A stretch of DNA of 42,009 bases from a virus. The stretch spans positions 1 to 42,009 of the IMG/VR virus record IMGVR_UViG_3300030329_001120; one strand, 5' to 3'. The notes under the pieces were generated by a model that saw only the letters and a program-made list of their open reading frames with translations, was not told the origin of the DNA and made no database searches. Numbering within the stretch: position 1 is the stretch's first letter; each line of letters begins with the position of its first letter. The translations under genes and the position numbers were made by a program. Below, piece by piece: positions 1 to 42,009 of the stretch.

Positions 1-765
1 ATTCAAGACAGTGAAGTTATATGGATACCAAATAGCAAAGGTAAGTGGGAAGTGTGCTGGTTTCCTGATAAAAGTAGGCAAAATTCTATACAATTAAAAC
101 ACACAAAAAAAACACCAGGAAATTCTCAATTCTTAGTTGCTGGATGTGACCCATATGACCATGATACAACAACAGATGGAAGAAGGTCCAATGCATCATG
201 TCATATATATCATAAGTTTACCATGGATGAAGATTCTCCATGTGAACAGTTTGTTTGCGAATATATAAATAGGCCACCAAAAGCAGATATATTTTATGAA
301 GACATGATTAAACAATGTGTTTTTTATGGTTGCCCAATACTTGTTGAAAATAATAAAATAGGTATAATAAAATACTTTGAAAGAAGAGGTTATTATGAAT
401 ACTTAATGGACAGACCTGAATCCACTCACACAGACTTTAGTAAAAAACAAAAAACAAAAGGTATTCCTGGTTCTGGTATAGCTGTTATCAACGCCCAAGC
501 TGAGGCTGTAGCTACTTATATTTATGACCACGTAGGCATAAAACCAGGGACTGAAGAAATGGGTAAATGTTATTTTAATAGGCTTTTAGATGATTGGAGT
601 AGATTTGATATAGGTAACAGAACTAAGTTTGATGCAACAATTAGTTCTAGTTTAGCATTATTGGCATCACAAAAATTCGTCTCAATTAAGGAAGAATCGC
701 CAAAATTTGTTAAATTTGTAAAAACTTATAATAATAAGGGGGTCTTATCTCAAAAAATACGATAA
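1..765 (+). CDS. terL: Terminase large subunit, C-terminal part (partial, 5' end outside window)
   Basis: The reading frame is open from base 1, so the gene begins upstream. A GTG at 52 is only an internal valine codon. The visible part is the nuclease domain that cuts concatemeric DNA during head filling. An AGCDPYD motif puts a likely metal-binding Asp at 148-150. A late RTKFDATISS motif puts the last acidic ligand at 631-633, followed by the usual LALLASQK helix. The ATPase domain with its Walker motifs is not in the window. The stop TAA abuts the portal ATG at 766 with no gap, so the two are co-transcribed and probably translationally coupled. Terminase followed by portal is a classic head-packaging pair. 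The family is recognised from motifs and position, and the C-terminal style resembles crAss-like terminases. Confidence 0.85.
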   Translation: MQDSEVIWIPNSKGKWEVCWFPDKSRQNSIQLKHTKKTPGNSQFLVAGCDPYDHDTTTDGRRSNASCHIYHKFTMDEDSPCEQFVCEYINRPPKADIFYEDMIKQCVFYGCPILVENNKIGIIKYFERRGYYEYLMDRPESTHTDFSKKQKTKGIPGSGIAVINAQAEAVATYIYDHVGIKPGTEEMGKCYFNRLLDDWSRFDIGNRTKFDATISSSLALLASQKFVSIKEESPKFVKFVKTYNNKGVLSQKIR

Positions 766-3234
766 ATGGAATTTATAGAAAATGCGTTTGAAAAAATAAA
801 AAAGGTTGGTGGATACCCAAGTCCATTTGTTTCTCCAGAAGAAAAAGAAAAAATAGAATATGGTTTAGCTTACTTTAAAAAAATGTATCACGACTGGAAA
901 GATAATGCTGATATGAAAGTTGACAGCAGGAGGTCTAGATATGTTAAATCAAGAAGTTATGCTCAAGGCTCTCAAAATGTATCTAAATATAAAGATCTTT
1001 TAGACGTTCAAGGTGATACATCTTATTTAAATCTTGATTGGACTCCAGTTAATATAATACCAAAATTTTTAGATTTGATAGTTAATGATTTAGCTAATCA
1101 AGAATACGAAGTTATAGCAAGTGCTATAGACCCTATATCTGAAACACTTAGAGAAAGAGATAAAAAAATGTTATTCTCTAAGATGCTTGTACATCCAGCC
1201 ATGAAAGAATTTAGCAGAGCTACTGGTTATAACTTAGATCAAAAGGGATATGTTCCAAAAACTCAGGAAGAGTTAGATATACACATGGCTCTTAATTATA
1301 AACAGTCAACAGAGATAGCTGTAGAAAATGGTGTGAAGTTTGTTATGAATGTTAATAATTATGATTCTGTAAAAAAAGCAGTTATAAGAGACCTTATAGT
1401 TTGTGGTATTGGTGCTACAAAGACATCTATTGATCCAAACACAGGTGTCAAAATTAAATACGTAGATCCTGCTAATTTAGTTACATCATATACTAACAAT
1501 GAGGATTACAGTGATATACAACATGCTGGAGAAGTTTATACTATAACAATAGGTGAATTAAAAAGAATAGCTGGAGATCAATTAACTGAAGCTGATTATG
1601 AAAAAATAGCTAAAGAGTACGCAGGTAAAAATCATAATAAAGATATAAGCCCAAATTATGAGTCATATATGAATGAGTATCAAGATGAGTTTGAATATGA
1701 CAAGTATAGGGTAACCATAATGGATGCAGAGTTTTTATCTGTTAATGAGCTTAAGTATGAAAAAAAGAAAAACGCATATGGTGGCTACACTGTAACAAAG
1801 AAAAAAGGTAAATACAAAAAGCCAAAGAAATCTAAGTTTGAGAGAGAGCTTATAAAAACATCTGTTAAAGTTGTTTATTCAGGTAAATGGATAGTTGGTA
1901 CAGATTACTGTATAAATTATGGTTTAGCTAAAAATATGATGAGAAACAAGTCTAATTTAACAGAGACTAAATTATCATATGTTGTATATGCACCTGGAAC
2001 ACACAAGATGGTTAACAAGTCTATGGTTGAGAGAATGATTCCATTTGCAGACCAGATTCAGCTTGCACACCTAAAGCTCCAACAAGTGATAGCTAAAGCA
2101 AGGCCAAAAGGTGCTGCATTTGAATTAGGTGCATTAGAAAATGTATCAAAAGGTGATGGTGGAACATTTACTCCTTTAGAGTTACAGGAAATATATGACC
2201 AAACAGGTAATATATATTATAGAACAATTTCTGATACTGGAGAGCCAACAGGTGCTGTTCCAATACAGGAGTTAGAAAATGGAATAGGTGGTGACATGCA
2301 AAAGCTTATATCTATATATGCACATAATCTTCAAATGATTAGAGATGTCACTGGTGTAAATGAAGCTAGAGAGGGAGCTAAACCTCCAAGTGAAGCTTTG
2401 GTTGGTGTTCAGAAACTACAGTTAATGGCTTCTAATAATGCTACTAGAAATATAAACGATGGATATTTAAGTATAACCAAGAGGGTTGCAGAATGTATAT
2501 GTATGAGACTTCAGGATGTTATATCTAATAAAAAGAAATTAAAATCTTACACAAGTGCATTAGGAAAATCAACAATGTCTATGTTTGGCATTAATAAAGA
2601 TATATCTCTACATGAATTTGGTATAACTCTTGATGTTGCTCCAAATGAAGAAGAAAAAAGCCAGCTTGAAGCTAATTTACAAATGTCTTTGGCACAAAAA
2701 GAAATAAGACTTGAAGATGTTATAACAATTAGAAGAATCAAAAATGTAAAACTTGCTAATCAAGTTTTAATGTTTAGAAGAAAAAAGTATCAGGAAGAAG
2801 AAGAGAGAAAGTCTAAAGAAGCTCAAAAAATGAACGCTGAAATACAGAGGCAAACTACAGAGCAACAGTCTCAATTAAAAATGCAAGAAACTCAACTTAT
2901 GGCTCAAATAGAACAAGCTAAAATAGAGTCTGAATCTCAAGCAGAACTTATGAGGCTTGAAGCAGAGTATAAGTTAAAGAATCAATTAGATGATATGCAA
3001 CACCAAAGAAGAATGAAAGAAATTGCTCTTAATAATTCTGGTAAAAAAGAAGTTGCTGATGTTTCAGGAAAGGTTAAGTTAGAGTCTCAAGATAGAGCTG
3101 CCTATAATCAATCTAGGATAGTTGAACAAAAAAGAGATAGAGCATTGCCACTTACAGCAGTGGATCCTATTCAAGACTTACCACCACAAATACAAGAAAA
3201 TGTTAACAATCCCCTACCAAATATTTTTAAATAA
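766..3234 (+). CDS. Portal protein
   Basis: An 822-aa protein directly after terminase, the usual place for the dodecameric portal through which DNA is packaged and ejected. The N-terminal third has portal-like features: a DWTPVNIIPKFLDLIVNDLANQ segment near residues 87-108, then alpha/beta material. The region around residues 420-460 (MVERMIPFADQIQLAHLKLQQVIAKA) resembles the portal stem/wing helix. The last 150 residues are a long Gln/Glu/Lys-rich coiled coil (about 660-760) and a low-complexity Pro/Asn tail. This resembles the C-terminal barrel extension of large podovirus portals. The start is the ATG immediately after the terminase stop. The assignment rests on size, position and these segments, and an alignment was not possible here. 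Confidence 0.8.
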   Translation: MEFIENAFEKIKKVGGYPSPFVSPEEKEKIEYGLAYFKKMYHDWKDNADMKVDSRRSRYVKSRSYAQGSQNVSKYKDLLDVQGDTSYLNLDWTPVNIIPKFLDLIVNDLANQEYEVIASAIDPISETLRERDKKMLFSKMLVHPAMKEFSRATGYNLDQKGYVPKTQEELDIHMALNYKQSTEIAVENGVKFVMNVNNYDSVKKAVIRDLIVCGIGATKTSIDPNTGVKIKYVDPANLVTSYTNNEDYSDIQHAGEVYTITIGELKRIAGDQLTEADYEKIAKEYAGKNHNKDISPNYESYMNEYQDEFEYDKYRVTIMDAEFLSVNELKYEKKKNAYGGYTVTKKKGKYKKPKKSKFERELIKTSVKVVYSGKWIVGTDYCINYGLAKNMMRNKSNLTETKLSYVVYAPGTHKMVNKSMVERMIPFADQIQLAHLKLQQVIAKARPKGAAFELGALENVSKGDGGTFTPLELQEIYDQTGNIYYRTISDTGEPTGAVPIQELENGIGGDMQKLISIYAHNLQMIRDVTGVNEAREGAKPPSEALVGVQKLQLMASNNATRNINDGYLSITKRVAECICMRLQDVISNKKKLKSYTSALGKSTMSMFGINKDISLHEFGITLDVAPNEEEKSQLEANLQMSLAQKEIRLEDVITIRRIKNVKLANQVLMFRRKKYQEEEERKSKEAQKMNAEIQRQTTEQQSQLKMQETQLMAQIEQAKIESESQAELMRLEAEYKLKNQLDDMQHQRRMKEIALNNSGKKEVADVSGKVKLESQDRAAYNQSRIVEQKRDRALPLTAVDPIQDLPPQIQENVNNPLPNIFK

Positions 3235-3259
3235 TTAGTAGATTGTTAATAAAATATAA

Positions 3260-3267
3260 TATATTTG
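3260..3267 (+). promoter_or_regulatory. Candidate Bacteroidota -7 box before the scaffold gene
   Basis: TATATTTG matches the Bacteroidota -7 consensus TAnnTTTG. It lies in the 65-bp gap between the portal and scaffold genes, 32 bases before the ATG at 3300. The nearest TTG upstream (3243-3245) is only 14 bases away, shorter than the usual 19, so the -33 element is weak. It could give an extra boost to scaffold and capsid transcription. Confidence 0.4.
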
Positions 3268-3299
3268 CAAAAAGTAATAACAATTTAATTTAATATAAT

Positions 3300-4481
3300 A
3301 TGGCTGAAGAAAATTTAGATGTAGCTAGTGCATTTGGCGAATTAACTGGCACAGAAATAGAAGTTTCCCCTAACTCTGCACCAACTGAAAATAGTGCAGA
3401 TTCAAATTTGGAAAACAATGTTGTTGATTTAACAACACCAGAACAAGAGGTGGAACAAGAACAAGAGACTCCTATGGAAATGACTCAAGAAGAGGAAAGT
3501 CCACAGGAGATTATAGAAAGCTCTTTGAAATCAGATTCTCATGAAGAACAAGGCGATCAAGAAGCTGAAAGCCAAGAATATGAAGACGATTCATATGATA
3601 AAACATTATCTACGCTAAACGAAACGTATGGCACAGATTATGATAATTTAGATGAATTGTTAGACGATTTAGAGGCAGAAAAAAATAATGTTGGTTTTGC
3701 TAATGAACAAGTAGAAGAACTTAACAGATTTGTTTCTGAGACTGGGAGAAGTCCACAGGACTTTTTTAAAACACAAACACAGAATTATGACGAAATGTCT
3801 GATTCTAATATAATAAAAGAGTATTTATCTCTTGAAAACCCAGAACTAACCCAGAAGGAAATAGATCTTTTTTTCGACAGCACGTATAAGCTTGATGAGA
3901 ATAAATACAACTCTGAAGAAACTGAATTAGGAAAAGTTCATTTAAAAAGGGATGTTTCTAAAGCTAGGCAGGAGTTGAAAGAACTTCAACAAGAATACTG
4001 GTCTCCAGAAAAAAATGAAGATGGGTACTCTGAAGAAGAGTTTCAACAAATACAACAAGAACAAGATCAGGCTAGAGAAACATTTTACAATGATATGGAT
4101 AAGGAGTTAGATGATATTGATTCATTAACATTTGAAATAAATGAAAGTGGCGAATCATTTAACTACCAACTAACAGAAGAAGATAAACAGGTTGTTGGAG
4201 AAGCAATATCTAATTTAGATGACTTCTTCGATCCTTACATGGATGAGGATGGTAATATAGACAAAGAATCTTTGGCTTTAGATATTATGGCTATGAAGCT
4301 GCAAGGCAAAATAATCAAAAGTGTCGCAAGTCAATACAGATCTAAAGGGTCTGAACAAGTTCTTAGAGATATTAAAAATCCATCTTTTGAACCTGCTAAG
4401 GTTACTGATAACAAAGAGGGTAATTCTATTGGAGACCAGATAGGCAAACAAATTTTTGGCGATTCTACTCTATGGGATTAA
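3300..4481 (+). CDS. Scaffolding-like protein upstream of the capsid gene
   Basis: A 393-aa, strongly acidic, Glu/Gln/Asp/Ser-rich protein with no cysteines or hydrophobic core visible in its first 110 residues. Predicted coiled-coil stretches lie around 220-260 (KARQELKELQQEYW and EEFQQIQQEQDQ). Position between portal and major capsid protein, acidic composition and coiled coils are what is expected of an internal assembly scaffold. No catalytic protease triad was recognised, so self-cleavage is not claimed. The ATG at 3300 follows an A/T-only leader (TTTAATTTAATATAAT), typical of this genome. The gene could also be a minor head protein. Confidence 0.6.
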   Translation: MAEENLDVASAFGELTGTEIEVSPNSAPTENSADSNLENNVVDLTTPEQEVEQEQETPMEMTQEEESPQEIIESSLKSDSHEEQGDQEAESQEYEDDSYDKTLSTLNETYGTDYDNLDELLDDLEAEKNNVGFANEQVEELNRFVSETGRSPQDFFKTQTQNYDEMSDSNIIKEYLSLENPELTQKEIDLFFDSTYKLDENKYNSEETELGKVHLKRDVSKARQELKELQQEYWSPEKNEDGYSEEEFQQIQQEQDQARETFYNDMDKELDDIDSLTFEINESGESFNYQLTEEDKQVVGEAISNLDDFFDPYMDEDGNIDKESLALDIMAMKLQGKIIKSVASQYRSKGSEQVLRDIKNPSFEPAKVTDNKEGNSIGDQIGKQIFGDSTLWD

Positions 4482-4525
4482 AACATGTATTAAAATAAAT
4501 TATTAAAAAATAAAAATTATAAATT

Positions 4526-5956
4526 ATGGCAAGTGTAAGTTTAGGTTCTGGGATGGTGCTTAACCCAACTAGTGTTAAGTTGGCTACTCAGGACAATTAC
4601 GTAAGTGCTCTAACTACTGCTGCTTTAGCTATGCATAAGCGAGACGTAGATGAGAACTTTGTTAAAAGATATGGTAATCAAGGTATTACTGGTCTTTTAG
4701 AGTTGGTTGGTGCTAAAAAAGAAGCAACACAATCAACATTTCAACATTATGAAGAAGCGTTTATTCACAATACTGTAAAAGTTACTTTTGGTAGTGCTAA
4801 CCCATCAGGGATTGGTTCTTTGAACTTAACTTTTATAGCTGAGGATAACGTGGATGTTTTAAATACTGACGCAAGTATTTCAGGAACAAATGAAGATATG
4901 CCTGTAAGAGTTGGTGATTTATTACTAACTAATCAGGGTGATATTTTATATGTTCACACTTTAACTCAACATGCATCAGCACCAACAATCGCTGTTTACA
5001 ACACTCAGGGATCAACTTGGTCTGGTTCTGGTTATGATACTTCATCTGGTGAGTATGTTACTATTATTGGTAATACTTACGCAGAGAATACTGACCAGCC
5101 TGCATCAATGCTTCCAAGAATACATACTTATGAAAATAATGTTATGATTATCAAGGAATCATTTGAGGTATCAGGTACTGAAGCTACTAACGTAATTTAC
5201 TTTAAAGTAGATAACGAAAAGATGGGTTCTGGTTACTTATGGTATTTAAAGGGTGAAGCTGATACTTATAAGCGATTCTTAGATTATTGCGAATTACAAT
5301 TAATCTTAGGAAAGCAAGTTGTATCAGGTCAAACTAATATGACTCAAAAAGGTACTGAAGGTTTGTTAGATTTTATTGAAAGTCGAGGTCAGTCTATGGA
5401 CTTGGGTTCTTCTGCAATAACTATGGCAGACTTTGATGCTATCGTTAAGTCTTTAGATAAATATCGAGGTGCTAAAGAGATGGCTCTTTACGCTGGTATT
5501 GATTTATCTTTAGATATTGATGACTTATTAGCTGCTCAAGGTGCGTATGCTGCTGGAGGTGCTAACTATGGTACGTTTAACAACAATAAAAATATGGCGT
5601 TAAACTTAGGCTTCAACTCATTCTCTAGAGGTGGATATACATTTCATAAGAAAACTTATGATTTATTTAATCACCCTAAGTTAGTAGGAGCTTCTGGATT
5701 TAATTATCCTGGCTATGGTATGTGTATTCCTATGGATACTCAGCGTGATGCTAAGAGTGGTTCAAAGATACCATCACTTAGAATCAGATATAAAGCTGCA
5801 AATGGTTATTCAAGAGAGATGGAACACTGGTTAACAGGTTCTGCTGTTCTTAAGAATAAGACTAATTCTGAAGATAACTTGAAGTCTCACTATAGAACTG
5901 AGAGAGGTTTTGAAGGATTTGCTCCTAACAGATTTATGTTAATCAAGAAATCTTAA
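4526..5956 (+). CDS. Major capsid protein (HK97-fold, crAss-like style)
   Basis: A 476-aa protein in the canonical position after the scaffold-like gene. An N-terminal helical part contains a GNQGITGLLELVGAKKE segment (about 50-67) and QHYEEAFIHN (about 72-81). The C-terminus has an ERGFEGFAPNRFML segment. Both are reminiscent of crAss-like and related podovirus capsid proteins. A Gly/Ser/Thr-rich insert around 90-180 could be a surface insertion domain. Codon use shifts towards a few codons (for example GCT, GGT, CGA), as expected for a highly expressed gene. The ATG at 4526 is preceded by an A/T-only 44-bp gap. The family call rests on memory of sequence motifs plus context. Confidence 0.75.
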   Translation: MASVSLGSGMVLNPTSVKLATQDNYVSALTTAALAMHKRDVDENFVKRYGNQGITGLLELVGAKKEATQSTFQHYEEAFIHNTVKVTFGSANPSGIGSLNLTFIAEDNVDVLNTDASISGTNEDMPVRVGDLLLTNQGDILYVHTLTQHASAPTIAVYNTQGSTWSGSGYDTSSGEYVTIIGNTYAENTDQPASMLPRIHTYENNVMIIKESFEVSGTEATNVIYFKVDNEKMGSGYLWYLKGEADTYKRFLDYCELQLILGKQVVSGQTNMTQKGTEGLLDFIESRGQSMDLGSSAITMADFDAIVKSLDKYRGAKEMALYAGIDLSLDIDDLLAAQGAYAAGGANYGTFNNNKNMALNLGFNSFSRGGYTFHKKTYDLFNHPKLVGASGFNYPGYGMCIPMDTQRDAKSGSKIPSLRIRYKAANGYSREMEHWLTGSAVLKNKTNSEDNLKSHYRTERGFEGFAPNRFMLIKKS

Positions 5957-5983
5957 TTATTAACCTTTTAAACTTTATATAAG

Positions 5984-6343
5984 ATGAAAAATATGTTATA
6001 TTTCGCAAGTGCTGCTCCTGATGGAACAGCAGCTACTGAACAGGTAGTTTGTTTTCCTGCTGACCAAATGTCTCACATGGAGTATATATCAGCGACTTCG
6101 TTGAGAATTTACTTTGAGTCTAGTCAAGAAAATGACGCTGACTCAGGTATAGATGCAGCTCACGCTGTACTTACTGTTACTAGTGGTAAGCACAAGGAAG
6201 CTATTCAAGACATTGTTGAAGCTATTAATAGAGCAAGTGGTGGTAACTATGGCTTTATCAATATTGCAGACAGTGAAAATTCAGTATTTTGCAGTACGCA
6301 CATTACAGCTTGTGCATCTATTGCAGTAGTTGATGCATCATAA
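5984..6343 (+). CDS. Small structural protein after capsid, unknown exact role
   Basis: A 119-aa protein with alternating Ala/Ser/Thr-rich beta-like segments, one short helix (KEAIQDIVEAINRAS, about 72-86) and scattered cysteines. It lies 27 bp after the major capsid gene and uses similar high-expression codons. This context suggests an abundant virion component such as a decoration or head-fibre base protein, but no family was recognised. It is followed by an unusually long 137-bp gap that contains a strong hairpin (6394-6440). Confidence 0.55.
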   Translation: MKNMLYFASAAPDGTAATEQVVCFPADQMSHMEYISATSLRIYFESSQENDADSGIDAAHAVLTVTSGKHKEAIQDIVEAINRASGGNYGFINIADSENSVFCSTHITACASIAVVDAS

Positions 6344-6393
6344 TTGCGAACTGTCTTGAAATGATACACAGGCAGTATAAAGAACATATCTAA

Positions 6394-6440
6394 GGAAAGT
6401 GGGGTAGCCATGCATGTAAAAGCCCTGTTACTCCCTTTCC
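6394..6440 (+). ncRNA. 14-bp hairpin in the capsid-operon gap (possible RNA element)
   Basis: GGAAAG (6394-6399) pairs with CTTTCC (6435-6440). After one bulged T at 6400, GGGGTAGC (6401-6408) pairs with GTTACTCC (6427-6434). That gives 14 pairs around an 18-nt loop. Two of the pairs are G-U wobbles that form only in the plus-strand RNA, so the structure belongs to the late transcript. No run of U follows, which makes a simple intrinsic terminator unlikely. It may be an RNA processing or stability element that separates capsid mRNA from the downstream gene at 6481. Confidence 0.5.
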
Positions 6441-6480
6441 AAGGGTATTTAATTTTAATTTTAATTTAATATTTAATATA

Positions 6481-7401
6481 ATGAATAAGAAAAAAACATT
6501 CCCAAAAAAGAAAACTGAAGTTAATACAGGAGTATTAGAACCAGTTGAGGCAGAGGTAGACTTTAAAGTTCCTCCAATGCCAAAAAAATCAAACAATCCT
6601 TTTGCTAACAATCCTTTTAATAAAACATCTGAAAAACCATCTATATACCAATTAATTAAAGGTAGAAAGAAAGATAGGTCAGGAAGATGGAAATACCCTG
6701 TTGTATATATGATTAGAGCAGAAGACGTTATTTACGATCCTATAAAACAGGTTAATAGAAAAATAAGATATATACCTGGAGAAGCTTCTATCTATGAAGA
6801 TGAACAAAAGAAAGACTCTAAGGTTAGAGCACCTATAACATTTAGTGAAGGCTTTATTACTGTTAGTAATCAGAACCCAACTTTGAAAAACTATTTAGAT
6901 GTTTGTAATGCTAACAAAAACAATCCTAATAGAATGAAAAATAGTGCACCATCTTTTCAATTGGTAGATAAATCCTCAGATGCTAAGAAGATTATAGACA
7001 GAGAGATGAAAGAGATAGATGCTATGCAGTTAGCACTTAAAATGCCTTTTGGAAAGCTAGTTGGTTACGCTAAGGTTTTAGGAGTTAATGTTGATAAGTC
7101 AACAGAAGAAATTAGATATGACATGAAGATGTTGGCTAAGAAAGATCCTAATTCTTTTATTGCAGGATTAGATGATCCTAAGACAGCTATAAAAGAGGTT
7201 ATTGTTAACGCTAGAGAGTATGGAATTATAGATATTCAAGTAAATAGAGTATCTTGGAAAAGAGGTAACGAAAGAGTATTGATAACACATATACCTGTTG
7301 GAGTTAATGGAGTTAACCACTTTGCAGACTTCTGTTTAGATGGAGATGGTGAGTTAGTCTTAGAAGAAATGAAAAAACAAATAGCTAAATTTAACAGCTA
7401 A
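6481..7401 (+). CDS. Conserved phage structural protein (auxiliary head/neck type)
   Basis: A 306-aa protein with a Lys/Pro-rich, probably disordered N-terminus (about 1-55), then a compact domain. It contains YMIRAEDVIYDP and IRYIPGEASIYEDEQ (about 76-115), a pattern I recall from phage head-associated proteins that start with an 'IRY-PGE-SI--DEQ' motif. A helical region (about 180-230) and a basic beta-rich C-terminus follow. It sits between the capsid cluster and the connector/ring genes. In crAss-like genomes an auxiliary capsid protein occupies this place, but homology to that protein is inferred. It is the last gene before the terminator at 7425-7457. Confidence 0.5.
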   Translation: MNKKKTFPKKKTEVNTGVLEPVEAEVDFKVPPMPKKSNNPFANNPFNKTSEKPSIYQLIKGRKKDRSGRWKYPVVYMIRAEDVIYDPIKQVNRKIRYIPGEASIYEDEQKKDSKVRAPITFSEGFITVSNQNPTLKNYLDVCNANKNNPNRMKNSAPSFQLVDKSSDAKKIIDREMKEIDAMQLALKMPFGKLVGYAKVLGVNVDKSTEEIRYDMKMLAKKDPNSFIAGLDDPKTAIKEVIVNAREYGIIDIQVNRVSWKRGNERVLITHIPVGVNGVNHFADFCLDGDGELVLEEMKKQIAKFNS

Positions 7402-7424
7402 TAAAAATTCTATATCTGTTTTTT

Positions 7425-7457
7425 AGAGGGGGTTGCTTTTGTAACCCTCTTTTTTTT
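7425..7457 (+). terminator. Intrinsic terminator after the capsid operon
   Basis: AGAGGG (7425-7430) can pair with CCCTCT (7445-7450). Alternatively, GGGTT (7430-7434) pairs with AACCC (7443-7447) inside AGA/TCT, leaving GG bulged. Eight T follow directly (7450-7457). This is the clearest Rho-independent terminator in the window, and it closes the head-gene transcript. Confidence 0.85.
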
Positions 7458-7467
7458 GTTATATTTG
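7438..7467 (+). promoter_or_regulatory. Bacteroidota-type promoter overlapping the terminator
   Basis: TTTG (7438-7441), 18 bases, then TATATTTG (7460-7467) fits the Bacteroidota -33/-7 consensus. The -33 box lies in the loop of the terminator hairpin. Transcription should start about four bases after the -7 box, which leaves only two or three bases before the ATG at 7474. The mRNA would therefore be leaderless or nearly so. Confidence 0.7.
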
Positions 7468-7473
7468 TATATT

Positions 7474-8136
7474 ATGACAATAGATGAAGTATATAAATTT
7501 GTAAAGCTAATGGCCAATAAAGAGAACAGGGGTTGGATAAAACCATCTGAATTTAATTTATTAGCCACTAGAGCACAGTTGGATCTTATTAAAGATAGAG
7601 TTGGTAGTATTTCTCAAGATGGTGTTGTTAATGGATATAAAGATAATTCTCAATTGCAAGACGAATTGTATGGAGTAATAACTGAAGCTACTTTAACAGT
7701 TACTAGTGAAGTTTTTACATTTCCAGCAGATTACTTAAATTTTTTAAGCTTAACATATAATGGTGTTGAGGTTGATATGGTAAACTCTAGTTCAATAACT
7801 AGAAGGGTAAAAAGTCAATTAAATCCACCAACTGAAGATTTTCCAGTAGGTGTAATAACTTCAACAGGTTTTAGAATTTATATTACTGATAGTGGTCCAA
7901 TTAATAATGGAAATGTTATTTTAAGATATATACAAACTCCAACAGCTCCAAATTGGGCATTTAATGTAATAAACAATATAGAAGTTTATAACCCATCTAG
8001 TGCAGTTCAGTTAACTTTAACAGAAGGCACACATAAAGAAATTGCTCACAGAATATTAGCATACATTGGTGTAACTCTTAGAGAAGCTAATATAGTAGAA
8101 TATGGTACAACAACAGTAGTAGAACAAGGTAAATAA
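7474..8136 (+). CDS. Connector/ring-type structural protein
   Basis: A 220-aa protein that begins MTIDEVYKFVKLMANKENRG, a start typical of small neck or ring proteins of Bacteroidota phages. An N-terminal helical part is followed by a beta-rich body (about 70-170) and a C-terminal helix (HKEIAHRILAYIGVTLRE). The frame is open further upstream to a TTG, but the ATG at 7474 is chosen because the promoter -7 box ends at 7467. The stop shares one base with the next ATG (TAATG), so translation is coupled. A role in the head-tail connector is inferred from position before two further connector-like genes. Confidence 0.55.
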   Translation: MTIDEVYKFVKLMANKENRGWIKPSEFNLLATRAQLDLIKDRVGSISQDGVVNGYKDNSQLQDELYGVITEATLTVTSEVFTFPADYLNFLSLTYNGVEVDMVNSSSITRRVKSQLNPPTEDFPVGVITSTGFRIYITDSGPINNGNVILRYIQTPTAPNWAFNVINNIEVYNPSSAVQLTLTEGTHKEIAHRILAYIGVTLREANIVEYGTTTVVEQGK

Positions 8137-9740
8137 TGGCAACAAAAGGACAAATAGTAGAACAGGTTCTTAAATTAGTAAATGGTGGAGATATAAGCGA
8201 TGACTCTAAGGCTACAATGCAAGAAGTTGGAACCCTCTTAGAACATGAGAGAGATGCTTTAGTTAGAAAAACTGTAATGGAAAACGCTGCTATAGGAGAA
8301 CATGAAATTCCAAGTGAATTTTTAAGTTATCATAAATTATTGTTATCAGGAGATGAAACTTTTGGAAGTTCTCCAAGACCATATGCAAAACTTCCTCAAA
8401 TGCCAGTAAATTTACCAAACGATGGAAGCATATACAGAGTTTGTAGAATGACTAGTCCAGCGTATAAAGATCATGTTGACGCTTTTAATGTTATAGCACC
8501 AGCTTACACTCAGGATAATGGTGCTTATAGTGATAATGGTTTTGACTTTACCCTTAAAACAGGGACTCATGATATAGGAAATAAGTTTGTTTTATCGTTT
8601 GAGCATGGCCCTGATGCATCAACACTTAAGAGTTATCAGTTTACATTTAATTATGAAGAGCCATCAGACTCTTATAATAATGCTAGGCCAGTTACTGAAA
8701 GAAGTATTAAGCCAGCTTTCCTTCATTTTAGTTTAATGAAAAACGAAGCTTTTACTAAATTTTTAGAAGGAAATCGTTTATATTTTCACTACTTTCAACA
8801 TAATGAAGGCGTAAATGATAGTTTTAGAGAAAATTTTAGATTTATAAGTAGTGATCTTGCTAGTAGTTTTGGTGCAACAAACGCTGATAATTTTGATATA
8901 AAATCAGTTTTAACAAATGAATCTATTATAACTACAGATACAGCAAACCCAACACTTAATTCTTCGTGGACTGCAGGTGACCAAGACACATACCCCACAT
9001 CAGGATTAATCGTCCAGATATGGTATCCTAAAAATAAAAGATTATTTGATATGGAGGCAGACTCTTTGGGTGTTAAAGCCAAAGGTTCTTGTTATTTAAA
9101 CTGTGCATTAACAATAGATGCAGAAGAAATGGAATCAGATGCATATAGTGGTATAGGTTCTGCAGAAGTTAGAAGAATGTTTATCAATAGGTTTGGTGCA
9201 ATTTTAAAACAATATGGAGTCGAGGTTGATTTTAATGGCCCAGAGGGAGCAAGTAGTGAACTGATATTTAAAGAATCTTACCCACTTGGTGGATTCTCTA
9301 ATGTTGTGGTTCCAACTATTGGTACTGTTGGCACAACTTTAGCTTCTTATTCTCAAGTAGCTGGCAGTAAAGAACTTGCTGAATTAGCTAAAGGTAATGA
9401 TATGACTTGCTACTCTAGGATGCCTAATCCTGGTATATACTCAAAAATGTATGATAGTGCTATAAATTTAAGTGGTAGAAAATACTGGTATAGACAAGAG
9501 GGTAGAATATACCTATATAATGAGGCTTTAAATTTTGATTTAGGGTTTGGTGAAATAAGTAATGCAGAGTCTTACATATTAGTATGGATGCTGTCAAAGT
9601 CAAGTTCTCTAGGATTTAACGATGAATTTCCAATGCCATCAGACGCAATTAAAGATGTGATAGCATCTCTGGTTTCTACGTTTACAACCATGAGGGCAGC
9701 AAAAGAAGATTTAACTAATGATAATGTAGATATAGTATAA
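8136..9740 (+). CDS. Connector/ring-type structural protein with central insertion
   Basis: A 534-aa protein. The N-terminal 65 residues (KGQIVEQVLKLVNGG, then HERDALVRKTVMENAA) and the C-terminal 60 (FPMPSDAIKDVIASLVSTF, TMRAAKEDLTNDNVDIV) are helical. They look like the two ends of a connector fold. Between them, residues of about 100-440 are Gly/Ser/Thr/Asn-rich beta-like sequence that could be one or more inserted surface domains. It overlaps both neighbours by one base (TAATG). It probably builds a neck or tail ring or adaptor. No exact family name can be given with confidence. Confidence 0.5.
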   Translation: MATKGQIVEQVLKLVNGGDISDDSKATMQEVGTLLEHERDALVRKTVMENAAIGEHEIPSEFLSYHKLLLSGDETFGSSPRPYAKLPQMPVNLPNDGSIYRVCRMTSPAYKDHVDAFNVIAPAYTQDNGAYSDNGFDFTLKTGTHDIGNKFVLSFEHGPDASTLKSYQFTFNYEEPSDSYNNARPVTERSIKPAFLHFSLMKNEAFTKFLEGNRLYFHYFQHNEGVNDSFRENFRFISSDLASSFGATNADNFDIKSVLTNESIITTDTANPTLNSSWTAGDQDTYPTSGLIVQIWYPKNKRLFDMEADSLGVKAKGSCYLNCALTIDAEEMESDAYSGIGSAEVRRMFINRFGAILKQYGVEVDFNGPEGASSELIFKESYPLGGFSNVVVPTIGTVGTTLASYSQVAGSKELAELAKGNDMTCYSRMPNPGIYSKMYDSAINLSGRKYWYRQEGRIYLYNEALNFDLGFGEISNAESYILVWMLSKSSSLGFNDEFPMPSDAIKDVIASLVSTFTTMRAAKEDLTNDNVDIV

Positions 9741-10453
9741 TGTATATAAAGTTAGAAGAAATAATAAATGATATTCTTGTAGAAGAAGGTAAAACAAGTG
9801 AGAATGAATTTCTCAGATATTTTAAACTTGGATTAAATGGTTTAAAAGAATTTAACTTTGATATTAGTGGTGGAATAAGAACTGTAGAACTTATAGTTGA
9901 CGCTAACACATTAACTGCTACACTTCCTGGTGATTACGTTAAATATACAAAGATAGGGGTTTATGGTAATGATGGAGATATACATCCTTTAGGTTTAAGA
10001 AATCAAAAATCACTTATATCTACTGCTGCTAATTCCACTCAAGTGAATGATGATGAATTAAACCCAACTTATTTTGAATATACTCAAGAATATGGTGTTG
10101 GTGGTGGAAATAATGCCAATGGATATTATAGAGTTGATTTAGAAAACTCTACAATACATTTTAGTTCTGACTTGTCAGCAAAAAAGATTATTTTAGAATA
10201 TATATCTAATTCTCTTAGACACCCAAAAGAGGGACATGTTGTTGTTCATGAGTTTATGGTTGACGCAATGAAGTCTTACATATATTGGAAGTCTATGCAG
10301 AGAAAGAGGAATTTTCCTCCAGCAGAAAAAGAAGCTGCAAAGAAAGAGTATTATAATGAAAAGAGACTTGCGAGAGCTAGAATGTTAAGTTTTACAAAAC
10401 AAGAAGCTTTACAGACTATAAGGAAATCGTTTAAACAAGCTCCAAAAATTTAG
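9740..10453 (+). CDS. Head-tail connector / tail ring protein
   Basis: A 237-aa protein with the layout of podovirus adaptor proteins (P22 gp4 / T7 gp11-like role). An N-terminal helix includes YFKLGLNGLKEFNFD. A beta segment follows (GGIRTVELIVDANTLTATLP, then GDYVKYTKIGVYGNDGDIHP). A helical C-terminus (HEFMVDAMKSYIYWKSM and a basic KRNFPPAEKEAAKKEYYNEKRLARARM) completes it. The phrase 'LP-DYV-Y-KIGV-G-DG' is one I associate with crAss-like ring proteins. It overlaps the preceding gene by one base and lies 4 bp before the giant tail gene. Confidence 0.65.
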   Translation: MYIKLEEIINDILVEEGKTSENEFLRYFKLGLNGLKEFNFDISGGIRTVELIVDANTLTATLPGDYVKYTKIGVYGNDGDIHPLGLRNQKSLISTAANSTQVNDDELNPTYFEYTQEYGVGGGNNANGYYRVDLENSTIHFSSDLSAKKIILEYISNSLRHPKEGHVVVHEFMVDAMKSYIYWKSMQRKRNFPPAEKEAAKKEYYNEKRLARARMLSFTKQEALQTIRKSFKQAPKI

Positions 10454-10457
10454 ATAA

Positions 10458-13400
10458 ATGCAGGATAAAAGAAATTTTCAAGGTGGACTTAACAGAGATG
10501 ATGATTCCAGGGTTTTACCCAATGGAGATTATTATTATGCTCAAAACATAAGGGTTTTATCCTCTGAGGATAGAAACACAATGCTTCTTGAAAATGTGAG
10601 AGGAATGAAAAAAGAAACCTACTCGCAAAGGATAGCAGATTCAGTTGCAGGAGATTACAAAGTTGTTGGTTGCTATGAAGATTCTCCAACAAACTGTTTA
10701 TATTATTTTGTGTGGCATAGGAATTTTTTTCACTTAATATTAGAATATAACATAAATACAGATTTAATAACAACTGTATATAGAGATAGTGGTAATGTGG
10801 ATAATAACGCTTTACACTTTGATAAGAATACTATTATAACAGGAATAAATAAAATTGATGATTTATTATATTGGACTTGTGACAATCAATACACGACCAT
10901 ACGTAGAACTTATCATAATGAGCCAAAATATATAAACGTAGAAAGAGCTAAGACTGGTTGGGCTAGATATTACAATAATGGTAGTTTTGGTTCAAATCCA
11001 TCAGACTATGACATAGATTCAGTTTATCCATTTGAATTTTATTTGTCTTATATGGATCCAGGTTATGCTAATGCAACTGGTGGAACAACTACAGGTAAAC
11101 ATCTTTATTTAGATGTCTGTAAACCAAGACCTATTGCTCCTATATACCTGTATCAAACACCTATTAAAAATATAACATCTACTGCAGTACAGTTGGGTTC
11201 TGGAGGTCTTGAGATGCAAGGGCCACCAGATCCAGATAATGACAATGAGACAGAAACTGTGGCAAGTGAAACAGTAAACCCAGGTGCAATATCATATGCA
11301 AATGTTGGAATGGAGTCTTTAGATGCTACAGCAGAGATGGACTTTGCTTATAAGAAAAACAATTTGTATGGTCACATGTGGCAATTTGCTTGCAGATTTA
11401 TATATAAAGACAATGAGGTTAGTGCTTATTCTGATTGGAGTTATGTCCTTCCTGCTCCTCAATACGCAACAAATAAAGTTGATGAGTCAAAACAAAATGC
11501 TTACAACGAGGTAAGAGTTTATTATCCAAATGGACCTGCTAACGTAAGAAGCATTGAGATAGTTGCTAGAAAATGTTCTTACATAGAAACATCTCCAGAT
11601 GAAGGAAATAAGGGAGAATATTATTTAATAGCAACTGTTGATAATTATTATTATGATAGTAGCTTTACATCAGCTACAGGAGACTACAACCCACTTCCTC
11701 AAACATATTATGGATGGAGTAATACTCCAACTAGAAATATACCATTTATAACAGATTTAGACACTAGTGGACAGGTTATAGGAGTTTCAGATTTTGTAAA
11801 TGAGGAGGATACTGGTGGTCAAACATCTGTGGTGGGATCAAGTCCTGTAAATTCAGGTTTTATAAACTTTAGAAACGATGGTGTTTATGCTCAGGTAGAC
11901 CCAGTTGCTTTTGATAAATCTTTTGACCAAGTACCTCTTAGGGCAAAGGCTCAAGAGATTATAGGTGAAAATAGAATTGTATATGGTAATTATATTGATG
12001 GGTTTGACCAAGTAAATGTACACTATCATTTATCTCCTGTTTATGGTGAAAACTCGAATAACCAACAATTTGTTGTAGACGCATTAGCAACTGCTGAAAC
12101 TCCTAATCCATGGGGTTCTATAAGTGGATTTACAGGAGAAGGTGCTACTGATGAATTGGTTGGAGATGGGGCTGATTTTTCAAGTGGAGGTATTCATGGT
12201 ACAACATCAGATCAATGGGGTAATTTTATGTCTGGGTTAGAGTACATGACCCAATACGAAGGACAAGAATATAGTTATCCAGATTATTCTACTTTAGATG
12301 GATGGGAAGGTGGTAAGGCTTTTGGGTGGGATGCTAACTTAGCCAGAATAACAGTTAGAGTTTACTTTCCTACAATTGTTGAGTCTGGTCAAGTTTTTCA
12401 TTTGAAGCTTGAGTCAAGGATTAAGTATGGTGCTTTTAATGTTTTTAATGGTAATGGAGTAAAATATCCTTTTGGTGATGCTACTGGAAGTAATATCTCT
12501 GACCATTTAAAATATGATTTTTTTGGTTATATGATAGACATAAAAAAACAAGCTGGTGGTGGAGGTCTTGGCACTATGATAGACGAATTTATAGCAGATA
12601 TTAAAGCAATGGCAAACTGGGAACAGTCAGATGATGGTGGTGGTATACCAGACCTTAGAGGTTCTAATAATCCAGATAGTGAGTTTTATAACCCTAATCA
12701 TGCATATCTAGATAACCCTATAAATGGTGGAAAGCAATATACTCATTGGATGACTCCAGCCACTGGTACTTTTGCTGGAGCTACAGCTAGCTACAGTTTT
12801 AATGCAGTACAGGGAGCAGCCCCCATGAGGCTTAGAGGTATTGGAAAGTTTGACACTAGTTTTGGTTCTCAAAATGGTTTATGCCTTGTCTTTGGACCAT
12901 ATGGCCAAAACTTAAATGATATAAATACAAATAGTCTTTGCTTTATAGATGATAAAGTTGTTTATGATGACTCTCATAGACTTCCAGATGGAACAGCAGT
13001 TAGCAACCTGCATGGATGGGTATTAATAAATGGTGGAACCTATGTGAGTTCCTTAGAATGTGGTGGCTGTACTGATGGATTAGGTGCTGCCTCAGGGTGG
13101 CAATCTTTTGATGGTAGTGGTGGAGAAAATAATACACAAAGAGGGTGTTCTGATAATAATGGTGGATGGAATGACACTGGTGCTAATGCTGTAACTAATG
13201 TTGTCAACTTTGGGCCATATAACAAAGCAGGATCTAGTACTAGTAATATGGCTTTAATTAATGCAGGATACCCAGGTAACGAAGATGATGGTGACGAAGG
13301 TTCTTCATTTGGCCCTATTCAGTCAGGAACTAGCACTGCCTGGTCAGAGGTTACAGGCTTGAATATGCCTATAACTCAAACAATGATGGATATAGATAGT

Positions 13401-16400
13401 ACATCAGCATTTAAGTCTGGTGCATGGCATAGATTTGGTTTAGTTTATTATGACTATAAGGGGAGAAGTTCTAGTGTTATGCTAAACAATGAAGACTTAA
13501 GAGATACTCTTTATGACAGAAACTCCTCTGTGTATGTAGGGTTTCCCACTGAAAGAAAATTTCAACAAGGTGCAGATTTTTCTTCTTTTACAAATAATGT
13601 ATCTACAAATAACCCAAGTGGTTTAACAAATCAATCATTAACAAATAGTCAAAAACTTGGTCCAGCAGATATACATTGGAAAATATTCAGTAGACCACCT
13701 CTATACGCCACTCACTATCAATGGGTGTATGCTAGAAATACTTCTATTGGTAAATTCATGCAATTCAGAGTTTCTACAGCGTGGATAAATAAAGCATCTA
13801 AGGCAGGAGTCTCTATAGCTGAAGGTCAGGTAGATACTAAAATATATATATCTCTAGACACTATGGATGGTAGAGATTGGAGTTATAGTCAAAGAAACAG
13901 GTCTCTTGTAGGTGAGTGGAGTTTTGCAGAGGGAGACAGGTTAAGGCTTATAGCTGATGGAAATGGAACTGTGTTTGATAAACATTATGACTTAAAAGTC
14001 AGTGATGTAGCTAACTTCCCTGATAGGTTTGAGTTAGGAGGTGGTGATATGGAAGAAACTCAGGTTGTTACTGAATCTCCTGTTGGTGGTGATGGGGAGG
14101 ATCCTCAATCAACTAAACCAGGAAAGTTTGTAATAATAGATGATCCTGGCATACCAGGATATGGTGTTGCTGACGCAGATAACACTGATAATGCAAATAC
14201 AAATGGATATATAAGTGGATGGCATAAAGTCACTGTTGAAATTTATAGACCAAAGAAAAACACGTCTGAAGAGCAAAGTGTTTATTATGAGTTTGGAGAA
14301 AGATTTTCTGTTCAAGGTGCTTTAACTGATGGAAGATTGCACCTTGGTCAAACATTGAACCAGGAGCCTGAAGAATTTGCAACATACTTAGGAGAAGATA
14401 CATCACTAACAATACCAGCAGCAGGAGTTTTTAGAAGAGGTGATATTTGGTACAAACCAAGAGAAGTTAAATATGTTGGTAGTGGTGGAGTTGTTGTATT
14501 GCCTAAGGTTTGGGTAGAGAGTTATTTTTTAAATGATTTCCTTCAAACTAATCACAACAACATAGCCAGACCACATATATATAGTGGATATGCTAAAGAG
14601 CAAAGAAGAAAAGCTACAATAACTTATTCTGATGTTTATCAGCCAGACACTCAATATAATGGTCTTCATTCATTTAATTTTAGCCAAAGACCATATCAAG
14701 ATTACGACATGTCTTTAGGTTCTATACAAAAACTTGTATCTAGAGATACTAATCTTGTTTTAATGCAGGAGAAAAAAATATCTCAGGTAATGATAAATAA
14801 AAGTATAATAACCTCTCCATCTGGAGATCAAGGTATATCTTTATCTAATAATGTCTTGCCTGAAGAAGCTACTCCATTCTCTGGAGATTATGGTGTGTGT
14901 ACTAATCCTGAAGCTGTTGCTGTACATTCTAAGTCAATATATTTTATTGATATAAAAAAAGGTGCTGTTCTAAGGTTGGGTGGCGATGGAATAACAGTAA
15001 TATCTGACTATAAGATGACTGATTATTTTAGAGACAAGATGGATTTGTACCAAGAAATAATAGAATCTAATTATGATCTAGCTTTAGATGGTGGGTTATT
15101 TATATATGGTGGTTACGACCCAAGACATGGGGAGTATATTGTAACATTTCCAGCAGTATACAGCTCTGCTGCTAGTTCTACAAATAACTTTTTTACCCCT
15201 TTTTTTGATGGTAATAGCCAAGCTTGGCAGTCAGTAACTGACATATGGAACTCTTTTATTTCTATACCACAAGTTTGGAACACTCTAACCTCAGACCAGC
15301 AAGACTTTATAGTAAATGGATTATTAGCTAAAGTTGTTACCACTCAAGCTGAAACAGTGGCTTTTAATGAGAAATCTAATAGGTGGTCTAGTTTTTACAC
15401 TTTCTACCCTGAACATTATGCTTCCTTAAATAGAGTTTTTATAAGTTTTGCTAATGGAGAGTTATACAAGCATGACTCTGATTCAGATAACTACTGTATG
15501 TTTCATGGTAGATCATATCCTGATGAAGTAAAGGTTTCTTTTCCATTTAACTCTGATGTGTCTACTGTTAAAACATTTAATAACATAGCTTTAGAGGGAC
15601 CAGGTAGGCCATATGTAATACCACTTATAACATCAAGTGCAAATAATGCTGCACCTACTGTTGTAGCTACCACAGACAGTGCAAATATAGAAGGTTCTAA
15701 TGTTAATTTTAATGAAAATGACATAGAGATTGGAGATTCTTTATGGTATTACGACAATGATACATTAAGAACTTTAGGGGTTATTACTGCTATAACTGAT
15801 GCAGACACTATTGTTACAAGTGTTGCAGAGGTTAACGCATTCATAACTGCTAGTAGCACGTCTTCAGGAGATTCTCTTAGTGAGGTTTTTGTTATAACAG
15901 GTGAAAACACAGCTTTTAAAACAGATTTTGAAACAAATATAAATTCTACATCTATACCTCACAGACTGTCTTATAATAATGATGATGCCAGTAAAGTCAC
16001 TGCAGGCGTTTGGGTAGACAGAGAACAGATTTTAGGATCTCACATACCATATGGAACAACTAATAGTTCTGGTGGAGAATATATAGGTTTAGGAAATTTA
16101 CAACTAATATCTTTAGGTCCACAAGTTACAATTTTACCTGTGGGGAGCAATGTAATACAGACTTGTGGAGCTGTTGTTGGAGATACTGTATATTATTCAA
16201 ATAATGGAGTAGAAACATCTCTTGGTACTATAATATCTATAGATAATGCTAACCAATTCACTTTAAGTGTCACTCCAAGTACCATGACTGTATTTGGATA
16301 TATAAAGAAAAATGCTACAATTGAAGGTGATAGGCTAAAGGGACACTATATGGATACAACATTAACAAAAAGAACAAAAGATAAAATTCATATTTACGCT

Positions 16401-16442
16401 GCAAATGCAAATGTAATTAACAGCGAACTTAGTAATAAATAA
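10458..16442 (+). CDS. Very large tail 'muzzle'/stabilisation-type protein (1994 aa)
   Basis: The N-terminus (FQGGLNRDDDSRVLPNGDY, YYAQNIRV, LENVRGMK) is the hallmark start of podovirus tail stabilisation or muzzle proteins, equivalent in role to P22 gp10. Long beta-rich segments with blade-like repeats follow, and the C-terminus returns to conserved features (ALEGPGRPY; LKGHYMDTTLTKRTKDKIHIYAANANVINSELSNK, given here in pieces of the last 35 residues). The middle, about residues 530-980, is Gly/Asn/Ser/Asp-rich and low in charge, with Cys-containing GG/GC patches near 870-900. It looks like an inserted surface domain. The protein probably plugs the tail and may contact the receptor. A single ATG at 10458 lies 4 bp after the connector stop. 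Confidence 0.65.
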   Translation: MQDKRNFQGGLNRDDDSRVLPNGDYYYAQNIRVLSSEDRNTMLLENVRGMKKETYSQRIADSVAGDYKVVGCYEDSPTNCLYYFVWHRNFFHLILEYNINTDLITTVYRDSGNVDNNALHFDKNTIITGINKIDDLLYWTCDNQYTTIRRTYHNEPKYINVERAKTGWARYYNNGSFGSNPSDYDIDSVYPFEFYLSYMDPGYANATGGTTTGKHLYLDVCKPRPIAPIYLYQTPIKNITSTAVQLGSGGLEMQGPPDPDNDNETETVASETVNPGAISYANVGMESLDATAEMDFAYKKNNLYGHMWQFACRFIYKDNEVSAYSDWSYVLPAPQYATNKVDESKQNAYNEVRVYYPNGPANVRSIEIVARKCSYIETSPDEGNKGEYYLIATVDNYYYDSSFTSATGDYNPLPQTYYGWSNTPTRNIPFITDLDTSGQVIGVSDFVNEEDTGGQTSVVGSSPVNSGFINFRNDGVYAQVDPVAFDKSFDQVPLRAKAQEIIGENRIVYGNYIDGFDQVNVHYHLSPVYGENSNNQQFVVDALATAETPNPWGSISGFTGEGATDELVGDGADFSSGGIHGTTSDQWGNFMSGLEYMTQYEGQEYSYPDYSTLDGWEGGKAFGWDANLARITVRVYFPTIVESGQVFHLKLESRIKYGAFNVFNGNGVKYPFGDATGSNISDHLKYDFFGYMIDIKKQAGGGGLGTMIDEFIADIKAMANWEQSDDGGGIPDLRGSNNPDSEFYNPNHAYLDNPINGGKQYTHWMTPATGTFAGATASYSFNAVQGAAPMRLRGIGKFDTSFGSQNGLCLVFGPYGQNLNDINTNSLCFIDDKVVYDDSHRLPDGTAVSNLHGWVLINGGTYVSSLECGGCTDGLGAASGWQSFDGSGGENNTQRGCSDNNGGWNDTGANAVTNVVNFGPYNKAGSSTSNMALINAGYPGNEDDGDEGSSFGPIQSGTSTAWSEVTGLNMPITQTMMDIDSTSAFKSGAWHRFGLVYYDYKGRSSSVMLNNEDLRDTLYDRNSSVYVGFPTERKFQQGADFSSFTNNVSTNNPSGLTNQSLTNSQKLGPADIHWKIFSRPPLYATHYQWVYARNTSIGKFMQFRVSTAWINKASKAGVSIAEGQVDTKIYISLDTMDGRDWSYSQRNRSLVGEWSFAEGDRLRLIADGNGTVFDKHYDLKVSDVANFPDRFELGGGDMEETQVVTESPVGGDGEDPQSTKPGKFVIIDDPGIPGYGVADADNTDNANTNGYISGWHKVTVEIYRPKKNTSEEQSVYYEFGERFSVQGALTDGRLHLGQTLNQEPEEFATYLGEDTSLTIPAAGVFRRGDIWYKPREVKYVGSGGVVVLPKVWVESYFLNDFLQTNHNNIARPHIYSGYAKEQRRKATITYSDVYQPDTQYNGLHSFNFSQRPYQDYDMSLGSIQKLVSRDTNLVLMQEKKISQVMINKSIITSPSGDQGISLSNNVLPEEATPFSGDYGVCTNPEAVAVHSKSIYFIDIKKGAVLRLGGDGITVISDYKMTDYFRDKMDLYQEIIESNYDLALDGGLFIYGGYDPRHGEYIVTFPAVYSSAASSTNNFFTPFFDGNSQAWQSVTDIWNSFISIPQVWNTLTSDQQDFIVNGLLAKVVTTQAETVAFNEKSNRWSSFYTFYPEHYASLNRVFISFANGELYKHDSDSDNYCMFHGRSYPDEVKVSFPFNSDVSTVKTFNNIALEGPGRPYVIPLITSSANNAAPTVVATTDSANIEGSNVNFNENDIEIGDSLWYYDNDTLRTLGVITAITDADTIVTSVAEVNAFITASSTSSGDSLSEVFVITGENTAFKTDFETNINSTSIPHRLSYNNDDASKVTAGVWVDREQILGSHIPYGTTNSSGGEYIGLGNLQLISLGPQVTILPVGSNVIQTCGAVVGDTVYYSNNGVETSLGTIISIDNANQFTLSVTPSTMTVFGYIKKNATIEGDRLKGHYMDTTLTKRTKDKIHIYAANANVINSELSNK

Positions 16443-16454
16443 CATAATAATTAT

Positions 16455-16462
16455 TATATTTG
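16455..16462 (+). promoter_or_regulatory. Candidate -7 box directly before the S74 protein gene
   Basis: TATATTTG sits in the 27-bp gap after the muzzle gene and ends eight bases before the ATG at 16470. This is almost the same geometry as the promoter at 7460-7467. No clear TTTG or TTG lies 18-20 bases upstream, so the -33 element is missing or degenerate. If active, the mRNA would have a leader of only three or four bases. Confidence 0.45.
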
Positions 16463-16469
16463 TAAAATC

Positions 16470-17729
16470 ATGGCCAAAAAGAAGAAAAAATTAAAAGGAT
16501 TACATGCTGCTAAGTATTTTATTGGTGGTCTAATTTCTGGTATAAAAGGTGCAAAAAAGTCAAAAGAGGATATAGCTAAAGCTGAAGCTGATAGAGCAGC
16601 ACAGTTAGCTAAAGAAGAAGAATTAAGACAAAATAGACAAAAGTTAACAATGTCTCCAGAGATCGCTAAAATGAAAGAAGGTCTTGGTGGTACAGAAATA
16701 CAAAGAAGGCAAGAAGCTGCAGAGAGAAGTAGAGCAGGTGCAATGGCTGCTGCTACTAGAGGTGGTTCAAGGGTGGATCCTTTTGCTGCTGCTAGAGCAG
16801 GTCAAGCTCAAGAGGCTGCTTTAGCTTCTGAACAAGCTGCTGCTCAAAGAAAAGGTTTAGAGGCTGGTGTTGCTGAGAGAGGTAGACTTAGACAAACTCA
16901 AGAAGCTAGAGAGCAATCAGACTTAGCTAGACAGGCACAGATGGCTGACTATGCTAGAGAAGATGTTCAGGCAGCTCAATCAAATTTAGCTTCTTATCAA
17001 CAACAACAATATGGTGCTATTGATGCAGGTATTGGTATGGCAGCAAGTGCTTTGTCAGATAAAAAAGAAAAAAAGAACATTAAGAAAGTTGGGAAAACAA
17101 AAGATGGAGTTCCTGTAAGTGAGTTTGAATACAAAGATAAAAAAGATGCTCCAAAGGGTCCTGGTAGATACAAGGGTGTTATAGCACAAGACCTTGTGGG
17201 AACAAAGCATGAGGGGGCTGTTAAAAAAATAGGCAAGAACACTTTAGGTGTTAATTATGGAAAGTTAGACGTTAAGTTTGGAAAGATTAGTGGTGGAAAA
17301 CTTAAAGATAAAATGAAAAGAAAATATAAAAAAGGTGGTACACCAAAAGACATGATGGAAGCTGGTGAAGCTGAGGTTACACCAGGAAAATTCTCTCATG
17401 AAAAGAACCCAATAGACCTTGTTCAAAAAAATGGAGAAGAGGGTAAGCCAGAAAAGATAGGGGAAATGACAGGTGGTGAAGCTATAGTTCCACCAAAGAA
17501 TGTTAAGCAAATGAGAAAGATGATTGAAGAAAAGGATGGTAAAGCTTTAGTTAAATTAATGGATAAACTTTTAACTAAGTGGGACAAGGAAGCAGAGGAT
17601 AACGATGAATCAAAAGCAGAGTTTGGAAAGACTATGGCTAAACATGGTGCTGTCCATAAACCTAGAGTGCCATCAGGGAAACAAAAATTCAAATTTAGAA
17701 GCCTAGGGAGAAGTTCTCTATTTAAATAA
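16470..17729 (+). CDS. Virion protein with intramolecular chaperone (peptidase S74) domain
   Basis: A 419-aa protein in three parts. Residues 1-30 are basic with a short hydrophobic stretch (YFIGGLISGI). Residues 30-195 are an Ala/Gln/Glu/Arg-rich helical, coiled-coil-prone region. Residues of about 190-275 form an S74-type intramolecular chaperone: SDKKEKKNIKKVG, then GRYKGVIAQDLVG, then NTLGVNYGKLDV. The auto-cleavage dyad of this family, Ser and Lys five residues later, fits Ser196 and Lys201. About 145 more residues follow, Lys/Gly/Glu-rich, ending in a basic FKFRSLGRSSLFK tail. S74 domains normally end tail spikes, so the tail after it here is unusual. It precedes two internal-virion-type genes, and a role as a spike/fibre or an ejected protein is open. 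Confidence 0.7.
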   Translation: MAKKKKKLKGLHAAKYFIGGLISGIKGAKKSKEDIAKAEADRAAQLAKEEELRQNRQKLTMSPEIAKMKEGLGGTEIQRRQEAAERSRAGAMAAATRGGSRVDPFAAARAGQAQEAALASEQAAAQRKGLEAGVAERGRLRQTQEAREQSDLARQAQMADYAREDVQAAQSNLASYQQQQYGAIDAGIGMAASALSDKKEKKNIKKVGKTKDGVPVSEFEYKDKKDAPKGPGRYKGVIAQDLVGTKHEGAVKKIGKNTLGVNYGKLDVKFGKISGGKLKDKMKRKYKKGGTPKDMMEAGEAEVTPGKFSHEKNPIDLVQKNGEEGKPEKIGEMTGGEAIVPPKNVKQMRKMIEEKDGKALVKLMDKLLTKWDKEAEDNDESKAEFGKTMAKHGAVHKPRVPSGKQKFKFRSLGRSSLFK

Positions 17730-17735
17730 TAACAT

Positions 17736-19592
17736 ATGTCAATAGCTAATGTATCAGAAATAGTAGGAAGGAGAGATCTTGTAGCTGAAGCTCAGGGTTG
17801 GTCTGACATAATGCTCAAGAAAAAAGCTCTTGAGATGAAGTCTGAACAGGCTAAAGAGGCACGTAAACCAAAACCATATAACTTTGAGTTAGCTGAGTTT
17901 GGAACTAAGAATGAAAACATGTTTGCTGTACAGCAAGATTTGAATGAGCAAGCTTATAACTTTGCTATGGCTAATTCTGATTTACTTAGAATGGATCCTT
18001 ACTCAGAAGATTGTGGACCTAATTGTAAACAAGCCCACAAAACATTGTATAATATGCAGGCAGCAGCACAGATATTCAATCAATATGGTAACGACTTAAA
18101 AAGTAGATATGATAATTTAGCTAATTTGATGTCTACAGATAGAGATAATTATTGGAACGCAGAGAACTCACAAACTTTAATGGACATGAAAAATGTTTGG
18201 GAGCAAGGGATGAATGGTGAAAATTATAATTTCACTTTTGGTCCTGATGGTAAATTGATGGTTGAAACTAGAAATAGAAAGCAAACAAAAAAAATTGCAA
18301 CAGATGAGAGTGGAGAAGCTATCTTTAAAGAGGATGGAGTAACCCCTAAGCATGTTTACTATGACGAAAACAACGAAGAAACTGATGATGTCTCCAAAGC
18401 TAGAAAGGATGAAAATGGTAATCCAGTATTTGTTATGGAAGATATGAATACAGGTCAAGATACAGATTTTGATATTTCTTTTAAAAACTTTGGAGATTGG
18501 TTAACAGATCTTGGTTTTAATAATGCTATTAAAAATGCTAACAATAGTAATTTTCAAGACACAAATGTTGATTATGCAAAACTTCTTAAAACTAACAAAC
18601 TTACAGGAGAATATCTAGAGGATATGTCTAAGCAAGCTTTAGAGGCTTACATATTTGGAGGAGGTGGAGAATGGGATGATGAATCAGGAGAAGGTACAAC
18701 TATGGGTCACTCCTCTTATTTGTCAAAATTAGTAAAAGCAGACAAACAGGCTAAAGGGGATCTTAGTCCAGTAACAAAAATAGATATTATTAATAAGGCT
18801 TATGAGCTTGGTATTGGCACACTTGAGACTTCCCAGAAAAAACAAGATACTCAAGATCAAATGGAGCTTTATAATTTAAATATTCCTGGTGTGGTATATA
18901 AAAATACTGTTGAATATGACATTGAGGGAAATGTTATACAGGTTCCAAAAAGAGAGGATTCAGAACCAGTAAATTATCCTTTTGAAGGGAAGGGTTTGGC
19001 TACTGGTGGTTCTGGTCAGAATTACATATCATTTAATCACACAATTAATCCCAACAACACAACTATTATAAGTGGTGATAATAATTTTCAAACAGTTAAT
19101 AGCACTACTGCTCTTGACGCTTATGAGAAGCCAAGAGAGTTTCGTACTGGAACTATTGGTATTGCTCCATTTTACGTTGATCCAGATACTGGAAGGGGTA
19201 GGGCTATATCTCAGAAAGACTTAACTAACCTAACACTTGAAGAGAAAAAAAATATACAATATAAGGTTGCTCTTTATGGTGATATTGTTTTTACTAGAAA
19301 CGAATCAGGAAAGTTAGGAAATCTTGGAATAGATTTTACAGATACTGATGATGGACTTCTGGTTCCAGCTATAATAGATGCTGGTTTTCATGAAAACAGA
19401 ATCAAAGATGTTAGAAGTTCAACTGATCCAGACAAGGCATCAAGTAATAGAATACTTTATGACCAAATAGCAAAACAAGCTGCAGCAAAACAAGAGGCTT
19501 GGAAGGCTGAATTAGAGGGAGAGTTAAAGGGAGATCAAAAAAATAATCAAAACCAACAAAACAATAATCAAGATCCATTAGGTATATTATAA
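17736..19592 (+). CDS. Internal virion (cargo-like) protein
   Basis: A 618-aa hydrophilic, mostly helical N-terminal region (1-200), containing a CGPNC pair, QAHKTLYNMQAAAQIFNQYGNDLKSRYDNL (20 of these at about 107-126) and several Trp/Asn-rich segments. The C-terminal half is mixed alpha/beta. The last 30 residues are Gln/Asn-rich low complexity (NQNQQNNNQDPLGIL). No enzyme motif was recognised. Its place between the tail proteins and the 3373-aa polyvalent protein, with a one-base TAATG overlap to the latter, matches internal head proteins ejected with DNA in podoviruses. The role is inferred from context only. Confidence 0.5.
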   Translation: MSIANVSEIVGRRDLVAEAQGWSDIMLKKKALEMKSEQAKEARKPKPYNFELAEFGTKNENMFAVQQDLNEQAYNFAMANSDLLRMDPYSEDCGPNCKQAHKTLYNMQAAAQIFNQYGNDLKSRYDNLANLMSTDRDNYWNAENSQTLMDMKNVWEQGMNGENYNFTFGPDGKLMVETRNRKQTKKIATDESGEAIFKEDGVTPKHVYYDENNEETDDVSKARKDENGNPVFVMEDMNTGQDTDFDISFKNFGDWLTDLGFNNAIKNANNSNFQDTNVDYAKLLKTNKLTGEYLEDMSKQALEAYIFGGGGEWDDESGEGTTMGHSSYLSKLVKADKQAKGDLSPVTKIDIINKAYELGIGTLETSQKKQDTQDQMELYNLNIPGVVYKNTVEYDIEGNVIQVPKREDSEPVNYPFEGKGLATGGSGQNYISFNHTINPNNTTIISGDNNFQTVNSTTALDAYEKPREFRTGTIGIAPFYVDPDTGRGRAISQKDLTNLTLEEKKNIQYKVALYGDIVFTRNESGKLGNLGIDFTDTDDGLLVPAIIDAGFHENRIKDVRSSTDPDKASSNRILYDQIAKQAAAKQEAWKAELEGELKGDQKNNQNQQNNNQDPLGIL

Positions 19593-22500
19593 TGACTCAA
19601 GACGATAAAATAACAATAGAAGAATTAGCCAAAAGGCTAAAAGAAAAATATCCACAGTATCAAACGATGGATGACCAAGAGTTGGTTGATAAAGTTCTTT
19701 CCAAATATCCTGAGTATCAGAATGTCTTAAAAAAAAAAGACCAAAGCGAAGAAGATTTATTGGATGTGGAAAGTGGTACATCAGATGTGGACGATACTGG
19801 TTTGGACTCTTCAGAGGTTGAGCAAAACACACCAGTATACACCATAAATGGAGAAAACTCATCTAAAGAATCTGTTTTAGAATCTATAAACAACGAAGAA
19901 TTTATTGAAGGTATTGCTAATGGTGATAACAATATAGATATTCAAAATGATGAAGTCACTGCACAGACTTTAATAGATAGTGTAAATTCATTCAAAAAAA
20001 GAAAGGAAGAAGAAAATAACACTCCTAATTTAAGTTTAAACGAACAGGTAGATCAAGAATTATTAAAGTCAGACCCCACTAGAGCTGTATCTAAAGAAAG
20101 TCTAGTTCCTATATTCACTCAAGAAAATAAAATCTCCACAACTGATGGATTAACTCATAATGCAGTGAACCCTGTTGTTAATCAAGCTTTATCTGAAATG
20201 AGAGATGTTTGGCCAGAGCAACCACTACTTAATGTTGAGAGTGCCTTCAGAGATGAAGAGCTAAATAAAAGTGTTGGGGGACATAACCATTCTTACCATT
20301 TACATGGAATGGCTTTAGATCTTACAGGTGATTCAGCAAAAGTTTTTTTAAACTGGGTCAATACAACTGAACAAGGCAAGGCTTGGGCTGAGAAATGGAC
20401 AGAAAGTGCTGATGGTGGAATTGGAGTTATATTAGAATCAGAGGGAACTAGCAAGGAACATGTCCACGTTCAATTTAAAAAAGAACTTGGAAAGCCTATA
20501 ACCAACTCACAACCTCCAGAACTTCCTGAAGGAAATATGGAGACAATAGAGAGAAAAACTCAAGAAAACCAACCTGATATAGCTGATGATGGTTGGGTGT
20601 CAGGAGATGCTCCTATGATGAGTCTATTAGGAATGACAAGGAGAGATCAGCAATCTAAACTTTCTGAAATTGATAACACTTATTCTAATTTTAATATTGA
20701 AGATGTTTCTGACTTATACAATGAGCAAGAATTAAAGCATTTAAGAGACAAATTAGAGTCTGAAGAGTTAATGGTCACTAAAGGAAGAACTCCAGGTATG
20801 GTTAAAAAAAGGGGGTTTGGTATAACAGACCCATGGTGGAAGTCTGACGAGTACTTCAATGAATTATTAAATAGACCAAGGAAGATTATACAAGACTATC
20901 TTAATAGTGGATGGGAGCATGTAGGTAACAGAAGTTATAAACATACAGAAACAGGTATTGTTATATCCCCTGAAGATTCACAGGGTAGAAATCCTTTGAT
21001 AGCAAATAACTCTGCTATACCTAAAATGATAAAATTATCTAGGGAAAACCCTGATTATTTTAACGAGATTAATGACACTAAGATTAAAGAACTTTATAAG
21101 GAGTTTAACCCAATTAGATTTAACTACCTTCAGCAAGAGATAGATACAAAAGATGAGGGAGATAAAAAAGAACTTTTAGAGCAACAGCTTAAAAACGAAA
21201 TGGGAGAGTTTGTTTTAAGTAAAAAAAACAGCATATTAACCAATTTAGAAAAAACTATACCAAAAGATTTTAATGAGAAAACTATAGAGTTTGGAAAGAA
21301 GCTTTCTTTAATAGAAGATTGGCTAACCAAACAGCAAAAGTTAATAAACTCCTATCCTAAAACTGCATATGGTTTTGTTGACACAAGGTATATGTCTGAA
21401 AAAGATATAGAGGATTATAATAATTTAGTTAAGGGTTATAATGAACAATATAATGGAACGTATAAAAATCTTTTAAATGAGCAAAACAAGTTATTTGAAG
21501 AAAACCCTAATATAGATACTATAAATAATTTATCTAAAGGATTTAACGAAACAGTGAAATATCTTAACGCTGTTAAAGAAAATGAAGTGTGGCAATCTCA
21601 CTATAATAAAATAAAAAAGAGACAAGAAATTGTGGACAAAACTTGGAACGAAATGAATTGGTCTGAGGTGCCAGCTTTTGTTTTGGCTCAACTTGGATCT
21701 GACTTAACTGGGAATCTTTTAAAAGGTATTTCTAGTACACCTGAACAAATAAAGAGTATATTTTCTTATGAAAATGAATTTGACTGGACAGACATGGTGG
21801 CAAAAGAAGTTGCTGACGCATGGGAGACATCTCCATTTAATATTGCAAAGCCAACTGCTCTTAATAATGCTGAAGCTTTGGGTAAGGTTTATTCATCAAA
21901 AGTGAATGGAAATTCAGTTTATTTTGATGATAAAGGAAAAATAAAACACATATTAAATAGCGATGGCTTAAAGGTTGAAAATGGCACAGATGCATACAAA
22001 GAAATAGTAGAAGAATATAACAAAAATCAAGAATCATATCCAATAGAAGAAAGTTACCAGTGGGGGAATACACTTTACAATGTCATGCATGCAGGTGGAG
22101 GTTTTGCTATAGACATGGGACTTGCTTGGTTGACTAGAGGTAGAGCAAAAGCTTTTGGTGCTGGACTTAAGGCTCAAAGATATGCTTTTACAGGTGGTCT
22201 ATATGGTGCTACAAATTTAAGAATGTACCATGGTTTTAAAGAAGAAGCAATAAATCAAGGTATGCTACCTGGAGACGCTTCTAGATTTGCTAACGAAGCA
22301 ACTGCTATAGTTTCAGCAGTAGAAATTCTTACACCTGATTTTGGTATGCTTAGTCCAGGTACTAAAAAATTAGCTACTGATAAGGTTTTTGATGCACTCA
22401 CTAAAACTACAAAAAAAGAAGCAGTAACTGATATAATTAGAAAAAACACTATAAGAAATACTGCCTTCTATGGTGTCATGGAGGGCTCTGAAGAGGTTCT

Positions 22501-25500
22501 TCAAAGTCAAGGTGTCGAAGCTTTAAAAGATAATTATTATCGTGAATATAACTTTGAGACAGAAGGACTTACTAGAGCTTCTGCTGAAGAGTTTTTTATT
22601 GGTGCTATACTTGGGGGAGGAACAACCTTTGTTTCCAATAGAAACACAAGTAGAGATTATATAGAAAGTGATTTATATAAAGATGCTTTATTGACATCGT
22701 ATAATAACTATAAGTCTAAAGGTGGTGAGGCAGATATTTTTTCATACATAGATAACATGGTTGGTAAAAATATTAGCCCTGACAAAAAATTCACAAATAC
22801 TGATGCTAAAAAATTAAAAGACAATCTAACTAACCTTTTTGGAGAATTAGATAATTTAGTTGGTGACAATCAACTGTACGATAATGACTTGTCTAAAAGA
22901 GAACTTTTAAATCTTATAGAAGCTAGGAAAAATGCTGAAGCACTTCAAGGTTCTCTTGATCCTGTTCAGGCAGAGATGATGAAAAGTAGATTAAAAGACT
23001 ATAACAGCTCTATGGACAAAATACTTAAAGGAGCTGACCCAATAAAGGTTATGAGTGACCTTGCTATAAAGAATGATGATGCAGTTAATAATTATATTAG
23101 AGGTTTTGCTAAGTCTGAGGACATACCTGAAGGGGCTAAAGCTATTATAAGACAATTGTCTGGTGGTAAAATCACAACAGAAAGTCAGCAAAAAATGTAT
23201 CTAACTGCATTGCAAAACGATATAAAAAGACTGGATAGCATGGATCCAGATAAAATGACAGATGTAGATAAAAAGAAATTAACCCTTTACAAAAGAATAG
23301 AAAAGGATATTAGTAACTTAAAAGTTAAAAAAGATGAAACAACAACTACCACTGCAACTGGAACAGAGGCTGGAAGAACTGCCAGAGGAACTGAAGGTGA
23401 AGGTATTGGAGAAGATACTGAACAGGTTGCAACAGAATCAGAAAAAACAACCCTCAATCAAAATATAGGCAAGAGAGTTTCTTATAAAGGTAAGAGAGGT
23501 ATACTTGGAAAAGATAAAAATGGAAACTTTATAATTAAACCAGAAGGAAAGGGGAGAGGTATAAAAATTAAAGGTGTTAAGAGAGGTAACATGAGAATGG
23601 GGACTGTTGGCCTTAAGTATGAAGGTGCGAATGTGGGTGTAGACTCAAACAACAAGCTAACAATAGATGGTCAGGATTCTGGAGAAATTGTTGGTTTATA
23701 TAAAGATGACTCAGGATCTTTAGGTGGTGTAATTACTATTGATGATAATGTTGGAGACCTTATAGTAGATAAAGATAAAACTATTTCCAAACTTAAAAGA
23801 TTGCAAAAAAGAAGAAATGAAGGTAAAATATCACAAAGAGAGTTTTTAAATAAGGTTAACGAAATTCAAGGACTCAATGTGTTAACAGATAGCGATGTTA
23901 AATTTAATGCTGCAGCTACCAAATTAACAAATGATATAGTTAATCAAGGTGGTATTGATGTTATAACAATGGAGGACGTGGAGCAAATGATAGAGGAGGC
24001 CATAAGTGAACTTGGTCAGGAGTACGAAACAAAATCACAGAAGTCTAAACAAGAAAAATCTAATCAATCTAAGAGGGATAAAAAAGAAAACATAAAAGAC
24101 GATAAGAGATCTACTAAACCACTTTTTGATTCTAGAGAGGGAACTGATATAGACTCCTTAATAGAGGAGTACGACAAACTTGAGGGTGCAGAATATAAAG
24201 CAAAAGCCAGAATACTAAGACAAGCTAAAAATTTATTCCAGTCCCAAGGGCAAAATATAATTATTCATCAAGATACTGCCTCAGAGGTTGAGTATTTTAT
24301 AAACCAGGGCAAAAGTCCAACAGAAGCCATGTATTTAGCTATGGGTGGAAATGGATTTAATTTAGAGAGTGGACTAGGTAATGAAGCAACAATGCATGTA
24401 AACTTTGAGTTGGCTAATGATAACACATTGTTTCATGAGGCAGCTCACCCATTTGTAACATCCATATTTGAGGCTGCTAAACAAGGAAATAAAAATGCTA
24501 AAAAATTAGTTGATAGCATAGAGACAACATTACCAAAGGAGTATTTAGACTTTGGATATAATCCAAGAGCAGGTTATGCAAAAAATAAAGATGGTAAAGT
24601 TCCATTAGATAAAAATGGCAATGTAGACAGGAAGAAGGTTACCAATAAATATGATTCAAATGGTCCACTTGCTGAAGCACTAGCTGAGTTTTTAGCAGAT
24701 GCTGGTCTTAAAAAGTTTGATGATAATCAATCTAATTTAAATAAAGCTATTAGTTACGCTAAATCAACAATTAATTCAATACTTGGAATAGAAACTGATA
24801 ATCCTGTAAACATAAGCTTAGAAGAGTTAAGTAATTTAACTAATATAGATGACGTTGCACAAATATTCAAAGAGTCTACATCAAGGGGGATGACAGTTAA
24901 CGAGAAGGCTAGAGGTGAAGTTAAACCAACAATAAAAAAACAAGTTGATAATTCTACTCCAGGTGAAGTTATTGCAGAAAATGTAACCATAACTAGTGTA
25001 GATAGTGATATTGGTCAAAATGTTTCACCCACTAGTGTTGATAATGTGGAGAGGACATTTGAGGAGGGTGATGTTATAAGAGCAGATAGAGGTGATTATG
25101 AGGGTCAAACATTTACAGTTATAGCAGCAGATAAAGCATTAACAGGTTTGGTTAAATCACCAACAGGTTTAGAAATGGAGTTTAAAGGTGGAATGTATTT
25201 CCCATACGCTTTTAAAGGTTATGCTTGGGCAGTGGATGGAACGCAAGTGGGAACAAAATTAATAAATGCTGCAAAAAAAACAGATGGTAGAGTTGCTATA
25301 ATGATTCAGGCTGATGCAGGTATAAATGGTAGTTTATTAATGTCTCAATACATTATAAACGAGTTTCAAAATGTTATAGATAACAAGATAGCTAGTAAAA
25401 AAGATGTTTTAGAATTTATAAATGGTAAACTAAACAACACTAAGATAAGGTCAGCTATAGATAAAAGGAATTTATTAGGAAAAAGAAAGGGAATTAAAAG

Positions 25501-28500
25501 TTTAGATGAAATTATTCCAATATTTGAAAAATTAGATTTTGGCTCTAGAGCTAAGTTTGTGCAACAAATAGTAAAAGCTAAAGACAGTACATTAAGTAAG
25601 TTTAATTTACCAGGGGAAAATAAAATTTTAGAATATGTAAACGACCCAGACTTAAAAGGGGTAAGGAAAGCTAGTGTTGTTTCTATGGTACAAATAGATG
25701 TAAACGACCCTAATGTAATTGTTGATACAAAATCATCTGATTACGATGGGCCAATTCATGAGTCTTATAGATATCTTGTTAAAGGATCTCCAATAGCTGT
25801 CTTAAACAAATCTATACCTATAGAAGAACTTGTTGAAGAATATAAAAAAGACCAGTATTATAAGCAAGGTAAATACGATACAAATTTAACTTTGTACTCT
25901 GCAGGAAGACAAATGCCAGAAGTTAAGTTTCAAACATATGGAGATGATGGATTTTCATCATTAGATTCTTCTTTAGAGTTTACAGATATAATTAGTGGTA
26001 CACCAAAACAATGGATAAAAGAAATAAAAAGAGTTGGAGATAGAAATACACTTAATGAGCTTAAGTTTATAGGAATGAGAGATTTTTTAAAGTCTGTTGA
26101 AAGGTCTTACGCTGATGGTCTTATACCAAAAGCTGCTATTCAAGATTATATATCTATGAATAATACTTCTATAGATATAGAAGAAAATACTATGAGAATT
26201 AGTAATCCTATGTTTGAATTATCTAACGTAAATTTTGAAGATATAACAAACGAGGATGGTGAGAGAGTTTTATTAATAAGAGACATAAAAGCACCAAACA
26301 GGGAAATGATGTCTAATACTCCACCAACAATCAGAACCTTAATTAAGTTTGCCTCTGATAATAATTATGATACTATTGCTTTTGAGAATGGTAGCAGCTT
26401 CAAAGGGGCTAAGTCAGAGTTCTTTGATAGTGTTGTTCCTGAAGTTATGAATGATATTATATCAGACATAAACCCAAGTCAAGGAATAGTCTTAACAGAT
26501 GTAGATAATAATGGATATGTATCTATTGATATAACAAACTCTATAACAAGTCTTTCTGAAGATATGAGTAACCCATCTTCCAAGGCTCAGGTTTTTGACA
26601 ATAAGGATAAATTATTTTACACAACAAACCCTAAGTTTCAAAAATTTAATAGAATCAATTCTTTTAAAGAGTTTTTAAACAGGGAAGTTTTACCAAAAGG
26701 TAATATACCTGAGTCTGTATTTGAAATGGGTGTTCAAGCTAAAAGCAATATTGATGCAGAAAAATTTGAACTAAAAAAATTAATTGACAGGTTCAGAAAT
26801 ATAGTAGAGAGAAATCAAAAAGGAGAAAACCCAATATCATTAAAAGAAATAAATGATGCGTTGACAGATCCAACTGCTAAAATAAAATCACTAAACTCAG
26901 AACTTTCTATGTACGAAAGTGATTTAGAAACATTAGATAGGGGTGGTAAAAGTTATGCTGCTGGTATTGTTTTAGAAAAAATAAGAAATGTTGAGAAAAC
27001 AATAAAGCAACTTAAAGATGGTCACGCAGGTAGGGCGACCATAAAAGATTTAGACTCTGACCCTGAGCTTCAAGATCTAGTAAAAAAGGTTAGAAGAAAA
27101 ATAGATTCTTTAAGTAACAAATTAAAAAGCGTTGTTACAGATGGTCTTGGAGTTGTTATAGATGATAATTTAGGTATATATATTAATAGACAATATAGAA
27201 TATTTAACGACACAGAGTATAGAGACAAGATGAGAAACCTAATTGAATCTATGATTAACGAAAAGGTTAGTACAGGAAAAATAAAAGAATCTATAGAGGG
27301 CTTTGAAAAAGAATATAATATCATACAAAGTGCTATGAATCTTTTTTCAGAAAAATACAAACAATACCTTCAAAATCAAGGCCTTCCATCTGATGAAATA
27401 ACTGAAGAAAAAGTGTTAAGATTTGTTTCTCAATTATTCCTTGATAACGATAGTAGAGATGATTTTGTTAAGTCTGTTTTAAAAACAAGAAATATTAATA
27501 CTAATATTTTTACTACAAGAAAAGAAATACCTGATGCTATAAAAGATTTATATAGTCCAATAGAAAACCCTGTATACAACATAACTAACTCTATAACTAA
27601 AATGGTTGATGAGTATGAAAACCTAAACTTTAAAGCAAAAACAGTTGAAGCTTTAAATGGTATTTTAATTTTTGATGACTCAAACATTCCTGTTGGAAGC
27701 GATGGAGATAGATATAGAAACAATAAATTTACTTTAAAGTTTAATAACAAGACTTATTATACAACCAAAGAAATTAAAGAATTTATTGAGGGAGAAGAAC
27801 TTAACTATGGTAAAATAATGACACTTGCTCAAGGCTTAAATGGTGTTTTAAAACTTGGGAAAACTGTATGGTCTCCAAAGACTCACGTTAGGAACTTCTT
27901 TGGTAATATGTATTTTGCATCTATTAATGGACATGTTCCTGGTTCAAACTTTTTTGAAAGCTGGAAAGTTATGCAGAATTTGTTTGATAGTAGCACAACC
28001 CAAGAGAGAGAGGATATGTTTGCCACAATGATTAGAGCTGGAATAATAGATTCTGTTTATGCAGATGAACTAAAAGCTATATTGAAAGAAAGTAATTTAG
28101 GAAAACTTGGTTCTGAACTCTTTGAAAACAATGTGGATGTAGATGCTATAAAAAAGAAAAAACCAGGTCTTCGTAAGATTCTAAATGATTTTGTTAATAA
28201 GGCTTACCTTTTTGAAGATGTTGTTTGGAAGGGTGCAGGGTTCTTGAATGAAGTTCAAGTATATTTGGATGCAGGATATACTAGAGAACAAGCTTTGAAA
28301 GAGGCTTCTGAAAATATAAGGGGAGGTTATACTACCTACTCTATGGTTCCTAAAGTTGGTAAAAGACTTAGAAGATCTTTATTTGTTAGTGACTTCGTTT
28401 CTTTCCCTGCTGAAGTAGTTAGAACCAGTGTAAATGCAATTTTAATAGCAAAAAAACAATTAATGTCTGGTAACCCAGTGTTAATGACTCAGGGTGCTAA

Positions 28501-29713
28501 AAGGTTATTTGGAATAGGATTTGCAGGATATGCTATGCCTCATGCTTTTACTTTACTTGCTGGGACATGGGCTACTGCCCTTGAGTTTATAAAAAATCTA
28601 TTTGATGATGAACCAGAAGAAGGAGAAAATGAATTAATGAATTGGAAACTCATGAATGGAAAACAAGATAAAGTTGGAGGATGGGAGTTTTTTGAAAGTT
28701 TATCTGATTATTACGAAGTTAAAAAGTTTGATGATTGGGAAAAAACAGGATTAGATGATATGGATAGAGATAAAATGATTCAGTTATTTTTGCCACCTTG
28801 GATGAAGTATGGAGATGTAAAACTTGTTTCTGCTCAATCAAATGAAAATGGAGACTTTGATGGCACAATGTATGTTTGGAACTCAACTGATAATATGTCT
28901 GATGGTATATTTAGAGAATTTGTTAACTCAATTTTTAACCCACCTGAAGACGATCCATCTTTTGACACAAAGATATTTAATGATGTTTTACACACCACAT
29001 TAGATCCATTTATTAGTCCAAGTATGATGACTCAATTAATTCTTGAGACTGGTAGAAATAAAAAGAAATCTGGAGCTAGTATATGGGATGAAGATGACAT
29101 TGGTCGTGATAAATTTACAAAATGGCTTTCTTATACCTTAAAAGCTGGGGCACCTGGCTTTGCGACACAGGTATATGATTTATTAGAAAGTTGGCAGCCT
29201 GACACATTTTTAAGTGAAGATGAGTTGAAGTATATGAAAAAAAGTTTTTTACACGAAGCAATGTCTTTTACTGGTAATAGGTTCTCTAGATTTAATATAC
29301 AAGAAAATTTTAAATATGGAGTGAAAGAAGTAATTACTAACTTAAACAACACAAAGCCAAGAGAAAAAGAAGAAGTCAATGTTTTTAATAGGGTTAAAAG
29401 ACAAATGGAATATTTAGATAAATTATATTTGTATTCTGAATTTTTTGGTATAGAAACAGAAGGTGTAAAAAAAGCTTTGATTAAATCTATGGAAGATAAA
29501 TTTAACAGGAGTGAAACTAATAGAGATAATATAATTCTACAGTATTATCCTGGATATAATTCTAATGATGAACTTTACATGTTCTTAAATAGAGATAGGG
29601 TTTCTCAACCTGATTTTGAAACATGGTCAAAGTCCAATGACTGGGCAGAGATTTTAAAACCTTGGCAAACAGAACAAGTACAAGATATAAGAGAAAAAGA
29701 ATTAAGTAATTAA
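19592..29713 (+). CDS. Giant polyvalent internal virion protein with M15 peptidase and HEAAH metallopeptidase motifs
   Basis: A 3373-aa protein, the largest gene in the window. N-terminal short motifs (ELAKRLKEKYPQYQTMDDQE) are followed by a peptidase M15 (VanY-like) domain at about 190-300. It has SAFRDEELN with Arg220, the zinc motif S-Y-H236-xx-G-x-A-x-D243-L, and HVH with His292. This predicts cleavage of peptidoglycan stem peptides during DNA entry. A Gly-rich amphipathic region is near 830-925, and charged linkers lie at 1247-1290 and 1480-1510. HEAAH at 1615-1619, with a downstream PLAEALAEFLAD, suggests a second zinc peptidase. Large-polyvalent-protein-type segments follow (GTPKQWIKEIKRVGDRN; WSPKTHVRNFFGNMYFASING near 2760), then a strongly hydrophobic stretch near 2970-3000. 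It is probably ejected with the DNA. No RNA polymerase DxDxD-type motif was seen. Confidence 0.75.
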   Translation: MTQDDKITIEELAKRLKEKYPQYQTMDDQELVDKVLSKYPEYQNVLKKKDQSEEDLLDVESGTSDVDDTGLDSSEVEQNTPVYTINGENSSKESVLESINNEEFIEGIANGDNNIDIQNDEVTAQTLIDSVNSFKKRKEEENNTPNLSLNEQVDQELLKSDPTRAVSKESLVPIFTQENKISTTDGLTHNAVNPVVNQALSEMRDVWPEQPLLNVESAFRDEELNKSVGGHNHSYHLHGMALDLTGDSAKVFLNWVNTTEQGKAWAEKWTESADGGIGVILESEGTSKEHVHVQFKKELGKPITNSQPPELPEGNMETIERKTQENQPDIADDGWVSGDAPMMSLLGMTRRDQQSKLSEIDNTYSNFNIEDVSDLYNEQELKHLRDKLESEELMVTKGRTPGMVKKRGFGITDPWWKSDEYFNELLNRPRKIIQDYLNSGWEHVGNRSYKHTETGIVISPEDSQGRNPLIANNSAIPKMIKLSRENPDYFNEINDTKIKELYKEFNPIRFNYLQQEIDTKDEGDKKELLEQQLKNEMGEFVLSKKNSILTNLEKTIPKDFNEKTIEFGKKLSLIEDWLTKQQKLINSYPKTAYGFVDTRYMSEKDIEDYNNLVKGYNEQYNGTYKNLLNEQNKLFEENPNIDTINNLSKGFNETVKYLNAVKENEVWQSHYNKIKKRQEIVDKTWNEMNWSEVPAFVLAQLGSDLTGNLLKGISSTPEQIKSIFSYENEFDWTDMVAKEVADAWETSPFNIAKPTALNNAEALGKVYSSKVNGNSVYFDDKGKIKHILNSDGLKVENGTDAYKEIVEEYNKNQESYPIEESYQWGNTLYNVMHAGGGFAIDMGLAWLTRGRAKAFGAGLKAQRYAFTGGLYGATNLRMYHGFKEEAINQGMLPGDASRFANEATAIVSAVEILTPDFGMLSPGTKKLATDKVFDALTKTTKKEAVTDIIRKNTIRNTAFYGVMEGSEEVLQSQGVEALKDNYYREYNFETEGLTRASAEEFFIGAILGGGTTFVSNRNTSRDYIESDLYKDALLTSYNNYKSKGGEADIFSYIDNMVGKNISPDKKFTNTDAKKLKDNLTNLFGELDNLVGDNQLYDNDLSKRELLNLIEARKNAEALQGSLDPVQAEMMKSRLKDYNSSMDKILKGADPIKVMSDLAIKNDDAVNNYIRGFAKSEDIPEGAKAIIRQLSGGKITTESQQKMYLTALQNDIKRLDSMDPDKMTDVDKKKLTLYKRIEKDISNLKVKKDETTTTTATGTEAGRTARGTEGEGIGEDTEQVATESEKTTLNQNIGKRVSYKGKRGILGKDKNGNFIIKPEGKGRGIKIKGVKRGNMRMGTVGLKYEGANVGVDSNNKLTIDGQDSGEIVGLYKDDSGSLGGVITIDDNVGDLIVDKDKTISKLKRLQKRRNEGKISQREFLNKVNEIQGLNVLTDSDVKFNAAATKLTNDIVNQGGIDVITMEDVEQMIEEAISELGQEYETKSQKSKQEKSNQSKRDKKENIKDDKRSTKPLFDSREGTDIDSLIEEYDKLEGAEYKAKARILRQAKNLFQSQGQNIIIHQDTASEVEYFINQGKSPTEAMYLAMGGNGFNLESGLGNEATMHVNFELANDNTLFHEAAHPFVTSIFEAAKQGNKNAKKLVDSIETTLPKEYLDFGYNPRAGYAKNKDGKVPLDKNGNVDRKKVTNKYDSNGPLAEALAEFLADAGLKKFDDNQSNLNKAISYAKSTINSILGIETDNPVNISLEELSNLTNIDDVAQIFKESTSRGMTVNEKARGEVKPTIKKQVDNSTPGEVIAENVTITSVDSDIGQNVSPTSVDNVERTFEEGDVIRADRGDYEGQTFTVIAADKALTGLVKSPTGLEMEFKGGMYFPYAFKGYAWAVDGTQVGTKLINAAKKTDGRVAIMIQADAGINGSLLMSQYIINEFQNVIDNKIASKKDVLEFINGKLNNTKIRSAIDKRNLLGKRKGIKSLDEIIPIFEKLDFGSRAKFVQQIVKAKDSTLSKFNLPGENKILEYVNDPDLKGVRKASVVSMVQIDVNDPNVIVDTKSSDYDGPIHESYRYLVKGSPIAVLNKSIPIEELVEEYKKDQYYKQGKYDTNLTLYSAGRQMPEVKFQTYGDDGFSSLDSSLEFTDIISGTPKQWIKEIKRVGDRNTLNELKFIGMRDFLKSVERSYADGLIPKAAIQDYISMNNTSIDIEENTMRISNPMFELSNVNFEDITNEDGERVLLIRDIKAPNREMMSNTPPTIRTLIKFASDNNYDTIAFENGSSFKGAKSEFFDSVVPEVMNDIISDINPSQGIVLTDVDNNGYVSIDITNSITSLSEDMSNPSSKAQVFDNKDKLFYTTNPKFQKFNRINSFKEFLNREVLPKGNIPESVFEMGVQAKSNIDAEKFELKKLIDRFRNIVERNQKGENPISLKEINDALTDPTAKIKSLNSELSMYESDLETLDRGGKSYAAGIVLEKIRNVEKTIKQLKDGHAGRATIKDLDSDPELQDLVKKVRRKIDSLSNKLKSVVTDGLGVVIDDNLGIYINRQYRIFNDTEYRDKMRNLIESMINEKVSTGKIKESIEGFEKEYNIIQSAMNLFSEKYKQYLQNQGLPSDEITEEKVLRFVSQLFLDNDSRDDFVKSVLKTRNINTNIFTTRKEIPDAIKDLYSPIENPVYNITNSITKMVDEYENLNFKAKTVEALNGILIFDDSNIPVGSDGDRYRNNKFTLKFNNKTYYTTKEIKEFIEGEELNYGKIMTLAQGLNGVLKLGKTVWSPKTHVRNFFGNMYFASINGHVPGSNFFESWKVMQNLFDSSTTQEREDMFATMIRAGIIDSVYADELKAILKESNLGKLGSELFENNVDVDAIKKKKPGLRKILNDFVNKAYLFEDVVWKGAGFLNEVQVYLDAGYTREQALKEASENIRGGYTTYSMVPKVGKRLRRSLFVSDFVSFPAEVVRTSVNAILIAKKQLMSGNPVLMTQGAKRLFGIGFAGYAMPHAFTLLAGTWATALEFIKNLFDDEPEEGENELMNWKLMNGKQDKVGGWEFFESLSDYYEVKKFDDWEKTGLDDMDRDKMIQLFLPPWMKYGDVKLVSAQSNENGDFDGTMYVWNSTDNMSDGIFREFVNSIFNPPEDDPSFDTKIFNDVLHTTLDPFISPSMMTQLILETGRNKKKSGASIWDEDDIGRDKFTKWLSYTLKAGAPGFATQVYDLLESWQPDTFLSEDELKYMKKSFLHEAMSFTGNRFSRFNIQENFKYGVKEVITNLNNTKPREKEEVNVFNRVKRQMEYLDKLYLYSEFFGIETEGVKKALIKSMEDKFNRSETNRDNIILQYYPGYNSNDELYMFLNRDRVSQPDFETWSKSNDWAEILKPWQTEQVQDIREKELSN

Positions 29714-29715
29714 AT

Positions 29716-30216
29716 ATGAAATTAGAAGTATTAAGAATATCAAGTGGCCCAGACTCAACCTCTGGAATATTATTTATAGTAGATGATTCTGCAGAAAACC
29801 CACATGGAGAAGGTTTTAGATGTAAAAGAAGTTTTGTGTGTTATACATTAGAAGATGAACATAGAGATGAAAAAAAATATGGAGAAACAAGGATCCCTGC
29901 TGGGACATATAAAATTAAACTTAGAAAAGAAGGTGGATACCATCAAAAATATTCTAAAAGATTTCCTAAAATTCATCGTGGTATGCTTCATATTACTGAC
30001 GTACCTAACTTTGAGTACATCCTTATTCATTGTGGTAATACTGATGAGCATACTGCAGGATGCTTACTCGTGGGGGACTCGCAAGAAAACAATCAAATAA
30101 ATGAAAATGGTTTTATAGGTAAGTCAACACAGGCTTATAAAAGAATATATCCTAGGATAGCAGAAGCCTTAGTTAATAACAAAGAGGTGTTAATAACTTA
30201 CAAAGATATTGCCTAA
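29716..30216 (+). CDS. DUF5675-family protein, putative cell-wall/lysis enzyme
   Basis: A 166-aa protein that closely fits the DUF5675 pattern: GETRIPAGTYKIKLRKEGG (57-75), KRFPKIHRGMLHITDVPNFE (81-100), ILIHCGNTDEHTAGCLLVGD (102-121). Conserved His92, His105 and Cys116 resemble the His/Cys layout of L,D-transpeptidase-like folds, so action on peptidoglycan is plausible but unproven. The gene lies 2 bp after the giant virion protein, at the end of the late operon where an endolysin is expected. No other lysozyme-like gene is seen on this strand, and the holin lies on the other strand. Family confidence is high and functional confidence low. Confidence 0.7.
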   Translation: MKLEVLRISSGPDSTSGILFIVDDSAENPHGEGFRCKRSFVCYTLEDEHRDEKKYGETRIPAGTYKIKLRKEGGYHQKYSKRFPKIHRGMLHITDVPNFEYILIHCGNTDEHTAGCLLVGDSQENNQINENGFIGKSTQAYKRIYPRIAEALVNNKEVLITYKDIA

Positions 30217-30233
30217 CTAACAAATAAATTCAC

Positions 30234-30241
30234 TATATTTG
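30234..30241 (+). promoter_or_regulatory. Candidate -7 box before the HNH/zinc-finger gene group
   Basis: TATATTTG in the 107-bp gap after the DUF5675 gene matches TAnnTTTG. The only upstream partner is TTG at 30209-30211, 22 bases away, so the -33 fit is poor. A transcript from here would carry the G-run/C-run hairpin at 30269-30305 in its leader, before the ATG at 30324. Confidence 0.4.
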
Positions 30242-30268
30242 ACAGTAAGTTTCATAATGTTTAGTTTT

Positions 30269-30305
30269 GGGGGGTTTTGTTTGATTCTGTATTAAACTGC
30301 CCCCC
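30269..30305 (+). terminator. G6/C6 hairpin, terminator or leader attenuator
   Basis: Six G (30269-30274) pair with six C (30300-30305). Inside the loop, GTTT (30279-30282) pairs with AAAC (30294-30297). Only a mixed ATCCTTTTAATT follows, so the U-tract is weak. It may end the late transcript after the DUF5675 gene. It may also act in the leader of the small genes that follow. Confidence 0.5.
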
Positions 30306-30323
30306 ATCCTTTTAATTAGTAAT

Positions 30324-30605
30324 ATGAGAGATTATAAAGACGAATATAAGAAGTTTCAATCTAGCCCTAAGCAAAGAGCTAATAATAGAAAAAGAAAGAG
30401 AGATAGGTATAAGTTAGAAAAGGGTGGAAAGGTTTCTAAGTTTGATGGAAAGGAAGTTCATCATACTGAGGGTATAAACTCAAATAAACTAAGCGTTGTG
30501 TCTGCTAAAAAAAATAGAGGTAAAAAAGGGGAAGGAGGAAGAAAGAAAGGTGTTGGACATAATTACCCTAAAAAAAGAAAGTACGTAAAACGTAATGTCA
30601 ATTAA
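30324..30605 (+). CDS. Small basic HNH-like protein
   Basis: A 93-aa, highly basic protein. The start (MRDYKDEYKKFQSSPKQR) and the later KEVHHTEG (43-50) followed by LSVVSAKKNRGKK resemble a widespread family of short phage proteins with a degenerate HNH fold (typically 'DVDHKDGN ... LRVVSAS-NR'). Here the first His pair is kept (His46, His47), while the Asp of the canonical motif is replaced by Glu44. DNA binding or nicking is plausible, and catalytic activity is uncertain. It overlaps the next gene by 11 bases. Confidence 0.55.
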   Translation: MRDYKDEYKKFQSSPKQRANNRKRKRDRYKLEKGGKVSKFDGKEVHHTEGINSNKLSVVSAKKNRGKKGEGGRKKGVGHNYPKKRKYVKRNVN

Positions 30606-30990
30606 AGAAAAAAAAACAAAGCAGCTAGGAATGAATCCTGGAACTGCTGCCCATAGACTTAGAAAATCTATTTTATTTAGCTTTGCTAAGAAGTTGGGAT
30701 TTAATTGGTGTTACCAATGTGCAACAGAAATAGTAGATATAGATAATTTTACAATAGAACATAAAAAACCTTGGTTAGATTCTGATAATCCACCTGAGGT
30801 TTTTTTTGATCTAGACAATATAGCGTTTTCACATGCTGGTTGTAATTATCGTGCAGCTAGAGTTAAACATGGTATGCCATGTCCATCAGTTACAGCCTAC
30901 AGAAAAGGATGTAGATGTGATGGGTGTAAAAAAGCTAGAGCTGAATATAGAAAGAAAAGAAAAGAATTAAAAGGAAGAAAAAATGAGTAA
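30595..30990 (+). CDS. HNH endonuclease
   Basis: A 131-aa protein with a Cys-Cys HNH domain: CYQC (Cys39, Cys42), the core IEHKKPW (His56), DLDNIAF with Asn75, and SHAGCN (His80, Cys83, Asn84). The C-terminal part has a second cluster, Cys96, Cys106, Cys108 and Cys111 (PCPSVTAYRKGCRCDGCKKARAEYRKK). This is a small basic zinc module often fused to phage HNH proteins. Such HNH enzymes assist terminase in DNA packaging in several phages or act as free-standing homing nucleases. The gene starts inside the previous one, so it is co-translated, and it overlaps the next by 8 bases. Confidence 0.75.
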   Translation: MSIKEKKTKQLGMNPGTAAHRLRKSILFSFAKKLGFNWCYQCATEIVDIDNFTIEHKKPWLDSDNPPEVFFDLDNIAFSHAGCNYRAARVKHGMPCPSVTAYRKGCRCDGCKKARAEYRKKRKELKGRKNE

Positions 30991-31213
30991 ACCAAGTTTT
31001 ATAGATAAAGCAAAAAGTTTAATAAGAGACACAACAAACCACGTTCTAAATCGTGCACAAAACGTATCTAAAGAAGAGTATTTAAGGAGAGCTATGGTAT
31101 GTGATACTTGTGTTCACTTTGTGAAAAAAGATAATATATGTGGTGTTTGTGGTTGCTACATGGATGTAAAAGCTAAATGGCAAACCTCAACTTGCCCTAA
31201 AGACAAATGGTAA
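30983..31213 (+). CDS. Small zinc-finger protein
   Basis: A 76-aa protein with an amphipathic, basic N-terminus (1-35) and a compact zinc module: Cys40-x2-Cys43, Cys53-x2-Cys56-x-Cys58, Cys71. The phrase GVCGCYMDVKAKW then CPKDKW is found in many small phage-encoded proteins of unknown role. It starts 8 bases before the end of the HNH gene, so the two are coupled. DNA or RNA binding, or a structural role, cannot be told apart. Confidence 0.65.
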   Translation: MSKPSFIDKAKSLIRDTTNHVLNRAQNVSKEEYLRRAMVCDTCVHFVKKDNICGVCGCYMDVKAKWQTSTCPKDKW

Positions 31214-31214
31214 T

Positions 31215-31358
31215 ATGAAAAGAATTGGTTTTGGTTTTCAGTTTTCTAATGGCATAGTATTTGGCATAAGACATTACGAGCCAGACAACGTATGTAACTA
31301 TTATGAAGTTCAGGTATTCTTAGGCTTTATGGTTGTATTTGTAACTATAGAATATTAG
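31215..31358 (+). CDS. Small hydrophobic protein, 47 aa
   Basis: ATG at 31215 lies one base after the previous stop and gives MKRIGFGFQFSNGIVFGIRHYEPDNV... with an FLGFMVVFVTIEY C-terminus. Tiny proteins of this style (GFG...FGIRHYEP...YYEVQVFLG) occur next to zinc-finger and HNH genes in Bacteroidota phages, as far as I recall. The C-terminal hydrophobic stretch is too short for a secure membrane call. Its TAG overlaps the stop of the convergent minus gene, and it is the last gene on this strand. Confidence 0.5.
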   Translation: MKRIGFGFQFSNGIVFGIRHYEPDNVCNYYEVQVFLGFMVVFVTIEY

Positions 31359-31501
31359 AGCTTAGATTTAATAGAATTTATTCTACCCTGTATTTCGTCA
31401 ACCTTAGATTTAAACTTAGATCTCTTCATTCTCTTTCTAAGAATGTTTAACATTGTAAGCTTCTCTCTCTTAGCTTTATTTCTTGCATTAGCTTTTCCCA
31501 T
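31355..31501 (-). CDS. Small basic protein, 48 aa
   Basis: ATG at 31501 on the minus strand gives MGKANARNKAKREKLTMLNI..., a Lys/Arg-rich helical protein ending INSIKSKL. Its start overlaps the end of the upstream coiled-coil gene by 14 bases, so it is probably co-translated. Its stop at 31355-31357 overlaps the stop of the plus-strand 47-aa gene. The function is unknown, and its charge suggests nucleic acid binding. Confidence 0.55.
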   Translation of the reverse strand: MGKANARNKAKREKLTMLNILRKRMKRSKFKSKVDEIQGRINSIKSKL

Positions 31502-31835
31502 CTTCTTCTTTTACAGGCTCTAGTGTTACCTCTATATCTGTTTCTCCCTCTGTAATGATACCTCCCTGTCTTGTGAATGTTCCTTTCTCTATGTTTACAC
31601 TACCAACTCCATACTTCTTGTTTAATTTTTCAGAAATCTTTTGTTCTTTGTTTCTGTTTCCCTTAAGTCTAGCTGCCATATCTGACTCCATCTTCTCTAA
31701 TTCTGATAATCTAGAATTAAGCAATATGCAATCCATTTTTATTTTTCCAAAGTCAACCATCATTCTACTGTTTTCTGATCTTATTGCTCTGATTTCTTTT
31801 ATTTCTTTTTCTTCTAATTTAATTTCTTTTTCCAT
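31488..31835 (-). CDS. Coiled-coil protein downstream of the holin
   Basis: A 115-aa protein. Residues 1-75 are a Glu/Lys-rich heptad-like helix (IKLEEKEIKEIRAIRSENSR, NSRLSELEKMESDMAARL). A short beta-like tail follows (GSVNIEKGTFTRQGG, TDIEVTLEPV). It overlaps the holin gene by 17 bases and the next small gene by 14. No signal peptide or membrane segment is present, so a classical spanin is not supported. It might be a lysis accessory protein by position, but no family was recognised. Confidence 0.55.
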   Translation of the reverse strand: MEKEIKLEEKEIKEIRAIRSENSRMMVDFGKIKMDCILLNSRLSELEKMESDMAARLKGNRNKEQKISEKLNKKYGVGSVNIEKGTFTRQGGIITEGETDIEVTLEPVKEEDGKS

Positions 31836-32223
31836 TGTCTTTAATTTTATTATTAATTTTTACCTTCTCAATTGAACGACCAGCGAAGTACGCTGAGTAC
31901 ACGCAAAGTAGCAAAGTTTGATAAATTGGGACATATGCTGGTGAAATTGAAAATCCACCAAGGTTCCCATCAAACACTGATATTACCACAAACACGAAGG
32001 TTAAGAATATTAATGTTAGTGGTCTTATATTAGCTGGAAGCCATCCAGCTTTAGCGTCAGCCTCCCACCTTCTAGTCACCTGCTCTTGTGCGTTAGATTC
32101 TGCGTTAACCAAGATCTCTTTCATCTTGTTTTTTAAAGCTAACTTCTCTTCTTTAGTTGTTACACATTCATCAATAATGTTTGATGCATTACCAATAAGT
32201 GATTTAAAAATTCCTTGCAACAT
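31819..32223 (-). CDS. Holin, 3-TM (GTA/HP1 type)
   Basis: A 134-aa protein starting MLQGIFKSLIGNASNIIDE. A helical linker is followed by RRWEADAKAGWLPANIRP, the sequence that leads into membrane segments in the 3-TM holin family. The first segment is LTLIFLTFVFVVISVF (about 74-89) and the second YQTLLLCVYSAYFAGRS (about 104-120). The family's third segment would be the weaker N-terminal amphipathic part. The ATG at 32223 is chosen over one at 32304 because the family begins with a short amphipathic helix and the longer form would overlap the upstream nuclease gene by 101 bases. Holins open the inner membrane for lysis. It lies on the minus strand, opposite the late genes. Confidence 0.75.
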   Translation of the reverse strand: MLQGIFKSLIGNASNIIDECVTTKEEKLALKNKMKEILVNAESNAQEQVTRRWEADAKAGWLPANIRPLTLIFLTFVFVVISVFDGNLGGFSISPAYVPIYQTLLLCVYSAYFAGRSIEKVKINNKIKDNGKRN

Positions 32224-32803
32224 TGTGTTTTGATTTGCGTGTATATTTTTTCTTATTTTTATATGGCTTAGACCTAAGATCCATTCCATTGTTTTTAGCT
32301 TCAATATCAGAATCTCTTCTAACCATTTTAGCTATTCTCTTTTTGTCTGCCTCTGATATTTTTATTTTCTCTTTAATCATATCAATACATTGAAGTATTT
32401 GTTTTTTACTTCCAGGCATGTAAAGTTCGTAATTTAAATTGTTTTTTACAAGATAATGTTTAAATAGTTTCCATTTAAGGTTAAAAACATCAGACTTCAA
32501 TCCTTTTACTTCTATTATCCACCCATCCTTTAAGTTAGTAAAGTCAGGCAAGTAGGTAGTGGATCTAATACTACTCAAAGCTTGATCGAAAACCAACTTG
32601 CCCTTCTTTTTTCTTTTCTCTATGCTTACTCCTTCGTATTTAAGCTTATCCAAAAGTACAAATTTTTCTTTTTCATAATCAAATTTTATACCTTCTTTTT
32701 TTAATTCAGCATAGGTAAAAGCCTCCAGTCTTGACCTAAATTCTATTCCATCAATTTTGGTGGACTGAACATTCTTTACTCTACCTTTTTTATTCTTTTT
32801 CAT
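32204..32803 (-). CDS. PD-(D/E)XK endonuclease (T7 endonuclease I / DUF1064-like)
   Basis: A 199-aa protein. IDGIEFRSRLEAFTYAEL (17-34) supplies the early conserved Glu residues. The catalytic core is TYLPDF with Asp87, then WIIEVKG with Glu98 and Lys100. A helical KWKLFKHYLVKN follows. This arrangement fits small phage nucleases that resolve branched DNA or process recombination intermediates. The C-terminal 35 residues are very basic (KPYKNKKKYTRKSKHN), probably for DNA contact. It overlaps the holin gene by 20 bases and the upstream secreted-protein gene by 14. Confidence 0.7.
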   Translation of the reverse strand: MKKNKKGRVKNVQSTKIDGIEFRSRLEAFTYAELKKEGIKFDYEKEKFVLLDKLKYEGVSIEKRKKKGKLVFDQALSSIRSTTYLPDFTNLKDGWIIEVKGLKSDVFNLKWKLFKHYLVKNNLNYELYMPGSKKQILQCIDMIKEKIKISEADKKRIAKMVRRDSDIEAKNNGMDLRSKPYKNKKKYTRKSKHNVARNF

Positions 32804-33209
32804 AATCTAATATAGGAGTATTTGAAATATATTCCAAGCCTCTCCATTCTCTAGAGCTGTCGTACCATCCTGTAGTATTATTAAAATTATAAAACAAAAC
32901 AGCAACGTCTTCATTTATTTCAAGTTTATCTCCAAATGGAACTGCATAGACATGGTAGCCATCAGAGCCTTTGCCCATATATATAAATGGGTAGCTCACA
33001 CCTGTTTCCCATTGATTCATATAAACTCTGAATCCTGTTTCTGATATATGTATAAACATTGGTTCAGAATAAATATATACATCTCCAGTCTGCTCACCAT
33101 TTGACCACTCGTAATCTATAGACTCATTTGATTGATAAACTCCTGTCCTTATTTGCGAAATACCCTGTAACGACAGGAATAAGATCGCTAAAAAAATCAT
33201 CTTCTTCAT
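32790..33209 (-). CDS. Small exported protein, unknown function
   Basis: A 139-aa protein with a clear Sec signal peptide: MKKMIFLAILFLSLQGISQ, with likely cleavage after Gln19. No lipobox Cys is present, so it should be periplasmic or secreted. The mature part is rich in Tyr, Trp, Gly and acidic residues with beta-strand spacing (GDVYIYSEPMFIHISETGFRVY about 42-63; VAVLFYNFNNTTGWY). It has no cysteine. The ATG at 33209 follows an A/T-only leader. Exported phage proteins can alter surface receptors, block superinfection or act in lysis, but nothing in the sequence decides between these. Confidence 0.6.
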   Translation of the reverse strand: MKKMIFLAILFLSLQGISQIRTGVYQSNESIDYEWSNGEQTGDVYIYSEPMFIHISETGFRVYMNQWETGVSYPFIYMGKGSDGYHVYAVPFGDKLEINEDVAVLFYNFNNTTGWYDSSREWRGLEYISNTPILDYEKE

Positions 33210-33240
33210 AATAAATTAAATTAAATTAATACTAAATTAA

Positions 33241-33489
33241 CTACTCAGCTAAAGGCTTCTCCTCTAGTTTCTTTTCTGTAAGCTTTTTGCTCAATATTAT
33301 TTCCATAAAATAATCGTAGTGCTTTTTATAATCTTTTTCTGCGTTTTCTGTGTACCTAGCACCAACATACTCATGTATGTTTTCCACATATGGAGACCAT
33401 CCTAAGGCCTCCCATTTTTTTTCAACTTTTCTTTGAGCAAGTTTTGCTGCTAATTGCTCTGCGTGAATTTTAATTGTTGTATAACACAT
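33241..33489 (-). CDS. Hypothetical protein, 82 aa
   Basis: A hydrophilic helical protein (MCYTTIKIHAEQLAAKLAQR, then a KHYDYFMEIILSKK helix and a Lys/Glu-rich tail). No family was recognised. It is preceded by an A/T-only leader of 21 bases and followed by a 31-bp gap. It is part of the minus-strand operon by spacing and orientation. Confidence 0.5.
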   Translation of the reverse strand: MCYTTIKIHAEQLAAKLAQRKVEKKWEALGWSPYVENIHEYVGARYTENAEKDYKKHYDYFMEIILSKKLTEKKLEEKPLAE

Positions 33490-33510
33490 AATATATATAT
33501 TAATTAATAC

Positions 33511-33774
33511 TTAGTAAACGTCATTACTCATTCCCATTTCTTCTCTCCATTTCCATCCAGTGATTTTTACATCAATACCCTGAGTAGATTTTATTTGTTT
33601 TTTTATACACGAAATTAAATAACTTCTTTTATTAAGTTCTTCAACAGTGTCACCAATAGAACATGTCACAAATGTTCCCTTGTTTTTTTTTTGAGTACTT
33701 TTCTTAACCCCTTTAACAATTCTCCAAGTGTTCCATTCATACTCAACTTCTATATGCCATATTTGTTTTTTCAT
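33511..33774 (-). CDS. Hypothetical protein, 87 aa
   Basis: A basic protein of mixed alpha/beta type (WHIEVEYEWNTWRIVKGVKK, GTFVTCSIGDTVEELNKRSY, IDVKITGWKWREE). It is Trp-rich for its size, with three of its five Trp in WNTW and WKW. Its ATG overlaps the upstream stop as ATGA (33771-33774), which supports translational coupling. No family was recognised. Confidence 0.5.
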   Translation of the reverse strand: MKKQIWHIEVEYEWNTWRIVKGVKKSTQKKNKGTFVTCSIGDTVEELNKRSYLISCIKKQIKSTQGIDVKITGWKWREEMGMSNDVY

Positions 33775-34049
33775 TTTAATAATGTTGCAAAAGCTGGTGT
33801 TCCCTCTCCCATGTATGATCCAAGTATATTGTATTGAAAATACTCTGTAGCCTCTTCATTACTCATCCCATCAGCCTCTAACAACTCTATTATTTTATTT
33901 GTATCATATAGTATAATCGTTTCATTAAAACCAGACCTTTCAACCACCCCTATTATAGCGTCATCAAGTCCATCTGCAAACAAGGTTTTTTCTGATGCTA
34001 TTTCTTCTACTAATTGCCTTATTGGGAATGGATCTTTATTTTTACTCAT
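33771..34049 (-). CDS. Conserved small phage protein, 92 aa
   Basis: Acidic protein MSKNKDPFPIRQLVEEIASE with FADGLDDAIIGVVER, NETIILYDTNKIIELLEADG, MSNEEATEYFQYNILGSYMG and EGTPAF. This order (alpha, 'FADG-DDAIIGV', 'YD--K-IE-L---GMS-EEA-EYF-YN--G-Y-G--TP') is a widespread phage protein of unknown function. The ATG at 34049 is preferred over one at 34082 because it forms an ATGA overlap with the upstream stop at 34046-34048. It is the first gene after the internal promoter at 34082-34112. Confidence 0.65.
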   Translation of the reverse strand: MSKNKDPFPIRQLVEEIASEKTLFADGLDDAIIGVVERSGFNETIILYDTNKIIELLEADGMSNEEATEYFQYNILGSYMGEGTPAFATLLK

Positions 34050-34501
34050 AGTTTTTTGTTTTTTATTTTTCCTATATAACACAAATCTATTGTCTTTACT
34101 TTTGTAAACAAATCTTTTGCCCCTGGCCTAGTTGCTAACTCGTAAAAATCCCAACCCTTTACTTTATCTATACACTTGTCGTGAACCATCTCTTGTAAAT
34201 CTTCTTTCTTTACCTCAATCCAGTAATCCTCAGTTTCAAAAGCAAATCCATCTGCATCACCATACAACCAGCCTTTCTTCCCTAATACATTTTTAAATTC
34301 TACAAAATGTATATTCTCGTCATTTTTTTTAATAGCTTTTACGTCTATCTTTATTTCATTTATTTTTAAATCCCAATGTTCATTACAATCCTCTTCTTCT
34401 GTAGGTAGAGATACATTTTTATATAGTTTAGCGTACTCCTTTTCAGCACGTTTACCTCTAGCCATATCCTTTGCTTTCTTATGCAAACTCTTGTATCTCA
34501 T
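34046..34501 (-). CDS. PD-(D/E)XK-like protein, possible nuclease
   Basis: A 151-aa protein. A basic helix (GKRAEKEYAKLY, about 16-27) precedes EHWDLKINEIKIDVKAIKK (41-59). Asp44, Asp53 and Lys55 fit the spacing of a PD-(D/E)XK core, including the initial KRAE helix typical of small restriction-type folds. Later parts (GWLYGDADGFAFETEDYWIE) are beta-rich. The start at 34501 overlaps dnaB by 23 bases, and an internal ATG at 34465 would leave a 14-base gap, so the exact start is open. It could process replication or recombination intermediates, but the activity is inferred. Confidence 0.5.
   Translation of the reverse strand: MRYKSLHKKAKDMARGKRAEKEYAKLYKNVSLPTEEEDCNEHWDLKINEIKIDVKAIKKNDENIHFVEFKNVLGKKGWLYGDADGFAFETEDYWIEVKKEDLQEMVHDKCIDKVKGWDFYELATRPGAKDLFTKVKTIDLCYIGKIKNKKL
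34082..34112 (-). promoter_or_regulatory. Internal minus-strand promoter before the lysis/nuclease gene group
   Basis: On the minus strand, TTTG (34112-34109), 19 bases, then TAGATTTG (34089-34082). This is an exact fit to the Bacteroidota -33/-7 consensus and spacing. It lies inside the 3' end of the upstream nuclease-like gene. The expected start near 34078 gives a leader of about 30 bases to the ATG at 34049. It would allow the holin and neighbours to be expressed separately from the replication genes. Confidence 0.55.
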
Positions 34502-35786
34502 GGAACTTAGTTAACTCCCTCTGAAATCTCAATCCTAGAACGCCTGTTCCAATATTCCTTCCTTTAGCAAATATAATTTCTGCTAAACCATCTGTGCTAT
34601 TGCCTTTTTCATCCTGCGTTATACCATAATACTCTGGCCTATAAACTAAGACCACTACATCTGCAGCTTGTTCTATCTCTCCTGACTCCCTTAAATCTGC
34701 TATTGTTGGTCTGCTCTCTGCTCTTTGACCAACTCCCCTATTTAGTTGAGATAATGCGATGATAGTTATATTAAGTTCTTTAGCTATATTTTTCAATGCT
34801 CTAGCTACCTCAGAAACTTCCTGCTCTCTACTCCTCCCTTTTTTGTCGTTAGATACTAGTTGTAGGTAGTCAACCATAAATAACTTAACCTTCTTGGTTA
34901 TAACATATTGTCTTATCCTGTTAAGAAGGTATTTAAGAGAGGAGGAGGAGCACTCATCAACATACAGGGGAACTCTTTCTATTCTTCCAACGCTTTCATG
35001 TATTTTGCTTAACTCTGATTGATCCAGAGTTCCTTTCATTATCCATTTATTATCTATTCCTGTGTCAGAAGATATTAATCTACTTAATAACTGTTGAGAA
35101 CTCATCTCATAAGAAAATAAGCACGTTGGAGTTTTGCCATAGAACGCACTATTAAAAGCAAAGGCTAAGGCAAGAGAGGTTTTACCCATAGAACTAGCAC
35201 CCCCAATGATGACTAGATCAGTCTCTTGCCAACCTCCTGTAAATTTATCAACACTTTCAAATCCTGTTGTTATTCCATTTAAACCCTTGTTGTTTATCTT
35301 ATGCTCAATGCTTTTTAATAATCCACCTAATTGTTCTGATACATTAACTATTCCATCTTTTGAAATATTACCTATCTTTCCAACCTCTCCCTCAACATAT
35401 TCTAATATGTGAAATATATCATCGTCATTAGATAGCATCTCTGATATTCTAACATTTAAGCTAAGTAATTGTTCTTTCTTCTTTCTTTCATTTAATATAA
35501 GTATACAGGTTAAAGCTTGTGTTTGAAGATAAGATTCTTCGTTAACCATTGTTGCTAGATCATAAGATAGGTTTTCACCTTTCTTTGATATAGTATCTAC
35601 TAAACTAAGTAAGTCTATCTTCTTATCGTTCTCTAACTCCTCTGATATGTATTTATATATCCTTCTGTTTTTAGAATCTTCAAATAATTCACTACTTAAA
35701 AGAGAGTGATTATTATAATACTCCTGAGGGTTGTTTATTATCTTACCCAACAATGTTCTTTCTATTTGACTATTATCTGCTGACAT
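34479..35786 (-). CDS. dnaB: Replicative DNA helicase, DnaB family
   Basis: A 435-aa protein, full length for the family. The N-terminal primase-interaction domain (1-140) starts with IERTLLGKIINNPQEYY. The RecA-like ATPase domain has Walker A GGASSMGKTS (195-204, Lys202), FSYEMSSQQLLSRL (224-237), Walker B KLFMVDYLQL (301-310, Asp306), ALSQLNRGVGQR (344-355) and DLRESGEIEQAADVV (364-378). These are all DnaB signatures. It should form the hexamer that unwinds DNA at the phage fork. It overlaps the loader-like gene upstream by 14 bases, which supports joint function. The start ATG at 35786 gives the usual N-terminus. Confidence 0.95.
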   Translation of the reverse strand: MSADNSQIERTLLGKIINNPQEYYNNHSLLSSELFEDSKNRRIYKYISEELENDKKIDLLSLVDTISKKGENLSYDLATMVNEESYLQTQALTCILILNERKKKEQLLSLNVRISEMLSNDDDIFHILEYVEGEVGKIGNISKDGIVNVSEQLGGLLKSIEHKINNKGLNGITTGFESVDKFTGGWQETDLVIIGGASSMGKTSLALAFAFNSAFYGKTPTCLFSYEMSSQQLLSRLISSDTGIDNKWIMKGTLDQSELSKIHESVGRIERVPLYVDECSSSSLKYLLNRIRQYVITKKVKLFMVDYLQLVSNDKKGRSREQEVSEVARALKNIAKELNITIIALSQLNRGVGQRAESRPTIADLRESGEIEQAADVVVLVYRPEYYGITQDEKGNSTDGLAEIIFAKGRNIGTGVLGLRFQRELTKFHEIQEFA

Positions 35787-36270
35787 CTGTAAATTTTGGT
35801 GTTACATATTTAATACTGCTTTCATTTGATTTACCTATAACCTCATTTCTCCAAGCCTTTTGATATATCCAAGTACTTGGGTTTTTTCTATATTGTTTAT
35901 CAGGGGTAGATTTTACATATAATTCTACCATCTTCAAAGCATCTTTCATGTCTGATATAGATAGCTTTTTCCACTTCTTTAAACAATCGTCTCTGTTTAT
36001 CTTTTTATCATACCTATCCCAAAAGTCGTTAAACATATCCATCTTCTCTGACATTATCTTCTCACTTGGTCTAATTATTGCACTATCCATTGTTGCATCT
36101 TTAAAAGAACTAGCTATCCTATCAAAAACATTTTTAGCAAATCCTTCAGATGGGTAAACTTCTTCGTGCTTTCTAGAAGATATGTAAAAAGTTATCTTCT
36201 TTCCATCTAGATAGTATTGATCTATTTTATTACTCTCTATAAAAGAGTCTGTATTTATTTTTATTAACAT
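35773..36270 (-). CDS. Replication protein, helicase-loader-like
   Basis: A 165-aa protein. The N-terminal 60 residues are poorly conserved alpha/beta sequence (LDGKKITFYISSRKHEEVYPSEGF). The C-terminal region, FNDFWDRYDKKINRDDCLKKW (starting about 80), then LKMVELYVKSTPDKQYRKNPSTWIYQKAW, is the signature found at the end of many phage replication organisers and DnaT/DnaD-like loaders. It lies directly upstream of dnaB and overlaps it by 14 bases, the usual loader-helicase pairing. It probably recruits DnaB to the origin. The assignment to a loader role is an inference from motif and position. Confidence 0.65.
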   Translation of the reverse strand: MLIKINTDSFIESNKIDQYYLDGKKITFYISSRKHEEVYPSEGFAKNVFDRIASSFKDATMDSAIIRPSEKIMSEKMDMFNDFWDRYDKKINRDDCLKKWKKLSISDMKDALKMVELYVKSTPDKQYRKNPSTWIYQKAWRNEVIGKSNESSIKYVTPKFTDVSR

Positions 36271-36288
36271 ATAATTAAGTTATGGTTA

Positions 36289-36320
36289 TTATAGGGGATG
36301 CCATGACACACCCCCCATAA
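36289..36320 (-). ncRNA. Hairpin between SSB-like and loader genes
   Basis: In the minus-strand RNA, UUAUGGGGG (36320-36312) pairs with CCCCUAUAA (36297-36289), nine pairs around a 14-nt loop. One is a G-U wobble that forms only in this orientation. It fills most of the 65-bp gap between the SSB-like gene and the loader-like gene. No U-run follows, so it is more likely a processing or stability element than a terminator. Confidence 0.45.
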
Positions 36321-36335
36321 AGAACAAATAAAAAA

Positions 36336-36605
36336 TTAAAATGGTAAATCATCCTTTGTTGCTGATGCTGTCTCCTTTTGAGGTTCAGGCTTAAAATCAT
36401 TGATCTTAACATAGTGTGTTTTACCATATTCATTAGCACCATCTTTATTGGCACCAATAGTTAAGTTAACATACTTCTTACCCTCGTAAGTATAAACGTG
36501 TTCTCCAATCTTATCTAAGTGTAGAGTCATGTTTATAATTGAGCCACCATCATTAAAGGTAACTTCTTTTCCATTTCCACAAAAAATTGCTTCTTTCTTT
36601 TCCAT
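36336..36605 (-). CDS. SSB-like single-stranded DNA-binding protein (short)
   Basis: An 89-aa protein with beta-rich OB-fold-like spacing (CGNGKEVTFNDGGSIINMTL, then KKYVNLTIGANKD and THYVKINDFKPE). A short flexible linker and an acidic C-terminal DDLPF tip (85-89) follow. That tip is the hallmark by which SSB proteins recruit partner enzymes (bacterial consensus DDIPF). It is shorter than typical bacterial SSB. It lies between the XRE regulator and the replication genes, consistent with coating ssDNA during replication or recombination. A tandem 11-bp repeat sits 11-32 bases upstream of the ATG. Confidence 0.7.
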   Translation of the reverse strand: MEKKEAIFCGNGKEVTFNDGGSIINMTLHLDKIGEHVYTYEGKKYVNLTIGANKDGANEYGKTHYVKINDFKPEPQKETASATKDDLPF

Positions 36606-36615
36606 AATAAAATAA

Positions 36616-36637
36616 TTAAATAGTTAGTAAATAGTTA
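36616..36637. repeat. Tandem 11-bp repeat upstream of the SSB-like gene
   Basis: TTAAATAGTTA (36616-36626) is followed directly by GTAAATAGTTA (36627-36637), ten of eleven bases the same. One unit equals about one helical turn, which suits two protein subunits bound on the same face. It overlaps the stop of the XRE gene and ends 11 bases before the SSB-like ATG. In so AT-rich a genome chance similarity is possible. Confidence 0.4.
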
Positions 36638-36826
36638 TATAAATAAATTGTTGTACGCCCAAGTGTCATCCACACTCATCATTTCAGAGATCAGTCTAAT
36701 TTCCTGTGCGTTAAACGTATCAGGAGATTCTAACCTCTTTGATATAGTTGGTCTAGACACACCAACGTAGTCTGCTATCTCTTGCTGAGATATTTTTCTT
36801 GCTCTAAGTTCTGTTTTTAATTTCAT
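36635..36826 (-). CDS. Small XRE/Cro-family DNA-binding regulator
   Basis: A 63-aa protein that is almost only a helix-turn-helix domain. ISQQEIADYVGVSRPTISKRLE (12-33) fits the XRE/Cro motif: Gln14-Gln15 start helix 2, Ala18 and Gly22 form the turn, and SRPTISKRL is the recognition helix. Helices 4 and 5 follow (NAQEIRLISEMMS). It lies inside the early operon, 11 bases downstream of the exonuclease gene. It is therefore more likely a timing regulator of phage genes than a lysogeny repressor, and no integrase is seen. Its operator is unknown; candidates are the repeats at 36616-36637, 40277-40300 and 41079-41091. Confidence 0.8.
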   Translation of the reverse strand: MKLKTELRARKISQQEIADYVGVSRPTISKRLESPDTFNAQEIRLISEMMSVDDTWAYNNLFI

Positions 36827-36837
36827 AGTAATTGTTT

Positions 36838-37602
36838 TTAAAGTATTGATTCAACGTAATAGTCATTAATTTCTCTGTCTTGTTTTATAAAATATGTATC
36901 ATACAAGTTTAATAGTTCTTTGTATTTAGTTCTTCCAACTTCCATAAAACTTTCGCTTGACATATATATTCCAACATCAAATGGTTCTGTTTTTTCTATA
37001 ACAATGAACCAAAACTCATCAGCACCAAACCCATCAAGATAAAATGCTGACTGCCTATCATACCCATATTTCAAAGATGAACGTCTAAACTCATTCATAA
37101 CATGGCTTTGAGTTGTTTTGATGTCTACAATAATCTTTCTTCCATTCTCATCTTTTACATAATCTGCCTTACCCTTACAATAAACACCAGTATCTTGATC
37201 TTCCCAACAATTAACAACCTCTGCTTGTCCATTAGATAATAGATTTTTAACTCTTGGTATGGATAATAATTTTTCTCTCATTTTATGTAAAGATTTCTCC
37301 TCCCCCTTTGTTATGATAGTTTTATCATCATTATTTAGTTTAAATTCATCCCATGCCTTTCCCCTTCTAACACCATCATAAGATATAACTTGATCCTTAT
37401 ACTTCTTTGGTTCTAGTATATTTTGGTGAAAGGCTCTACCAAATAATAAAGCGTTAGTATCATCTTGCCCATACTTTCTATAATGCTCTAATTTAGCTGG
37501 TGAGTGTGCTAATTTACCTAGCTGAGAATTTGTTATAAAATTCTTGTCACCATAATAAATAGTATCACTATCAAAATTTTTTATGTATTTAGCGAAATCC
37601 AT
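36838..37602 (-). CDS. RecE-like / PDDEXK_1 exonuclease
   Basis: A 254-aa protein with the phage exonuclease motif set: early FITNSQLGKLAHSP (22-35), LFGRAFHQNILEP (53-65, His59), QAEVV (126-130, Glu128), KGKADYV (143-149, Asp147), IIVDIKTTQ (157-165, Asp160 and Lys162) and YGYDRQSAFYLDG (179-191). These match the RecE/DUF3799-type nuclease that resects dsDNA ends. The gene starts one base after the putative annealing protein stops, an exonuclease plus annealase pair as in lambda Exo-Beta or RecE-RecT. It probably serves recombination-dependent replication or repair. Confidence 0.85.
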   Translation of the reverse strand: MDFAKYIKNFDSDTIYYGDKNFITNSQLGKLAHSPAKLEHYRKYGQDDTNALLFGRAFHQNILEPKKYKDQVISYDGVRRGKAWDEFKLNNDDKTIITKGEEKSLHKMREKLLSIPRVKNLLSNGQAEVVNCWEDQDTGVYCKGKADYVKDENGRKIIVDIKTTQSHVMNEFRRSSLKYGYDRQSAFYLDGFGADEFWFIVIEKTEPFDVGIYMSSESFMEVGRTKYKELLNLYDTYFIKQDREINDYYVESIL

Positions 37603-37603
37603 A

Positions 37604-38122
37604 TTATTGCTTTTCTATTTCTAACATTAATAACTTTCTTTGATCCTCAGTCATAGAGTAGCTATCCATTCTTTGTTTAACAACTAAAGATTCTCCATCT
37701 CTAATAGCTTTCATCATGGCATCAAACTGACTACTTGTTAATTTTTTTTTACCACTAGCTTGTTTCTTTTTAGGTAACTCTGTTTGTGCTATTGCGTTTG
37801 CAACTTCATGTGCTGAAGCAACCTGACTATCTATTCCAATGCCAAAGTTTGCTAATGCCCTACCCCACGCAGACGTTTCACAAACCTCGACAAAGGATGT
37901 TTTGTTAATAAAACTAGCTGATCTAACTTCGTGTGCATGTCCTGTTGCAATTGGAACTCCACCATATACGATAGTAGCTTTTATAACACAATGTTCTTCT
38001 GTACATTGTATAATTTCTGTTACTAGTGAATGTTCAGGATGATTCTCTCTAAAGTATTTGAGTCTTTCGTTAACTTCAACGTACTCTTTCCCTTTAATGT
38101 TTATAGTTTTTAGTTTAGTCAT
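37604..38122 (-). CDS. Putative single-strand annealing protein (Sak/ERF-like)
   Basis: A 172-aa protein. TINIKGKEYVEVNERLKYFR starts a compact domain. FINKTSFVEVCETSAWGRAL (71-90) then ANFGIGIDSQVASAHEVANA (91-110) is the most distinctive stretch. The 'ETSA-GRAL--FGIGID' pattern occurs in phage recombination proteins paired with exonucleases. A Lys-rich linker (117-127) and a helical C-terminal domain follow, as in bipartite annealases. Adjacent to the RecE-like exonuclease, this supports annealing of resected ends. The exact family (Sak, ERF, Rad52-like) cannot be settled by eye. It starts 26 bases after a candidate promoter. Confidence 0.6.
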   Translation of the reverse strand: MTKLKTINIKGKEYVEVNERLKYFRENHPEHSLVTEIIQCTEEHCVIKATIVYGGVPIATGHAHEVRSASFINKTSFVEVCETSAWGRALANFGIGIDSQVASAHEVANAIAQTELPKKKQASGKKKLTSSQFDAMMKAIRDGESLVVKQRMDSYSMTEDQRKLLMLEIEKQ

Positions 38123-38147
38123 AATTAATTAAATTAAATTGTTTTTA

Positions 38148-38155
38148 CAAATATA
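38148..38155 (-). promoter_or_regulatory. Candidate minus-strand -7 box before the recombination genes
   Basis: TATATTTG on the minus strand lies in the 55-bp gap between the DnaA-like and annealing-protein genes. It is 26 bases upstream of the ATG at 38122. The nearest -33-like element is only a TTG at 38172-38170, 14 bases away, so the match is partial. It would start the exonuclease/annealase/SSB transcript. Confidence 0.45.
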
Positions 38156-38177
38156 TTAAACTTTCTTTACAATATGC

Positions 38178-38657
38178 TTACTTTAGCATGTATTTTTTCT
38201 TAAAATTTATCAACAATCCATGTATTCTTTCTTTCTCTAATTTTTCATTCATCCATAGATCTTTATATCTTCCTATGGTTTTTTCTTGTTCTTCTATCTT
38301 TTTTTTCATATCCATATTTCTAGATGCTTCAATGTCTTCACTATTAACATATAGTCCTAGATGATCCATTGATTTATTATAGAAATTTCTATACATGATG
38401 TTTGTTTTATAGTCTATGTCATGCATACCTCTTGCATGAACAATAGATGCGTGGTTTTTATATCCTAATATATCTCTCAAGTTGTGGTTAGTGTAGTTAA
38501 AATTTCTATATAGTAAATTAACCAACACCTGCCTTGCTATAACTACGTTTGCGTGTCTTGTCGCAGTTCTGTTTCTTATTATTTTATCTTCAGGAACATT
38601 ACAAACTTCAGATACTATATTTATTATATTCTTTTCTAGTATTTCCATTATTTTCAT
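38178..38657 (-). CDS. DnaA domain IV-like DNA-binding protein
   Basis: A 159-aa protein. Residues of about 12-82 match the origin-binding C-terminal domain of DnaA: VCNVPEDKIIRNRTATRHAN, then VVIARQVLVNLLYRNFNYT, LRDILGYKNHASIVHARGMHDI. The last replaces the DnaA signature 'G-RDHSTV-HA---I' while keeping the Gly, His and HA. No AAA+ domain is present. The rest is a long helix/coiled coil (EASRNMDMKKKIEEQEKTIG and onward). A stand-alone DnaA-IV domain suggests binding of the phage origin or competition with host DnaA. Its start overlaps the upstream stop (ATGA). Confidence 0.75.
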   Translation of the reverse strand: MKIMEILEKNIINIVSEVCNVPEDKIIRNRTATRHANVVIARQVLVNLLYRNFNYTNHNLRDILGYKNHASIVHARGMHDIDYKTNIMYRNFYNKSMDHLGLYVNSEDIEASRNMDMKKKIEEQEKTIGRYKDLWMNEKLEKERIHGLLINFKKKYMLK

Positions 38658-38788
38658 TTTATTTTATTATTTACTTTAATTGTTATTGTTGATGTTATGA
38701 TTATTATTCCCATAACTATTATTAAATCTAATCCATCAGGAACACATCCTATGTTCGCCAACCAGTAGTCTTGCCAGTATTGTTTCAT
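38654..38788 (-). CDS. Tiny membrane protein, 44 aa
   Basis: ATG at 38788 gives MKQYWQDYWLANIGCVPDGL, then a single membrane span DLIIVMGIIIITSTITIKV and a short basic tail. The TGA stop overlaps the DnaA-like start as ATGA (38654-38657), strong support that it is a real gene. It follows another small membrane protein gene. The role is unknown; inner-membrane anchoring or exclusion functions are possible. Confidence 0.6.
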   Translation of the reverse strand: MKQYWQDYWLANIGCVPDGLDLIIVMGIIIITSTITIKVNNKIK

Positions 38789-38790
38789 AA

Positions 38791-39027
38791 TTAATCCATT
38801 TTATAGTTAAAATCATATTTTAATACCATAGAGTCTAATTTCCAACCAATATCCATCATCTCTGTCTTTAGTTCCACTATCTCTATATTTAGAGATGTTA
38901 TCATCATATCTTGAGTTTTATCCTCTACGTTTTTAATTGTTTCGTTAAATGTTTTTATTGTGCCATTAACCATTATTAGTATAATTATAGTTAAGATCCA
39001 ACACATAGTAATTGATATTTTTTTCAT
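38791..39027 (-). CDS. Small membrane-anchored coiled-coil protein, 78 aa
   Basis: MKKISITMCWILTIIILIMV is an N-terminal membrane anchor or uncleaved signal. It is followed by a helical, heptad-rich region (FNETIKNVEDKTQDMMITSL, IEIVELKTEMMDIGWKLDSM). It lies two bases after the upstream stop and two bases before the next start. The topology suggests a bitopic protein with a periplasmic coiled coil. No family was recognised. Confidence 0.6.
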   Translation of the reverse strand: MKKISITMCWILTIIILIMVNGTIKTFNETIKNVEDKTQDMMITSLNIEIVELKTEMMDIGWKLDSMVLKYDFNYKMD

Positions 39028-39029
39028 AA

Positions 39030-39284
39030 CTAATCCTCTTTTTCTTTAAGTCCCATGTCTTCAGCAAAGTATCTTATGCTTTCCCATACTTGATTTGCAG
39101 TTCCATCATTATCTAATGCTTGATCTAACACATCCATTGCTTCTGAATCAGTACACTCATAATAAGATTGTACATCTTCAATATGGTACATAGAGTATAT
39201 GTAATATCCATTCTCCCTTAACAATTCTTTTGCATCTGCGATCTTATCATTAATCGCTATAATATCTTCTGGTAGTTGTTTCAT
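39030..39284 (-). CDS. Conserved small phage protein, 84 aa
   Basis: Acidic helical protein MKQLPEDIIAINDKIADAKE with YHIEDVQSYYECTDSEAMDV and LDQALDNDGTANQVWESIRYF. The 'D-----YECTD-EA--VLD-AL' pattern is common in small phage proteins of unknown role. The ATG at 39284 is preferred over one at 39332. It is preceded by the recurrent AATAAAATT leader, and it leaves 19 bases to the upstream gene instead of overlapping it. Confidence 0.6.
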   Translation of the reverse strand: MKQLPEDIIAINDKIADAKELLRENGYYIYSMYHIEDVQSYYECTDSEAMDVLDQALDNDGTANQVWESIRYFAEDMGLKEKED

Positions 39285-39303
39285 AATTTTATTCTTTTTT
39301 ATT

Positions 39304-39480
39304 TTAATGTCTACTATAATTTTCATTTTCATTTAGCTGGACTAGTCTTGTTGCCAATCTTTCCAACATTACAATTTCTTTATCAAAATCACTTTCTAAA
39401 TTTTTTTCCTCAATTAAGTTTATGGTTTTATCCACTAACTCAATTAATGATTCTAAATTATTACTTTGCCATTTTTCCAT
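39304..39480 (-). CDS. Hypothetical helical protein, 58 aa
   Basis: ATG at 39480 gives MEKWQSNNLESLIELVDKTI, followed by NLIEEKNLESDFDKEIVMLERLATRLVQLNENEN in a continuous acidic helix. It lies 18 bases downstream of the three-way-junction RNA at 39498-39568. Orientation and spacing fit the operon. No family was recognised. Confidence 0.5.
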   Translation of the reverse strand: MEKWQSNNLESLIELVDKTINLIEEKNLESDFDKEIVMLERLATRLVQLNENENYSRH

Positions 39481-39497
39481 AATGTTTATTTATTAAA

Positions 39498-39568
39498 ATA
39501 TAAGGGGGGCTGTTTCGCAGACAGCACATTTAAGAAAAGTGTCAACTCTTTTCCACCCCCTTTATATT
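39498..39568 (-). ncRNA. Three-way-junction RNA structure between two small genes
   Basis: The outer stem pairs 39504-39508 (GGGGG) with 39556-39560 (CCCCC) and AA/TT at 39502-39503/39561-39562. After one unpaired base (39563) it continues through 39498-39501 with 39564-39567. Inside are two hairpins: 39509-39513 (GCTGT) with 39521-39525 (ACAGC), and 39534-39539 (GAAAAG) with 39548-39553 (CTTTTC). It fills most of the 93-bp gap between the zinc-ribbon gene and the 58-aa gene. On the transcribed minus strand no U-run follows. It ends 18 bases before the next ATG, so it may control that gene or be a processed RNA. Confidence 0.55.
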
Positions 39569-39573
39569 GGTTA

Positions 39574-39714
39574 TTAATCGTTCCAATATGCTTTCGCACA
39601 ATCATCAGAACAAAATTTATACTCAGTTAATACTTCTCCACAGAACGCACATTCTGATTTGTCTGCAAGATCTTGGTATGGTTCAGTCATGTTTAAATAA
39701 TACCACTTCATCAT
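39574..39714 (-). CDS. Tiny zinc-ribbon/treble-clef protein, 46 aa
   Basis: ATG at 39714 gives MMKWYYLNMTEPYQDLADKS, then CAFCGEVLTEYKFCSDDCAK. Cys22-x2-Cys25 and Cys35-x3-Cys39 with the FCSDDCAKAYW ending are a typical small zinc finger. An internal Met at residue 9 could be the true start. The upstream leader AAATAAATAAAATTATG is identical over 17 bases to that of the 43-aa gene at 40615. The gene is flanked by structured RNA on its 3' side. Confidence 0.65.
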   Translation of the reverse strand: MMKWYYLNMTEPYQDLADKSECAFCGEVLTEYKFCSDDCAKAYWND

Positions 39715-39722
39715 AATTTTAT

Positions 39723-39950
39723 TTATTTTGTGTATTTAATTAATTCCTCTAATCTTTCTGACAATTCATTATCAGTTAGATTTGCTAACTCTCTTATATT
39801 GTTTCTACCCTTGTCGTTTATCTTTTGTATCTCATTTATTACTCTTTCTCTATCTATTGGAGAAATTTTATCCAAAGGGTTTAGATGTGGGTTTTTCATG
39901 TAGAAATCTATTCTACTTACTATATCTTGATATGCGTTATTCTTTTCCAT
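39723..39950 (-). CDS. Hypothetical helical protein, 75 aa
   Basis: MEKNNAYQDIVSRIDFYMKN, then a Pro-containing linker (HLNPLDKISPIDRE) and two helices (VINEIQKINDKGRN, NELSERLEELIKYTK). It is mixed-charge and soluble. It overlaps the upstream 52-aa gene by 14 bases. No family was recognised. Confidence 0.55.
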   Translation of the reverse strand: MEKNNAYQDIVSRIDFYMKNPHLNPLDKISPIDRERVINEIQKINDKGRNNIRELANLTDNELSERLEELIKYTK

Positions 39951-40095
39951 TCTTTAATTTTTTTAATTTTAATTCTAATTCTTCTATCTCTTGTCTTTTC
40001 TTCCAAAATAGATCTAATTCTTTTTTGGTTATAAATGGTGATATTATTTTTTCAATACCCCACTCTTTTCTTAATTTTTCTAAATCTTTATCCAT
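39937..40095 (-). CDS. Hypothetical helical protein, 52 aa
   Basis: ATG at 40095 gives MDKDLEKLRKEWGIEKIISP, then FITKKELDLFWKKRQEIEEL and a Lys/Leu-rich end. The reading frame is open upstream to a stop at about 40170, but no other ATG, GTG or TTG in it is as well placed. It ends inside the start of the next gene (14-base overlap). It is the first gene after the leader stem-loop at 40142-40207. Confidence 0.55.
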   Translation of the reverse strand: MDKDLEKLRKEWGIEKIISPFITKKELDLFWKKRQEIEELELKLKKLKNGKE

Positions 40096-40141
40096 CAGTT
40101 TCAGACTTTGTTTAGTTAATGTTTCAGTTTCCTTGTTAAAA

Positions 40142-40207
40142 GATGATAGTGGAGTGCCAATGAGTTAGATTATAAAATTGCTTTATCGCAAACACTCCAC
40201 TAACATC
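40142..40207 (-). ncRNA. Leader stem-loop with 10-bp perfect inverted repeat
   Basis: TAGTGGAGTG (40147-40156) is the exact reverse complement of CACTCCACTA (40193-40202). Beyond one mismatch, GATG (40142-40145) pairs with CATC (40204-40207), for 14 pairs in all. The 36-nt interior holds a smaller hairpin, TTGC (40178-40181) with GCAA (40188-40191). The element begins about 20 bases after the predicted start of transcription from the promoter at 40232-40262. Only four T follow on the minus strand, so termination would be weak. A 5'-leader regulator or RNA-stability element is likely. Confidence 0.55.
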
Positions 40208-40231
40208 AAATATGAAAAATTTAATTCATTG

Positions 40232-40262
40232 TAAAGGTAATTATTTTTTCGTTAATTGCAAA
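40232..40262 (-). promoter_or_regulatory. Early minus-strand promoter
   Basis: On the minus strand, TTTG (40262-40259), 19 bases, then TACCTTTA (40239-40232). The -33 box and spacing are perfect, and the -7 box has one mismatch to TAnnTTTG at the last base. Transcription should begin near 40228. A tandem 12-bp repeat (40277-40300) lies 14 bases upstream of the -33 box. The promoter drives the group of small genes from 40095 downwards. Confidence 0.6.
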
Positions 40263-40276
40263 CTATTTTGACAATA

Positions 40277-40300
40277 GTTATTAACAATGTTATTAACAAT
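40277..40300. repeat. Perfect tandem 12-bp repeat upstream of an early promoter
   Basis: GTTATTAACAAT occurs twice in direct succession (40277-40288 and 40289-40300). Each unit contains GTTATTAAC, a palindrome around its central T. The pair lies just upstream of the promoter at 40232-40262 and overlaps the 3' end of the 64-aa gene. A related pair precedes the other early promoter (41667-41690). Position and symmetry suggest an activator or repressor site. Confidence 0.6.
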
Positions 40301-40487
40301 CTTCAAGTTCATCTGCATATTCACACGCTTCATTATATAGATTGCTATCTAATTCATAGATATAATCAACAAAGTTATTAAACCATGCTAATTGTTTACC
40401 CAACACTGTGTTTGTTGAACTTTTTATTGTTAATTCATTCTCGTTTGGCTGAGAGTTTGCATAATCTAAGTCGTTTCTTTTTTTCAT
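40293..40487 (-). CDS. Hypothetical acidic protein, 64 aa
   Basis: MKKRNDLDYANSQPNENELT, then a helical NTVLGKQLAWFNNFVDYIYE and an acidic end (NEACEYADELEDC). The ATG at 40487 overlaps the upstream TGA as ATGA. Its 3' end lies within the tandem 12-bp repeat. No family was recognised. Confidence 0.55.
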   Translation of the reverse strand: MKKRNDLDYANSQPNENELTIKSSTNTVLGKQLAWFNNFVDYIYELDSNLYNEACEYADELEDC

Positions 40488-40615
40488 AGTAATTCTTTTT
40501 GTAATTTATTAATTAATTTACCTAACGATCTACCTATTTCAGTTTCATCAAACTCGTACTTAACTTCTAAATTGTAAAGCACTTTAAATAGTTCTGCTTG
40601 TGTTTCTTGATTCAT
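40484..40615 (-). CDS. Hypothetical protein, 43 aa
   Basis: ATG at 40615 gives MNQETQAELFKVLYNLEVKY, then EFDETEIGRSLGKLINKLQKELL. It is a soluble mixed-charge helix pair. It is preceded by the shared AAATAAATAAAATT leader and ends in an ATGA overlap with the next gene, which together support a real coding gene despite its size. Confidence 0.55.
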   Translation of the reverse strand: MNQETQAELFKVLYNLEVKYEFDETEIGRSLGKLINKLQKELL

Positions 40616-40619
40616 AATT

Positions 40620-40760
40620 TTATTTATTTAATAATTCTATTGCTTTATCTATTGCTTTAAACATTTTATGATGATGATCCTCTAAACTATCAGATCCTAC
40701 TACTTGCTCTACATAAAATGCAGTTTCATCTAACCATTCTATAATTTCTTTCTTATCCAT
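40620..40760 (-). CDS. Hypothetical protein, 46 aa
   Basis: ATG at 40760 gives MDKKEIIEWLDETAFYVEQV, then a short His-rich stretch (DHHHKMFKAIDKAIELLNK). The leader is AAATAAAGTT, a one-base variant of the shared start box. Neighbours are four bases away on each side. The three adjacent His could bind metal, but three residues are too few to claim it. Confidence 0.5.
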   Translation of the reverse strand: MDKKEIIEWLDETAFYVEQVVGSDSLEDHHHKMFKAIDKAIELLNK

Positions 40761-40764
40761 AACT

Positions 40765-41052
40765 TTATTTCTTTAATTTTAATTCTCTATAACTCTTTGC
40801 AATATCCTCTAAATTATCTAATTCAGTATTGCTATACACGCCTAACAGATTATTAGTTAGTGTTTCAAATTCATCATACATCTCATTATAATAATCTTGT
40901 GCCTCATCTGTAAAAATCATTCTAATATCGTTATCTAAATCACTTTTAAGTTCTCTGTATGTTTCTGCACCAAAATTTATCTCTGTTATTTGTGTTGCTA
41001 ATTCATCTATGTACTCCATAAATTTTGAATTATCTATATATATTTTGCTCAT
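40765..41052 (-). CDS. Hypothetical acidic protein, 95 aa
   Basis: MSKIYIDNSKFMEYIDELAT, helical and strongly acidic (SDLDNDIRMIFTDEAQDYYN, EMYDEFETLTNNLL). The ATG at 41052 is chosen over an upstream one at 41091 because it follows the conserved AAATAAAATT leader. The longer form would also start inside a perfect palindrome (41079-41091). No family was recognised; acidic, DNA-mimic-like composition is noted without further support. Confidence 0.55.
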   Translation of the reverse strand: MSKIYIDNSKFMEYIDELATQITEINFGAETYRELKSDLDNDIRMIFTDEAQDYYNEMYDEFETLTNNLLGVYSNTELDNLEDIAKSYRELKLKK

Positions 41053-41078
41053 AATTTTATTTTTTTTATTAACACTAC

Positions 41079-41091
41079 TTGACATTGTCAA
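41079..41091. promoter_or_regulatory. Palindrome TTGACATTGTCAA, possible operator
   Basis: A perfect 6-bp inverted repeat around one central base lies 27 bases upstream of the 95-aa gene start, in a 170-bp gap. A single copy of the TTATTAACA core from the promoter-linked repeats lies right beside it (41066-41074). The layout fits an operator for a small dimeric regulator such as the XRE protein at 36635-36826, but no promoter consensus was found next to it. Confidence 0.4.
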
Positions 41092-41126
41092 AAATTACTT
41101 GTACCTTGCCCAGCGTTTTTATTTAG

Positions 41127-41160
41127 GAGATTATTCAAAAAGAGACTTTTTAAATATCTC
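41127..41160 (-). terminator. A/T hairpin in the gap after the 64-aa gene
   Basis: GAGAT (41127-41131) pairs with ATCTC (41156-41160), and inside it AAAAAG (41137-41142) pairs with CTTTTT (41146-41151), eleven pairs in all. It lies between the genes ending at 41223 and starting at 41052. No long U-run follows, so termination is uncertain. The rest of this 170-bp gap holds the palindrome at 41079-41091. Confidence 0.3.
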
Positions 41161-41222
41161 TCTCAATACTCTCTCTGAATAGTAGATTTGTATTAGGGAT
41201 AGTTATATCTCATTTATACACT

Positions 41223-41417
41223 CTACCATTCATTATCTATTATTATTCTATTTACAAATACCTCATCTTTGACTTCTTGTAAGATTTCTTTAGGACAACC
41301 CTCTCTTTCTAATTGTCTAAAGATCTCATCTATTGCCCCACTACAAGCACTGTCTAATACTTGAGATATGTTTACTGATTCTACAAATTCATCTATTTGT
41401 TCTTGTCTATTTTTCAT
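41223..41417 (-). CDS. Hypothetical protein, 64 aa
   Basis: MKNRQEQIDEFVESVNISQV, then LDSACSGAIDEIFRQLEREG, CPKEILQEVKDEVFVNRIII. It is helical and acidic, with two cysteines. It is the first well-supported gene after the promoter at 41612-41642, with a leader of about 190 bases. No family was recognised. Confidence 0.5.
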   Translation of the reverse strand: MKNRQEQIDEFVESVNISQVLDSACSGAIDEIFRQLEREGCPKEILQEVKDEVFVNRIIIDNEW

Positions 41418-41430
41418 AATTATTTAGTTT

Positions 41431-41514
41431 TTAAAGTGTCTTTGTAAGGACTTGGTTAGCATATTGTTGTCTTTTTATCCCTACCTTCTTTGTTTCACAA
41501 GTGGACACTAACAT
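41431..41514 (-). CDS. Possible 27-aa mini-ORF in the early leader
   Basis: ATG at 41514 opens MLVSTCETKKVGIKRQQYAN... and stops 13 bases before the next gene. The start overlaps a 12-bp palindrome, AACATTAATGTT (41510-41521). An 18-aa mini-ORF (41586-41530) lies just before it. They may be leader peptides or chance, and only the lack of any other content in this 225-bp stretch makes them worth listing. Confidence 0.25.
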   Translation of the reverse strand: MLVSTCETKKVGIKRQQYANQVLTKTL

Positions 41515-41611
41515 TAATGTTTCTTTATTTTATTTTGTTTTTCTTTCAGATAATTCTTGTTGTTTTACTTCTGTATTTATTATCATACCCAGAAGGTTAA
41601 TACTCTTTATA

Positions 41612-41642
41612 CAAATATACTGCTTTTCTTGTTAATGTCAAA
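41612..41642 (-). promoter_or_regulatory. Early minus-strand promoter (best match)
   Basis: On the minus strand, TTTG (41642-41639), 19 bases, then TATATTTG (41619-41612), an exact match to the Bacteroidota consensus. Transcription should start near 41608. The -33 box abuts the stop of the upstream 96-aa gene. A pair of 12-bp repeats lies 24 bases upstream (41667-41690). This is probably one of the main early promoters. Confidence 0.7.
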
Positions 41643-41933
41643 TTATTTTACATTTATTATTCCAAAGATATTAACAAAGTTATTAACAATTGTTTTTATT
41701 CTATCTTTTACCTCTAAAGTGTCAATAGATTTCTTGCTTCTGCTTTCACTTGCATTAGAAGATACTTTATTTTGAATTGAAAAAGGAACACTATATTTAT
41801 CAAGGTTTTTATAAATAGAATTATATTTATCTGTTTCTCCTTGATGAACTGCAAACCATAGTTCCATTAAGTAAGCGAAAGACATATCTTTCACGTATGT
41901 TTTTTCCATTTGTATAATTTTTAAGTAATTCAT
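41643..41933 (-). CDS. Hypothetical protein, 96 aa
   Basis: MNYLKIIQMEKTYVKDMSFA, then helices YLMELWFAVHQGETDKYNSI, a Ser-rich loop (NKVSSNASESRSKKS) and VKDRIKTIVNNFVNIFGII. The start may instead be Met9 (41909), since MEKTYVK is echoed by a tiny ORF just upstream (MKKTYVK at 41996). Its 3' end contains the 12-bp repeat pair. No family was recognised. Confidence 0.5.
   Translation of the reverse strand: MNYLKIIQMEKTYVKDMSFAYLMELWFAVHQGETDKYNSIYKNLDKYSVPFSIQNKVSSNASESRSKKSIDTLEVKDRIKTIVNNFVNIFGIINVK
41667..41690. repeat. Second 12-bp repeat pair, upstream of the main early promoter
   Basis: GATATTAACAAA (41667-41678) is followed by GTTATTAACAAT (41679-41690). The second unit is identical to the units at 40277-40300, and the first differs at two positions. 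The pair has the same orientation and lies upstream of a minus-strand promoter, as in the other copy. Confidence 0.55.
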
Positions 41934-41997
41934 AGTTGTATAATTTTAGTAGTTATAGTTTTTTTGTTTAGATCTTTTCACGTATGTTTTTTTCATT
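41889..41997. repeat. 22-bp direct repeat at the right edge (two copies)
   Basis: Positions 41889-41910 and 41976-41997 agree at 21 of 22 bases, sharing TTTCACGTATGTTTTTT. On the minus strand each copy begins a reading frame: MEKTYVKD in the 96-aa gene, and MKKTYVKRSKQKNYNY, a 16-aa ORF at 41996-41946. It may be a duplicated gene start left from recombination, or a shared regulatory site. The sequence beyond the window is needed to judge. Confidence 0.5.
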
Positions 41998-42009
41998 CAT
42001 GCTTGTCAT

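Follow-up and report, generated by a model that had tools for sequence, protein, structure and literature searches.

The window, the whole stretch of 42,009 bases that was analyzed, is the record of a marine crAss-like phage, and one of its genes raises the question of what an S74 domain does in the middle of a protein that sits among tail and cargo genes. The original prediction was that the domain acts as a chaperone for a helical coiled coil, cuts itself at a Ser196/Lys201 dyad and releases a helical trimer. Table 1 lists the features discussed below.

Table 1. Features of the S74-containing protein and of its neighbors in the window
Feature	Positions	Strand	Remarks
Ring-protein slot, phrog_13977 virion structural protein	9740..10453	+	
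Tail muzzle protein, gp44 slot	10458..16442	+	Pfam crAss_MUZ, E 5.1e-15
S74-containing protein, probable cargo/ejection slot	16470..17729	+	419 aa, ATG start; Pfam and PHROG matches
Residues 1-195, Ala/Gln/Arg-rich, predicted long alpha-helices	16470..17054	+	composition, AlphaFold2
Residues 181-195 (YGAIDAGIGMAASAL), Gly/Ala-rich, one charged residue, directly before Ser196	17010..17054	+	
Compact S74 cassette, residues 196-273 (78 residues)	17055..17288	+	missing as a unit in relatives
Ser196 codon, predicted nucleophile, predicted cut before Ser	17055..17057	+	profile aligned to ICA catalytic positions
Lys201 codon, predicted dyad partner	17070..17072	+	Lys invariant in motif-blind modules
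Linker, residues 274-303 (LKDKMKRKYKKGG...)	17289..17378	+	LKDKM part also in S74-less relatives
Conserved C-terminal domain, residues 304-371 (TPGKFSHEKNPIDLVQ...IGEMTGGEAI...)	17379..17582	+	common to crAss-like relatives
618-aa protein, gp46 (cargo 2) slot	17736..19592	+	Pfam match sub-threshold
3373-aa protein, gp47 slot, M15 peptidase domain near N-terminus	19592..29713	+	

The S74 module and its Ser-Lys dyad

In the Pfam search, Peptidase_S74 matched residues 196 to 242 of the whole protein with 20.1 bits (E = 7.7e-4), against a cut-off of 22 bits, and the excised 105-aa segment scored 24.6 bits against the same family. phrog_6121, a family of virion structural proteins, matched residues 97 to 266 (E = 4.5e-15); residues 1 to 195 alone gave no match to this family, and an NCBIfam scan of the window protein gave no match. 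Using a profile of 61 S74 modules, built without the window's own lineage and without the lineage of L072 (a second S74-bearing lineage, described below), we found that the window protein scored 58.3 bits and the reversed protein 0.1 bits. The best of 5000 whole-protein shuffles and the best of 5000 local shuffles scored 10.0 and 9.5 bits against this profile, with 3003 and 3166 shuffles, respectively, returning any score at all. The window protein alone found a chance match and nothing else among PDB sequences. Neither the window protein nor the S74-less L014 protein gave a tblastn match to annotated phages, and the 69-aa motif-free segment of the window reached E = 1 at best against annotated phages.

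An identical copy of the window protein (L001) is perhaps the window's own record. Since three contigs from other samples (L002, L003 and L004) encode full-length proteins with 87% identity to it, an assembly artefact is argued against. The dyad region reads S-D-K-K-E-K, and Ser196 lies at 47% of the protein length. Together with the Pfam, PHROG and profile matches, this bears out the predicted mid-protein S74 domain with Ser196 and Lys201, and we regard the S74 homology of the module as nearly certain.

The conservation of the dyad was analyzed with motif-blind scans, in which the query alignments began after the motif and contained neither Ser nor Lys. Among the 83 loci collected in this way (L122 to L204, with the second scan represented by its best 80 of 225 matches), 76 had an ORF that was accepted by the filter; they represent 61 distinct proteins with 53 distinct modules. 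All 53 carried Ser, Asp and Lys, with variation at the three positions between Asp and Lys. Of the seven loci that failed the filter, six have S-D-x3-K where it is expected and the last had no matching ORF. L060 was set aside because of a register shift, and its sequence carries the motif as well. An earlier count of Ser and Lys in 42 of 42 proteins came from scan patterns that contained the motif, and alignment A8 came from Ser-bearing modules; neither was used for conservation.

When a profile of 66 modules was compared with the PDB, it matched 7DC3, which is the MYRF ICA domain, at E = 1.2e-7, the long tail fiber 6F45 at E = 2.9e-6 and the phage neck appendage chaperone 3GUD at E = 0.0015. 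The Ser and Lys columns were aligned in these matches, and 7DC3 has Ala at the Ser position. Lys201 follows Ser196 by five residues, as in the Peptidase S74/ICA dyad, and MYRF cannot be cleaved without the Ser and Lys at the corresponding positions, according to passages of PMC8326128. On sequence grounds, we lean slightly toward a module that would cut itself before Ser196.

The part before the module (23% Ala, 10% Gln and 9% Arg) has the composition that the original prediction had noted. In the AlphaFold2 model of the full-length window protein (11 aligned sequences, mean pLDDT 58), helices were predicted at residues 26 to 60, 63 to 71, 74 to 97 and 104 to 190, followed by a beta domain at residues 204 to 273 and further helices at residues 342 to 391; block pLDDT was 72 to 84 for residues 201 to 270, and the remainder of the model is of low confidence. 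Residues 26 to 97 and 104 to 190 showed no significant periodicity of the heptad type. For the window protein, to which the helix prediction applies, the part before the module is probably helical and the expected lack of a beta-rich spike in front of the module agrees with the model, and the proposed coiled coil is left without a heptad signal. The 146 residues after the module, close to the 145 basic or acidic residues expected, are charged and also contain the domain common to crAss-like relatives.

A model of the module alone (66 sequences, mean pLDDT 73) showed the same type of beta domain. Foldseek gave no match for the module model at E <= 0.001. VIA-align placed the MYRF ICA domain (7dc3_C) second, with Z 2.7, rmsd 6.8 and 62 aligned residues, tied with kinases. 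The full-length model matched six entries among viral predictions with E values from 2.3e-4 to 2.3e-3 and TM-scores below 0.2, and four of the six are named ICA-domain proteins. The fold searches with the module model were left out of the evidence for the S74 assignment.

Trimerization of MYRF is driven mainly by its C-terminal helical coiled coil, and only the trimer is cleaved (PMC8326128); the C-terminal leucine zipper is required for processing (PMC3742443). We therefore looked at what follows the module in the short family. Of 92 distinct proteins, 82 end at most 20 residues after a V-x-Y near the module end, none ends at 21 to 60 residues past it, and 10, the window protein included, run for more than 60. 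Both this set and the set of 44 non-redundant proteins used below were chosen by a short-module profile that leaves out longer S74 domains by design, and the longer S74 proteins L052 and L025 8985-10229 lie outside the 92. In this sequence test (n = 92), the C-terminal trimerizing helix or leucine zipper of a classical ICA chaperone was absent from the short family. The window linker that follows the module is common to relatives without S74; because its LKDKM part occurs in them, residues 274 to 303 were not taken as an ICA trimerizing helix. The predicted release of a trimer is thus unsupported. If the short modules do cut, association must arise elsewhere, most simply in the parts before the module, and the absence of the trimerizing part is the main tension in a self-cutting reading.

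An optional cassette in a probable cargo slot

The order of the ring, muzzle, S74, 618-aa and 3373-aa genes in the window corresponds to gp43-gp44-gp45-gp46-gp47 of crAss001. The neighbors had been taken for internal virion proteins; the gp46-like and gp47-like slots lie downstream, and the upstream neighbor is a tail muzzle (nozzle) protein and not an internal one. The 618-aa protein gave no PHROG match. The 3373-aa ORF contains Peptidase_M15_3 at residues 183 to 260 (E = 1.8e-8) and a HEAAH motif further downstream, and is a candidate giant multi-domain virion protein.

According to passages of PMC10172136, gp45 and gp46 of crAss001 are cargo proteins whose presence in virions was detected by mass spectrometry. 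Portions of gp45 could be resolved both inside the tail barrel and at the portal; in the authors' expectation, gp45 is the first to leave and helps to form the channel. The same passages describe one crassvirus group (epsilon) in which no gp45 homologue was detectable, and cargo sets may vary.

The window protein matches gp45 by position, without significant sequence similarity. We considered whether its C-terminal domain is homologous to the portal-bound part of gp45 and rejected this candidate: two profile comparisons with gp45 (hhalign) gave probabilities of 4.7% and 1.4%, and two PDB sequence profile searches retrieved no gp45 chain. By eye, residues 447 to 478 or so of gp45 (L056 16988-19516; SHEENP...GEVV) resemble the window C-terminal domain. 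A search of viral contigs with gp45 gave two loci only. We consider it highly probable that the window protein is an ejection-slot protein.

The distribution of the module was followed among relatives. A scan with the C-terminal domain, together with earlier loci, gave 42 distinct proteins; 37 of them are encoded immediately downstream of an ORF with a match to the muzzle of the window, and seven of the 42 carry S74, with L077 a near-copy of L076. Two close relatives, L067 and L068, are 82% and 77% identical to the window protein in the N-terminal part and 80% and 75% identical in the C-terminal part, and in both the S74 module is absent as a single block with the two flanks intact. The more distant relatives L005 and L011 are also without S74.

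A second lineage (L072, L073 and L076) carries S74 in front of the same C-terminal domain but behind an N-terminal part that has no alignment to that of the window; S74 is absent from the relatives L075, L074 and L109 of this lineage. Between the two S74 lineages, the cassette is 69 to 72% identical and the C-terminal domain 46 to 47%, the N-terminal parts do not align, and the muzzles align in part only, with 32% identity. A quick muzzle tree was built from 38 rows, one of which (L085, branch 6.9) is probably not a muzzle; on this tree S74 presence requires four changes, at least two of them forced by well-supported branches.

The muzzle of the window is 46 to 56% identical to those of L002, L003, L067 and L068, and the product of the next gene is 75 to 92% identical part by part. 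From the sequences, this contrast may mean that the muzzle evolves fast or that recombination took place at the border between the two genes.

Since close relatives with the same flanks have no S74, the helical part can do without the module, which goes against the idea that this part needs a chaperone. Likewise, the halves remain joined in the S74-less relatives, so their separation is not essential.

Short S74 modules and the ends of DNA ejection proteins

Starting from L007, a relative reached via the window, we obtained 35 loci from viral contigs and, among annotated phages, 31 records. An ejection-type name stood under the match in four of the 31 annotated records: a 'putative ejection protein' in Pseudoalteromonas virus H6/1, a 'DNA injection protein' and a protein 'released from the phage upon host infection' in two Vibrio phage PVA1 records, and an 'internal virion protein D' in a metagenomic phage record. 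In the PVA1 record that was examined, the S74 ORF itself is without annotation and the named gene overlaps the ORF end. The other annotated records name an S74 structural protein, a hypothetical protein, or a tail, fiber or peptidase product.

Six S74 proteins were scanned against PHROGs. Four of them matched phrog_598 ('DNA ejection', the P22 gp7 family), namely, L053 (E = 4e-17), L059 (4e-16), L060 (4e-14) and L062 (6e-30); the other two, L007 and the window protein, did not. The Pfam family P22_gp7 scored 27.0 bits (4.8e-6) for L053 and 18.8 bits (0.0015) for L060, both below the cut-off of 28, with no match in L059 and L062. Residues 1 to 195 of the window protein alone matched no PHROG and no Pfam family. 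Several PHROG tail fiber models match the S74 end of L007 and L062. Short S74 modules are found repeatedly in proteins unlike spikes, at the C-terminus or close to it, and passages of a review state that S74 serves tail fibers, spikes 'and other proteins' of low complexity (PMC7824862). With four of six scanned proteins in the gp7 family, a client of this kind can hardly be called unusual, as the window protein had been. The window protein resembles the P22 gp7-type S74 proteins in layout and position, and is not a demonstrated member.

The module stands in the middle of the protein in five of 44 non-redundant proteins, a sampled set that does not give a natural frequency. Other mid-protein modules occur in proteins of 825 to 1482 aa (L046 4125-6602, L050 1605-6053 and L054 4176-7733), which are perhaps fusions of an S74 protein with the product of the following gene. 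In the window, the module is mid-protein because the C-terminal domain follows it.

We then analyzed the stretch directly before Ser. In the 44 proteins, the 20 residues before Ser contain a mean of 0.5 charged residues, compared with 3.1 expected from the rest of the protein, and 28 have no charged residue there at all. Gly and Ala make up 40% of these residues, compared with 25%. In 35 of the 44, the hydrophobicity of the stretch reaches at least the 90th percentile within the part before Ser. In the window protein it is shorter, contains one Asp and is weakly hydrophobic (mean 0.12). A strict transmembrane segment before Ser was considered and is not supported, as one of the 44 proteins reaches a hydrophobicity of 1.6 or more over 19 residues.

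Two longer S74 proteins were ranked by a related measure of hydrophobicity: the fiber-like protein L025 8985-10229 reached the 47th percentile and L052 the 99th. Since L052, a longer, fiber-like protein, has such a stretch, the pre-Ser stretch is not confined to the short family. L052 6415-9345, from the marine Cellulophaga phage phi38:1, is a 976-aa 'peptidase' with S74 near the C-terminus, and adjoins tail and endolysin genes. L025 encodes two S74 proteins, one of 617 aa with a short module (3522-5375) and one of 414 aa with a longer module (8985-10229; 108 residues after Ser), so that short and longer module types coexist in one phage.

P22 gp7 (L205 9369-10058), which has no S74, ends in 45 residues with one charge and 49% Gly and Ala, and in the alignment its S74-bearing relatives begin S74 in the region of this Gly/Ala-rich end. 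By analogy, a cut before Ser would leave these relatives with a gp7-like end. The cassette of the window belongs with the short S74 modules on non-spike phage proteins, some of them gp7-type, that mostly stand behind an uncharged Gly/Ala-rich stretch.

A possible self-removing cap and its rivals

We propose, with a probability of roughly 0.45, that the window protein is the first cargo (ejection) protein of a crAss-like phage and carries an optional S74 auto-processing cassette between its helical part and its C-terminal domain, which would act as a self-removing cap. We infer that the helical parts associate during assembly. The S74 modules would thereby be brought together, and the Ser196-Lys201 dyad could cut the Leu195-Ser196 bond. 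The N-terminal protein would then end in a free, nearly uncharged stretch rich in Gly and Ala, as P22 gp7 does, and in the mid-protein version the same cut would also separate the helical segment from the C-terminal domain. The cap role of the module, taken by itself, is tentative and less likely than not, and we lowered its estimate because the fiber-like S74 protein L052 has a similar pre-Ser stretch. A wider version is a shade more doubtful: in short-tailed phages, crAss-like phages included, a stripped-down S74 module may cap, for a time, the end of an early ejection protein that is uncharged and membrane-active, keeping this segment inert during assembly and cutting itself off after the ejection proteins have come together, and in crAss-like phages the cut might also free a tail-lodged helical part from the C-terminal domain.

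The strongest rival, possible and on balance rather unlikely, is that the compact S74 module is a folded domain that does not cut, an oligomerization or docking piece in which Ser, Asp and Lys are structural. In its favor, the trimerizing part that MYRF cleavage needs is absent from the short family, and relatives with joined halves exist. A purely structural role need not retain Ser and Lys together, however, and the dyad is invariant in the 53 motif-blind modules (the best 80 of 225 from one scan), while the positions in between vary. The earlier reading, a classical intramolecular chaperone that trimerizes the helical part, cuts and releases a trimeric helical bundle, draws on the S74 homology, the dyad and the predicted helical part in front; we now hold it improbable, as the helical part exists without the module in L067 and L068 at the identities given above, the trimerizing part is gone, and the helices show no heptad signal.

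No more probable is a module that spread horizontally, has hardly any function or none, and is tolerated between two independent domains. It would explain the gains and losses on the quick muzzle tree (four changes on the best tree, at least two forced) and a cassette better conserved between the lineages than the C-terminal domains, next to N-terminal parts that do not align; selection is indicated instead by the dyad, which is fully conserved, and by the position that the module usually takes after a Gly/Ala-rich stretch without charges. An external tail fiber or tail-tip protein, the usual S74 client, is very improbable. The tail fiber models that match the S74 ends of L007 and L062 and some annotated matches named tail or fiber speak for it, but the part before the module is predicted to be helical without a beta-rich spike, the gene has a cargo position, and four relatives match the gp7 type.

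If the self-removing cap is real, one known chaperone family would serve the DNA ejection apparatus and not fibers alone. If the module cuts, the range of S74, which includes spikes, fibers and a transcription factor of eukaryotes, would extend to the machinery of DNA delivery, and the trimerizing helix would prove dispensable. The S74 domain itself, a mid-protein S74 in MYRF and S74 on ejection proteins, the last as database or GenBank annotation, were already known; in the passages seen of the open-licence literature on S74 or intramolecular chaperones with ejection proteins or crAss, we found no description of S74 on ejection proteins. New here are the compact form without the trimerizing helix, the uncharged pre-Ser stretch, and the gain and loss of the module in crAss-like cargo-slot proteins.

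Compared with known S74/ICA domains, the window module has a significant profile match, the same Ser-Lys spacing of five and the S-D motif, but it is a compact form of 78 residues without the C-terminal helical part, and the part before it is predicted to be helical, whereas the known client has a beta-helix. MYRF also carries its ICA/S74 domain mid-protein, and the cut there gives two separate halves (passages of PMC3742443); unlike the window protein, MYRF keeps and needs a C-terminal leucine zipper. Cargo protein C1 of crAss001, gp45, is like the window gene in its position between the muzzle and gp46/gp47, and differs in its size of 842 aa and in having no S74 seen in its sequence. P22 gp7 and its S74-bearing relatives (phrog_598 and phrog_4287, 'DNA ejection'; L053 of PVA1 and L059 of H6/1) differ in that S74 is C-terminal in the relatives and that the N-terminal part of the window protein has no sequence match to gp7. 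As in the window, however, the gene precedes further ejection-type genes, and an uncharged Gly/Ala-rich stretch lies where S74 begins.
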